A stretch of DNA of 44,431 nt from Hansschlegelia zhihuaiae (GTDB lineage: Bacteria > Pseudomonadota > Alphaproteobacteria > Rhizobiales > Methylopilaceae): positions 79,902 through 124,332 of the forward strand of contig NZ_RYFI01000016.1 in NCBI RefSeq assembly GCF_004103825.1, written 5' to 3'. The notes under the pieces were generated by a model that saw nothing but the letters and a program-made list of their open reading frames with translations, was not told the origin of the DNA and made no database searches. The number at the start of each line of letters is the position of its first letter. Position 1 is the stretch's first letter. Below, piece after piece: positions 1-44,431 of this stretch. Position numbers and translations under genes: made by a program.

Positions 1-414
1 GCCATAGCGGAAGGGATAGCTTCCGGGCGTGCGCACCCCGCCCATGACGTAGACCGGCCGGAACTCGACGATCCGCACGGTCACGATGGGCCGCTCGAGA
101 TAGCCTTGGCTGAGCTGGCCGGTGATCAACTTCTCGGCTTCGAGCGGCGTCCGATCGCGCAGATCGATCGCGCCCAGAAGCGGCAGACCCACGCCGCCGC
201 CGTCGCTGACCAGCACGTCGCCGGACAGCTCCGTCTGACCGAGCACCACGACGCTGATCCGGTCGCCCGGAGCCAGACGGTAGGGCGCGGACGCGGTCTG
301 CGCCCTCGCCTGACCGGGAAAGACGGTCGCTGCGGGGGCCGCCAGCATGACGGCGGCCGCAAACGCCGCCATCGGCCTCGTCGCGCCATTCAGGCGATGT
401 CGCTCCCGTGTCAT
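1..414 (-). CDS. Polysaccharide export protein, Wza/GumB type (3' part off the window)
   Basis: Reading the minus strand from the ATG at 414 gives 138 codons that run off the left edge, so the C-terminus is missing. The start MTRERHRLNGATRP leads into a hydrophobic alanine-rich segment ending near AQTASA, a probable signal peptide. Next comes YRLAPGDRISVVVLGQTELSG, the opening of the polysaccharide export (Poly_export) domain, and then VTVRIVEFRPVYVMGGVRTPG, the start of an SLBB-type domain. Proteins of this family form the periplasmic/outer-membrane export channel for capsule or exopolysaccharide. It is divergent from the sugar-nucleotide and glycosyltransferase genes to the right, which fits an exopolysaccharide locus. 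The family call is firm; whether it is a lipoprotein channel like Wza or a shorter GumB-like protein cannot be judged from the fragment. Confidence 0.85.
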   Translation of the reverse strand, partial: MTRERHRLNGATRPMAAFAAAVMLAAPAATVFPGQARAQTASAPYRLAPGDRISVVVLGQTELSGDVLVSDGGGVGLPLLGAIDLRDRTPLEAEKLITGQLSQGYLERPIVTVRIVEFRPVYVMGGVRTPGSYPFRYG

Positions 415-741
415 CGATCCTCCGTCGGCCGGACGGAGCGCGCGGTCGCGGCCGGACGATCCGGCCCGACCGGGCGCCGCCCGTTCGCGAGGGAAAGACT
501 AATTCTGCCGACGCGATCGGCCCCGCGCCCATCGGGAAGGCGGCGGCGCGCTTTGGGATTACTCCAAAGCTCTCAGACGGGACGAGCCGGGCAGGTCTGT
601 CCGGCGTCCAGGACCAAACGGCGCGACGGGGAGGGGTAATTCGAGCGTCTTCGCCGGCGAGGCGCGACTGTCCGCATGAGCAATTGAGGCGCGCCGGCCC
701 GCATGCGCCTGCTTCAGTCCTAATCGACGTGGAGCCGTGCC
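415..741. other. Intergenic region between divergent polysaccharide genes
   Basis: This 327-base gap separates the export gene (leftward) from the UDP-glucuronate decarboxylase gene (rightward), so promoters for both should lie here. I could not identify a convincing -35/-10 pair, a large inverted repeat or a small gene. A GGAG at 731-734 serves as ribosome binding site for the gene starting at 742. ORFs crossing this interval are rich in Arg/Pro/Ala and resemble noise of high-GC DNA. Confidence 0.5.
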
Positions 742-1725
742 ATGCAGAAGCGCATTCTCGTCACCGGCGGCGCCGGCTTCATTGGCTCGCATCTGTGCGG
801 GCGGCTGCTGGGCGAGGGACACGACGTCCTGTGCGTCGACAATTTCTTCACGGGCTCGCGCCGCAACGTGCAGCCTTACATGCAGTCGAGCCCCGGCTTC
901 GAGCTGCTGCGGCACGACATCACCCTGCCGCTCCATGTCGAGGTCGACGAGATCTACAATCTCGCCTGCCCGGCCTCGCCCATCCATTACCAGCACGACC
1001 CGGTCCAGACGATCAAGACGAGCGTTCTCGGCGCCATTCACATGCTCGGACTGGCGAAGCGCCTGCGCTGTCGGATCCTCCAGAGCTCAACCAGCGAGGT
1101 CTATGGCGATCCCGAGATCCATCCGCAGACCGAGGACTATCGCGGCCGCGTCAGCGTCTTCGGGCCGCGCGCCTGCTACGATGAAGGCAAGCGCTGCGCC
1201 GAAACGCTGTTCTTCGACTATCGCCGCCAGCACCATCTGGCCGTGCGCGTCGCGCGCATCTTCAACACCTACGGCCCGAACATGCATCCGAACGACGGCC
1301 GGGTGGTGTCGAACTTCATCGTCCAGGCGCTCAGGAACGAGCCGATCACGATCTATGGCGAGGGCGAGCAGACCCGCTCGTTCTGCTATGTGGACGACCT
1401 CGTCGAGGGCCTCATGCGCCTGATGAACGTGCCGGGCGACGTGCCCTTGCCGGTCAATATCGGCAACCCGACCGAGATCACCATCGGCGAACTCGCGCGG
1501 CTCGTCATTGACCTCACGGGCTCGCGCTCGCAGATCGTCCGCCGGCCGCTGCCGGAAGACGATCCGACGAGGAGGCGTCCCGATATCGAGCGGGCGCGCG
1601 AATTGCTCAAATGGCGGCCGAAGGTGTCGCTCGAAGACGGCCTCGAGCACACCATCGCCTATTTCGACCGGCTGATCGCCGGACAGGCGGACCCGGTCCT
1701 GCCCTTGCCGAGCCTCGCGACATGA
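742..1725 (+). CDS. UDP-glucuronate decarboxylase (UDP-xylose synthase), extended SDR
   Basis: A 327-residue NAD-dependent extended short-chain dehydrogenase. It has the Rossmann motif GGAGFIGSH near the N-terminus, the catalytic region [15 protein letters not shown] and the active-site Tyr/Lys in [11 protein letters not shown], followed by [10 protein letters not shown]. These blocks are those of UDP-glucuronate decarboxylases, which convert UDP-glucuronate to UDP-xylose in the cytoplasm through a 4-keto intermediate. The family usually reads GPRSCYDEGKR; here it is [11 protein letters not shown], a mild change. The start is supported by GGAG eight bases upstream. Its stop overlaps the start of the next gene as ATGA, which implies translational coupling with the glycosyltransferase. 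It probably supplies a pentose donor to the polysaccharide made by this locus. Confidence 0.9.
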
Positions 1726-2513
1726 CGCCCGCACGCGTCGACCTGCTGGGCGTGCATGTCAGCCTCATCCGCATGGACGACGCGGTCGACGCCATGGCGA
1801 GCTGGATCGCGGAGCGGAGCCGGCGCTACGTCTGCATCACCGGCGTCCATGGCGTGATCGAGAGCCGGCGCGACCGATTCCTGCAGGCGCTGCACAATCG
1901 CGCCGACATGGTGACGCCGGACGGGATGCCTCTGGTGTGGCTCGCCCGGCGCCTCGGCCACGACCACATCGAACGGGTCTACGGCCCCGATCTCATGCTC
2001 GCGCTGACCGCGCTCTCGCCGGCGCGCGGCTACCGCCACTTCTACTATGGCGGCGCGCCCGGCGTCGCGGAGCGGCTTCGCGACCGCCTGAGCGAAGCGC
2101 ATCCCGGCCTCCAGGTCGTGGGCCTGATCTCGCCTCCGTTTCGGGAGCTCAGCGCCGAGGAGGACGAGGAGACGGTGCGCACGATCAACGAAGCGCGTCC
2201 GGACATCCTGTGGGTCGGCCTCAGCACGCCCAAGCAGGAACGCTGGATGGCGGCGCATCGCGAACGCATCGAGGCGCCTGTGATGGTCGGCGTCGGCGCG
2301 GCGTTCGATTTCCTCGCGGGCGTCAAGAGCCAGGCGCCGGAATGGATGCGGAAGCGCGGCCTCGAATGGCTGTTCCGGCTCTGCTCGGAACCCCGCCGCC
2401 TGTGGCGTCGCTACCTTCACATCGTGCCCGCCTTCCTGGTTCTGGCGGCCGCCCGTCTGGCGTCCGCCAAGATCGGCCGGCAGAGCCAAAGGGAGGACCC
2501 CCGAGCGGCTTGA
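1722..2513 (+). CDS. WecG/TagA/CpsF family glycosyltransferase
   Basis: The ATG at 1722 overlaps the upstream stop (ATGA), giving 263 residues. Longer upstream reading frames exist but would run inside the decarboxylase gene. Family blocks are all visible: TPDGMPLVW near residue 65, the [12 protein letters not shown] motif near 165, [11 protein letters not shown], then a C-terminal [25 protein letters not shown] segment. Members (WecG, TagA, CpsF, GumM) transfer a sugar from a nucleotide donor to an undecaprenyl-diphosphate-linked acceptor at the cytoplasmic face of the inner membrane. The Arg/Trp-rich C-terminus and following hydrophobic stretch fit membrane association. It probably adds the second sugar after the priming transferase encoded at 3669. 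The sugar specificity cannot be read from the sequence. Confidence 0.9.
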
Positions 2514-2530
2514 GTTACCCCCATATAGTA

Positions 2531-2560
2531 TTGGAGCCCTCATCACCTCCTGAATATGCT
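2531..2560 (+). promoter_or_regulatory. Possible sigma-70 promoter before the epimerase gene
   Basis: TTGGAG at 2531-2536 and TATGCT at 2555-2560 are separated by 18 bases, in an A+T-rich 75-base gap ending at the start codon at 2590. The match is reasonable but not perfect, and no transcript evidence is available. It would allow the epimerase and downstream gene to be expressed separately from the two upstream genes. Confidence 0.35.
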
Positions 2561-2589
2561 GCTATTTGCTCTATATACGGGAGATAACG

Positions 2590-3597
2590 ATGAGTAAAAA
2601 GCGAGCACTGGTGACGGGGGCCGGCGGTTTTATCGGTCATCATCTCGTCAAATACCTCGTTAAAAAAGATTATTGGGTGCATGGCGTCGACATCAAGGCG
2701 CCTGAATACGAAGCCTCGGCGGCCGACAAATTCACCGTCTGCGACCTTCGTCTCGCAGAGAACTGCCGAGCCGTGATCGGCGGCGTTGACGAAGTCTACC
2801 ACCTCGCGGCCGACATGGGCGGCATCGGCTACATCAGCGGCTCGCACGCCGAAATCTCGATCAACAACACGCTGATCAACGCCCATATGATCCACGCGGC
2901 GCGCGAGGCGAAGATCCCGCGCTTCCTGTTCTCGTCTTCCGCCTGCGTCTACCCGATGTACCTCCAGCATGAGCCGGACGTGACGCCGCTGAAGGAGGAG
3001 GACGCCTTCCCGGCCGAACCGGAGGAGGGCTACGGCCTCGAGAAACTCTTCATGGAGAAGCTGTGCCAGTACTTCCATGAGGATTATGGGATCGAGACCC
3101 GCTCGGTCCGGTTCCACAACGTCTACGGCCCGCTCGGAACCTATGACGGCGGTCGGGAGAAAGCGCCGGCGGCAATTTGCCGAAAGGTCGCCGGCGTGAA
3201 GGACGGCGACACGATCGAGATCTGGGGCGACGGCAAGCAGACCCGATCGTTCATGTATATCGACGACTGCGTCGAGGGCATCTACCGCATCATGCAGTCG
3301 GACCACGCCGCGCCGCTTAATCTCGGCACGGATGAACTCGTCAGCGTCGATCAGCTGGTCGACATCGTCGCCGGCGTCGCGGGCAAGACGGTCGTGAAGA
3401 CCCACGACGTCTCCAAGCCGCAGGGCGTGCGCGGCCGCAACAGCGACAATTCGCGGCTGCGGTCCGTGCTCGGCTGGGAACCCAAGACGCTGCTGCGCGA
3501 CGGCCTCGTCTCGACCTACGCCTGGATCGAGGCCTGCGTCTCGCAGGACGCCGAGCGCGGCGCGCCGCCGGCTACGCCCGCCATCGCGGCCGAATAG
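2590..3597 (+). CDS. GDP-mannose 3,5-epimerase-like extended SDR
   Basis: 335 residues from the ATG at 2590, which has GGGAG at 2579-2583; an in-frame ATG at 2566 lacks a site. It has an NAD-binding GAGGFIGHH motif and ADMGGIGYI near residue 75. The SSSACVYP block, YGLEKL with the catalytic Tyr and Lys, and the run RFHNVYGPLGTYDGGREKAPAA follow. These blocks closely resemble plant GDP-mannose 3,5-epimerase, which makes GDP-L-galactose (and GDP-L-gulose) from GDP-D-mannose. Bacterial relatives sit in polysaccharide loci, as here. The first codons are unusually A+T-rich (several AAA, TTT and ATT) compared with neighbours. A different epimerase activity on another GDP- or UDP-hexose is possible, but the DMGG and DGGREKAPAA segments favour this assignment. 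Confidence 0.8.
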   Translation: MSKKRALVTGAGGFIGHHLVKYLVKKDYWVHGVDIKAPEYEASAADKFTVCDLRLAENCRAVIGGVDEVYHLAADMGGIGYISGSHAEISINNTLINAHMIHAAREAKIPRFLFSSSACVYPMYLQHEPDVTPLKEEDAFPAEPEEGYGLEKLFMEKLCQYFHEDYGIETRSVRFHNVYGPLGTYDGGREKAPAAICRKVAGVKDGDTIEIWGDGKQTRSFMYIDDCVEGIYRIMQSDHAAPLNLGTDELVSVDQLVDIVAGVAGKTVVKTHDVSKPQGVRGRNSDNSRLRSVLGWEPKTLLRDGLVSTYAWIEACVSQDAERGAPPATPAIAAE

Positions 3598-3611
3598 CGG
3601 TCCCGGATCCG

Positions 3612-3636
3612 CCTGGCCGCATCCATCGCGGCCGGG
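3612..3636. terminator. GC-rich hairpin after the epimerase gene
   Basis: GGCCGC at 3615-3620 pairs with GCGGCC at 3628-3633 around a seven-base loop, 15 bases after the epimerase stop. There is no T-run, so it may only attenuate read-through or protect the mRNA 3' end. A ten-base palindrome CCTGATCAGG lies at 3646-3655. Confidence 0.25.
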
Positions 3637-3668
3637 CGCCCCCATCCTGATCAGGTCCGGAGCCCCTC

Positions 3669-5159
3669 ATGGACATCGCTTCGCAGCGACTGGCCATCCC
3701 GCCGACCGCCGCTCCTCTCACGACGTCGGTCGCGGCGCTCGCCGCAGGAGATGGGCTGGCTCGGGCGCGCGCGATCGCGGCGCGAGCCGGGCGGCGCGCG
3801 GCCGTGTTCACAGCCCTCGTGGCCGGCGACCTTGCGATCGCCTTAAGCTGCGAAGCCGCCGCGCTTCGACTCCTGCCTGCGCTCGGCTTGTCGGAGGCGT
3901 CGGAGGCGCTCCCGATCCCGGCCGCCGGCTGCCTGGCGGCGTTCCTTGCGCTCAACCTCTACGCCGAATGGGGACTCGATCCGGTCGCCCGGCTGAGGCT
4001 GCGCGGCGTCGGCATCGCGCTGTTCGCCTGCGTCAGCCTGACGGTCGCGGCCGGCGGCGGATCGTTCTCGCTCTGGGTCGCGCTCGAGGTGGCGTGCGTC
4101 GGCCTATTGATGTTCGTGGTCGGACATTATGGCGAGGAGCTTCTTCGCGGGCTGCTCAAGACGCGGTGGTGGTGGGGCGTTCCGACCGCCTTGATCGGAG
4201 CTGGCCCCGCAAGCCGCGACCTCGCGCTCGCGCTTCTCGCCCATCCGGAGTTCGGACTGCGGCCGATCGGGCTCATCGGCGCGCCCGACGGCGCGGACCC
4301 GGCGTTCCCGCTTCCTTTGCTCGGCGACCTCGGCGACGCCCCCCGGCTTTGCCGCAGCGTCGACGTCGCGATCGCGCCGGCGAGCGAGAACGGACATGGC
4401 GCGCACGCAGACCTGCTGCGCCTTCCGTTCCGCCATGTCGTCATCTCACACGGCGTAGGTCCAGGCTCGATCTCCTGCCCGCGGATCCGCGCTCTCTACG
4501 GCGCGATCGGCTTCGACGTCCGCCGCGACATCTATCGACGCTCAAGCCTCGCGCTAAAGCGGGGACTCGACTGCCTGATGGTGGCGCCGATGCTGCTCGC
4601 GGCGGCGCCCATCGTCCTGATCCTTGCGATCGCGATCAAGAGTCTGAGCCCCGGGCCCGTCTTCTTCCGGCAGGTCCGCGTCGGGCGAAACGGCAGGACG
4701 TTCAGCGTGCTGAAGCTGCGGACGATGTATGTCGACGCCGAACGCAGGCTTCAGGAGCACCTCCTTCTGCACCCGGAAGCGCAGATCGAATGGTCGCGTT
4801 TCTTCAAGCTGCGCGACGACCCGCGCACACTTCCCGGCATCGGCGCCTTCATGCGCCGCACGAGCCTCGACGAGCTGCCGCAGCTCCTCAACGTCGCGCT
4901 GGGACAGATGAGCTTGGTCGGACCCCGGCCGTTTCCGGACTACCATCTTCAGAGTTTTGACAAGGAGTTCCAGGAGCTGAGGTCAAGCGTGCCCCCCGGC
5001 CTCACCGGCTTTTGGCAAATCTCGTCGCGCAGCGACGGCGATCTGGCCGTCCAACAGATGCAGGACTCGTTCTACATCACGAACTGGTCGCTTTGGTTCG
5101 ATCTTTACATCATCTTCCGCACGCCGCTTGCCGTACTTGGCGCGAAAGGCGCCCGCTGA
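3669..5159 (+). CDS. Exopolysaccharide priming glycosylphosphotransferase, WbaP-like
   Basis: A 496-residue membrane protein. Hydrophobic segments fill roughly residues 45-150, a soluble nucleotide-binding-like region follows ([13 protein letters not shown] near 178), and the C-terminal 200 residues are a bacterial sugar transferase domain. That domain begins [18 protein letters not shown], continues [21 protein letters not shown], and has [31 protein letters not shown] and [14 protein letters not shown]. Proteins of this type move a sugar-1-phosphate (galactose or glucose) onto undecaprenyl phosphate, the first step of repeat-unit assembly. The length and topology fit WbaP/PssY-like enzymes. 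It is the last rightward gene of the polysaccharide cluster; the next gene is on the opposite strand. Confidence 0.9.
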
Positions 5160-5189
5160 TCCGGCGCAGCCACACATCCTGGGCTCATC

Positions 5190-6410
5190 TCACAGTCCGC
5201 GACGCGCCGTCTCGATCGCTGACTTGAGCGCGACGGCGACGCGTCTCTGCAATCGTTCGGACATGGTGGCGAACAGCGGCAGCCGAAGGCAATGACCCGC
5301 CGTATTTCTTCCAGCCGGCGAGGCCCACGGGTCCGCCGCATGGGCGTAGGTCTCGCCAAGATCGACGCGCGGCGTGACGAAATGGCCCGTCGTCACGCCA
5401 TGCGCCTTCATGGCTGTCACGACGACGGCGAGCGAGACGTCCTCAGGCAGGCGCACGCAGTAACCTTGCCAGTTCGATTGCGCCCAGGCCTGTTCGTCGG
5501 GACATACGACCTCTAGGTCAGCCAGGAACACTTTGTATCGCGCCGCGAGCGTGCGCCGGGCGATGACGACGGCGTCAAGCCGGCGCAATTGCTCTCGTCC
5601 GATCGCCGCCTGCAGATCGGTGAGGCGATAATTGTAACCGGACCAGCGCTGCGTCTCGACCGGCGGCGCGCCGACCACGTCCTCGACGCCGTCTTCTGCG
5701 CCAACGGCGTGTCCGCGCAACAAGCGAAAGAGGCGGTCCCATGCCGACCTCGCCGTCGTCAGCATGCCTCCTTCCCCAGTGGTCAGAACTTGCTGGAGAT
5801 TGAAAGAGAAGCAGGCGATGTCGCCATGCGGCCGTCCGACCAGCTCCCAGTCACTGTCGATGAGGATTTTCGAGCCGAACGCGCATGCCGCGTCCTCGAT
5901 GACCAGTATGCCGGCGGCTCGAGCCATCGGCAGAATGCGCGGAAGATCGCAGGGCATGCCCATCTGATGCACGCAAAGGATCGCTCGCGTCCGGGGCGTC
6001 AGGGCTGCGGCGAGAGCAGTCGGATCCATGTTGCATGTGGGCTCGGTTTCGACGAACACCGGCTGGCCTCCGCACATCCGGATCGTGTTCGCGCAAGCGA
6101 TGTGGGTCTCGCCTGGCAGGACGACTTCGTCCCCCGGCGTGATCCCCGCGGCCAGAAGCGCCAGGTGGAGCGCAGCCGTGCAGTTGGCGACGGCGCATGC
6201 GTGCAGCGCCCCGACGCGTTCCGCGAACTCGCGCTCGAACGCCGCCACTTCGCCGCCCTGCGGCAGCCAGTTTGAGCGGATGACGCCGGCGGCGGCCGAC
6301 GCTTCGGCGCTGCCGAGGAGCGGCCGGCTCACCGGAATGATCGACGGTGAATGTCGGATGCCGGGCCCTCCCCCTGGAAGGAGCGGTGGGAAGCTACGAT
6401 CGTCCCTCAT
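5190..6410 (-). CDS. DegT/DnrJ/EryC1-family protein lacking the catalytic lysine
   Basis: 406 residues from the ATG at 6410; upstream in-frame ATGs give low-complexity extensions and were not used. The fold-type I aminotransferase pattern is complete: SNWLPQGGEVAAFEREFAERVGA, NCTAALHLALLAAG, the VHQMGMP segment, EDAACAFGS with the Asp that normally contacts the pyridine nitrogen, and GYNYRLTDLQAAIG. The block that should carry the PLP-binding lysine reads CFSFNLQQVLTTGEGG, where family members usually have SFHPRKxITTGEGG. Gln207 (codon at 5790-5792) therefore occupies the lysine position. It cannot form the internal aldimine, so it is either a non-transaminating relative (the sugar 3-dehydratase ColD has His here) or inactive. 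The gene is convergent with the polysaccharide operon and intact in frame. Confidence 0.85.
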   Translation of the reverse strand: MRDDRSFPPLLPGGGPGIRHSPSIIPVSRPLLGSAEASAAAGVIRSNWLPQGGEVAAFEREFAERVGALHACAVANCTAALHLALLAAGITPGDEVVLPGETHIACANTIRMCGGQPVFVETEPTCNMDPTALAAALTPRTRAILCVHQMGMPCDLPRILPMARAAGILVIEDAACAFGSKILIDSDWELVGRPHGDIACFSFNLQQVLTTGEGGMLTTARSAWDRLFRLLRGHAVGAEDGVEDVVGAPPVETQRWSGYNYRLTDLQAAIGREQLRRLDAVVIARRTLAARYKVFLADLEVVCPDEQAWAQSNWQGYCVRLPEDVSLAVVVTAMKAHGVTTGHFVTPRVDLGETYAHAADPWASPAGRNTAGHCLRLPLFATMSERLQRRVAVALKSAIETARRGL

Positions 6411-6809
6411 GGCGAGCCGGCGAGACCACGTCTCGACGTAGCGCGGGGCGCTGGCCGTCACGGCCTTCCTAGAGAGAGAACGGATCGCGTCGTCGGCACA
6501 AGACCGGCAAATGGCGATTGAGGGAGTAGCGCCTTTTGAGCGGCGATCTCCCATGATCCCATGAGCGCCGATCGACGCGATGTGGGCCTCGCCCGCCCGG
6601 TGGCGCATGGCCGCGCGGGATCCGACGCTCGCCCGGCCGCGGCTGGCCAGTCCCATTGTCCCAAGCGCGCGGTAGTTCTACGTTGGTACGCGACTTAGCG
6701 GACGCTTCCGGCCTTTGGCGTTCCTCGGCCGCGAGCGGCCCTAGACGACCATCTACAGGTCGATCAGGTCCCGCCCATCCGCAGTTTTTTGGCGGCCGGG
6801 AGTCGGATC
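6411..6809. other. Intergenic region upstream of the sensor kinase
   Basis: This 399-base gap lies between two divergent genes and should hold promoters for both. I see no recognisable small gene, no RNA gene and no convincing sigma-70 or EcfG-type (GGAAC...CGTT) promoter. GGGAG at 6798-6802 is the ribosome binding site for the kinase at 6810. A 14-base palindrome (GGCCGCGAGCGGCC) has too small a loop to form a stable hairpin. Confidence 0.45.
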
Positions 6810-9800
6810 ATGGCGTCAGAAGCGCACCTTTTTCCGATCGCGGGCATCGGCGCGTCGGCTGGAGGCGTGGAAGCGCTGCAGGAGTTCTTCGAGGGGATGC
6901 CGGTCGACACAGGCGTCGGCTTCGTCGTCGTCACGCATCTCAGCCCCGACCACGAAAGCTTGCTTCACGAGATCATCGCGCGCCGCACGTCGATGCCCGT
7001 CCATGTCGCGACAAACGCCGCGGAGGTGCTCCCCGACAACGTCTACGTTCTTCCCGCCGGCGCCTTCCTCGGTTTCCGCGCGGGTCGCCTCCAGCTCCGG
7101 ACGCCGGCGAACGGCGAACGGGAGCGCCGGCCGATAGACATTTTTCTATGCGAACTCGCTAAGGACCGAAGGGACTGCGCGGTCGGCGTCATCCTGTCCG
7201 GCGGGGACGCCGATGGCGCGCTCGGCGTAAAGGCGATCAAGGAACATGGCGGCCTGACGATGGCCCAGATCGTGACCGGCAGCGCCCACGACTATTCCGA
7301 GATGCCGGAGAGCGCGATCCTGACGGGCATGATCGACCTCGCTGTTCCGGTCGGAGAGATGGGTGGAAGGATCGCCGAGTTCAGCCGCAGCTTTGCGGCG
7401 GTCGAAAGCCTCGCCGCCGCCGGCGAGTCCGGTCAGGAAGACGGAGGCGAATCCCCGCGGAGCGAGATCTGCGCTCTCCTGAGAAGTCAGACGGGACACG
7501 ATTTCAGCGGCTACAAACCGAAGACGTTCCTGCGGCGCGTCCAGCGGCGCATGCAGGTGACGCATCTCGAAGCGCTGCCGGAATATGTCGAACTGCTCCG
7601 CAAGGAGCCGAAGGAGGTTTCAGCGCTCTTCCGCGACCTTCTCATCAGCGTGACGAACTTCTTCCGCGACCCGGAAGCATTCGAGGCGCTGGGCAAGGCG
7701 GTGATCCCGAAGCTGTTCGAGGGCCGTGGGGCCGACGACGCCATCAGGGTCTGGGCGCCAGGCTGCGCCACCGGCGAGGAGGTCTACTCGATCGCGATGC
7801 TGATGCGCGAGCACATGGATGGCCTGCGCAACGTGGCGCGCGTGCAGATCTTCGCGACCGACATCGACGAACGGGCGCTCGCCGTGGCGCGGGCCGCGCG
7901 CTATCCGTGCGCCCTGCTGGAGGGCGTTTCAGAGAAACGGCGTAACCGCTTCTTCGCGCGTGACGGCGCCAGCTTCGTGGTTTCCAAGGACGTCCGGGAC
8001 CTCTGCATTTTCTCGCCCCACAGCGTGCTCCGGGATCCCCCGTTCTCCCATATCGACTTGGTGTCGTGCCGCAATCTGCTGATCTACTTCGGGTCCGACG
8101 CGCAAAAGCAGGTGATCCCGACCTTCCGATATTCGCTTCGCACTGGCGGCTATCTGTTTCTCGGATCGTCCGAGAACGTCGCGCAATTCAAGGAGCTGTT
8201 CGCGCCGGTCGACAAGAAGAACAGAATCTTCCGGACGCGGGACGACGGCGCTTCGGTCCCGCGGCCGAATTTGCCTGGGCTCTACTGGCCGTCTCAGGTG
8301 TCGGCGAGATCGCCGCGCACGCTCCCGCCGGGGCTATCGCCGCTGCGCCAAACCGTGGACGCCTGGGTGATCGAGCACCACTCGCCGCCACATGTCGTGG
8401 TGAACCAGGATGGCGACATCGTTCATTTCTCAACGCGCACCGGAAAGTATTTTGAGGCCCCGGCCGGGGCGCCCATTCGCCAGCTCATTCCGATGGCGCG
8501 AAAAGGTCTTCGTCTCGCCCTTCGCGCCATCTGTCAGGAAGCCGCCAACAGCAACGAGCAGGCGCGACGCGACGGCGTCGAGTTCGAGAGCGACAACGGT
8601 CGCGTCCAGAGGGTCTCGATCGCCGCCGAGCCGCTGCCGGTCGGTCCGGAGGAGCGGCTTTTCCTCATCACTTTCACAGACAACGGGCCTCCCATGTCGC
8701 TCGAAGAGGCGCAATCCCGCCCCGCCGACAAGGATGGCTCCGGCGCCGAGTTGGAGGGCGATCTGCGCGAGACGCGCGAACGACTTCAGTCAATGATCGA
8801 AGAATACGAGACCGCGCTCGAAGAGCTGAAAGCGTCGAACGAGGAGTTGCTCTCGGTCAACGAGGAGATGCAGTCAACCAACGAGGAGCTCGAGGTTTCG
8901 AAAGAAGAGCTCCAGTCGGTGAACGAAGAGCTCCACACCGTCAATGTCGAGCTGAACGCGAAGGTCGAGGCGCTCGATCACGCCAACTCGGATCTACACA
9001 ACCTTTTCGAGAACACGGACGTCGCGACGATCTTCCTGGACAGGAACATTACGATCCGAAAATTCACCCCAGCGGCGACGGAGATCTTCAAGATCCTGCC
9101 GTCCGACGTCGGTCGGCCGCTGACCGACCTGTCGAGCCGGCTCGCCTATCCTGAAATGGGCGACGACCTCCTGAACGCCCTGGGCTCCGACGACGTCTTC
9201 GAGCGACGGACCGACGCCGTCGAGAACGACGCTCACTATCTCACCCGGATCGCCCCCTACCGCGACAGCGACGGTCGTAAGGCCGGCGTGGTGATGACTG
9301 TGATGGACGTCTCCGCGCTCGCTCAGGCGGAACTTCATCAGCGCATGTTGATCGCGGAGCTAAATCACCGGGTCAACAACATGCTCACCGTGGTGTTGGC
9401 GATCGCCCAGCGCACCAAGCGCACGTCGCCGTCGCTTGACTCGTTCTATGAAACCTTCTCGCGACGGCTCGAAGCGATGTCCCGTTCGTACGCGCTGCTG
9501 TCTCACGAGAGCTGTGGCACGGCGGCGCTTGAGGACGTCGTCCTCCAGGCGCTGTCGCCTTTTGGGATGGAACGGGTGGAGCTGAAACTCGAACCCATCC
9601 GGCTCAACCCGCGGCACGGGCTGTCGATCGGCATGATTCTGCACGAACTCGCGACCAACGCCTGGAAGTATGGCGCGCTGACTGGCGAGGAAGGAAGGAT
9701 CGAGTTCCACGCCGCTCGCGAAACCACCTCGTATGGAGATGAGATCGCGCTCGTCTGGCGGGAGATCGGGGGACCTCCGGCCGAGCGGCGGAGCAGCAAC

Positions 9801-9929
9801 GGCTTCGGACTTCAGCTTATTGAGCGGGAAGCGTCCTACAATCTACGAGGCGGAGCTTCGCTCGAGTTCCTGACGAGTGGGCTCGTCGTGCGCCTCCGGT
9901 TCCCAGTCGGTCCAGACGCCGGCGGATGA
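6810..9929 (+). CDS. CheB-CheR-PAS hybrid sensor histidine kinase (HWE type)
   Basis: 1039 residues from ATG 6810 (GGGAG at 6798-6802). Residues about 5-185 are a CheB methylesterase domain with the triad visible as Ser16 (GASAGG), His43 (VVTHLSPDH) and Asp135 (GGDADGALG). About 205-460 is CheR methyltransferase: FFRDPEAF, the SAM-binding VWAPGCATGEEVYSIA, FATDIDERAL and CRNLLIYF. A long heptad-rich coiled coil fills about 650-729 (repeated NEEL/NEEM units). A PAS domain follows to about 840. The kinase core has phospho-acceptor His853 in ELNHRVNN, LHELATNAWKYGAL as N-box, WREIGG and GFGLQLIE; the His and WxE residues define HWE kinases. It probably senses a cytoplasmic signal and phosphorylates a response regulator. 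No intact partner is adjacent; a possible relic overlaps its stop. Confidence 0.92.
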   Translation: MASEAHLFPIAGIGASAGGVEALQEFFEGMPVDTGVGFVVVTHLSPDHESLLHEIIARRTSMPVHVATNAAEVLPDNVYVLPAGAFLGFRAGRLQLRTPANGERERRPIDIFLCELAKDRRDCAVGVILSGGDADGALGVKAIKEHGGLTMAQIVTGSAHDYSEMPESAILTGMIDLAVPVGEMGGRIAEFSRSFAAVESLAAAGESGQEDGGESPRSEICALLRSQTGHDFSGYKPKTFLRRVQRRMQVTHLEALPEYVELLRKEPKEVSALFRDLLISVTNFFRDPEAFEALGKAVIPKLFEGRGADDAIRVWAPGCATGEEVYSIAMLMREHMDGLRNVARVQIFATDIDERALAVARAARYPCALLEGVSEKRRNRFFARDGASFVVSKDVRDLCIFSPHSVLRDPPFSHIDLVSCRNLLIYFGSDAQKQVIPTFRYSLRTGGYLFLGSSENVAQFKELFAPVDKKNRIFRTRDDGASVPRPNLPGLYWPSQVSARSPRTLPPGLSPLRQTVDAWVIEHHSPPHVVVNQDGDIVHFSTRTGKYFEAPAGAPIRQLIPMARKGLRLALRAICQEAANSNEQARRDGVEFESDNGRVQRVSIAAEPLPVGPEERLFLITFTDNGPPMSLEEAQSRPADKDGSGAELEGDLRETRERLQSMIEEYETALEELKASNEELLSVNEEMQSTNEELEVSKEELQSVNEELHTVNVELNAKVEALDHANSDLHNLFENTDVATIFLDRNITIRKFTPAATEIFKILPSDVGRPLTDLSSRLAYPEMGDDLLNALGSDDVFERRTDAVENDAHYLTRIAPYRDSDGRKAGVVMTVMDVSALAQAELHQRMLIAELNHRVNNMLTVVLAIAQRTKRTSPSLDSFYETFSRRLEAMSRSYALLSHESCGTAALEDVVLQALSPFGMERVELKLEPIRLNPRHGLSIGMILHELATNAWKYGALTGEEGRIEFHAARETTSYGDEIALVWREIGGPPAERRSSNGFGLQLIEREASYNLRGGASLEFLTSGLVVRLRFPVGPDAGG

Positions 9930-10013
9930 CGATCAAGGACGCGCGCCGTTCGCCTGCTCATCGTCGCGGACGAACAGGTCGTCGCAGCCGTGATCGACGC
10001 GCGCCGGGACTAA
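9926..10013 (+). pseudogene. Possible frameshifted remnant of a response-regulator receiver
   Basis: An ATG at 9926 overlaps the kinase stop (ATGA) and starts MTIKDA. Shifting by one base at about 9944 gives AVRLLIVADEQVVAAVI before a TAA at 10011-10013. This resembles the first strand and helix of receiver domains (typically VLIVEDEPLVA), with the acidic pair partly kept (ADE). HWE kinases are often followed by exactly such a gene with this overlap. The downstream sequence shows no clear remainder of the receiver. The similarity covers about 15 residues, so the call is tentative. Confidence 0.35.
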
Positions 10014-10664
10014 TCCGCCATAGCCGTAGCCGGCTGAAGTCGCTTATGGCGGAGCGCCCGGCTGGGCGCGCGGCGTCCGACCTGACGCGCGAGGCCCCGG
10101 TGAGGCCGACGACGAGGAGGCGGCGGCCGCGGTCGCCCTGACCGGGGCCGGACGTCACGGCCCGAGGATCGCGGTTCCGCTGCGCCCGTCAGGCCGGATC
10201 GCGCATGTCAAGCGATCGAATGGATCTGGCCACGCCAGCGCCTGAATGCCGCCACAAACAGATGTCCGAGCCGTTTGGCTGGTGATCTGCCGACCACGAG
10301 AGACAATCATGGGCCCTATTGAAACACGCACTAACTTATGTCACATTTTTAATTACAAGAGTTGGAGTTTGATATCTCGCTCGTTGCTCGGCTTCTGGGG
10401 CTGCTCTTGCCTGCGCCTGTATATCTGAATCTATCGGTTGCTTAGCAAGCGCCTCGCCGACGTTGGCTCCTAGCTGTCTGCCGACAGCGCAACGTGTGGT
10501 TGATCATGGTTGAGCGATGTTGCGCCACAATATACCGTCGGGTTCTCGAATGGAAACCAGGCTGCGACAAGCCTGAAAGTTGGATTCTGAAAGGCTATCG
10601 CTGTGGGCGGTTAGCTGGAGAAACCGGCAGGTGCTGGCAACATGCAGACGTTGCGGATCATAAG
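10014..10664. other. Gene-poor interval, lower G+C to the right
   Basis: No convincing gene is visible in this stretch. The left half is high-GC with arginine-rich spurious frames. From about 10300 the sequence becomes distinctly richer in A+T, for example around 10330-10380, and this continues into the following hypothetical gene. No repeats, tRNA-like cloverleaf or transposase fragments were recognised. Confidence 0.4.
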
Positions 10665-11024
10665 ATGGCGACGCTCTCGCCGTCTCGACGAGGCGTGAAC
10701 CTGCGGCCCGCCGATCTGGATATGACAGACGAATTTGCTCCAACGATCGAAGAGATCGTGGACGACCGGTTGAACGGCGTGACGTCGCCTCGCGATGACA
10801 GGCCATCTGTCAACCGCACGTTTTCCGATTTCGCGCTAGTTTCGGATGGGCGCGAGGCGGAAATCCGCGCGCTGTACGAGACTGGTCAGCAAATTTTCGC
10901 CAAGAACGAACGATTGCGACGCGTTGCTCACGTCTTGTTGAGCGATATAGCACAAACGAGATCAGAAATGATGAATGTTATTCGAGACACACGGATGGCG
11001 ATCGCTCAATCTCGAAGATTTTGA
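10665..11024 (+). CDS. Hypothetical protein with a helical C-terminus
   Basis: I do not recognise this protein. From ATG 10665 it has 119 residues. The frame is open as far back as 10494, but the earlier part is Cys/Trp-rich and unlike a protein N-terminus. A second possible start is ATG 10722 (MTDEFAPTIEEIV). The C-terminal 65 residues (ALYETGQQIFAKNERLRRVA, then MMNVIRDTRMAIAQ) are charged and probably helical, compatible with a coiled coil or a small regulatory protein. Codon use is less G/C-biased than in neighbours. No good ribosome binding site is present for any start. It stands alone in a gene-poor patch. It could be a real accessory gene or a decayed one. Confidence 0.4.
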   Translation: MATLSPSRRGVNLRPADLDMTDEFAPTIEEIVDDRLNGVTSPRDDRPSVNRTFSDFALVSDGREAEIRALYETGQQIFAKNERLRRVAHVLLSDIAQTRSEMMNVIRDTRMAIAQSRRF

Positions 11025-11665
11025 TTGACGTCTCTGCGGTGAGTATGAATATTTATTGTTATTGATTTCGACGATACTATGTATATTTTGGACTTTTTGC
11101 GAAGAACTCATGCACTCAGCCGGGGAGCGCGCGAGCTGCGCCCTCGTTGAGATACAAGTCTCCTCCCCCAGATCGTCGAGCACGCCATTGGCGTCGAACG
11201 CCCTAACGGGGGTCCGCGCCAGCCTCGAATTCGTCGCAGGCCGTCATCGCCGCGATTGGCGCGGCACGTCGTAACGGGTCGAAGACGCCCCCCCGTCGGC
11301 CGGCGTTCTCGCCCCGACATACGAGCCGAGGGTCGGCGACCACAGAGATAAGCGCTTTCGACCACGGCGCGGTTCGAAGCACCAGCTGTGGGAAGTCGAG
11401 TTCAAGCGCTCCTCAGCCGACGAGGCGTTCAAGCGCGGCGATCCCGGCCTCGCGCATCCGCACCGGCCCGAGGGCGCCCGATGCACCGACATCGGTCGGC
11501 GTCCTCGCCACAGCGGAGGCGCGCGATCCGACTGACGATTTTCGAAGAGGAGTACTCAACTTTCCTCCATTGCCGCCTCCTCCATGACGGTCGATCCTTG
11601 ATGGGAAGAAACAAGACCGGCGGCATGCCCTGTCTAGGAGCCCACTGGCGCACGAAGGGAACAGC
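11025..11665. other. Intergenic region of mixed composition
   Basis: This 641-base stretch begins A+T-rich (11041-11110) and then becomes high-GC. Several reading frames cross it on both strands, but none shows a recognisable domain, a ribosome binding site or protein-like composition. I looked for transposase fragments and inverted terminal repeats and found none I could defend. The promoter for the acyltransferase should lie at its right end. Confidence 0.4.
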
Positions 11666-12826
11666 ATGCCCATCCTGGCTCATCCTCGCGTATCGCAGAT
11701 CGATGCTTTGACATCACTCCGATTCGGAGCAGCCTTATATGTCGTCTATTTTCACTATTCCGTGCTGTTTTTTGAACGCGACGCCTCGCCGCCAGCGGCG
11801 TCGCTCGGATATACCGGCGTCACTTTTTTCTTCATGCTTTCAGGATTTATTCTTTCATATAATTATAAATCAGCGGACTTGTCAAGTATATATGGCTATC
11901 TTTTGGCCAGAGTTGCGCGAATATACCCGGCTTTCTTGTTTTCACTGCTGATCGGCTTGCCTTTTTTTATCAAGGCCGTCGCGCAGATCGACGAACCTGA
12001 TCAAAAATTGCTGGCGGCGAGCGCTGTCCTGCTCGCGCCGCTGGGACTACACGCCTGGGTTCCGGGCGCGGCATGTTCCATAAATTGTCCGAGTTGGTCG
12101 GTCTCGACGGAGTTCTTCTTTTATCTGCTGTTCCCGTTCATCTTTCTGAAAATCCTGAAGCGCCCCACGAGATGGCTCGTCGCAACGACCCTCTGCTGGG
12201 TCGTGACGGTATACGCTCTTGACGTGTTATGGTCCCTGAAAGGTCATGGTTTCGCGCTGACCAGCCACGAAGCCCATGTCAACCCCGCCACAGATCTATT
12301 GTCCCAATTTATAATGTATTTTCCGCCGTTGCGGATCTCTGAATTCTTATTTGGCATTATTCTCTTCGCCTACTGGTCGCGTGACAGGCGGCTCAAAAGG
12401 CCTTTGATATTTTTTGTAACTTTTGTTTTATTGATAACGATCGTCGTCCTGATGGAGGGGGAGATATCGGACGTCGTCTTGCACAATGGCCTGACCGTCA
12501 TCGTCTGGGCTCCGCTCATATTGGCCGGAGCGTCTATGAATCGCGGCCCGTTGAACTGGCCTCTGTTCGTCTTTCTCGGCCGGCTGTCATTCTCGTTTTA
12601 CTTAACGCACATACCGGCCGCGCAAATAGTCCTCGCTTTGAATAAATATCTTATCGGCAGTGATATCTCGTCATCTCCGTGGTCATGGGCTTTGGGAACG
12701 ACTATTTTAGCGCTCGCATTGTCGGTCGCGATGTACGTTCTGATCGAAGCGCCGGGGCGCCGTTACATCATGTCCCGCTGGAGCGGAAGACGTAGCTTGG
12801 CGCAAGGAAACGTCGTGTTACGATAG
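11666..12826 (+). CDS. Acyltransferase 3 family membrane protein (OafA/NodX-like)
   Basis: A 386-residue integral membrane protein with about ten hydrophobic segments. The N-terminus has the family hallmark LTSLRFGAALYVVYFHYSV, with the conserved Arg and the His in the first membrane segment. GFILSYNY, the loop RVARIYPAFLFSLL and SWSVSTEFFFYLLFPF follow, and FSFYLTHIP lies near the C-terminus. Family members O-acetylate or otherwise acylate extracellular polysaccharides, O-antigens or Nod factors at the inner membrane. Its nearest logical partner is the polysaccharide locus at the left of the window, about 5 kb away. Its codons are noticeably more A/T-ending than those of neighbours (TTTTTT, ATATAT and TTATTT runs), suggesting horizontal acquisition. 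The acyl donor and acceptor cannot be determined here. Confidence 0.88.
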   Translation: MPILAHPRVSQIDALTSLRFGAALYVVYFHYSVLFFERDASPPAASLGYTGVTFFFMLSGFILSYNYKSADLSSIYGYLLARVARIYPAFLFSLLIGLPFFIKAVAQIDEPDQKLLAASAVLLAPLGLHAWVPGAACSINCPSWSVSTEFFFYLLFPFIFLKILKRPTRWLVATTLCWVVTVYALDVLWSLKGHGFALTSHEAHVNPATDLLSQFIMYFPPLRISEFLFGIILFAYWSRDRRLKRPLIFFVTFVLLITIVVLMEGEISDVVLHNGLTVIVWAPLILAGASMNRGPLNWPLFVFLGRLSFSFYLTHIPAAQIVLALNKYLIGSDISSSPWSWALGTTILALALSVAMYVLIEAPGRRYIMSRWSGRRSLAQGNVVLR

Positions 12827-12976
12827 AAGCGCGCAATGGCTTATAATGGTTAGATGGTACTGATCGGGACTGTGACGACAAGCGAGCTGCAACGAAACGT
12901 GCGACGGCACGCCGATCCCACCGCCTCTCGTTGCGCCAGCGCCGCGGCGCGCGCCCGGAGTTTCTCGGCCGTGATC

Positions 12977-13012
12977 GAGCGCCGTCAATAGGCGCTTGCG
13001 CGTTGACGGCTC
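12977..13012. terminator. Hairpin between convergent genes
   Basis: GAGCGCCGTCAA (12977-12988) pairs with TTGACGGCTC (13003-13012) with one bulged base and a 14-base loop. It lies between the rightward acyltransferase and the leftward SDR gene, so it could end transcripts from both sides. There is no clear T-run. Confidence 0.3.
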
Positions 13013-13031
13013 GCAAGGATTTCCGGAGGCG

Positions 13032-13787
13032 TCAGGCGGCGATTTCCCCGGCGCGCGCCTTGGTCGAGACCCAGCCGCCGTCGACCTTGATCTCGGCGCC
13101 GGTGATGTAGCTCGACTCGTCGAGCGCGAGGAAGATCGCCGCGTTCGCGACGTCCTCCGCGCGCCCCCAACGGCCGACGGGCGTTTCCTTGCCCCAGTCG
13201 TGTTCTTCGTCCGCCGCATGGGCGGAGTTCATCGGCGAGTTGATCGAGCCCGGCGCGAGCGCGTTGACCGTGATGCCTGAGCCGCCGAGGTCGATCGCCA
13301 TCGCGCGCGTCATGCCGAGCAGGCCGGCCTTCGCGGCCACATAGGCGACGCGGTTGGGGCGTCCGACGAAGCTCGCGATCGAGGCGGTGTTGATGATGCG
13401 GCCGGCGCCGACGCGCTGCATGAAGGGCACGACGGCGCGCGAACACAAGAACGGGCCGGTGAGGTTGGTGGCGATCATGACGTCCCAGTCGGCGTCGGTG
13501 TGATCGAGGAAGGGCTTGACCACCCGCACGCCGACATTGTTGGCCAGCACGTCGATCCGGCCGAACCTGGAATGGACCTCTTCGGCCATGGCGTTCGCCG
13601 AGGCCGAACTCGTCACGTCGGTGCGGACATAGATTGCGCCGAGCTCATCGGCGACCGCCCTGCCCTTGTCCTCGTCGCGATCGGCCACGGCGACGCGCGC
13701 TCCTTCCGATGCGAAGGCGGCGCACATGGCCCGTCCGATACCGCTCGCGCCGCCCGTGACGACGACGACCTTTCCCTGCAGCCGCAT
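13032..13787 (-). CDS. Short-chain dehydrogenase/reductase (classical SDR)
   Basis: 251 residues from ATG 13787, with GGGAGG five bases upstream. Classical SDR motifs are in order: TGGASGIG nucleotide-binding loop, VAVADRD with an acidic residue that favours NAD(H), NNVG (usually NNAG), NTASIASF with the catalytic Ser, YVAAK with Tyr and Lys, and LAPGSINSPM. The C-terminus SYITGAEIKVDGGW is typical of tetrameric members. It is the last gene of a leftward set: enolase-superfamily enzyme, IclR regulator, SDR. That order suggests oxidation of a hydroxy-acid or sugar-acid product. It could equally be annotated as a FabG-like reductase; the substrate is not deducible. Confidence 0.9.
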   Translation of the reverse strand: MRLQGKVVVVTGGASGIGRAMCAAFASEGARVAVADRDEDKGRAVADELGAIYVRTDVTSSASANAMAEEVHSRFGRIDVLANNVGVRVVKPFLDHTDADWDVMIATNLTGPFLCSRAVVPFMQRVGAGRIINTASIASFVGRPNRVAYVAAKAGLLGMTRAMAIDLGGSGITVNALAPGSINSPMNSAHAADEEHDWGKETPVGRWGRAEDVANAAIFLALDESSYITGAEIKVDGGWVSTKARAGEIAA

Positions 13788-13837
13788 AAAAGCCTCCCGA
13801 TTGTTTTTCGGCTTCCGCTAGGGCGGCGAGCCGTTCC

Positions 13838-14617
13838 TTAGTCCCGAAGCCCCGCCTCCTCCGCGATCTCGACCGCAGCGCGCTGGAGAAGGGGAAGATG
13901 GCCAAGCGCCGCGTCCGCCGACATGCGGAAGACCGGAGCGTGGATCGAAACGGTCGCGACCACCGCGCCGTCCTTGTCGGAGATCGGCGTTGAGACGCCG
14001 ATCAGCCCGCGGTGATATTCCTCGCGGTTGATCGAGTATCCGCAGGCGCGGATCGCCGCGCATTCCGCCTCGATCGCCTCGGGATCCGTGATGGTGTTCG
14101 GCGTGAACTTCTCGAGGCGCAGGCCCTGCAGCAGTTTCTGGCGCTGCCGCGGGGTCAGCTGCGCGATGAGCAGCTTTCCCGAAGCCGTCGCATGGATCGG
14201 AACGCGCGAGCCCGCCGAGAGCTGCATGCGCAACGGCCAGTCGCACTCGACGCGCTCGAGATAGAGCACCTCGTCGTCGTTCAGGATCGAGAGATTGCAG
14301 GACTCGCCGATCTGATCGACGAGCCTGCGCATGATGGACCGGACCTGCGGTTGACGCATGCGCGCCGACAGCGCTTCGACCGCGAGCCGCACGCCCGACG
14401 GGCCGACCGTATAGCCCCGGCCGGCCAGGTCGCGCTGAACGACGCCAACCTCCTCGAGCTGATTGAGCAGCCGGTGGACCGAAGGTTTGGGCATGTCGAG
14501 CTGCTCGGCGAGGTCCGACAGCGGCTGAGGGCCGGGGGCCGAAAACAGGACATGCATGAGACGGAACGCCTTCTGGATCGCGGTGCCTCCGCGCTCGCCA
14601 TCCGTCTCGATCGACAT
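13838..14617 (-). CDS. IclR-family transcriptional regulator
   Basis: 259 residues from ATG 14617 (upstream GAGGAG). The N-terminal winged helix-turn-helix is visible as AIQKAFRLMHVLFSAPGPQPLSDLAEQ and then MPKPSVHRLLNQLEEVGVVQR. The C-terminal effector-binding domain includes SCNLSILNDDEVLYLERVE, PIHATASGKLLIA, ACGYSINREEYHRGLIGVSTPI and the closing VSIHAPVFRMSAD. IclR proteins bind short palindromes and respond to small organic acids. The gene lies between the enolase-superfamily gene and the SDR on the same strand. Two related palindromes, at 15828-15850 and 19151-19179, have the GGAAC/GTTCC type of dyad expected for this family and are its likely targets. Confidence 0.9.
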   Translation of the reverse strand: MSIETDGERGGTAIQKAFRLMHVLFSAPGPQPLSDLAEQLDMPKPSVHRLLNQLEEVGVVQRDLAGRGYTVGPSGVRLAVEALSARMRQPQVRSIMRRLVDQIGESCNLSILNDDEVLYLERVECDWPLRMQLSAGSRVPIHATASGKLLIAQLTPRQRQKLLQGLRLEKFTPNTITDPEAIEAECAAIRACGYSINREEYHRGLIGVSTPISDKDGAVVATVSIHAPVFRMSADAALGHLPLLQRAAVEIAEEAGLRD

Positions 14618-14679
14618 GTCTTGACGCTCCTCAAAGTCGGCGGAGGCCGTCGCATGTCCTCCAATCGGAGCGTGCAATA

Positions 14680-15813
14680 TCACGACGTCGCCTCAACCGA
14701 CCACTGTGGGGCGGAACTCCGGCCTGCCGGCGCGTCGCTGCGCCAGGCGCCCGCGGCCGCGACCGTATGGGACTGCAGGACGGTCTCGTCGATCTCGGGC
14801 GCGTCGCCTGTGACGACGATGTCGGCGCCCTCGACCACGAGGGCGGGACGCAGGACGCGCGCCGGCGTCTTGAGGAAACCGTTCATCTCTCCGGCCGAGC
14901 GCACGCCGCCGAGCGCGCAGCAGGCCTCCATCCAGCATCCGAGATCCGACGCGACGCCGTTGCCCAGCACCGCCTTCATGCCGCGGTCGGCGATCATCCG
15001 GAGCCCGGCCTCGAGCGTGTCGAGATCGCCGAGCTTCATGAGCTTCAGCTTCACGTAGTCGGCGCAGCCGAGCGAGGCCGCCCGGTCGATGTCTTCCAGT
15101 CCGTAGATCGACTCGTCGAGCATCATCGGAGCGCCGGAGGCGCGCTTGGCGGCGACCGCCGCGTCCCAATCGCCGGCGGCGCAGGGCTGTTCGACAAGTT
15201 CGACGTCCGTCGGGTCGAGCCGCGTCAGGAATTCGACCGCCTGGCCGATCGAATAGCCCTGATTGGCGTCTATCCGCAGCCTCGCGCGCCCCGCTGCGAT
15301 CGACCTCACGGCCGCGACCTGCCGAAGGTCTCTTGCGACGTCCCAGCCGACCTTGATCTTCAGGGTGCGATAGCCGTGGGCCAGGAGCGACTCGATCTCG
15401 GCCTCCAGCGCGGCGAGGTCGTCGACCTTGCCATTGACGGTTCCAAGCAGCTCCACCCGTCCCGCTCGACGCAGAGCGGGGCGCCGATCGAGCCAGTCGA
15501 CAGCCGTGAGAAAAGCGGTGGCCGTAAACGGAGTTTGGGTTTTCGCCACCCTCCCAAAGGCGCGCGCGCCGGCCGTCGTCCGGACGGTGGAGACCGCCTC
15601 GCGCGTCAGCGCCCAGCCCTGCTCGACCGTCTCGTCGGTATAGCCGGGCAGGATCGTCGCTTCGCCCCAGCCGCATGCGCCGTCGGCGTCCCTGACGCCG
15701 ACGAGGATGACGTCGAAATGCCTCAGATCGCCGAAGACAAGGCGATAGGGCACGGTGAGCGGGAGGCGCATCAGATGCGCGCGCAGCTCGATCGGACGAT
15801 CGGTTTGGCTCAT
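14680..15813 (-). CDS. Mandelate racemase/muconate lactonizing enzyme family protein
   Basis: 377 residues of the enolase superfamily. The N-terminal capping domain (VPYRLVFGDLRHFDVILV) precedes a barrel. The barrel has the catalytic KxK motif in RTLKIKVGW, the metal ligands Asp in RIDANQGYS, Glu in VELVEQPC and Asp in MMLDESIYG, and the opposing Lys in YVKLKLMKLG. The KxK plus final Lys arrangement is that of the muconate lactonizing subgroup, which includes cycloisomerases, o-succinylbenzoate synthase and dipeptide epimerases. The order of residues is intact, so it should be active. It leads the leftward operon, divergent from the Tct transporter genes. A cycloisomerase or racemase acting on the imported carboxylate is likely; the exact reaction is open. 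Confidence 0.87.
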   Translation of the reverse strand: MSQTDRPIELRAHLMRLPLTVPYRLVFGDLRHFDVILVGVRDADGACGWGEATILPGYTDETVEQGWALTREAVSTVRTTAGARAFGRVAKTQTPFTATAFLTAVDWLDRRPALRRAGRVELLGTVNGKVDDLAALEAEIESLLAHGYRTLKIKVGWDVARDLRQVAAVRSIAAGRARLRIDANQGYSIGQAVEFLTRLDPTDVELVEQPCAAGDWDAAVAAKRASGAPMMLDESIYGLEDIDRAASLGCADYVKLKLMKLGDLDTLEAGLRMIADRGMKAVLGNGVASDLGCWMEACCALGGVRSAGEMNGFLKTPARVLRPALVVEGADIVVTGDAPEIDETVLQSHTVAAAGAWRSDAPAGRSSAPQWSVEATS

Positions 15814-15827
15814 CGAATATTCATTTT

Positions 15828-15850
15828 CGAAACGAACGGTACCATTTTTT
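15828..15850. promoter_or_regulatory. Putative IclR operator in the divergent promoter
   Basis: CGAAAC (15828-15833), a five-base spacer, then GTACCATTTTTT (15839-15850). The site before the amidohydrolase gene, read on the other strand, is CGGAAC, a five-base spacer and GTTCCATTTTTT: same spacing and same T-run. It lies 15 bases upstream of the enolase-superfamily start and between two divergent operons, as IclR sites often do. Assignment to the local IclR protein is inference. Confidence 0.5.
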
Positions 15851-15987
15851 GTAGATATACCAGTTCGGCTGTGTCAAGCTCGCAACATCGGCAGGCGCTT
15901 TTGAGGGGGTCAGCCGCATCTGAACAAAGACCGGGGCGGCGTCCCTCCAAACGCCGGAACCTTGGCTTGAACACTGGGGAGAACGTC

Positions 15988-16941
15988 ATGTCGAAGCGTC
16001 TTCTTGCGCTTGCCGCCTGCATTGCGGCCACTTGGGTCCTTGGTCCGGTTCCGGCGACCGCGGACGCCTACCCGTCCCGGCCCATAACCTTCATCGTGCC
16101 CTGGGGACCGGGCGGCGGCGCCGACCAGGTCGCCCGGATGGCGAGCAAGCTGATGGAGCCCGAGCTCAAGGTCTCGGTGCCGGTCGTCAACATGCCCGGC
16201 GCGACGGGACAGACGGGCCATCAGAAGCTGCTGACCTCGCCTGCCGACGGCTACACGATCGAGATCATGACCGCCGACACCTTCGCGACGCTGGCGGCGC
16301 CGAATTCGCGCTTCAAGATCGAGCAGTTCATTCCGGTCGCGGTGCTCATCCAGCAGCGCTCGGGCCTGTTCGTGAGCGCTTCGGGGCCGATCCAGGGCTG
16401 GGAGGACATCGCCAAGGGCGACAAGGAGCTGAAGGTCGCGATCACCGGCTACAACAGCCCGGATGACCTCAGCACCAAATTGCTCACCAAGCGCGGCGCG
16501 AAGCTTCAGGGCATTCCCTTCGCGGAGCCCGGACTGCGCTACGCGTCGGTCATCGGCGGACAGAGCGACGTCGTCTACGAACAGGCCGGCGACGTCCGCA
16601 GCTTCCTCGACGGCAAGCAGATCAAACCGGTGCTGTTCTTCAGCGACAAGCCCGCCGCCGGCTTCGAGGACGTGCCCTATTCCGGGAAGCTCGGGATCGA
16701 CGTCAGGCTCTCGCAGTTCCGCATGGTCGTGGTGCGGGGCGACACCGATCCGGCCATCGTGAAGCGGCTCTCGGAAACGCTGAGCAAGGTCGCGCAGAGC
16801 GCCGAATACAAGGCCTATCTGAGCCAGCAATACGCCCAGCCGGACAGCTACGTCGCGTCCGACCAGGCCTTGCCCTTCATCAAGGGGTGGCTCGCCGAGT
16901 TCGCAGCGCTGATGCCGAAGCCCCAGTCCGCCAGCCAGTAA
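15988..16941 (+). CDS. tctC: Tripartite tricarboxylate transporter binding protein (TctC/Bug)
   Basis: 317 residues from ATG 15988, with GGGGAG at 15977-15982. A signal peptide covers the first 27 residues (MSKRLLALAACIAATWVLGP..ATADA). The mature start YPSRPITFIVPWGPGGGADQVARMASKLM and the later VPVVNMPGATGQTGHQKLL and SPADGYTIEIM are typical Bug/TctC blocks. These periplasmic proteins bind carboxylated solutes between two lobes and deliver them to TctA-TctB. The C-terminal half is more divergent than usual. It is followed by tctB and tctA in the standard order, so the whole importer is encoded here. The ligand is probably the substrate of the flanking enolase-superfamily, SDR or amidohydrolase enzymes. 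Confidence 0.88.
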   Translation: MSKRLLALAACIAATWVLGPVPATADAYPSRPITFIVPWGPGGGADQVARMASKLMEPELKVSVPVVNMPGATGQTGHQKLLTSPADGYTIEIMTADTFATLAAPNSRFKIEQFIPVAVLIQQRSGLFVSASGPIQGWEDIAKGDKELKVAITGYNSPDDLSTKLLTKRGAKLQGIPFAEPGLRYASVIGGQSDVVYEQAGDVRSFLDGKQIKPVLFFSDKPAAGFEDVPYSGKLGIDVRLSQFRMVVVRGDTDPAIVKRLSETLSKVAQSAEYKAYLSQQYAQPDSYVASDQALPFIKGWLAEFAALMPKPQSASQ

Positions 16942-16974
16942 CGCTCCGCGCAGAGCTCAGCGAAGGACCAAGAC

Positions 16975-17505
16975 ATGTCCGTGGCGACGCGGCTCAGGCG
17001 ACTTGCGCCTTACGTGATCATTCTGGCCGTCGGCCTCGCGCTCTACGTGGTCGCCGGCCGCATCGCCTACATGGAGATTCCGGGCCAGATCGGCCCGGAT
17101 CGCTGGCCGAAGCTCATCATCTCCTTGATGATCGGAGTCTGCGTCTTCGAGATCGGGCGCCGGTTGCTCATGAGCCCGGCGGCCGACGAGCCCGCGCAGG
17201 ACGCCGAGGGCTGGGAGGACGACGAGGCCGGTCCGCCATGGGCGGTGTTCGGCGCGGTGGCGATCACGGTCGCCTACCTGCTTTCGCTCAACACCGTCGG
17301 CTTCGTCATCGGCACGCTTTTCTACGTCGCGGGCCTGATGTGGCTCGGAGGCCCCCGCCGGCCCGGCCTGGTCGCGATCATGTCGCTGGCGATCGCCGCC
17401 GTCTTCGCTTTCGTTTTCATGAAGCTGATCTTCGTCGCTCTTCCCACTGGAAGCCCACCGTTCTCGTGGGTCTCCTTCGCGGTGATGAAGCTGTTCGGCG
17501 TGTAA
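16975..17505 (+). CDS. tctB: Tripartite tricarboxylate transporter small membrane subunit TctB
   Basis: 176 residues with four to five hydrophobic segments: APYVIILAVGLALYVVAGRI, KLIISLMIGVCVFEIGRRLL, AITVAYLLSLNTVGFVIGTL, and two near the C-terminus. The acidic linker DEPAQDAEGWEDDEAGPP between the second and third segments is typical of TctB. The family is poorly conserved in sequence, but size, topology and position between tctC and tctA are decisive. AAGGA lies ahead of ATG 16975. It works with TctA as the inner-membrane permease of this solute:cation symporter. Confidence 0.85.
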   Translation: MSVATRLRRLAPYVIILAVGLALYVVAGRIAYMEIPGQIGPDRWPKLIISLMIGVCVFEIGRRLLMSPAADEPAQDAEGWEDDEAGPPWAVFGAVAITVAYLLSLNTVGFVIGTLFYVAGLMWLGGPRRPGLVAIMSLAIAAVFAFVFMKLIFVALPTGSPPFSWVSFAVMKLFGV

Positions 17506-17520
17506 TCGACGGACCGGAAC

Positions 17521-19047
17521 ATGGACACTCTCCACCTGCTCGGGCGCGGCTTCGCCGAACTGTTCCAGATGAACGAGCTCCTGGCTCTGTTCATCGGCCT
17601 GATGTTCGGAATGCTGGTCTCAATCCTCCCGGGGCTCGGCCTCGTGATGGGCGTCGTGCTCGCATTGCCCTTCACCTATTCGATGGAGCTCGGACCGGCG
17701 ATCATTCTGCTCACCGCGATCTACATGTCCGGCACCTACGCCGGCTGCTTCACGGCGATCCTCTATCGCATCCCCGGCGAGCCCATGGACGTGCCTCTGC
17801 TCTGGGACGGATGGGGCATGACGAAGCGCGGCGAGGCCGCCAAGGCGCTCGGCTGGGCGCTGGTCGCGGCGCTGACCGGCGGCCTCGTCTCGACCATCGT
17901 CATGATCGCGCTCGCGGCGCCGCTCAAGAATCTGGCGCTCAGCTTCGGCGCGCCCGAATATTTCGCCGCCGTCTTCTTCGGCCTGACCACCGTGGTCGCG
18001 CTGGCCGGCAACTCCCTGCCGAACGCGCTGATCAGCCTGTGCCTCGGCCTCCTCGTGTCGACAGTCGGCATCGACGGCACCTACGGCGCCGAGAGGTTCA
18101 CCTTCGGCTTCACCGAGCTCATGAACGGCGTGCCCTATGTGATGGTGCTTGTCGGCATGTACGGCTACGGCGAAATTCTCTCAAAGCTCAGCCATGGATC
18201 GTCGCTCAAGGCGATTCCCGCCCAGGACAGCTTCACGACCCGGTTTCCAAGTTGGAACGAGCTCTGGGGCCTGCGCGCGACCTTCGCCCGCAGCACGGGC
18301 CTCGGCACTCTGCTGGGCCTCATTCCCGGCGCGGGGGCGACCATCTCGTCCTTCGTGGCCTACGGCGTCGAGAAGCAGTACGGCAAGCGTGGCGACAAAC
18401 TCGGCACCGGCATTCCCGAAGGCATCGTCGCTCCGCAGATCGCCTCGACGGCCTCCGTCGCCGGCCACATGGTGCCGCTGATGACGCTCGGCCTGCCGGG
18501 CAGCGGAGCCACCGCGGTCATCCTTGCGGCCTTCCTGCTGCAGGGCGTGCAGCCCGGGCCGTTCCTGTTCCAGAGCGAGGCCACCACACTCATCGTCTAC
18601 ACGATCATGGCGTCGATGTTCGCTTCGGTCATCGGCATGTGCCTGCTGGGTTATCTGTGGATCCCGCTGGTGGTGCGCGCGCTGCTCATCCCGACCGGCG
18701 TGCTGGCGGCGATCATCGTGATGCTGACGCTCGTCGGAGCGTTCGCGGACCGCAACAGCCTTTCGGACGTCTGGATCGTCGTCGTGTTCGGCGTGCTCGC
18801 CTGGATCCTCGACCGCTTCAAGATCCCGATCGCCCCGATGGTGCTGGGCGCGGTCCTCGGTCCGATGGCCGAGGACTCCTTCACGCGCAGCATGATCACG
18901 TTCCACGACGACTGGACGATCTTCTTCCGACAGCCGCTGAGCGGCACGCTCATGGGCCTCGCGCTGCTGTCGCTGGCGTTCCCGCTGCTCCGGGATCTGC
19001 TGACGCGGCTCTCGCGGTCCAAGCCGAAGCCGTTCGGAGCCGCTTAA
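17521..19047 (+). CDS. tctA: Tripartite tricarboxylate transporter large permease TctA
   Basis: 508 residues, the normal length for TctA, with about twelve hydrophobic segments. Diagnostic blocks include GLMFGMLVSILPGLGLVMGV at the N-terminus, YMSGTYAGCFTAILYRIPGEP, GTLLGLIPGAGATISSFVAYG near the middle and LMTLGLPGSGATAVILAAF. The two PG-containing segments probably form the re-entrant elements of the transport path. It starts 15 bases after tctB and closes the tct operon. A strong UUCG hairpin follows at 19084-19111. It imports the periplasmically captured carboxylate using an ion gradient. Confidence 0.93.
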   Translation: MDTLHLLGRGFAELFQMNELLALFIGLMFGMLVSILPGLGLVMGVVLALPFTYSMELGPAIILLTAIYMSGTYAGCFTAILYRIPGEPMDVPLLWDGWGMTKRGEAAKALGWALVAALTGGLVSTIVMIALAAPLKNLALSFGAPEYFAAVFFGLTTVVALAGNSLPNALISLCLGLLVSTVGIDGTYGAERFTFGFTELMNGVPYVMVLVGMYGYGEILSKLSHGSSLKAIPAQDSFTTRFPSWNELWGLRATFARSTGLGTLLGLIPGAGATISSFVAYGVEKQYGKRGDKLGTGIPEGIVAPQIASTASVAGHMVPLMTLGLPGSGATAVILAAFLLQGVQPGPFLFQSEATTLIVYTIMASMFASVIGMCLLGYLWIPLVVRALLIPTGVLAAIIVMLTLVGAFADRNSLSDVWIVVVFGVLAWILDRFKIPIAPMVLGAVLGPMAEDSFTRSMITFHDDWTIFFRQPLSGTLMGLALLSLAFPLLRDLLTRLSRSKPKPFGAA

Positions 19048-19083
19048 GCCCGATCGATACACCGCAAGTCTCTGAAAGACAAA

Positions 19084-19111
19084 CGGAACCGGCGTTTCGA
19101 CGCCGGTTCCG
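19084..19111 (+). terminator. Strong 12-bp hairpin with a UUCG loop after tctA
   Basis: CGGAACCGGCGT (19084-19095) and ACGCCGGTTCCG (19100-19111) are perfectly complementary and enclose TTCG, the unusually stable UUCG tetraloop in RNA. It begins 37 bases after the tctA stop. No T-run follows directly, so it may be an imperfect intrinsic terminator or a 3'-end stabiliser that separates tctCBA expression from the amidohydrolase operon. Confidence 0.6.
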
Positions 19112-19150
19112 CAAGACGCCGTTGCGCCTGCGAGCGGCAGTCAATTATAT

Positions 19151-19179
19151 AAAAAATGGAACTTGAAGTTCCGTTTTTT
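19151..19179. promoter_or_regulatory. Putative IclR operator before the amidohydrolase operon
   Basis: AAAAAATGGAAC (19151-19162) and GTTCCGTTTTTT (19168-19179) form a 12-base inverted repeat with one mismatch around TTGAA. The GGAAC/GTTCC core resembles known IclR-family operators. The site is 60 bases upstream of the amidohydrolase start and matches the site at 15828-15850 in core, spacing and T-run. An alternative reading is a weak intrinsic terminator, since a five-pair stem is followed by six T. Confidence 0.5.
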
Positions 19180-19239
19180 GAAGTTAGTATTGCGCCAGAC
19201 AGCGGATACCGATCCGCGCCAGCAGCCCGGAGGGAGCCC

Positions 19240-20316
19240 ATGAAAGTGCTCGACGCCGATGTCCACGAGAGCTTCGCGAGCATCAAGGATCTCGCTCCCT
19301 ATCTGCCGGAGCCCTATCGCGGCTGGATCGCGGGCGGCGCGTGGCGCGGCTTCAGCCAGCCCTTCGCCTACACCTCGCCCGGCCTCGGCAACCGTGCGGA
19401 TGTGCGAAGCAATGACGGGTCAGCCTCGGTGTCGGACTACGGGCTGATGCGCGACCAGCTGCTCGACGCCTACGATCTCTCGCACGCTGTGCTGACCGGC
19501 TATTTCTATCCGACCGGCCTAAAGCTCCAATACGGCTTCGCGACCGCGCTCGCGGCCGCCTACAACGACTACGTGGCCGAGCACTGGCTCGCGAAGGACC
19601 CCCGCTTCATCGGCAGCGTCCAGGTCAATGCGCGCGACCCCGAGGCCGCGGCCCGCGAGATCGACCGGATGGCCGCCCATCCGCAGGTCCGGCAGGTGCT
19701 GCTGCCGGTCGTCGACGACATCGCCTATGGCCACCCGGTCTACCGACCGATCTTCGAGGCCGCCGACCGCAACCGCCTGATGGTCGCGTTCCACCACACG
19801 ACCTTCGCCCAAGGCCCTTATGGCATGGGACTGCATTACATGGAGCGGCACGCGCTGCTGCCGCTCGCGATGATGCCGCAGGTCATCAGCCTGATCGCGA
19901 ACGGCGTGTTCGACGCCTATCCCAACCTGCGCTTCATGATCCTTGAGGGCGGCTTCAGCTGGCTGCCCCATGTGATGTGGCGGCTCGACCGTGAGTATCG
20001 GCAGGGGCGGGTCGAGGTCCCCTGGATCAAGAAACTGCCGAGCCAGCACTGCCGCGAACGGCTTCGCCTGTCGACCCAGCCGACCGAGGACATCTCCGGC
20101 GACCAATGGATGAAGCTCATCGATCTGATGGGCACCGACGACGTGCTGGTGTTCTCGACCGACTATCCGCATTTCGACTTCGACGACCCGAACGCCGCGA
20201 TCCCACGGGTCCTGCCGGAGTCGACGCGCGAGAAGATCCTCTGGAAGAACGCGGCGGAGTTCTACGGCGTCAGCGACGACCCGCGCTCCGAGCGCTCCCT
20301 CGAAGCGGCGGAATAA
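19240..20316 (+). CDS. Amidohydrolase-related (amidohydrolase 2) metal-dependent enzyme
   Basis: 358 residues from ATG 19240, preceded by GGAGGGA. The N-terminus [10 protein letters not shown] carries the first metal-site region; many relatives have HxH here, whereas this one has DVH. Later come [28 protein letters not shown] with its His pair, [18 protein letters not shown] and the closing [10 protein letters not shown] with the final Asp. This family includes decarboxylases and hydrolases of aromatic acids, such as aminocarboxymuconate and resorcylate decarboxylases. It leads a tightly packed rightward operon of electron-transfer proteins. A C-C or C-N bond cleaving step in aromatic or heterocyclic breakdown is the likely role; the substrate is unknown. 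Confidence 0.85.
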
Positions 20317-20320
20317 GGCC

Positions 20321-20686
20321 GTGGCGCGTCATTCCGTGTGCAAGGTCGCCGACGTCGCGGTCGGCGCCCTGACCGAGGTCAAGGTCGGCCGCTCGCCGAT
20401 CGTGCTGTCGCGGCTGCCCTCCGGCGAGATCCGTGCGGTCGGGGGCCGTTGCCCCCATCAGGGCGCGGCGCTGCGCTTCGGCTGCGTGTCGGGCACGACC
20501 GGCTCGGACACGCCGAACGAGCTCACCTATGGCTGCGAAGGCGAAATCCTCCGCTGCCCGTGGCACGGCTTCGAGTTCTCGCTGCGCGACGGCCTGCCGA
20601 CCACGCCGGACTCCGAGTCTCTCACGTTGCGGCTCAGGATGTATGAGGTCGAGGTGGACGGCGACGAGGTCGTGGTCGTCACATGA
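20321..20686 (+). CDS. Rieske [2Fe-2S] ferredoxin-like protein with a long cluster loop
   Basis: 121 residues from a GTG start at 20321, four bases after the amidohydrolase stop; the stop overlaps the next start as ATGA. Both cluster-binding motifs are present: CPHQGAAL near residue 44 and CPWHGFEFSL near 82. The segment between them is about 35 residues, roughly twice the usual length of soluble Rieske ferredoxins, and contains two further cysteines (FGCVSG and TYGCEG). The protein probably carries electrons from the adjacent reductase. Stand-alone Rieske proteins of this shape occur beside amidohydrolases in catabolic operons. No oxygenase alpha subunit is encoded alongside. Confidence 0.85.
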   Translation: MARHSVCKVADVAVGALTEVKVGRSPIVLSRLPSGEIRAVGGRCPHQGAALRFGCVSGTTGSDTPNELTYGCEGEILRCPWHGFEFSLRDGLPTTPDSESLTLRLRMYEVEVDGDEVVVVT

Positions 20687-21729
20687 TCGAGGTCACGGTC
20701 GAGGATCGGGCCGGCGGGCGCACCCGCTTCGCCGCGCGGCCCGGCGAGCGTCTGCTGCACGCCGGATTGGCCGCCGGCCTTGGCCTGCCTTACGAATGCG
20801 CGACCGGCACCTGCGGAAGCTGCAGGGCGACGGTGACGGAGGGCGACGTCGGGAGCCTGTGGGCCGACGCGCCGGGCCGCCGGGTTTGCCGCCGTCCTGG
20901 CGAAATCCTGATGTGCCAGAGCGCGGCCGCCGGCGGCGCGCTTTCGCTCAAGCTTCCGACGGCGTTCCGTGACCGTCGCGAGCCGGAGTGCCGCTCTCTC
21001 AGCGGCCGGCTGTCCTCGTTCCGCCGCTTCACCGCGGAGATCGGGACCTTTTCCGTCGAGCTCGACGAGCCGGTCGAGCACCTGCCGGGACAGTTCGCGC
21101 TGATCTCGGCGCCCGGGGTCGAGGGGCCGCGGGCCTATTCCATGACCGGCAATCCGTCGACCGAGCCTCGTCTCGATTTCCTCGCACGACTGAGCGGGCC
21201 GGGGAAATTGACGCCGCGTCTGTTCTCGAACGCCCTCGAGGGGCGCGAGGTCGAAGTGTTCGGCCCGCTCGGCCGTGCAGCGCTTCGACCTGAGGATGAC
21301 AGGCCCTTCGTCGCGATCGCCGGCGGGTCCGGGGTCGCGGGCATGCTTTCGATCGTCGAGGCGGCGCTGGCGCGGGGCCATTTCGACCGTCACCCGTCAC
21401 GGCTGGTGTTTGGCCTGCGCAGCATGGAGGGCAGCTACCTGCTCGACCGGCTGTCCGAGTTCGTTCGGCTGTCCGGCGGCCTGTTCCGCACGACGGTCGC
21501 GTTCTCCGACGAGGCGCCGGACCCGGAGTTCGAGGCGATCTTTCCCGACCTCGAATTCACGACGGGGTACGTGCACGACGTCGTCCGGTCGGGGCTCAGC
21601 TCGATCTCGGCCGATCGGCCGATCTGCTTCGTCGCCGGCCCGCCCCCGATGGTGGACGCGACGATGCGCATGCTGGTGGTGGAGGGCAAGGTCAGCCCGG
21701 CGGAGATCCGGTTTGACCGCTTCGGATGA
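20683..21729 (+). CDS. Ferredoxin/FAD/NAD(P)H oxidoreductase (oxygenase reductase component)
   Basis: 348 residues. An N-terminal plant-type ferredoxin domain (about 1-90) carries CATGTCGSC and a fourth Cys in ILMCQSA, the [2Fe-2S] ligands. A flavin domain follows with PGQFALISAP and RAYSMTGNP, the FAD-binding RxYS pattern. The NAD(P) domain has FVAIAGGSGVAGMLSI and closes with CFVAGPPPMVDATMR. This is the architecture of reductases such as BenC, XylZ and DmpP, which pass electrons from NADH through FAD and the cluster to an oxygenase or Rieske ferredoxin. It overlaps the preceding Rieske gene (ATGA), and the following Rieske gene starts inside its end. The three should form one electron chain. 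Confidence 0.92.
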   Translation: MIEVTVEDRAGGRTRFAARPGERLLHAGLAAGLGLPYECATGTCGSCRATVTEGDVGSLWADAPGRRVCRRPGEILMCQSAAAGGALSLKLPTAFRDRREPECRSLSGRLSSFRRFTAEIGTFSVELDEPVEHLPGQFALISAPGVEGPRAYSMTGNPSTEPRLDFLARLSGPGKLTPRLFSNALEGREVEVFGPLGRAALRPEDDRPFVAIAGGSGVAGMLSIVEAALARGHFDRHPSRLVFGLRSMEGSYLLDRLSEFVRLSGGLFRTTVAFSDEAPDPEFEAIFPDLEFTTGYVHDVVRSGLSSISADRPICFVAGPPPMVDATMRMLVVEGKVSPAEIRFDRFG

Positions 21730-22042
21730 TTTCGCCTGGGAGCCGCTCGACGACGTCGACGATCTCGAGGTCGGCGACCGCAGAGAGCTCAGCCTCGCAA
21801 GCGGCAAGCTTGTCCTGGTGATGCGCACCGAGACGGGCCTCCACGCCTCCTGCGCCGACTGCCCGCATCAGGACACGCCGCTCGCCGAGGGCATGCTCGA
21901 CGGCTCCGTGCTGACCTGCCCGCTGCACTTCTGGCAGTGGGACGTGACGACGGGCGAGCCGCTGGGCGTCGCGGAGCTGCCGCTCGAGATCTTCGAGCTC
22001 AAGCAGGAGGACGGCCGATGGTGGATTGGAATGAGACGTTGA
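21713..22042 (+). CDS. Second Rieske ferredoxin, toluene-monooxygenase TmoC-like
   Basis: 109 residues if the TTG at 21713 is the start, which has GGAG upstream and overlaps the reductase gene by 17 bases; there is no in-frame ATG before the domain. The ligand motifs are CPHQDTPLAEG and CPLHFWQWDVTTGEPLG with normal spacing. The CPLHFWQWD form is that of TmoC/T4moC-type ferredoxins serving diiron monooxygenases, distinct from the CPWHGFEF form of the other Rieske protein here. The flanking text (LEIFELKQEDGRWWIGM) fits a compact ferredoxin. It probably feeds an oxygenase encoded elsewhere, because none is present nearby. Confidence 0.82.
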   Translation: MTASDDFAWEPLDDVDDLEVGDRRELSLASGKLVLVMRTETGLHASCADCPHQDTPLAEGMLDGSVLTCPLHFWQWDVTTGEPLGVAELPLEIFELKQEDGRWWIGMRR

Positions 22043-22052
22043 GGGACGCAGC

Positions 22053-23042
22053 ATGAGAGCCGTCCAGATCGCGGCCTTCGGCGGCGCGGATGCGCTCACG
22101 CTGACGGAGACCGAGGCGCCCCGTCCGGGACCGGGAGAGGCGCTGGTCCGCGTCTCGCGAGCAGGCGTCAATTTCATAGACGTGTATATGCGCAGCGGGG
22201 TCTATGCGCGATCCGACACCTACCGGACGCCGCTCCCCATGACGATCGGCATGGAGGGCGCGGGCGTCGTCGAAGCCGTCGGCGACGGCGTCTCCGACTG
22301 GGCCTCCGGCGCGCGCGTGGCCTACTGCCTGTCGCGCGGCTCCTACGCGGAGTACGCCGTCGTCCCGGCCTGGCGGCTCGTTCCGGTGCCCGAATCGGTG
22401 AGCTTCGAGCAGGCCGCGGCGCTGATGCTCCAGGGCTCGACCGCTCATTACCTGACGCATTCGGCCTATCGGCTCCGCCCGGGCGACGTCTGCCTCGTTC
22501 ACGCCGGCGCCGGCGGCGTCGGGCAGATCCTGATTCAGCTCGCGAAGCTCCGGGGCGCGACGGTGATCGCGACGGTCGGCTCCCCCGAGAAGGCGAAGAT
22601 CGCGACGGCGCGCGGCGCGGATCACTGCATCCTCTATCGCGAGGAGGATTTTCAGGCGCGCGTGAGGGAGATCACCGGCGGTTCGTGCGTCCATGTAGCC
22701 TACGACTCCGTCGGCAAGGACACGATCCACAGGAGCATCCGGTGCGTCAGGCGTCGCGGGCTCTGTGTTCTGTTCGGGGCGAGTTCTGGGATCGTGCCAT
22801 CGATCGAGCCGATCGAGCTCGCCGAGGCCGGGTCGGTCTTCTTCACCCGGCCGCACCTCGCCGACTACATGGCCGACTCGGACGAGATCCGCGGGCGCGC
22901 GCGAGACCTGTTCGCGGCCGTCGAAGCAGGCAGGCTCGATCCCGTCATCCAGGAGGCGCTGCCGCTCGAAGCCGCAGCGCGAGCCCACCGAATGCTCGAG
23001 GCGCGGGAGACGCGAGGCAAGATCGTTCTCGCGGTCGCATGA
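22053..23042 (+). CDS. NADPH:quinone oxidoreductase-like zinc-free MDR enzyme
   Basis: 329 residues. The N-terminal catalytic domain has RVSRAGVNFIDVYMRSGVYA, the quinone-reductase signature region, and GMEGAGVVEAVG. The Rossmann part has VHAGAGGVGQILIQLAKLRG, a typical NADPH site. Zinc-ligand cysteines and histidines of alcohol dehydrogenases are absent. It starts ten bases after the second Rieske gene. Members reduce quinones or activated double bonds with NADPH. In this operon it could reduce an unsaturated or quinone intermediate of aromatic degradation. The C-terminus GKIVLAVA is intact. Confidence 0.9.
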   Translation: MRAVQIAAFGGADALTLTETEAPRPGPGEALVRVSRAGVNFIDVYMRSGVYARSDTYRTPLPMTIGMEGAGVVEAVGDGVSDWASGARVAYCLSRGSYAEYAVVPAWRLVPVPESVSFEQAAALMLQGSTAHYLTHSAYRLRPGDVCLVHAGAGGVGQILIQLAKLRGATVIATVGSPEKAKIATARGADHCILYREEDFQARVREITGGSCVHVAYDSVGKDTIHRSIRCVRRRGLCVLFGASSGIVPSIEPIELAEAGSVFFTRPHLADYMADSDEIRGRARDLFAAVEAGRLDPVIQEALPLEAAARAHRMLEARETRGKIVLAVA

Positions 23043-23081
23043 CGCGCGGATCGGGATCGCCTCGGGATGATGGAGATGACG

Positions 23082-23699
23082 ATGAAGCTGCTGGGACGGG
23101 CCGACTCGCTGAACGTTCGCAAGGCGCTGTGGGGCCTTGCCGAGCTCGGCCTCACGGCGGAGCGCGAGGACCGGGGCGGCCCCTTCGGGGGGACCGACAC
23201 GGAAGACTATCTGTCGCTCAATCCGAATGGCCTGGTTCCGACCCTGATCGATGGCGAGACCGTCGTCTGGGAGTCCAACACGATCCTGCGCTATCTCGGC
23301 GAGCGCTCCGGGCCGACGGTCTTTTCGGGGCGCGATCCGGCGGAGCGCGCGGCGATCGGCGAATGGATGGACTGGCAGCTCGGCGCGCTCAATCCGCCGC
23401 TTCAGACCGTCTTCATCCAGTTGGTCCGGTTGAATGAGGATCGTCGTGACGCGGCGAGGACCGCCGCGGCTCTCGACGACGTCCACAAGCAGCTCGCGGT
23501 GCTCGGCCGGTCGCTGCCGTCCGACGGCCCGCTGCTGGGCGCCGACGTCACCGCCGCCGACGTCGCCCTCGGCGTGATGCTGCACCGCTACTATGCCCTC
23601 GTCGCAGAGCCAAAGGCGGACGATCGCGTCGCGCGGTATCACGCGAGGCTTGCCGGCAGGCCGGGGTTCGCTGCGCATGTCGCGATCGGAAAGCCCTGA
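23082..23699 (+). CDS. Glutathione S-transferase family protein
   Basis: 205 residues from ATG 23082, which has GGAG six bases upstream; in-frame ATGs at 23067, 23070 and 23076 give slightly longer forms. The thioredoxin-like N-domain begins KLLGRADSLNVRKALW with Ser in the position that usually activates glutathione. It continues with NPNGLVPTLIDG (cis-proline) and the glutathione-binding WESNTILRYLGE. The helical C-domain includes the capping segment LGADVTAADVALGVMLHR. In catabolic operons such proteins act as isomerases of maleyl-type compounds, dehalogenases or ether-cleaving enzymes. It follows the quinone oxidoreductase on the same strand. The specific role is not deducible. Confidence 0.88.
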   Translation: MKLLGRADSLNVRKALWGLAELGLTAEREDRGGPFGGTDTEDYLSLNPNGLVPTLIDGETVVWESNTILRYLGERSGPTVFSGRDPAERAAIGEWMDWQLGALNPPLQTVFIQLVRLNEDRRDAARTAAALDDVHKQLAVLGRSLPSDGPLLGADVTAADVALGVMLHRYYALVAEPKADDRVARYHARLAGRPGFAAHVAIGKP

Positions 23700-23704
23700 C
23701 GGCC

Positions 23705-24448
23705 GTGACGATCCCGTGGGAATTAGCGGCGGCCGGCGGCCTGTTTGTCGCGATCGCTTCCTTTTTCCGCGGACTGACGGGCTTTGGGTTCGCCATTGTG
23801 GCGACGCCATTGCTCGCGCTCGTACTGCCGCCGGCTCTCGCCGTCCCCATAGTCCTCGCGCTGCAGATCCCGGCCGGAATTCAAACCGCTGCGTCGGACT
23901 GGCCTGACACCGACCTTCGCGCCGCCTCGCTCGCCTGTCTCGGCGGGCTGCCCGCCATACTGCCCGGCCTCTGGCTTGTCTCCGCCCTGCCCGCCGAGAC
24001 GATGCGTCTTGTCGTCGGCGTCGTCGTCATCCTTTCGACCGTCCTCCTGTCCTTCGGCTTCCGCCTCGGCCGCGGTCCGCGGACTCACGAGCTGCTCGGG
24101 TCCGGCGCTATGAGCGGCTTCCTGATGGGGGCCGTGGCCATGGCGGGGCCGCCGGTGATCGTCCTGCTGCTCGCGTCCGACTGGGCGGCGAGACGATGCC
24201 GCGCGACGCTTTCGCTGGTGTTCTTCATGCTCGGCTGCGCGACCTTCGCGCTCGGTCTCGCGAATGGCGTCGTCACGCTTCAAAGCCTCATTTTGGCCGC
24301 GCTCTACGCTCCGGGCCTGTTCGCGGGTCAGTCGCTTGGCGGAACGCTGTTCTCCCGGATCGATGGCCGCCGCTATCGCGCGGTCTCACTCGCGACCGTG
24401 GCCGCGACCGGTTTCTTCGTGGTGATCCGAGGGCTCGCCGGGCATTGA
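23705..24448 (+). CDS. TauE/SafE (TSUP) family membrane exporter
   Basis: 247 residues from a GTG at 23705, five bases after the GST stop. About eight hydrophobic segments are visible, in two similar halves. The first carries FFRGLTGFGFAIVATPLLALVLPP, the family repeat with a conserved Gly/Phe pattern; the second has GSGAMSGFLMGAVAMAGPPVIVLLL. TSUP proteins move small anions such as sulfite, sulfoacetate or organic acids across the inner membrane. As the last gene of the amidohydrolase-ferredoxin operon it may export a by-product or import the substrate. The direction and ligand cannot be read from sequence. Confidence 0.87.
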   Translation: MTIPWELAAAGGLFVAIASFFRGLTGFGFAIVATPLLALVLPPALAVPIVLALQIPAGIQTAASDWPDTDLRAASLACLGGLPAILPGLWLVSALPAETMRLVVGVVVILSTVLLSFGFRLGRGPRTHELLGSGAMSGFLMGAVAMAGPPVIVLLLASDWAARRCRATLSLVFFMLGCATFALGLANGVVTLQSLILAALYAPGLFAGQSLGGTLFSRIDGRRYRAVSLATVAATGFFVVIRGLAGH

Positions 24449-24553
24449 AGCCGATCGAGCGAAACGCGTCGAGCCGCCTTTCGCGATCCTCACGCCAGCG
24501 CGCGGGTCATCGATCAGCGCCTTCCCCGCGCCTCGTCGCGGACGCGCCCTGCC

Positions 24554-26266
24554 CTAGGAAAACTGCGCGTCGTGGAGGGTCCGGTAGCGGCCCGCGGCGG
24601 CGACGAGGTCGCGGTGGCTGCCCTGTTCGGCGACGCCGGAGCCGTCCACCACCACGATCCGGTCGGCGTTGCGGATCGTCGCCAGCCGGTGGGCGATGAC
24701 CAGCGTGGTGCGGCCGCGGGCGAGCTCGGCGAGCGCGCCCTGGATGGCCCGCTCGGTCTCGGTGTCGAGCGCCGAGGTCGCCTCGTCGAGGATCAGGATG
24801 GCGGGATCCTTGAGAAACATTCGCGCGATCGACAGGCGTTGCTTCTGGCCGCCGGAAAGCTTCACCCCGCGCTCGCCCACGATCGTGTCGAGCCCGTCGG
24901 GCAGCGCCGCGATCATGTCGTCGAGCCGCGCGCGACGCGCGGCCTCGGCGACTTCGGCCTCGCTCGCGTCGAGCCTTCCATAGGCGATGTTCTCGCGGAT
25001 CGTCCCGGCGAACAGGAACACGTCCTGCTGCACGACCCCGACCTGGCGCCGCAGCGAGTCGAGCGTCAGGTCGCGGATGTCGATCCCGTCGATCGTGATG
25101 CGCCCGGCGTCGACCTCGTAGAAGCGCGGCAGCAGCGCGCAGATCGTGGTCTTGCCCGAGCCCGACGGGCCGACGAACGCGACGGTCTCGCTGGCCTTGA
25201 TCCTCAGGTCGAGGCCGCGCAGCACCGGGCGGCCCTCGACATAGGCGAAGTCGACGCCCTGATAGGCGATCTCGCCCTTCAGGCCCTCGACCTCCCGCGC
25301 CCCGGGCCGGTCGACGATGTCGGGCCGCGTGTCGAGGAATTCGAGGTAGCGGCGGAAGCCCGCGACGCCCTTCGGATAGGTCTCGATCACCGCGTTGATC
25401 TTCTCGACCGGCCGGAAGAACACGCCGATCAGCAGCAGGAACGCGACGAAGCCGCCATGGCTGAGCTGGCCGGCGATCACGAAATAGCTGCCCGCGATCA
25501 TCACCAGGAGCTGGATCAGCCGCATGCTCATGTAGCTGAGCGAGGTCGAGGCGGCCATGATCCGGTAGGCCATCAGCTTGGTGGCGCGATAGCGCGCGTT
25601 GTCCGCGGCGAACAAGGCGCGCTCGTGGTCCTCGTTGGCGAAGGCCTGCACGACGCGGATGCCGCCGACATTCTCCTCGATCCGGGCGTTGAAGTCGCCG
25701 ACGCGGCGGTAGAGGTCCTGCCAGTTGCGCGTCATGCGGCCGCCATAGCGGCTGGGGAGCCATGCTGTCAGCGGAACGACCGCCGCAGTGACGAGCGCGA
25801 GTTCGACATTGACCGTGAACATCAGCGCGAAGGCGCCGATCAGCGTCATCACCGCGATGAACAGGTCTTCGGGACCGTGATGCGCGACCTCGCCGATCTC
25901 CTCGAGATCCTTGGTCAGCCGACCAACGAGATGGCCGGTCTTCTGGTTGTCGAAATAGCCGAAGGAGAGCTTCTGCAGATGGTCGAACGCCTTGCGGCGC
26001 ATCTCGGTCTCGATGTTGATCCCGAGCATGTGGCCCCAATAGGTGACCACCGCCATCAGCCCGGTGTTCGCGACATAGACGAGGAGCAGGCCGAGCGACG
26101 CGAGCAGAATGACGTCCCATTGCTGGGTCGGCAGCAGCGTGTCGACGAACACCTTCACGGCGATCGGAAAGCCGAGCTCGAGCAGGCCCGACAGCACCGC
26201 GCAGCCGAAATCGAGGAGGAAAAGCCCCCGGTGCGGCCGGTAATAGACGAGGAAGCGCTTCAGCAT
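24554..26266 (-). CDS. ABC exporter, fused membrane and ATPase domains (MsbA-like)
   Basis: 570 residues from ATG 26266 (AGGA close upstream; ATG 26281 is an alternative). Six membrane segments occupy about 1-320, starting RPHRGLFLLDFGCAVLSGLLE. The ATPase domain has Walker A GPSGSGKTT, a Q-loop near VVQQDVFLF, signature LSGGQKQR, Walker B ILILDEATSALD and the H-loop IAHRLATI. The half-transporter layout fits homodimeric lipid, multidrug or peptide exporters. It is divergent from the siderophore ATPase gene. It may export a siderophore or lipid, but its position beside an iron-uptake locus is the only hint. Confidence 0.9.
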   Translation of the reverse strand: MLKRFLVYYRPHRGLFLLDFGCAVLSGLLELGFPIAVKVFVDTLLPTQQWDVILLASLGLLLVYVANTGLMAVVTYWGHMLGINIETEMRRKAFDHLQKLSFGYFDNQKTGHLVGRLTKDLEEIGEVAHHGPEDLFIAVMTLIGAFALMFTVNVELALVTAAVVPLTAWLPSRYGGRMTRNWQDLYRRVGDFNARIEENVGGIRVVQAFANEDHERALFAADNARYRATKLMAYRIMAASTSLSYMSMRLIQLLVMIAGSYFVIAGQLSHGGFVAFLLLIGVFFRPVEKINAVIETYPKGVAGFRRYLEFLDTRPDIVDRPGAREVEGLKGEIAYQGVDFAYVEGRPVLRGLDLRIKASETVAFVGPSGSGKTTICALLPRFYEVDAGRITIDGIDIRDLTLDSLRRQVGVVQQDVFLFAGTIRENIAYGRLDASEAEVAEAARRARLDDMIAALPDGLDTIVGERGVKLSGGQKQRLSIARMFLKDPAILILDEATSALDTETERAIQGALAELARGRTTLVIAHRLATIRNADRIVVVDGSGVAEQGSHRDLVAAAGRYRTLHDAQFS

Positions 26267-26379
26267 GGGTCCTGCTCGCATGGCGGACGGACGTCGTCCA
26301 GCCGGATTGCGGACGCGTTCGCCGTCGGACTATGGCTTCGCGTCGAACCGCAAGACCGGAAGAGGACGCGCGCGAGCCG

Positions 26380-27171
26380 ATGACCGCCGAACAACCCGAC
26401 GCCGGCTACGAGCTTGCCAACGCGTCCTTCGCGATCGCCGGCCGCACGCTGCTTCAACCGCTCTCGGCGCGTTTTTCGCCCGGCGCGGTGACCGGCCTCA
26501 TCGGCCACAACGGCTCCGGCAAGTCGACGCTGCTGAAGCTTCTCGCGCGCCAGCAGGCTGCGACCGGAGGGGCCGTGCTCTATGGCGGACGGCCGGTCGA
26601 ACGCTGGCGGGCCCGCGACCTCGCCCGCGAGGTGGCCTATCTGCCGCAGCAGCCACCTGCGGCGGCGGGCATGAAGGTCAGGGAGCTGGTCGCGCTCGGA
26701 CGCTATCCGTGGCACGGCGCGCTCGGCCGTTTCACCGCTGCGGACGCCGAGGCCGTCGCGGAAGCGCTGACGCTCGCCGATGTCGAGGTCTTCGGCGACC
26801 GGATGCTCGAGGAATTGTCAGGCGGCGAACGGCAGCGGGTCTGGATCGCGATGCTGCTGGCGCAGCAAGCGCGCTGGCTGCTGCTCGACGAGCCGACCTC
26901 GGCGCTCGACATCGCTCACCAGCTGGAGGTGCTGGCGCTCGTCAGGCGGCTGTCGCAGAGGAACGGTCTCGGCGTCATCGTGGTGCTGCACGACGTCAAC
27001 ATGGCGGCGCGCTTCTGCGACGACATGGTCGCGCTCAAGAGCGGCCGCATGATCGCGCGCGGCGCGCCCCAGGACATCGTCGCGAAGGACCAGCTTCGCT
27101 CGATCTACGGCGTCGCGATGGAAGTGCTGAAGCATCCGGTCACCGGCGCCCCCCTCGCCTTCGCCGACTGA
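26380..27171 (+). CDS. fhuC: Iron-siderophore ABC transporter ATPase, FhuC-like
   Basis: 263 residues from ATG 26380; an upstream in-frame ATG at 26332 gives an arginine-rich extension I consider non-coding. Walker A GHNGSGKST, YLPQQPPAAAGMKVRELVALGRYPWHG (typical of FecE/FhuC), signature LSGGERQRV, Walker B WLLLDEPTSALDIAHQ and the switch VVLHDVNMAARF are all present. It powers import of ferric siderophores through a FhuB-type permease. The matching permease and binding protein lie about 3.4 kb downstream beyond an AraC gene and the receptor gene. The assignment to that system is by proximity and family. Confidence 0.9.
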   Translation: MTAEQPDAGYELANASFAIAGRTLLQPLSARFSPGAVTGLIGHNGSGKSTLLKLLARQQAATGGAVLYGGRPVERWRARDLAREVAYLPQQPPAAAGMKVRELVALGRYPWHGALGRFTAADAEAVAEALTLADVEVFGDRMLEELSGGERQRVWIAMLLAQQARWLLLDEPTSALDIAHQLEVLALVRRLSQRNGLGVIVVLHDVNMAARFCDDMVALKSGRMIARGAPQDIVAKDQLRSIYGVAMEVLKHPVTGAPLAFAD

Positions 27172-27192
27172 GGCGGCGGAGGGCCGATCGCC

Positions 27193-28053
27193 TCATCGCG
27201 ACTGCGCTCTCCAGGCCGCCGGGGTGCGGCCCGCGAGTTCGCGGAAGACCCGGGTGAAATGCGGCTGGTCGGAAAATCCGACCGCGCCCGCGATCTCGAT
27301 CAGCGGGACCGCGCTCCGCGCCAACAACTCCTTGGCGCGGCGCACCCGCGCCTGGAGCTGCCAGCGATGCGGCGGCATGCCGCTGGCGGCCTTGAAGGCG
27401 TGGCTGAAATAGGTCTCGGACAGGCCCGTCAGCGCCGCGAGATCGTGCAGCCTGACGGTCTCGGCGCAATTGTCCTCGATGAACTCGATGGCGAGCCTCA
27501 GCTGCGCGTCCGAAAGGGCGCTGCGGCGCCCGGCGGCGTTGGACGGCGCAAACACCGCGGCGATGAGTGCCGCGACCAGCCCGTCCCGGTAGAGGCCGAC
27601 CCTGCTTCCGCCGAACGCCGTCTCCAGCAGCCGGGCGAAACGCTGGACCCGCCCGTCGGCGAACATCAGGCGGGGCGTCGCCGCTCTGGCTTCGTCGAGA
27701 CCGTCGACCGGTCCAAGTCGATCGGCGTCGAAATGGATGTCGAGGTGCCGGATCTCGGTCGCGTCGGCCAGGCTCATATGGAGGGGCGCGCCCGCCGGGA
27801 CGAAACTCGCCGAGCGCGTCCTCGAAGCCGCGCGGCCGCCCGACGGTCCGCCGTCGAGCGCCATCTCGGCGTCGAGCGGGTCGAGGACGATGAACAGGCG
27901 TGGGTCGCGCGAGACGTAGTCGCCATTCGCGCCGGCCGCGCAGCGCGCCCGCCAGATCTCGACCAGGCCGATCTCGGAGGCGTGCGAGAGCGGCTCGCCC
28001 AGGACCTCGATGCCGCTGCGCCGCGCCTCCATTCTGGGCCGGAATGACGACAC
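27193..28053 (-). CDS. AraC-family transcriptional regulator
   Basis: 286 residues from a GTG at 28053. This start is chosen because AAGGAG lies eight bases upstream; frames further up have none. The C-terminal hundred residues are the AraC double helix-turn-helix: RLHDLAALTGLSETYFSHAFKAASGMPPHRW and then AGAVGFSDQPHFTRVFRELAGRTPAAWR. The N-terminal part is a sensor domain of the cupin-like type (SFVPAGAPLHMSL, IRHLDIHFD). It is divergent from the TonB receptor gene, the usual arrangement for regulators that activate siderophore uptake when the ferric siderophore is present. Its own binding repeats could not be identified. Confidence 0.88.
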   Translation of the reverse strand: MSSFRPRMEARRSGIEVLGEPLSHASEIGLVEIWRARCAAGANGDYVSRDPRLFIVLDPLDAEMALDGGPSGGRAASRTRSASFVPAGAPLHMSLADATEIRHLDIHFDADRLGPVDGLDEARAATPRLMFADGRVQRFARLLETAFGGSRVGLYRDGLVAALIAAVFAPSNAAGRRSALSDAQLRLAIEFIEDNCAETVRLHDLAALTGLSETYFSHAFKAASGMPPHRWQLQARVRRAKELLARSAVPLIEIAGAVGFSDQPHFTRVFRELAGRTPAAWRAQSR

Positions 28054-28209
28054 CGGACGCGCTCCTTGTTGCGCTGCAACCTCGCCGCATGATGCGCGTA
28101 AGGCACACACGGCCTGACGAGTATTGTCGAGCCAAAAATCGACAAGACCCAAGCACTGCATTGAAGTCTTAGTGACCCCATCAAGCCCGTCAAGATTCAG
28201 CGGATCAGA

Positions 28210-28229
28210 TTAGATTATATCTATTCTAA
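28210..28229. promoter_or_regulatory. Palindromic A+T-rich site before the siderophore receptor
   Basis: TTAGATTATATCTATTCTAA contains the perfect dyad TAGAT-TAT-ATCTA (28211-28223) and outer half-sites TTAGA and TCTAA. It lies 53 bases ahead of the receptor GTG start in otherwise high-GC DNA. Alphaproteobacterial iron regulators (Irr, RirA, Fur/Mur) use A+T-rich palindromes of comparable appearance, but it matches none exactly. It may also be an AraC site or contain the -10 element. Confidence 0.4.
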
Positions 28230-28281
28230 CCTGGATGGTTGTCTTGGCGTTTTACGGACGATCGGGAGTCGGGGACGTAGC

Positions 28282-30543
28282 GTGATCTACCTGTCGAAGT
28301 TGAATGCGGCGCTTCTCGCAGGCGTTGCGCTGGGCGTCATGGCGCGGGCGCCGCACGCTGCGGCGCAGCAAGCGGATGCAGTGACCGCGCTCGAAGCGAT
28401 CGAGGTTCAGGGGAGAGGCGGCGGCGCAATAGCGTTCGACGGGTCGGGCGTCGCTCCGGTCCAGGGCCATGTTCCTGCCGCCACCACGACGGGCACGAAG
28501 ACCGACACGCCGGTGGTGCTGATCCCGCAGTCGGTGGGCGTCGTCGGGCGCCAGCAGATGGACGACCTCGGCGCCCAGAAGACCGACGAGGCGGTGCGCT
28601 ATTCGGCCGGCGTCTTCTCGCAGCCCTTCGGCGAAGACGCCGACACCAACTGGTTCTTCATCCGCGGCTTCGACGCGACGCAGACCGGCGTCTATCGCGA
28701 CGGGATGCAGCTCTACTCCTTCGCCTTCGGCAACTTCTTCCAGGACTCCTGGCTGCTCGAACGCGTCGAAGTGCTGCGCGGCGCGTCCGCATCGCTCTAC
28801 GGCGGCGGCAATATCGGCGGCATCATCAATTACGTGTCGAAGCGCCCGCTGGACGCCGACTTCAATCAGATCGAAGTTGGGATCGACAACTATCCGACGG
28901 CGTTCGCGGCCTTCGACGTCAACAAGGTCATCGCGAACGATCTCGTCACCAAGGGCGATCCGCTGCCGCCCGTCTGGAAATACCGCGTCACCGGCAAGCT
29001 GGAAGGCGGCGACGGCTACGCCAAGCATGAGGACGGCATCCGCGGCGTCATCCAGGGCGCGGCGACCTATCAGCCGGACGCGGGCACCGACGTCACGGTC
29101 TACGCCAACTACACGCACGCCGACCAGAACCACGGCTCCAGCGACTTCCTGCCCTATTACGGCACGGTGAAACGCGCGACCTCCGACGACGGCTCCATCG
29201 ACCTTGGCCGCATCAGCCGGAAGACGAATTTCTCGGATCCCGACATCGACGACCATGACCGTCGGCAGTTCATGGTGGGCTACGAGCTCAACCACGACAT
29301 CGACGACGTGTGGACGGTGAACACGAAGGCGCGATTCGCCTACAGCCATCTCGAGGAAGCGCTGCTCTATCCCTTCGGTTATGGCTTCGCGGCCAGGCCG
29401 AGCGCCGGCAACACGCAGCTTGCGCGCATCAACTTCGCCCACGACACAGAAACGTTCAGCTTCACCACCGACAACAACCTCGTGGGCAAGTTCTCGACCG
29501 GCGGGATCGACCACACTCTGCTGCTCGGCGTCGACTACAAGATGTACTACATCGACGAGGTGCAGGCCTCGAGCACCGGCACGTCGGTGGACATCCACCA
29601 CCCTGATCTCAACCAGCCGCAGCCGGCGCCGATCCCCTATCTCGACGAGACGTCGAAGCTGCATCAGGCCGGCGTCTTCATCCAGGACCAGGCGCGCTTC
29701 GGCGGCGGCTGGATCGCCACGCTGAACGGCCGCTACGACCGGATGTGGCTCGATGGCGATTCCAAGTTTCTTGGCAAGGTCGAGCGGAACGAGGGCAAGT
29801 TCAGCGGCCGCGCCGGCCTCGGCTACGAGTTCGAAAACGGCGTCGTGCCGTATGTGAGCATCGCCACCACCTTCAATCCGCTCGTCGGCTTCAACAACAC
29901 CCCTAACGGGATCGAGTCCTACAAGCCCGAAACCGGCCTGCAGTATGAGGCGGGCGTGAAGTGGTCGCCGACCGCCTTCCCGGCAATCTTCAGCGCGTCT
30001 GTGTTCGACCTCAAGAAGAAGAATTATCTCTCGGGACCGTTCAACGCCCAGACCCAGATCGGCGAGGTCCGCTCGCGCGGCGTCGAATTCGAGGCGCAGG
30101 CGAACCTCTCCGAGAACTGGAAGCTCCTCGGCGCCTTCACGGCTTACGACCTGGAGATCCTGAAGGGCGACAGCGCCCGGCTAGATCCGCTCACTGGCTT
30201 GCCCTTGTCGCTCAAGGGCCAGCAGCCCTATCTCGTGCCGGAGGTCATCGCTTCGGCCTTCCTCGACTACACCTTCACCCAAGGCGGACTGAAGGGACTG
30301 AGCCTTGGCGGCGGCGTACGCTATGTCGGCAAGTCGGAAGCGACGCAGGACCCGAACACCGTGACGGTTCCCTCCGCCACCCTGTTCGACGTCGCCGTGC
30401 GCTACCAGTGGGACAACTACAAGATCAGCCTCAACGTGACGAACCTGTTCGACAAGCGCTTCGTCTCAGGCTGCCAGGGCATCAACGTCTGCTCCTATGG
30501 CGAGGCCCGCAGGGCGCTCGTGAAGGCGAACTATACGTGGTGA
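28282..30543 (+). CDS. TonB-dependent ferric siderophore receptor
   Basis: 753 residues from a GTG start with GGGGA seven bases upstream. A signal peptide (LNAALLAGVALGVMARAPHAAAQ) is followed by a plug domain with IPQSVGVVGRQQM, FIRGFDATQTGVYRDGMQL and the LLERVEVLRGASASLYGGGNIGG block typical of siderophore receptors. The remainder is a 22-strand type barrel with alternating residues, and it ends NLFDKRFVSG..YGEARRALVKANYTW with a terminal aromatic, as outer-membrane proteins do. It imports a ferric siderophore, probably hydroxamate-type given the fhu-like partners. A canonical TonB box is not obvious, although the EAIEVQG stretch is in the right place. It is coupled by a GTGA overlap with the binding-protein gene. 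Confidence 0.92.
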   Translation: MIYLSKLNAALLAGVALGVMARAPHAAAQQADAVTALEAIEVQGRGGGAIAFDGSGVAPVQGHVPAATTTGTKTDTPVVLIPQSVGVVGRQQMDDLGAQKTDEAVRYSAGVFSQPFGEDADTNWFFIRGFDATQTGVYRDGMQLYSFAFGNFFQDSWLLERVEVLRGASASLYGGGNIGGIINYVSKRPLDADFNQIEVGIDNYPTAFAAFDVNKVIANDLVTKGDPLPPVWKYRVTGKLEGGDGYAKHEDGIRGVIQGAATYQPDAGTDVTVYANYTHADQNHGSSDFLPYYGTVKRATSDDGSIDLGRISRKTNFSDPDIDDHDRRQFMVGYELNHDIDDVWTVNTKARFAYSHLEEALLYPFGYGFAARPSAGNTQLARINFAHDTETFSFTTDNNLVGKFSTGGIDHTLLLGVDYKMYYIDEVQASSTGTSVDIHHPDLNQPQPAPIPYLDETSKLHQAGVFIQDQARFGGGWIATLNGRYDRMWLDGDSKFLGKVERNEGKFSGRAGLGYEFENGVVPYVSIATTFNPLVGFNNTPNGIESYKPETGLQYEAGVKWSPTAFPAIFSASVFDLKKKNYLSGPFNAQTQIGEVRSRGVEFEAQANLSENWKLLGAFTAYDLEILKGDSARLDPLTGLPLSLKGQQPYLVPEVIASAFLDYTFTQGGLKGLSLGGGVRYVGKSEATQDPNTVTVPSATLFDVAVRYQWDNYKISLNVTNLFDKRFVSGCQGINVCSYGEARRALVKANYTW

Positions 30544-31466
30544 TCGACATGCGGGCGGGAGACGCCTCCCCCGCCCGCGACATCTGCCGGACGACCCGCC
30601 GCGCCCTCCTCGCAGCGGGCGCGGCTTTCGCGTCTCTCGGCCTGTCGCGCGCGGCGGCGGCGCAGACCGCGCCGCGGCTCGCCGCGATCGACTGGGCGAT
30701 GCTGGAGACGGCCCTCGCGCTCGGCGTCGCGCCGGTCGCCGCGACCGAACTGCTGCTGTTCAGGAAGACCGCCGTCGAGCCCTTCGTCCCCGAGGCCGTC
30801 GCCGATCTCGGCCTGCGCGGCGCTCTGAGCTACGAACAGCTTTATGCCTCTCGGCCGGATCTCATCCTGAGTTCGCCCTGGTATGAGAACCGCGCCCACG
30901 TCCTGTCGCGCATCGCGCCCGTCGCGAGCTTCTCGATCTATGAGCCCGGGCGGCCGCCCTATGACCTCGCGGCAGCCGCCACCCGCGCGCTCGGCGAACG
31001 GATCGGCCTGTCCGACGAGGCGTCGCGCGTGGTGGCGGAGGCCGACGCCGAGCTGGATGCGGCGCGCGCCAGGCTGCTCCCCCTCGCGGGACGGCCGGTC
31101 CTCGTCATGAATCTCGCCGACGCGCGGCATTTCCGGGCGTTCGGCGCCGACAGCATGTTCGGCGACGTCGCGCGGCGGCTCAGGCTCGGCCTCGCCTGGG
31201 CGGAGCCGACGCGCTTCGGGGCCTATCCGACGGTCGGGGTCGAGGCGCTCGCCGGCATGACCGAGGCGATCGTGGTCAATGTCGGCCCGACCTCCCCCTC
31301 GGCGCTCGCCGAGATGCGCGCGAGCCCACTGTGGCGCGCCATGCCGCCGATCGCGAAGGGACGCTTCATCGACCTCGAGCCGGTCAACCCCTACGGCGCG
31401 CTGCCGGCCGCGAGACGCTTCGCCCGACTGGCCTCCGAAGCTCTTCAGCCGCTCGCGGATGGCTGA
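30540..31466 (+). CDS. fhuD: Siderophore periplasmic binding protein, FhuD-like
   Basis: 308 residues from GTG 30540, which overlaps the receptor stop; ATG 30549 is the alternative. The N-terminus RTTRRALLAAGAAFASLGLSRAAAAQ is a twin-arginine-type signal. The mature protein has the two-lobe metal-receptor pattern: RLAAIDWAMLETALALGVAPVA, LSYEQLYASRPDLILSSPWY, and GVEALAGM near the C-terminus. FhuD proteins bind ferric hydroxamates in the periplasm and hand them to FhuB-FhuC. Its stop overlaps the start of the permease gene by eight bases, so receptor, binding protein and permease form one operon. Confidence 0.88.
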   Translation: MIDMRAGDASPARDICRTTRRALLAAGAAFASLGLSRAAAAQTAPRLAAIDWAMLETALALGVAPVAATELLLFRKTAVEPFVPEAVADLGLRGALSYEQLYASRPDLILSSPWYENRAHVLSRIAPVASFSIYEPGRPPYDLAAAATRALGERIGLSDEASRVVAEADAELDAARARLLPLAGRPVLVMNLADARHFRAFGADSMFGDVARRLRLGLAWAEPTRFGAYPTVGVEALAGMTEAIVVNVGPTSPSALAEMRASPLWRAMPPIAKGRFIDLEPVNPYGALPAARRFARLASEALQPLADG

Positions 31467-33402
31467 AGCCGTTCGACGACCGCGGGCGGCGCCCTGGCTC
31501 CTCTGGCTCGCGCTCGCGGCCGCCGCGGCCGCGCTGTCGCTCGACGAGATCCTCGCGCGGCTCGGTCCCGGCGCGACCGGAATCGACCACGCGCTGCTCG
31601 CCTATAGCATGCTGCCGCGCAGCGCCGTGGCGCTGCTCGCCGGCGCCGCGCTCGGCCTGTCGGGGGCGCTGCTGCAGCAGGCGCTCGACAACCCGCTGGC
31701 CGAGCCCTCGACGCTCGGCGTGTTCGCTGGCGCGCAGCTCGCGCTCGGGATAGCCGCCGTCCTCGCCCCCGAGCTCGGGCCGTTCGGGCGCGAGGGCGCG
31801 GCCTTTGCGGGCGGCGCAGGCGCGACCGCGCTGGTGCTCGCGCTTGGCTGGCGGCGCAAGCTCGATCCGGTCACTGTCGTGCTGTGCGGCATGGTGGCAG
31901 CGATGGTCGCGAGCTCGCTCACCGCGGCGCTCATCCTCGCGCGGGGGGAGTACCTCTTCGCGCTGCTGATCTGGGGCGGCGGGTCGCTCACGCAGGAGGG
32001 CTGGCGGGCGAGCCTCGCGATCGCCGCCGCGCTCGCCTTCGGCGGCGTCGCGGCGTTCGCGCTATCGAGGCCGCTTGCGACGCTCGCCACGGGCGAAGCG
32101 ACCGCACGGAGCCTCGGCGCGCCGGCGCCAGCGATCCGGATCGCGGCGCTCGGCGTCGGCGTCCTGCTCGCCACCACGGTCGCCGCGGAGGTCGGGCTGA
32201 TCGCCTTTGTGGGGCTCGCAGCGCCGACCTTGGCGCGCCTCGCCGGCGCCCGCGCTCCGCGCCACGTGCTTGCCGCGGCGCCCGCGACCGGCGCCGTCCT
32301 GCTCTGGCTGACCGACGGGATCGTCCAGCATGTCGGCTCGGGCGAGACCGTGCCGACCGGGGCCGCGACCGCCTTCCTCGGCGCGCCGCTGCTGCTCTGG
32401 CTGCTCCCGCGGCTTTACCTCGCCGATCGCCCGGCCGCGACGGCCTCGCCGCGGCGGCGCGATCCTCGGGTCGTGCTGGCGGCCCTCGCCTTGCTTGCGA
32501 TCCTCGCGGTCGCGGCCTCGCTCCTCGTCGGGAAGGACGCGTCCGGGTGGCGGATCGCGACCGGGCGCGAGTTCGCCGAACTGCTGCCGTTCCGCGCTCC
32601 CCGCGCGGCGGCGGCCGCTGCGGCCGGCGCCATGCTCGCGGCGGCGGGCGTCATCCTGCAGCGCATGACCGGCAATCCGCTCGCGGGACCCGAGGTGCTG
32701 GGCGTGGGCGCAGGCGCGGGCGTCGGACTTGCGATCGTCACGCTGTCGGTCGGCGCCGCCCCCCTGTCGCTGCAGATGGCGGGCGCCGCGCTCGGCGCCT
32801 TCGCGGCGCTCGCCGTGATGCTCGCGATCGCGGGCGGCGGGCGGCTGGGGCCGGAGCGGATGCTGCTCGCGGGCGCCGGGATCTCGGCGCTCTGCCTCGC
32901 GGCGCTCAACGCGGTCGTCGCGACCGGATCGCGCGGCGCATTCGCGATGCTCGCGTGGATCACCGGCGCGACCGACGCGGTCGGTCCGGCGCAGGCCGTC
33001 GCCGCCTCGGTCGCGGCCGTCATCCTCGTCGCGCCGATCATCCTGCTGCTCCGCTGGCTCGAGGCCTTGCCGCTCGGCGCGCCGACCGCCCGGTCGCTCG
33101 GCATGAACCTCGCCGCGTCGCGGATCGCGCTGACGGCTCTGGCCGCCTCGCTCACCGGCGCCGCGGCGCTGATCGCCGGTCCGCTGAGCTTCGTCGGCCT
33201 CGTCGCGCCGCACGCCGTCCGGGCCGCGGGCCTGGCGCGGCTCGGCCCTCACGTCCTCGGCGCGGTTCTCGCCGGCGCAGCGCTGATGACCACGGCGGAC
33301 CTGCTCGCCCGTACGGTGATCTTCCCATACCAGCTGCCGCTTGGCCTGTTCGCCTCGCTGATCGGCGGGGCCTACCTCATCGGCGCGCTCGGCCGGCGGT
33401 GA
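31459..33402 (+). CDS. fhuB: Fused iron-siderophore permease, FhuB-like
   Basis: 647 residues from ATG 31459, about twice the length of single FecCD permeases. Two homologous halves are evident. The first carries GLSGALLQQALDNPLAEPSTLGVFAG and GLIAFVGLAAPTLARL; the second carries AAGVILQRMTGNPLAGPEVLGVGAG and GPLSFVGLVAPHAVRAAG. FhuB of enteric bacteria has this same duplication. It forms the inner-membrane channel of the hydroxamate siderophore importer with the FhuC-like ATPase encoded at 26380. The sequence is extremely alanine- and glycine-rich. It ends 45 bases before the convergent LysR gene. Confidence 0.93.
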   Translation: MAEAVRRPRAAPWLLWLALAAAAAALSLDEILARLGPGATGIDHALLAYSMLPRSAVALLAGAALGLSGALLQQALDNPLAEPSTLGVFAGAQLALGIAAVLAPELGPFGREGAAFAGGAGATALVLALGWRRKLDPVTVVLCGMVAAMVASSLTAALILARGEYLFALLIWGGGSLTQEGWRASLAIAAALAFGGVAAFALSRPLATLATGEATARSLGAPAPAIRIAALGVGVLLATTVAAEVGLIAFVGLAAPTLARLAGARAPRHVLAAAPATGAVLLWLTDGIVQHVGSGETVPTGAATAFLGAPLLLWLLPRLYLADRPAATASPRRRDPRVVLAALALLAILAVAASLLVGKDASGWRIATGREFAELLPFRAPRAAAAAAAGAMLAAAGVILQRMTGNPLAGPEVLGVGAGAGVGLAIVTLSVGAAPLSLQMAGAALGAFAALAVMLAIAGGGRLGPERMLLAGAGISALCLAALNAVVATGSRGAFAMLAWITGATDAVGPAQAVAASVAAVILVAPIILLLRWLEALPLGAPTARSLGMNLAASRIALTALAASLTGAAALIAGPLSFVGLVAPHAVRAAGLARLGPHVLGAVLAGAALMTTADLLARTVIFPYQLPLGLFASLIGGAYLIGALGRR

Positions 33403-33447
33403 GCGCATGGCGACGAGCCCGGCGAATGGCCCCGCCCTCCCCCGGTC

Positions 33448-34338
33448 CTATCGACCGTCCCGGCCGAAGCTGCTGACCTCGATGGCGATATCCGCGACCG
33501 CGTCCTGCAGCGCCGTCGTCCTGCGGCCCTTGCACACCACCGAGAACGGCATCGCGGCGGGCACGGGACTGGACTCCAGGACCTTGAGCTCGCCCGCGGC
33601 GATCTCCGTCTCGTAGCAGGTCGGCGGCAGCAGGCTGACGCCGACGCCGGTCGCCGTCAGCATGGCGAGCACCGTCATGCTGTTGCAGAGGTCCGGGCGC
33701 TGCGTCGAGCCGCTCTCGGCGAGCCAGGCCGAGACGGTCTCGAAATGGATCGAGTTCTCGCCGAGCGACAGGATGCGGATCGTCGAGAAGTCGGCCGCGA
33801 CGAGCGGCCTGTCGGGGGCGACGAAGTCCCGCCCCGCCATCCACCGGAACTGGACCGCTCCCACCGGACGGGCGGTCAGCCCGACGTCGAAGGCCGGCCC
33901 GGGAATCAGCGCGATGTCGAGGTCGCCCGAGACCAGTCGCGACCTCAGCGGGCTTGTGAGCGCGATGTCGAGCTCGAGCATGATCTTCGGATAGCGCTCG
34001 CGCAGCGTCGACACGAGCTTCGGCAGCCAGGTCATCGCGACGAGCTCGGCGACGCCGACCCGGACCAGCCCCGAAAGCCCTTCGGACGGCGCGATCTGCT
34101 GGCGGATCTCCTCCTGCAGCGCGAGCGCGCGCTCCGCATAGCCGAGCAGTTCGCGGCCCTTCGCGGTGACGGTCGCCTTGCGCTGGCTGCGGTCGAACAG
34201 CGCGACGCCGAGATCCTGCTCGAGCTCCTGGATGCGCGCGGAGATCGTCGACTGCGTCGCGTTCAGCTTGTTGGCCGCGGCCGCGAAGCTGCCGAGCCGG
34301 ACGATCTCCACGAAGGTCTGCAGCTGTCGGAAATTCAT
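33448..34338 (-). CDS. LysR-family transcriptional regulator
   Basis: 296 residues. The N-terminal helix-turn-helix is FVEIVRLGSFAAAANKLNATQSTISARIQELEQDLG, followed by LFDRSQRKATVTAKG. The effector domain includes LVRVGVAELVAMTWLPKLV, DLDIALIPGPAF and GVGVSLLPPTCYE. It is divergent from the MHS symporter gene, the standard LysR arrangement, with a conserved 37-bp element 40 bases ahead of its start. The same element recurs before the flavin monooxygenase and before the second flavin reductase, so it probably controls all of these genes together. The effector is likely the substrate or an intermediate of that pathway. Confidence 0.92.
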   Translation of the reverse strand: MNFRQLQTFVEIVRLGSFAAAANKLNATQSTISARIQELEQDLGVALFDRSQRKATVTAKGRELLGYAERALALQEEIRQQIAPSEGLSGLVRVGVAELVAMTWLPKLVSTLRERYPKIMLELDIALTSPLRSRLVSGDLDIALIPGPAFDVGLTARPVGAVQFRWMAGRDFVAPDRPLVAADFSTIRILSLGENSIHFETVSAWLAESGSTQRPDLCNSMTVLAMLTATGVGVSLLPPTCYETEIAAGELKVLESSPVPAAMPFSVVCKGRRTTALQDAVADIAIEVSSFGRDGR

Positions 34339-34377
34339 CGGCGCCTGTGGGTTCGATCGAAGTTCCCGAAGCCTAAT

Positions 34378-34414
34378 GATCGAAAATTATCGATTTCAAT
34401 CGAAATTTTTGGAC
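34378..34414. promoter_or_regulatory. Conserved 37-bp element, copy A (lysR/symporter promoter)
   Basis: Starts GATCGAAA, then after eight bases TTTCAATC, an inverted repeat with one mismatch, extended by GA. The copies at 36135 and 38039 align without gaps and share GATCG, AAA, and TTTCAATCGA. It lies between the divergent LysR and symporter genes, so it is the best candidate for the primary LysR operator. It is strikingly A+T-rich for this genome. Confidence 0.65.
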
Positions 34415-34641
34415 CATAGGCTCTCCGAAGATCAGGCGCCGAAGGACCTGATCGCGACAAGAAGATCGCCCGTGCTTCCAGCGAGCATCGGAACGCCCGC
34501 CCTGTCCCGCATCGCGTGACGGCGTGCGTCCGTGCGTCCGCGGTCCGCGCCTCGTCAGCGCGACCATCGAGCGGCGCCTTCGGAAGTCCGTGCGGCCGGG
34601 TGTGGAAACGACGGTCCCCGCTGGGACGCTAGGAGGACTTC

Positions 34642-36036
34642 ATGGCCACTCGTGTGGGGACGGCAAGCGCCGCCGACGCCGACAACGCGCGCCACGCCAA
34701 ACGCGCCGTCATCGCGTCGACCGTCGGCACGATGATCGAATGGTACGACTTCTATCTCTATGGGCTGGCCGCCGCGCTGGTGTTCGGCAAGCTCTACTTT
34801 CCGGGGAGCGACCCTTATTCGGCGACGCTGCTGTCGTTCTCGACGATGTTCGTCGGCTTCGTGGCGCGTCCGCTCGGCGCGCTGATATTCGGCCATTACG
34901 GCGACCGGATCGGCCGCAAGACGACGCTGGTCGTCACGCTCATGCTCATGGGCGTCAGCACCGTGCTGATCGGCCTGCTGCCGACCTATGAGAGCATCGG
35001 CATCTGGGGCGCGGTCGGCCTCGTCGTGCTGCGCGTCTTCCAGGGCATCGGCGTTGGCGGCGAGTGGGGCGGCGCGGTCGCGGTCGCGACCGAATGGTCG
35101 AAGTTCAACAAGAGCCGCGGCTTCGCCGCGAGCTGGCCGCAGTTCGGCTCGCCGCTCGGCATGCTGATGGCCGTCGGCGCACTGACCCTGACCGCCCAGT
35201 TCGGCGACGCCGCCTGGTTCGAGAGCATCGGCTGGCGCATTCCCTTCCTGATCAGCGCCGTGCTGATCGCCGTCGGCCTGTACATCCGCCTCGGCGTGCT
35301 CGAGACACCGGTGTTCCAGAAACTGCAGCAGGAGAACAAGGTCGCGCAGGCGCCGGTCATGGACGCCATACGCGGCTACTGGAGGCAGATCCTGCTCACC
35401 TGTCTGATCCGCACCGGCCAGCAGGCGCCCTTCGTGATCTTCACGACGTTCCTCTTGTCCTACGGCACCAAGACCCTCGGCTTCGAGAAGCAGTTCCTGT
35501 TCAACTGCGTTCTCGTCGCCTGCGCGTTCTCGCTGTTCGCCAACCCGTTCTTTGGCTGGGCGTCCGACAAGATCGGCCGCAAGCGGATGTACATGATCGG
35601 CGCGGCCACGATGCTGGCCTTCGCCTTCCCGTATTTCTGGATGCTCGACAGCAAGATCCCGGCGTTGGTCGTGCTTGCGATCGTGATCTCGATCCCGATC
35701 CACGACATGCAATGGGCGCCGCTCGCGGCCTTCACGACCGAGAGCTTCCCGCCGAGCGTCCGCTACTCGGGCTCCTCGATCGGTTACCATCTCGCCTCGC
35801 TCACCTCGGGCGGGCCGGCGCCGCTGATCTGCGCTTATCTGCTGCACACCTACGGTTCGTCGACGGCGATCAGCGTATACCTCGCGGTGATAGCGGCGAT
35901 CAGCTTGACCTCGGCGTACTTCCTGAAGGACCGATCGCGCAGCGACTACGCGACGAACGAGGGTTGGGCGCGCGGCGAAACCGAGAAAGGTCTCGGCGCT
36001 GCGACCCCGAAGCCGGTCCCGGCGGCTTCGAGCTGA
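34642..36036 (+). CDS. MHS-family metabolite:proton symporter (major facilitator)
   Basis: 464 residues from ATG 34642, with AGGAGG as an excellent ribosome binding site. Twelve membrane segments are predicted. MHS hallmarks are VIASTVGTMIEWYDFYLYGL at the N-terminus, FVARPLGALIFGHYGDRIGRKTTL (cytoplasmic loop 2-3 motif), FQGIGVGGEWGGAVAVATEW and GWASDKIGRKRMYMIG. Relatives (ProP, KgtP, ShiA) import organic acids, osmolytes or aromatic acids with protons. It is divergent from the LysR gene and precedes the monooxygenase unit, so it probably imports the substrate of that pathway. Confidence 0.92.
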   Translation: MATRVGTASAADADNARHAKRAVIASTVGTMIEWYDFYLYGLAAALVFGKLYFPGSDPYSATLLSFSTMFVGFVARPLGALIFGHYGDRIGRKTTLVVTLMLMGVSTVLIGLLPTYESIGIWGAVGLVVLRVFQGIGVGGEWGGAVAVATEWSKFNKSRGFAASWPQFGSPLGMLMAVGALTLTAQFGDAAWFESIGWRIPFLISAVLIAVGLYIRLGVLETPVFQKLQQENKVAQAPVMDAIRGYWRQILLTCLIRTGQQAPFVIFTTFLLSYGTKTLGFEKQFLFNCVLVACAFSLFANPFFGWASDKIGRKRMYMIGAATMLAFAFPYFWMLDSKIPALVVLAIVISIPIHDMQWAPLAAFTTESFPPSVRYSGSSIGYHLASLTSGGPAPLICAYLLHTYGSSTAISVYLAVIAAISLTSAYFLKDRSRSDYATNEGWARGETEKGLGAATPKPVPAASS

Positions 36037-36062
36037 GCGACGGCGCGTCCGTCCTCAGGCCT

Positions 36063-36091
36063 GCGGGCCGGCGTCCTCGGCGCCGGTCCGC
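36063..36091 (+). terminator. GC-rich hairpin after the symporter gene
   Basis: GCGGGCCGGCG (36063-36073) pairs with CGCCGGTCCGC (36081-36091) with a single G-T wobble around a seven-base loop, followed by CAAAATCCC. It begins 26 bases after the symporter stop and lies before the next conserved element, consistent with termination of the symporter transcript. Confidence 0.5.
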
Positions 36092-36134
36092 AAAATCCCG
36101 AGTGAGCCGCCCATCGAATTTATCGAAGGCTCTC

Positions 36135-36171
36135 GATCGGAAAGTCTCGTTTTCAATCGAGTTTATCGACG
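36135..36171. promoter_or_regulatory. Conserved 37-bp element, copy B (monooxygenase promoter)
   Basis: Reads GATCGGAAA at the left and TTTTCAATCGA in the middle; at 30 or more of 37 positions it agrees with the copy at 38039. An extra partial repeat, ATCGAATTTATCGAAGG at 36113-36129, precedes ATCGAGTTTATCGACGC at 36156-36172 by 43 bases, suggesting a second protein contact. It is about 105 bases upstream of the monooxygenase start. Confidence 0.65.
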
Positions 36172-36274
36172 CTTAGCGTCCTGAAAGACGCGGGGGGCGC
36201 CCTCGCATCGACCGGAAAGCAGCGGCGGAAGCCTTCCTGGGCCAGCCCGTCCCAACGTCACAGGGAAAGCCATC

Positions 36275-37441
36275 ATGTCGGATCAAGCCCAACGGACGAA
36301 GCCCGGCCTGTCCCCGCTCGACGCGGTCAAGGCCCAGCCGATGATGCTCGGGCTGTTCCTGCCGATCCAGTCCGGCGCCTGGAGTCCCTCGACGGCGCCG
36401 CGCTCGACCGACTGGACCTTCGACTACAACGCGAAGTGCACGGTGATGGCCGAGAATCTCGGCTTCGACCTCGTCTTCGGCCTCGCCCAGTGGATGGGCA
36501 AGGGCGGCTATGGCGGCGAGATGCGGTTCCGCGAGAACGCCACCGACCCGCTGCTCGTGACAGCCGGCCTCGCGGCCCTGACCAAGCGCATCCTGCTCGT
36601 GTCGACGGTGCACATCCTCTACGGCTGGCACCCGCTCCACCTCGCCAAGTTCGGCGCGACTATCTCCGAGATGAGCGGCGGGCGCTGGGGCCTCAACATG
36701 GTCACGGGCTACAAGAAGAGCGAGTTTGAGATGTTCGGGCTCGAGCAGATCGAGCACGATCAGCGCTACGTCATGGCCGATGAGTTCGTGACAATCATGA
36801 AGCGGCTTTGGTCGGAGGACGAGAACCTCACGATGGACGGCCGCTTCTGGAAGCTGAAGAACGCCTTCGTGGCGCCGAAACCCGCCGGCGGCAAATGCAT
36901 CCTGGTCAACGCCTCGTCGTCCGGCGCGGGCCTCGCCTATGCGGTCAAGCATTCGGACCTGATCTTCGTGACGAGCCCGGCCGGCGCCGATCTCGACAAG
37001 GCCTGCGAGGCGCTGCCCGCGCACACCGCCAAGATCAAGCAGGCGGCGAAGGAGATGGGACGCGACATCCGCATCCTGATCAACCCGCACGTGATCTGCC
37101 GCGAGACGGAAGCCGAGGCGCGGGCGCAATACGACGCCATCCTGCGCGGGGCCGACCCGGTCGCGGCGCAGAACTTCTACCAGACCTTCACCGGCGGCGA
37201 TCAGACCTCGTGGAAGGCGGCGACTAAGGAGCAGTGGACGATCGGCGGCAACGTCCACATCGTCGGCACGCCCGAACAGGTCGTCGACGGCTTCAGGCGG
37301 CTGCGGGCCGCGGGCTGCGACGGCATGCAGGTCAATTTCTACGATTTCATCCCGGACCTCGCCTTCTTCGGCGAGCGCGTCCTGCCGTTGATGCGCCAAG
37401 CGGGCCTCAGGCTCGACGGGCCGCTCGCCGCGGCCGCGTGA
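36275..37441 (+). CDS. Flavin-dependent monooxygenase, luciferase-like (RutA/SfnG-related)
   Basis: 388 residues from ATG 36275 (AGGGA upstream). The bacterial luciferase-like barrel shows LGLFLPIQSGAWSPSTAP at the N-terminus, AENLGFDLVFGLAQW, LAALTKRILLVSTVHILYGW, the block ATISEMSGGRWGLNMVTGYK and IVGTPEQVVDGFRRL near the C-terminus. SGGRFGVNLVTGW is the matching segment of RutA, the pyrimidine-ring-opening monooxygenase; dimethylsulfone monooxygenase SfnG is also close. These enzymes use reduced FMN made by a separate reductase. A flavin reductase gene follows after five bases. It lacks the other rut genes, so the substrate is probably another N-heterocycle, amide or sulfone. Confidence 0.88.
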   Translation: MSDQAQRTKPGLSPLDAVKAQPMMLGLFLPIQSGAWSPSTAPRSTDWTFDYNAKCTVMAENLGFDLVFGLAQWMGKGGYGGEMRFRENATDPLLVTAGLAALTKRILLVSTVHILYGWHPLHLAKFGATISEMSGGRWGLNMVTGYKKSEFEMFGLEQIEHDQRYVMADEFVTIMKRLWSEDENLTMDGRFWKLKNAFVAPKPAGGKCILVNASSSGAGLAYAVKHSDLIFVTSPAGADLDKACEALPAHTAKIKQAAKEMGRDIRILINPHVICRETEAEARAQYDAILRGADPVAAQNFYQTFTGGDQTSWKAATKEQWTIGGNVHIVGTPEQVVDGFRRLRAAGCDGMQVNFYDFIPDLAFFGERVLPLMRQAGLRLDGPLAAAA

Positions 37442-37446
37442 GACGG

Positions 37447-37998
37447 ATGAGCGACGCCGAGTTGGCGGAGCCCGGCGTCGAGGCGGCCGGGCTCCGCGCC
37501 GAGTCCAGACCCGTCAGCCCCGACGAATTGAGGACCTTCGCCGGCCATTTCGCGACCGGCGTCGCGGTCGTCACCTCCCGGAGCCCCGACGGGACGCTCT
37601 GCGGCGTCACGATCAACGCGGTCTCGTCGCTGTCGCTCGACCCGCCGCTGTTCCTCGTCTGCCTCGACCACCGCTCGAACACGCTCGGCTCCGTGCTCGA
37701 AAGCCGGCGCTTCGGCCTGCACTTCCTCGCCAGGGATCAGGCCCGGCTCTCGCAGGTCTTCGCCTCCAAGGTCACGGACAAGTTCGCGGCTGTCGACCAC
37801 GAGATCAGCGCGAACGGCGTCCCGCTTCTCGGCGGCGTACTCGCGGCCGCCGAGTGCCGCGTGACCGAGGTCTGCCCCGGCGGCGACCACACGATCGTGC
37901 TCGGCGCGGTCGAGGCCATCCGGGCGAATGGCGGCGAGCCTCTGCTCTACCATCGCGGCGCCTATGCGGCGCTCAAACCCGCGACGCCACACGCGTGA
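37447..37998 (+). CDS. Flavin reductase, RutF/HpaC-like (first paralog)
   Basis: 183 residues, five bases after the monooxygenase stop. The flavin-reductase split-barrel domain begins near residue 30: LRTFAGHFATGVAVVTSRSPDG, then GVTINAVSSLSLDPPLFLVCLDHRSNT, FGLHFLARDQ and closing GGDHTIVLGAVEAI..PLLYHRGAYA. The preceding 27 residues are an extra, acidic N-terminal extension absent from the second paralog. It makes FMNH2 from NAD(P)H for the adjacent monooxygenase. It is closely similar along its length to the protein encoded at 38162, which indicates a tandem duplication. Confidence 0.92.
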   Translation: MSDAELAEPGVEAAGLRAESRPVSPDELRTFAGHFATGVAVVTSRSPDGTLCGVTINAVSSLSLDPPLFLVCLDHRSNTLGSVLESRRFGLHFLARDQARLSQVFASKVTDKFAAVDHEISANGVPLLGGVLAAAECRVTEVCPGGDHTIVLGAVEAIRANGGEPLLYHRGAYAALKPATPHA

Positions 37999-38038
37999 CG
38001 CCGGCAATGCCCAATAATCGTCTTTTTCGAACCAACCA

Positions 38039-38075
38039 GATCGAAAAGTCTTGTTTTCAATCGAATTTCTCGACG
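38039..38075. promoter_or_regulatory. Conserved 37-bp element, copy C (second flavin reductase promoter)
   Basis: Begins GATCGAAAAGTC and contains TTTTCAATCGAATTT, in gap-free register with the copies at 34378 and 36135. It is 86 bases upstream of the second flavin reductase gene, in the only sizeable gap between the two reductase genes. The position implies a third, separately controlled transcription unit: reductase, CoA-transferase, crotonase. Confidence 0.65.
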
Positions 38076-38161
38076 AGTAGGGTCATGGTCAAGCCGGGCG
38101 ACAAGTCCCGCGCCAATGCCATGCCCGGGCCAGCGAGCCCGCCGTTCCGGAGGACGTCCTG

Positions 38162-38665
38162 ATGTCAGCCGCCGCCCCGATCACCTCGACGGATCTCCGC
38201 GCCTTCGCGGGCCATTTCGCGACAGGCGTCGCGGTCGTCACCAGCCGCAGCCCCGAGGGCGACCTCGCGGGCGTCACGATCAACGCGGTGACGTCGCTAT
38301 CGCTCGACCCGCCGCTCTTTCTGATCTGCCTCGACCACAAGTCGAACACGCTCGGCACGCTGCTGGCGAGCGGACATTTCTGCCTCCACTTCCTCTCCAA
38401 GGGGCAGACCGAGGTCTCGAAGATCTTCGCCTCGAAGCGAGAGGACAAGTTCACGGAGGCCTCCTACCGGATCGGCGAGACCGGCAGCCCGGTGCTCGAC
38501 GGCGTGCTGGCGGCCGCGGAATGCCGCCTCGCGGAGATCTGCCCGGGCGGCGACCACACGATCATCATCGGACAGGTCGACAAGGTGCATATCCACGGCG
38601 GCGAACCGCTGCTCTATCATCGCGGCGCCTATGCGGCCCTCGAGCAGGAAAGGCTGGCGGCGTGA
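38162..38665 (+). CDS. Flavin reductase, RutF/HpaC-like (second paralog)
   Basis: 167 residues from ATG 38162. It shares most positions with the first paralog: LRAFAGHFATGVAVVTSRSPEG, GVTINAVTSLSLDPPLFLICLDHKSNT, IFASKREDKF, GGDHTIIIGQVDKV and PLLYHRGAYA. It lacks the N-terminal extension. Its own conserved promoter element lies at 38039-38075. Its stop overlaps the CoA-transferase start as GTGA, so it is translationally tied to the downstream genes. It could serve the same monooxygenase or a second, unseen one. Why a pathway needs two nearly identical reductases is unclear. Confidence 0.92.
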   Translation: MSAAAPITSTDLRAFAGHFATGVAVVTSRSPEGDLAGVTINAVTSLSLDPPLFLICLDHKSNTLGTLLASGHFCLHFLSKGQTEVSKIFASKREDKFTEASYRIGETGSPVLDGVLAAAECRLAEICPGGDHTIIIGQVDKVHIHGGEPLLYHRGAYAALEQERLAA

Positions 38666-39861
38666 GCGCACCCATGATGGCGAAGCCCCTCGAAGGCCTT
38701 CGGGTGCTCGAATTCGCGCAGATCGCCGCCGGCCCCTTCACCGGGATGCTGCTAGCCGACCTCGGCGCCGACGTCGTGAAGATCGAGCGGCCCGACGGCG
38801 GAGACGGCATGCGCGGCTGGCCGCCGCTGCATCCGGGCGAGGGCGGGGAGGAGGACGTCTACAGCGGCAACTTCACCTCGCTCAACCGCAACAAGCGGTC
38901 CGTCGCGCTCGACATCAAGGACGAGGCCGATCTCGCGAGGCTCTACGAACTGGTCGCGAACGCCGACGTCTTCATCGAGAACTTCCGCCCCGGGGCGCTG
39001 AAGCGCGCGGGCCTCGGCTACGACCAGCTGAAGGCGCGCAATCCGCGGCTGGTCTATTGCTCGATCACGGGCTACGGCCAGACCGGGCCTTATGCGCTCA
39101 AGGGCGCGTTCGACGTCACCGCGCAGGCGATGAGCGGTCTGATGAGCGTGACCGGCGAGGAGGGTCGCCCGCCCGTGAAATGCGGCGTGCCGGTCGGAGA
39201 TTTCGCGACCGGGCTCTATGCAGGCTACGTGATCCTCGCGGCCGTCATGCGGGCGCGCCAGACCGGCAAGGGCGCGCATGTCGACTGCTCGATCCTCGGC
39301 TCGCTGCTCGGGATCTCGGCGCTCCAGACGAGCGAATATTTCGGCACCGGCAAGCCGCCTCGTCGCCTCGGATCGGCGCATCCGCGCAACGCCCCCTATG
39401 CGGGCTTCCAGGCGTCCGACAAACCGTTCACGATCGCGGCCGGCAACGACAAGCTCTGGCGGGACACCTGCGCGATCGTCGGCCGTCCCGACCTTCCGGA
39501 CGACCCGCGCTTCAAAACGCAAGGCCTGCGCGCCAGGAACCAGGACGCGCTCGCCGAGATCCTGCAGCCGATCTTCGCGACCCGCACCGCCGAGGAATGG
39601 CTCACCGAGCTCGACGCCAAGGGCGTGCCCTGCGCGCCGATCAACGACTTCGCCGAGATCCTTGCCGACCCGCATGTGCGGCAGGCCGGCTGGGTGCGGA
39701 ACGTCACGATGCCGAACGGCGCGACGGCGGAAACCGTCGGCTTCCCGATCGCGATGTCGGATTACGCCTTCGAGATCACGCGGACGCCGCCTAAGCTCGG
39801 CGAGCACAATGACGAGGTCATCAGCGAATGGACGGAACCGCGCTTCGCGAAGGCCCTGTAA
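38662..39861 (+). CDS. Class III CoA-transferase (CaiB/BaiF family)
   Basis: 399 residues from GTG 38662 (GTGA overlap); ATG 38674 is an alternative. Family blocks are LEGLRVLEFAQIAAGPFTGMLLADLGADVVKIE at the N-terminus, NRNKRSVALDIK, ADVFIENFRPGALKRAGLGY, CSITGYGQTGPY and GVPVGDFATGLYAGYVI. The Asp in VGDFATG is in the catalytic position for the acyl-aspartyl intermediate. These enzymes move CoA between carboxylic acids through a mixed anhydride. Its product is probably the substrate of the crotonase that overlaps its end by 34 bases. The acyl donor and acceptor are not identifiable from sequence. Confidence 0.92.
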   Translation: MSAPMMAKPLEGLRVLEFAQIAAGPFTGMLLADLGADVVKIERPDGGDGMRGWPPLHPGEGGEEDVYSGNFTSLNRNKRSVALDIKDEADLARLYELVANADVFIENFRPGALKRAGLGYDQLKARNPRLVYCSITGYGQTGPYALKGAFDVTAQAMSGLMSVTGEEGRPPVKCGVPVGDFATGLYAGYVILAAVMRARQTGKGAHVDCSILGSLLGISALQTSEYFGTGKPPRRLGSAHPRNAPYAGFQASDKPFTIAAGNDKLWRDTCAIVGRPDLPDDPRFKTQGLRARNQDALAEILQPIFATRTAEEWLTELDAKGVPCAPINDFAEILADPHVRQAGWVRNVTMPNGATAETVGFPIAMSDYAFEITRTPPKLGEHNDEVISEWTEPRFAKAL

Positions 39862-40574
39862 GGGTCCGGCTCGACGGCCCGGAAGGGCTGCGCACGATCG
39901 CGATCGACCGGCCGGCCAAGGCGAACGCGCTCGACGCCGAGACCGTTGAGGCGCTCGCGCAGGCGGTCGCGGAGGCGGCTCAGGCCGGCGCGCCCTTCGG
40001 TTTCGGGAGCGACGGGCGCGTGTTCTGTGGCGGGTTCGACTTCACCGGCGTCGACGAGCAGAGCCAGGGCGATCTGCTGCTGCGTTTCGTCAGGATCGAG
40101 GCGCTGCTACAGGCCGTCGCTCATGCGCCAACCGCGAGCTTCGCCTTCGTCGGCGGCGCGGCCTTCGGCGCGGGCGCGGATCTCGCCTCGATCTGCGCCT
40201 ATCGCATCGGATCGCCGGAAGCGAAGTTCCGCTTTCCGGGCTTTCGCTTCGGCGTCGCGCTCGGCACGCGCCGGCTCGCCGTGACCGTCGGCCCCGACGC
40301 CGCCCGCTCGATCCTGCTCGAGAACCGCACCGTGGGAGCCGAGGAGGCGCTCGAGCTCGGACTGCTCACCCATCTCGTCGACCGCTCGGAGTTCGACGCG
40401 ACGGCGGCCCGGCTGCTTGAGGCGCATCGCGGCCTCTCCGAGGGGGCGGCGGCCCGAGTCCTGGGCCTCACCATTCCGGACACGCGCGACGCCGACATGG
40501 CGGAGCTCGTCCGCTCGCTCGAACCCGACGGGCTCCACGACCGCATCGCGCGGTACCGTTCCGGACACCGCTGA
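39828..40574 (+). CDS. Divergent crotonase-fold (enoyl-CoA hydratase/isomerase) protein
   Basis: 248 residues overlapping the CoA-transferase gene by 34 bases. The fold is recognisable from LRTIAIDRPAKANALDAETVEAL, the oxyanion segments GRVFCGGFDF and GGAAFGAGADLASICAYRIGS, then FRFPGFRFGVALGTRRLA and LTHLVDRSEF. Compared with classical hydratases (GGGCELA and QPEILLG), the first catalytic Glu is Asp and the second is Gly (FPGFRFG). The active site is therefore not that of a standard hydratase, so it may be an isomerase, hydrolase or C-C lyase of the superfamily. It is the last rightward gene before the convergent aconitase X pair. Confidence 0.85.
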   Translation: MDGTALREGPVRVRLDGPEGLRTIAIDRPAKANALDAETVEALAQAVAEAAQAGAPFGFGSDGRVFCGGFDFTGVDEQSQGDLLLRFVRIEALLQAVAHAPTASFAFVGGAAFGAGADLASICAYRIGSPEAKFRFPGFRFGVALGTRRLAVTVGPDAARSILLENRTVGAEEALELGLLTHLVDRSEFDATAARLLEAHRGLSEGAAARVLGLTIPDTRDADMAELVRSLEPDGLHDRIARYRSGHR

Positions 40575-40581
40575 AGTCTCG

Positions 40582-40597
40582 GACGCCTCGCGGCGTC
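40582..40597. terminator. Short hairpin between convergent genes
   Basis: GACGCC (40582-40587) and GGCGTC (40592-40597) pair around TCGC. The hairpin lies in the 21-base gap between the crotonase stop and the aconitase X small-subunit stop, overlapping the latter by two bases. Without a T-run on either side it is only a modest candidate for a two-way terminator. Confidence 0.35.
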
Positions 40598-41012
40598 AGT
40601 CGCGATTCAGGATCGTCACCTCGCCGGCGGCCGGATCGACCCGCAGCCTGTCGCCGGTGCGGACCTCCCTGGTGACGTCGGGGCAGTCGAAGCGGTCGAC
40701 CATCGTGACCTCTCCGAAGGCCGCGCCCTGGGCCAGGATCGTGTTGACCGAGTTGAACAGAAAGGCGAGCGGCGTGACGCCCGACTGCTTCATCTCGCGC
40801 AGCATCCAGGCCGAGGCGACGCCGCCCTTGGCGGTGTTCAGCACCAGGATGCGGTCCCGGTAGCTCTGGCCGTGAAGCTTGTGCGCGGGGCGCGAGAAGA
40901 CGCCCTGCTTGCGGTCGAGGTCGTAGCGAGCGCTGAAATTATCCTCGGCGACGAGCGCCTCGCCCTCGACGGCCGGGCCGATGCCCGGATGGCAGCGCAG
41001 AACGATCGGCAT
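40596..41012 (-). CDS. Aconitase X small subunit (swivel domain, DUF126)
   Basis: 138 residues from ATG 41012, which overlaps the large-subunit stop by one base (TGATG). The swivelling domain shows VLRCHPGIGPAVEGEALVA at the N-terminus, the FSARYDLDRKQGVFSRPAHKLHGQ segment and ILVLNTAKGGVASAWMLREM, then a C-terminal GDRLRVDPAAGEVTIL. In aconitase X enzymes this domain closes over the active site of the large subunit. Bacterial two-gene versions include cis-3-hydroxy-L-proline dehydratase. It is the downstream partner of the next gene to the right. Confidence 0.9.
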   Translation of the reverse strand: MPIVLRCHPGIGPAVEGEALVAEDNFSARYDLDRKQGVFSRPAHKLHGQSYRDRILVLNTAKGGVASAWMLREMKQSGVTPLAFLFNSVNTILAQGAAFGEVTMVDRFDCPDVTREVRTGDRLRVDPAAGEVTILNRD

Positions 41013-42259
41013 CAGAGGATCCTCCCGGCGACCGCGCAGTCGACGCAGCGCTCCATGGACGCGAGCGTCGGCTTGTAGCCATAGCCGCCGATGATGTTGA
41101 CGAGCTTGGCGGAGTTGGTGAGCAGCCGGCTCCAGCCGTTCGCCTCCGCCATCTCGCGCGCATAGCTCTGGTAGAAGCAGACGCCTTCGAGCACGATCCC
41201 GCCTGACGCCTCGATCCGGTGGGTGAAGCCCATGCGGTCGGCCGCGCCCTTGATCTCGGGCGAGGTGATGGCGATCAGCGTCGTCTCGGGGTGCACCGCG
41301 CGGCCGTCGACCAGTCCCGCGACCATCTCCATCTCGAGCAGCGAGAGCTGCGGCGCCGAGAACACCACGACGTCGACCTTGTCGCCCCTTGCGGCGTAGG
41401 TCTCGTAGAAGGCCTCGAAATCGGCATCCGTGATCGCCTCGGCCTTCGGCGCCGGACGGCCGCCGAAGGCGCTCGCGAGGTCGGGCGCCTCGGGCGTGAC
41501 GCCGGGCATATGGAACAGGGCGACCGAGCCGAAGCTCGCGGCGGCCGCGCCGAAATGCTTCAGCTCGTCGGAGTTCGGCGCGCGGTCGAGCCCGGTGATC
41601 ACCGGCACGCGCCAGTAGCCGTCGGTCCGCCGCCCGACAATGCCGCCGAGCGCCCCCCACTCGCTGAGGTCCCGCGGCCGGCGCTTGAGCTCGAAATGCA
41701 GCGTGCCGACGCGATGCCGGTCGAGGTGGTAGCCGTAGCGGGGCGTCTTGCCGGTGAGCGCGGCTGCGAGCGCCGAGGGGCCGCCCTCGAAATTGCTGCG
41801 GGCGCCGAGCACCGAGTTCGAATAGATCACCACGCCGGTGTCGCCGAAGGCGAGATGCTCGCCTTTCACGGGCGGCAGGATGGTCTGGTAGTTGATGCAG
41901 GTGTTGGTCATCATCACGCCGAGCGCCTCGAAGGCCTTGATGAGGCGCGCCTCGAGGCCGACCATCTCCTCGGTCTGCTTCAGCCGCTCATAAGCCTTGA
42001 AATCGACGCCGCGCGGGTCCGTGATGGTGGGGATCCGCACCCGCCGCTCGGCGAGCGGGGCGCGCGCGAGCTCCTCCATGAAGGCGACGCCGGTCGGCCC
42101 GGTCGCCTCGGTGTCGGCCATGATGTGGGCCTGGCCGACGGGCACGAGGTCTTCGGCGTCGAAGAAGCGCCCCACTACGACCTGATGCTCGGCCGCCCAG
42201 CGCCGGACCGGCCCCTGCGAGCCGGCGAGCATCGCCTCGGTCTCCTCGTCGAGCCTCAT
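41012..42259 (-). CDS. Aconitase X large (catalytic) subunit
   Basis: 415 residues from ATG 42259, with GGAGG close upstream. Conserved aconitase X blocks are present: VPVGQAHIMADTEATGPTGV, IPTITDPRGVDF, VMMTNTCINYQTILPPVKGEHLAF, YSNSVLGARSNFEGGPSALAAALTGKTPRYGYHLD, and near the end TNSAKLVNIIGGYGYKP and ERCVDCAVAG. Cysteines in NTCINY, EGVCFYQ and RCVDCAV are candidates for binding an iron-sulfur centre or iron ion. Known members dehydrate cis-3-hydroxyproline in bacteria or phosphomevalonate in archaea. No proline-pathway gene (racemase, pyrroline reductase) is nearby, so the substrate may be another hydroxy acid. It is divergent from an orphan TctC and a GntR regulator. Confidence 0.92.
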   Translation of the reverse strand: MRLDEETEAMLAGSQGPVRRWAAEHQVVVGRFFDAEDLVPVGQAHIMADTEATGPTGVAFMEELARAPLAERRVRIPTITDPRGVDFKAYERLKQTEEMVGLEARLIKAFEALGVMMTNTCINYQTILPPVKGEHLAFGDTGVVIYSNSVLGARSNFEGGPSALAAALTGKTPRYGYHLDRHRVGTLHFELKRRPRDLSEWGALGGIVGRRTDGYWRVPVITGLDRAPNSDELKHFGAAAASFGSVALFHMPGVTPEAPDLASAFGGRPAPKAEAITDADFEAFYETYAARGDKVDVVVFSAPQLSLLEMEMVAGLVDGRAVHPETTLIAITSPEIKGAADRMGFTHRIEASGGIVLEGVCFYQSYAREMAEANGWSRLLTNSAKLVNIIGGYGYKPTLASMERCVDCAVAGRIL

Positions 42260-42332
42260 GGGTCCTCCAAATCGTCTGACGGCCTGTCGAGCGTCTGCCC
42301 TCGGGGCGGCGGCGAGCCGTTTTGAATTATTC

Positions 42333-42348
42333 CTATATAGCTATATAG
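42333..42348. promoter_or_regulatory. Perfect 16-base palindrome, two tandem CTATATAG units
   Basis: CTATATAGCTATATAG reads the same on both strands and consists of two copies of an 8-base palindrome. It lies between the divergent aconitase X and TctC genes and is repeated with one substitution 60 bases away. A GntR/UTRA regulator is encoded just downstream, making it the probable binding protein. The position could also overlap a promoter -10 element. Confidence 0.6.
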
Positions 42349-42392
42349 ATTATTGACGGCCCGCAAGCCGGCTCGGCGGCCTTGTCCATAAG

Positions 42393-42408
42393 CTAGATAG
42401 CTATATAG
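42393..42408. promoter_or_regulatory. Second CTATATAG-type palindrome
   Basis: CTAGATAGCTATATAG differs from the copy at 42333 by one base and starts exactly 60 bases to its right. It is 66 bases before the TctC start codon. Two sites at this spacing in a divergent promoter would allow one regulator to repress both directions or to loop the DNA. Confidence 0.6.
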
Positions 42409-42473
42409 TTTTTAACCGATCAAAGTCGCCCAGCCGCTCCCAGAAGGCGGCGGGCGCAAGGGGGGAGAACCTG

Positions 42474-43451
42474 ATGCGATCGATCAAAGGCTTAACCGTC
42501 GCGCTGCTCGCGCTGCTGGCCGGCCTGACGCCGGCGGCGGCGAAGGACGACTATCCCAACCGGCCCATCACCATCGTCGTGCCCTTCGCGGCCGGCGGCC
42601 CGACCGACGTGCTCGCGCGCGTCCTCGCCCAGCATATGGGCAAGACGCTCGGCCAGCAGGTGCTGGTCGAGAATCCCGGCGGGGCGGGCGGCACGATCGG
42701 CAGCGCGCAGGTCGCCCGCGCCGCGCCCAACGGCTACACGATGGTCATGGGCAATCTCGGAAGCCACGCGGCGTCCGTCGGGATCTACAAGAACCTGGCC
42801 TACGACCCCGTCAAGGACTTCGAGCCGGTGATGCTCGTCGGCACGACGCCGATGATGGTGGTGGTGAAGAAGGACCTTCCGGTCAAAACGCTCAAGGAGC
42901 TGGTCGAGTATGCGAAGGCGCATCCCGGAGAGGTCGGATACGGCACGGCCGGGAAAGGCTCCATCGGCCATCTCGCCGGCATCTCGTTCAATCAGCAGAC
43001 GGGCGCGGGGCTCAGCCACATCGCCTATCGCGGCCTGAGCCAGGCCATGACGGACGTCATCGCCGGCCAGATCGAGATGATGTTCGACCAGGTCGTGAGC
43101 GGCGCGCCGCATGTCAGGAACGGTTCGGTCAGGGCGCTCGCGGTCGCGGCCCCGAAGCGCGTCGAGATCCTTCCCGACGTCCCGACCTCAGCCGAGGCTG
43201 GCGTGCCGGGCTTCGTCACCCTCGCATGGTCGGCGCTGTTCCTCCCGAAGGACACGCCGCGGCCGGTCGTGGACAAGATCGTCGGGGCGCTCGAGGCGGC
43301 GTTCCGCGACGAGGACATTCAGAAACGCATGAAGGAGCTCGGCAACGACGTCCCGCCGCCCGAGCAGCGCACGCCGGAGGCGCTGCGCGGCTTCGTGGCC
43401 GCGGAGATCGCGAAATGGACGCCGCTGATCGAGGCCTCGGGCGAACAATAG
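42474..43451 (+). CDS. Orphan tripartite tricarboxylate-type binding protein (TctC/Bug)
   Basis: 325 residues from ATG 42474, with GGGGGAG upstream. A signal peptide (SIKGLTVALLALLAGLTPAAAKD) precedes YPNRPITIVVPFAAGGPTDVLARVLAQHM, then VLVENPGGAGGTIGSAQVARA, PNGYTMVMGN, YGTAGKGSIGHLAG and LAWSALFLPKDTP. It is a textbook Bug/TctC protein and better conserved than the one at 15988. No tctA or tctB gene follows in the window, so it either shares the TctAB pair encoded at 16975-19047, uses a permease elsewhere, or acts as a sensor protein. Its position opposite aconitase X suggests the ligand feeds that enzyme. Confidence 0.9.
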   Translation: MRSIKGLTVALLALLAGLTPAAAKDDYPNRPITIVVPFAAGGPTDVLARVLAQHMGKTLGQQVLVENPGGAGGTIGSAQVARAAPNGYTMVMGNLGSHAASVGIYKNLAYDPVKDFEPVMLVGTTPMMVVVKKDLPVKTLKELVEYAKAHPGEVGYGTAGKGSIGHLAGISFNQQTGAGLSHIAYRGLSQAMTDVIAGQIEMMFDQVVSGAPHVRNGSVRALAVAAPKRVEILPDVPTSAEAGVPGFVTLAWSALFLPKDTPRPVVDKIVGALEAAFRDEDIQKRMKELGNDVPPPEQRTPEALRGFVAAEIAKWTPLIEASGEQ

Positions 43452-43528
43452 GCCAGCCGCGGTCGGCGCGCTTGCGCAGCGCCGGCCGTCGTCTATTGAA
43501 GACTGATGTCCTCTGCAGCGGAGCCGAC

Positions 43529-44383
43529 TTGTTGAACGCCGCGCGCAGCGATCCACGGGGCGGCGAGGCGCTCGCCGAGTTGAAGCGGCGCGTGGACGAC
43601 CCGGCCCACGCCGGGGAGCCCCGCCACGTCAGGCTGCGGGCGGCGATCCTCGGCCTGCTCGCGGACGGCGCATGGGCGCCGGGCGACAAGCTGCCGCCCG
43701 AGATGGAGCTGGCGCGGGCGAGCGGCCTGAGCCTCGGCACCGCGCAGAAGGCCTTGGGAGCGCTGGCGCGTGAAGGGGTCTTGGCGCGCCTGCACGGCCA
43801 CGGCACCTTCGTGGCGGGCGACGCCAGTCAGGCCGACCGGCTGCTGCATTTCCGTTTCATCGGCGACGGCGACGACGCGATCGCGCCGGTCTATGCGGAG
43901 GCGATCGACCGGCGCGTGATCAAAGCGTCCGGCCCATGGTCGAAGCTGCTCGCCGGCGCCGAACGTTTCATCCGGATCCGGCGGCGGATCAACGTCGCGC
44001 AGGAATTCGACTGCCTGAGCGAGTTCTATATCGACGCCGACCGGTTCGCCGCGATCCTCGACCTCCCGATGCAGGAGCTCCATCGGGTCGTGATCCGCGC
44101 CGTCCTGGCCTCGCGCTTCAACACGCCGACCTTCGCGGTCGACCAGCGAGTCTACGCCTCCCGCTTTCCGGCAGCGATCTGCAAGCTTCTGAAGCTCGAA
44201 AAGGATCCGTTCGGCCTGGTGTTAGAGGTGCGCTCCTACACCCATCACCGGCAGCCTTTCGCGTTCCAGAACATCTTCATCCCGCCAAACGCGCGGCGGC
44301 TTCAGCTGACCAGCCCGCTGGATCCGGCGGCGGGTCGGGGAAAGGAAAAGGACCTCCCGAGCCTTCGACGCTCATGGTCCTAG
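43529..44383 (+). CDS. GntR-family regulator with UTRA effector domain
   Basis: 284 residues from a TTG at 43529, which has GGAG five bases upstream; no suitable ATG exists and the open frame extends further left into unrelated sequence. The GntR winged helix is visible as RLRAAILGLLADGAWAPGDKLPPEMELARASGLSLGTAQKALGALAREGVLARLHGHGTFVA. The remainder resembles a UTRA/HutC ligand domain (FIRIRRRINVAQEFDCLSEFYID, then LEVRSYTHHRQPFAFQNIFIPP). It lies 77 bases after the TctC gene on the same strand. It probably recognises the CTATATAG palindromes between TctC and aconitase X and responds to the transported compound. Confidence 0.87.
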   Translation: MLNAARSDPRGGEALAELKRRVDDPAHAGEPRHVRLRAAILGLLADGAWAPGDKLPPEMELARASGLSLGTAQKALGALAREGVLARLHGHGTFVAGDASQADRLLHFRFIGDGDDAIAPVYAEAIDRRVIKASGPWSKLLAGAERFIRIRRRINVAQEFDCLSEFYIDADRFAAILDLPMQELHRVVIRAVLASRFNTPTFAVDQRVYASRFPAAICKLLKLEKDPFGLVLEVRSYTHHRQPFAFQNIFIPPNARRLQLTSPLDPAAGRGKEKDLPSLRRSWS

Positions 44384-44392
44384 GGTCCGGAC

Positions 44393-44431
44393 TCAATTGC
44401 ACCAGTAGGTGACGGTGGCCGCGATGATCGC
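44393..44431 (-). CDS. Possible C-terminal end of a gene entering from the right
   Basis: On the minus strand the last 39 bases read AIIAATVTYWCN and then stop (TCA at 44393-44395). The residues are hydrophobic and the frame is open to the window edge, but only 12 residues are visible. It could be the tail of a membrane protein or chance. Confidence 0.2.
   Translation of the reverse strand, partial: AIIAATVTYWCN

Follow-up and report, generated by a model that had tools for sequence, protein, structure and literature searches.

Three predicted promoters in the window (the whole 44,431-nt stretch of Hansschlegelia zhihuaiae DNA analysed here) are very probably activated in an inducer-dependent manner by the product of the adjacent lysR gene, which would also repress its own synthesis. 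The original prediction had proposed one regulator, most likely this LysR protein, acting on three transcription units, and such control is supported as the best reading of the site's specificity in the genome and its co-occurrence with the regulator in the genus. Site architecture, conservation, genome-wide specificity and LysR co-occurrence were all taken from sequence.

The conserved block contains seven genes, with LysR as the sole regulator among them (Table 1). Both the N-terminal winged helix and the substrate-binding domain of LysR-type regulators were found in this protein above cut-off (PF00126 and PF03466). The transporter scored 387.3 bits against TIGR00883, under the curated cut-off of 443.45. 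The monooxygenase matched the SfnG model at 9.1e-61 and PDB entry 8t0u at 1.2e-45, and its scores fell under the cut-offs both for SfnG dimethylsulfone monooxygenase (TIGR04021, 206.1 vs 382.95 bits) and for RutA (TIGR03612, 164 vs 498.3 bits). Six sequences of solved structures were related to it at E up to 1e-20, bearing the names of SfnG-, RutA-, nitrilotriacetate-type or putative luciferase-like enzymes; among 15 of 300 listed plasmid records the annotation, where given, was 'LLM class flavin-dependent oxidoreductase'. A literature search for the gene set found no publication, and among the matches listed for the motif strings no title dealt with this system. Control of all three elements by this LysR protein, which would turn the transporter and oxidation genes into one regulated pathway, is well supported by comparison with relatives.

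Table 1 Predicted regulatory features and genes of the cluster (window coordinates).
Feature	Position	Strand	Sequence or evidence
Site 1, T-N11-A box (putative recognition site)	34357..34369	+	TCGAAGTTCCCGA
Site 1, dyad core overlapping -35 box (putative activation site)	34378..34403	+	sequence
Site 1, predicted promoter TTTCAA-N17-TAGGCT, towards MFS gene	34394..34422	+	
Site 2, T-N11-A box	36114..36126	+	TCGAATTTATCGA
Site 2, dyad core overlapping -35	36135..36160	+	
Site 2, predicted promoter TTTCAA-N17-TAGCGT	36151..36179	+	
Site 3, T-N11-A box	38018..38030	+	TCGTCTTTTTCGA
Site 3, dyad core overlapping -35	38039..38064	+	
Site 3, predicted promoter TTTCAA-N17-TAGGGT	38055..38083	+	
LysR-type regulator, 296 aa, proposed regulator of the three sites	33448..34338	-	Pfam HTH_1 5.4e-22, LysR_substrate 6.2e-30
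MFS metabolite/H+ symporter (shikimate/2A0106-like), 464 aa	34642..36036	+	TIGR00883 8.2e-116
Luciferase-like FMN-dependent monooxygenase, 388 aa (SfnG/RutA relative)	36275..37441	+	Pfam Bac_luciferase 3.9e-54
Flavin reductase 1, 183 aa	37447..37998	+	Pfam Flavin_Reduct 3.4e-40
Flavin reductase 2, 167 aa	38162..38665	+	Pfam Flavin_Reduct 2.9e-43
Family III (CaiB-type) CoA-transferase, 399 aa, GTG start assumed	38662..39861	+	Pfam CoA_transf_3 3.5e-131
Crotonase-family protein, 248 aa	39828..40574	+	Pfam ECH_1 7.8e-24

The original prediction described three gap-free copies of a 37-bp operator at 34378, 36135 and 38039. These positions were confirmed, on the forward strand, and the gap-free alignment was found to hold over 71 nt (34356-34426, 36113-36183 and 38017-38087), with copies 1 and 3 being 66% and 76% identical to copy 2. 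The core dyad is real, but the conserved unit measures ~69 bp and resembles a full LysR-type promoter, the upstream TCGA-N5-TCGA-like box and the -10 box having been overlooked; likewise, the inverted repeat is present but imperfect, its TCGAAAAC / GTTTTCAA arms pairing at 5, 5 and 6 of 8 positions in the three sites of the window. The elements are indeed A+T-rich, as had been claimed (G+C 0.39, 0.45 and 0.41 vs 0.669 for the window). The pattern GATCGAAA-N8-TTTCAATC fits the three places with 0, 1 and 0 mismatches, respectively, and no further place in the window at ≤3 mismatches; its six matches are these places counted on both strands, as compared with a mean of 0.24 and a maximum of 3 matches in 100 dinucleotide shuffles.

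With start sites predicted from the -10 box, the element would have its T-N11-A box (TCGA-N5-TCGA) centred around -66 and the conserved dyad TCGAAAAC-N4-GTTTTCAA around -40, together with TTTCAA-N17-TANNNT, whose -35 box lies within the dyad. The latter pattern follows from the invariant T, A and T at core positions +38, +39 and +43 (24/24 aligned sites from the window and related loci); TTTCAA itself is exact in 22 of the 24, the exceptions being L004 s2 and L005 s2. In the window the complete pattern occurs three times on the forward strand, precisely at the three sites, and not at all on the reverse strand. TCGA-N5-TCGA by itself is unspecific (21 occurrences in the window, only three within the elements). 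A second such box starts at 36157 in site 2, and one starts at 38061 in site 3. T-N11-A is present in all three own sites and in 19 of the 24 overall, the five lacking it all being lysR/MFS sites from outside the genus. Conservation within the element is highest in the dyad over -35, where 5 to 7 of 8 arm positions pair; dyad symmetry in the upstream box is weak (85/144 arm pairs over the 24 sites, 1 to 6 of 6 per site). Three sequence hallmarks of LysR-type promoters are represented: T-N11-A in an imperfect dyad near -65 (a position again derived from the -10 box), a putative second site near -35 in 24/24 aligned sites, and a regulator gene divergent to its predicted target, the MFS gene, at the own locus and in 11/11 related loci (L004-L014).

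The 24 gap-free sites are spread over 10 loci (the window, L004, L005 and L007-L013) from the own genome, Methylopila, Hansschlegelia, Ancylobacter, Bosea and relatives, and every one of them is directed at a downstream MFS, monooxygenase or second reductase gene. A motif scan of 80 monooxygenase loci at ≤3 mismatches was positive in 9 and negative in 71; a more sensitive model was run on 21 of these 80 loci and the window. Regulator and site diverge together: two Xanthobacter loci have a LysR of 61% identity and, at the two corresponding places, sites that are degenerate (E 3e-7 to 9.2e-7). At the Methylobacterium locus L019 (LysR 54%) model R1 gave no match. One TCGA-N5-TCGA box lies there between lysR and its reductase gene, an observation we regard as weak because 21 of 1000 shuffles also hold such a box and because it was first spotted by eye.

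Genome-wide, a model built from the relatives' 21 sites alone recovered the three sites at E 7.5e-15, 1.1e-13 and 9.2e-11; with 150 of its 627 first-look candidates scored, it gave no other site at E ≤5. A pattern search of the genome at ≤3 mismatches likewise returned nothing beyond the three. Scattering of the motif over unrelated loci, which had been named as grounds for abandoning the proposal, was therefore not what these searches found. Among 13 genomes of the genus, a LysR orthologue (E up to 1e-80) was detected in five, and strong sites in those same five; the eight genomes lacking the orthologue had no strong site, with one weak match in G011 (E 0.246). This co-occurrence is partly automatic, since regulator and sites belong to one gene block. 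LysR genes as such are also not rare nearby, as extra LysR-family matches (28-31% identity) in the flanks of L007, L010, L012 and L013 indicate.

The following mechanism is inferred as regards LysR binding, the direction in which it regulates, the inducer, autorepression and the start sites, which are predicted near 34429, 36186 and 38090. Each element would act as a sigma-70-type promoter that carries its own LysR-type control, where a LysR tetramer binds the T-N11-A recognition box near -66 and also the dyad near -40, over the -35 box. When inducer is absent, the complex would be bent and would occupy the -35 region, so that expression of the MFS, monooxygenase and reductase/CoA-transferase/crotonase units stays low. 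The inducer, which is probably either the substrate after import or one of the first products, would shift the downstream dimer so that the three promoters fire together. Binding at site 1 should repress lysR too, because 18 nt separate the recognition box from the lysR start codon.

LysR might instead bind these sites mainly as a repressor, with the dyad over -35 as its best site and the inducer releasing it. The greater conservation of that dyad, and its better palindrome compared with the upstream box, speak for such a mode of action, which we nevertheless consider unlikely: TTTCAA and TANNNT, which we take to be poor matches to the sigma-70 consensus, would be expected of an activated promoter, and a conserved upstream TCGA half (T-N11-A in 19/24) with constant spacing near -66 corresponds to the layout usual for activators in the excerpts of PMC5603801.

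Another, unlinked regulator might act on the dyad next to an incidental LysR gene, since repressors from other families can also bind dyads over -35 and binding by LysR is a prediction; we consider this decidedly improbable given the divergent orthologues in all eleven loci, the lack of strong sites in all eight genus genomes without the regulator (the weak G011 match aside), and the fit of the upstream T-N11-A box to LysR. A nearby GntR-type frame (43226-44383) was rejected as the regulator, since nothing in the 11 close loci matched it at E ≤1e-5. Least credible, to the point of being nearly negligible, is that the copies represent a dispersed repeat, or a promoter duplicated recently and retained by chance, with no regulon behind them. 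Only the four loci that have a second flavin reductase (own, L004, L007 and L013) showed site 3, which may have arisen by flavin reductase duplication; L013, from M. capsulata, carries all three sites. In a tree of 18 reductases with long branches, rebuilt with 15 after removal of L015, L017 and L019, the FR1 and FR2 copies were not grouped when unconstrained, and constraining them to one clade was not rejected (p-AU 0.22). Against chance retention, however, element columns are conserved across several genera while flanking columns vary, and a dispersed repeat was rejected because the genome searches found no further copies (150/627 model candidates scored). An RNA element was also discarded, there being no Rfam match (riboswitches included) at gathering score in 33300-40700.

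Activation by the adjacent LysR would tie six enzyme and transporter genes into a single testable regulon whose regulator is predicted, and a compound that switches on all three promoters should be the pathway substrate or a near product. More tentatively, the activation site may be at least as well defined in sequence as the recognition site, and the regulon may represent an undescribed pathway joining a RutA/SfnG-like oxygenase to CoA activation. If so, boxes near -66, -40 and, less strictly, -23 (between -35 and -10) would correspond to the recognition site and to the two sub-sites of activation, and the on and off states of the sliding-dimer model, for which a conserved activation site is a clean case, would be readable from sequence. 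Otherwise, this would be an ordinary instance of LysR-type control, a common kind of bacterial gene regulation.

The monooxygenase matches models and structures of the RutA and SfnG systems, which work with RutF/HpaC-type flavin reductases, and a reductase partner is present here as well; unlike those systems, it scores well under the curated cut-offs and has a CoA-transferase and a crotonase as neighbours. LysR-type promoters have a T-N11-A box near -65 and an activation site near -35 according to the excerpts of two papers (PMC5603801, PMC4730206), where BenM/pbenA, DntR and PnpR/PnpM share this arrangement, serve catabolic genes and often have a divergent regulator gene; PnpR of Pseudomonas WBC-3 controls three catabolic operons, comparable to the three units here. 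Regulator, motif and pathway differ from all of these. According to the same excerpts (PMC5603801, PMC4730206), activation sites had not yielded a conserved motif, whereas the site over -35 described here is strongly conserved and palindromic.

Three copies of a putative operator, which the original prediction had described as a 37-bp element, were confirmed in the window sequence at the positions and on the strand proposed for them, and their gap-free alignment holds over 71 nt, the length to which a repeat search extended the family. Within the window the core pattern was restricted to these three places, a count reached by none of 100 shuffles, and exact TTTCAA-N17-TANNNT occurred three times on the forward strand, always at the sites, and never on the reverse strand. 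The elements are indeed A+T-rich (G+C 0.39, 0.45, and 0.41 against 0.669), and the gene layout agrees with their placement ahead of the symporter/LysR pair, the monooxygenase unit, and the reductase/CoA-transferase/crotonase unit. The monooxygenase falls below the curated family cut-offs for both SfnG (dimethylsulfone monooxygenase) and RutA (a related FMN-dependent monooxygenase). The two flavin reductase genes are 77% alike over 300 nt.

Sites, genes and model matches in the window (plain numbers), in loci of relatives (L) and in genomes of the genus (G)
Feature	Position	Strand	Remark
LysR-type regulator gene	33448-34338	-	divergent to site 1
Site 1 core	34378	+
MFS symporter gene			downstream of site 1
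Site 2 core	36135	+
Luciferase-like monooxygenase gene			downstream of site 2; flavin reductase gene 5 nt behind
Flavin reductase 1 gene	37447-37998
Site 3 core	38039	+
Flavin reductase 2 gene	38162-38665		downstream of site 3; overlaps family III CoA-transferase gene
Crotonase gene			after family III CoA-transferase gene
Open frame matching part of hydroxyproline dehydratase model	41012-42259	-	beside cluster
TctC-type receptor	42474-43451		beside cluster
GntR/UTRA-type frame	43226-44383		beside cluster; overlaps TctC-type receptor frame
Degenerate sites, Xanthobacter	L006:7831-7896, L006:6129-6169, L014:6132-6172, L014:7832-7872		model matches
TCGA-N5-TCGA box, Methylobacterium	L019:5709		between LysR and first gene of cluster
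Weak off-cluster matches	G010:C67:77092, G010:C63:61898, G009:C3:480465, G011:C1:128173		E 0.14-0.27

Using the monooxygenase as query, we obtained 87 confirmed stretches and retained 80 loci, 11 of which (L004-L014; monooxygenase identity 84-88%) keep the order LysR, MFS, monooxygenase, reductase; CoA-transferase and crotonase are also present in ten of these, and L011 ends at a contig end. No match was listed among the 80 loci for the ABC permease-like, hydroxyproline dehydratase-like, and TctC frames beside the block, and flanking DNA (24001-33400 and 40581 to the end) gave a single 104-nt match to the 11 loci, in L005. Because the tested neighbour genes are unmatched and the flanks nearly matchless in relatives, the LysR-to-crotonase block is, judged by sequence, conserved as a unit. 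Its sole regulator is LysR; other LysR-family matches, in the flanks of L007, L010, L012, and L013, share 28-31% identity, and none of the 11 close loci contained a match to the GntR frame.

Allowing up to three mismatches, the motif was present in nine of the 80 loci (L004, L005, L007-L013) and not found in the other 71. L004, L007, and L013 have three sites each, the other six two each, with L009 and L011 deriving from one metagenome bin and L011 and L012 almost identical at the sites. The third site occurs in two-reductase loci and in none with one reductase; the L011 contig ends inside the reductase. Two flavin reductase genes are carried by the own genome, L004, L007, and L013, and a single one by L005, L006, L008, L009, L010, L012, and L014, L011 being cut off; a flavin reductase tree leaves the timing of the duplication unsettled.

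Alignment on the core of 24 sites (three own and 21 from the nine loci) resolved three blocks. Block 1, ATCGA-N5-TCGA, starts 23 bp ahead of the core and qualifies as a T-N11-A box in 19 sites, the five exceptions being the lysR/MFS sites of L005, L009, L010, L011, and L012; TCGA-N5-TCGA by itself is unspecific, with 21 occurrences in the window. Block 2 reads GATCGAAAAC-N2-TCGTTTTCAATCGA (majority letters across the 24 sites), and in its dyad, TCGAAAAC-N4-GTTTTCAA, five to seven of eight arm positions pair. Block 3 (T +38, A +39, T +43) is invariant in all 24, and TTTCAA lies 17 bp upstream of TANNNT in 22, the exceptions being the second sites of L004 (TTTCAG) and L005 (TTTTCA). Setting the last -10 base to -7, simple arithmetic predicts centres near -66 for the first box and near -40 for the dyad, with leaders of 213, 89, and 72 nt at sites 1, 2, and 3. 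Between -35 and -10, with its centre near -23, lies a third TCG...TCG box that is less strictly conserved (T21 in 24 of 24, C22 in 20, G23 in 18, C31 in 16, and G32 in 20); own sites 2 and 3 carry it as exact TCGA-N5-TCGA.

A motif scattered over the genome would have spoken for a dispersed repeat. A sequence model trained on the 21 relatives' sites alone, own sites excluded, recovered the three sites at E-values, rough as these are, of 7.5e-15, 1.1e-13, and 9.2e-11, with no further match at E up to 5 among the 150 of 627 first-look candidates scored; a pattern search of the own genome with up to three mismatches likewise returned nothing beyond them. Strong-scoring sites were found in five of 13 genomes of the genus, the same five that carry a LysR orthologue (E up to 1e-80), while a sixth, G011, gave one weak match (E 0.246). 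The four weak off-cluster matches (see table) could be further targets or chance, and two additional matches were reverse readings of true G001 sites. In an order-level sample of 297 genomes, run with stricter filters and 17 candidates scored per genome shown, the own and three congeneric genomes matched at E up to 0.001; a pattern search over 150 genomes found five positives including the own, every one within the genus. Because G001, G008, G009, and G010, which were among the contributors to the model, are apparently the genomes of L008, L004, L013, and L007, these genome counts and the locus set are not independent of each other.

Applied to the window and to 21 of the 80 loci, the model indicates that LysR and its site vary together. 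Regulators roughly 71-81% identical to the own LysR are accompanied by the full site, and at two Xanthobacter loci (LysR 61% identical) both promoters carry, at the same positions, degenerate versions of the site (E 3e-7 to 9.2e-7); of these four, three match at the upstream box and left part only (model positions 2-42). For the Methylobacterium locus (LysR 54%) the model gives no match; gene order differs there, and a box lies between LysR and the first cluster gene. Site conservation and own-genome specificity bear out the proposed regulon, and the adjacent LysR is most likely its regulator, as predicted, being the only one in the block and co-occurring and varying with the sites.

The conserved gene set suggests a pathway in which an organic acid would be taken up, oxidised by the reduced-FMN monooxygenase, and passed through CoA transfer to a crotonase step; a term-based literature search for such a gene set found no matching publication. 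In the ten loci measured, 18-21 nt separate the recognition box from the start codon of lysR, a distance consistent with possible autorepression. Excerpts of published accounts (PMC5603801, PMC4730206, PMC11739112) describe LysR-type promoters as having a T-N11-A site near -65 and a second site near -35, with the downstream dimer shifting upon inducer binding. The layout seen here agrees with that description as excerpted, and because of this analogy we propose that LysR may repress without inducer and activate with it. The kind of system is already known; its members are new.
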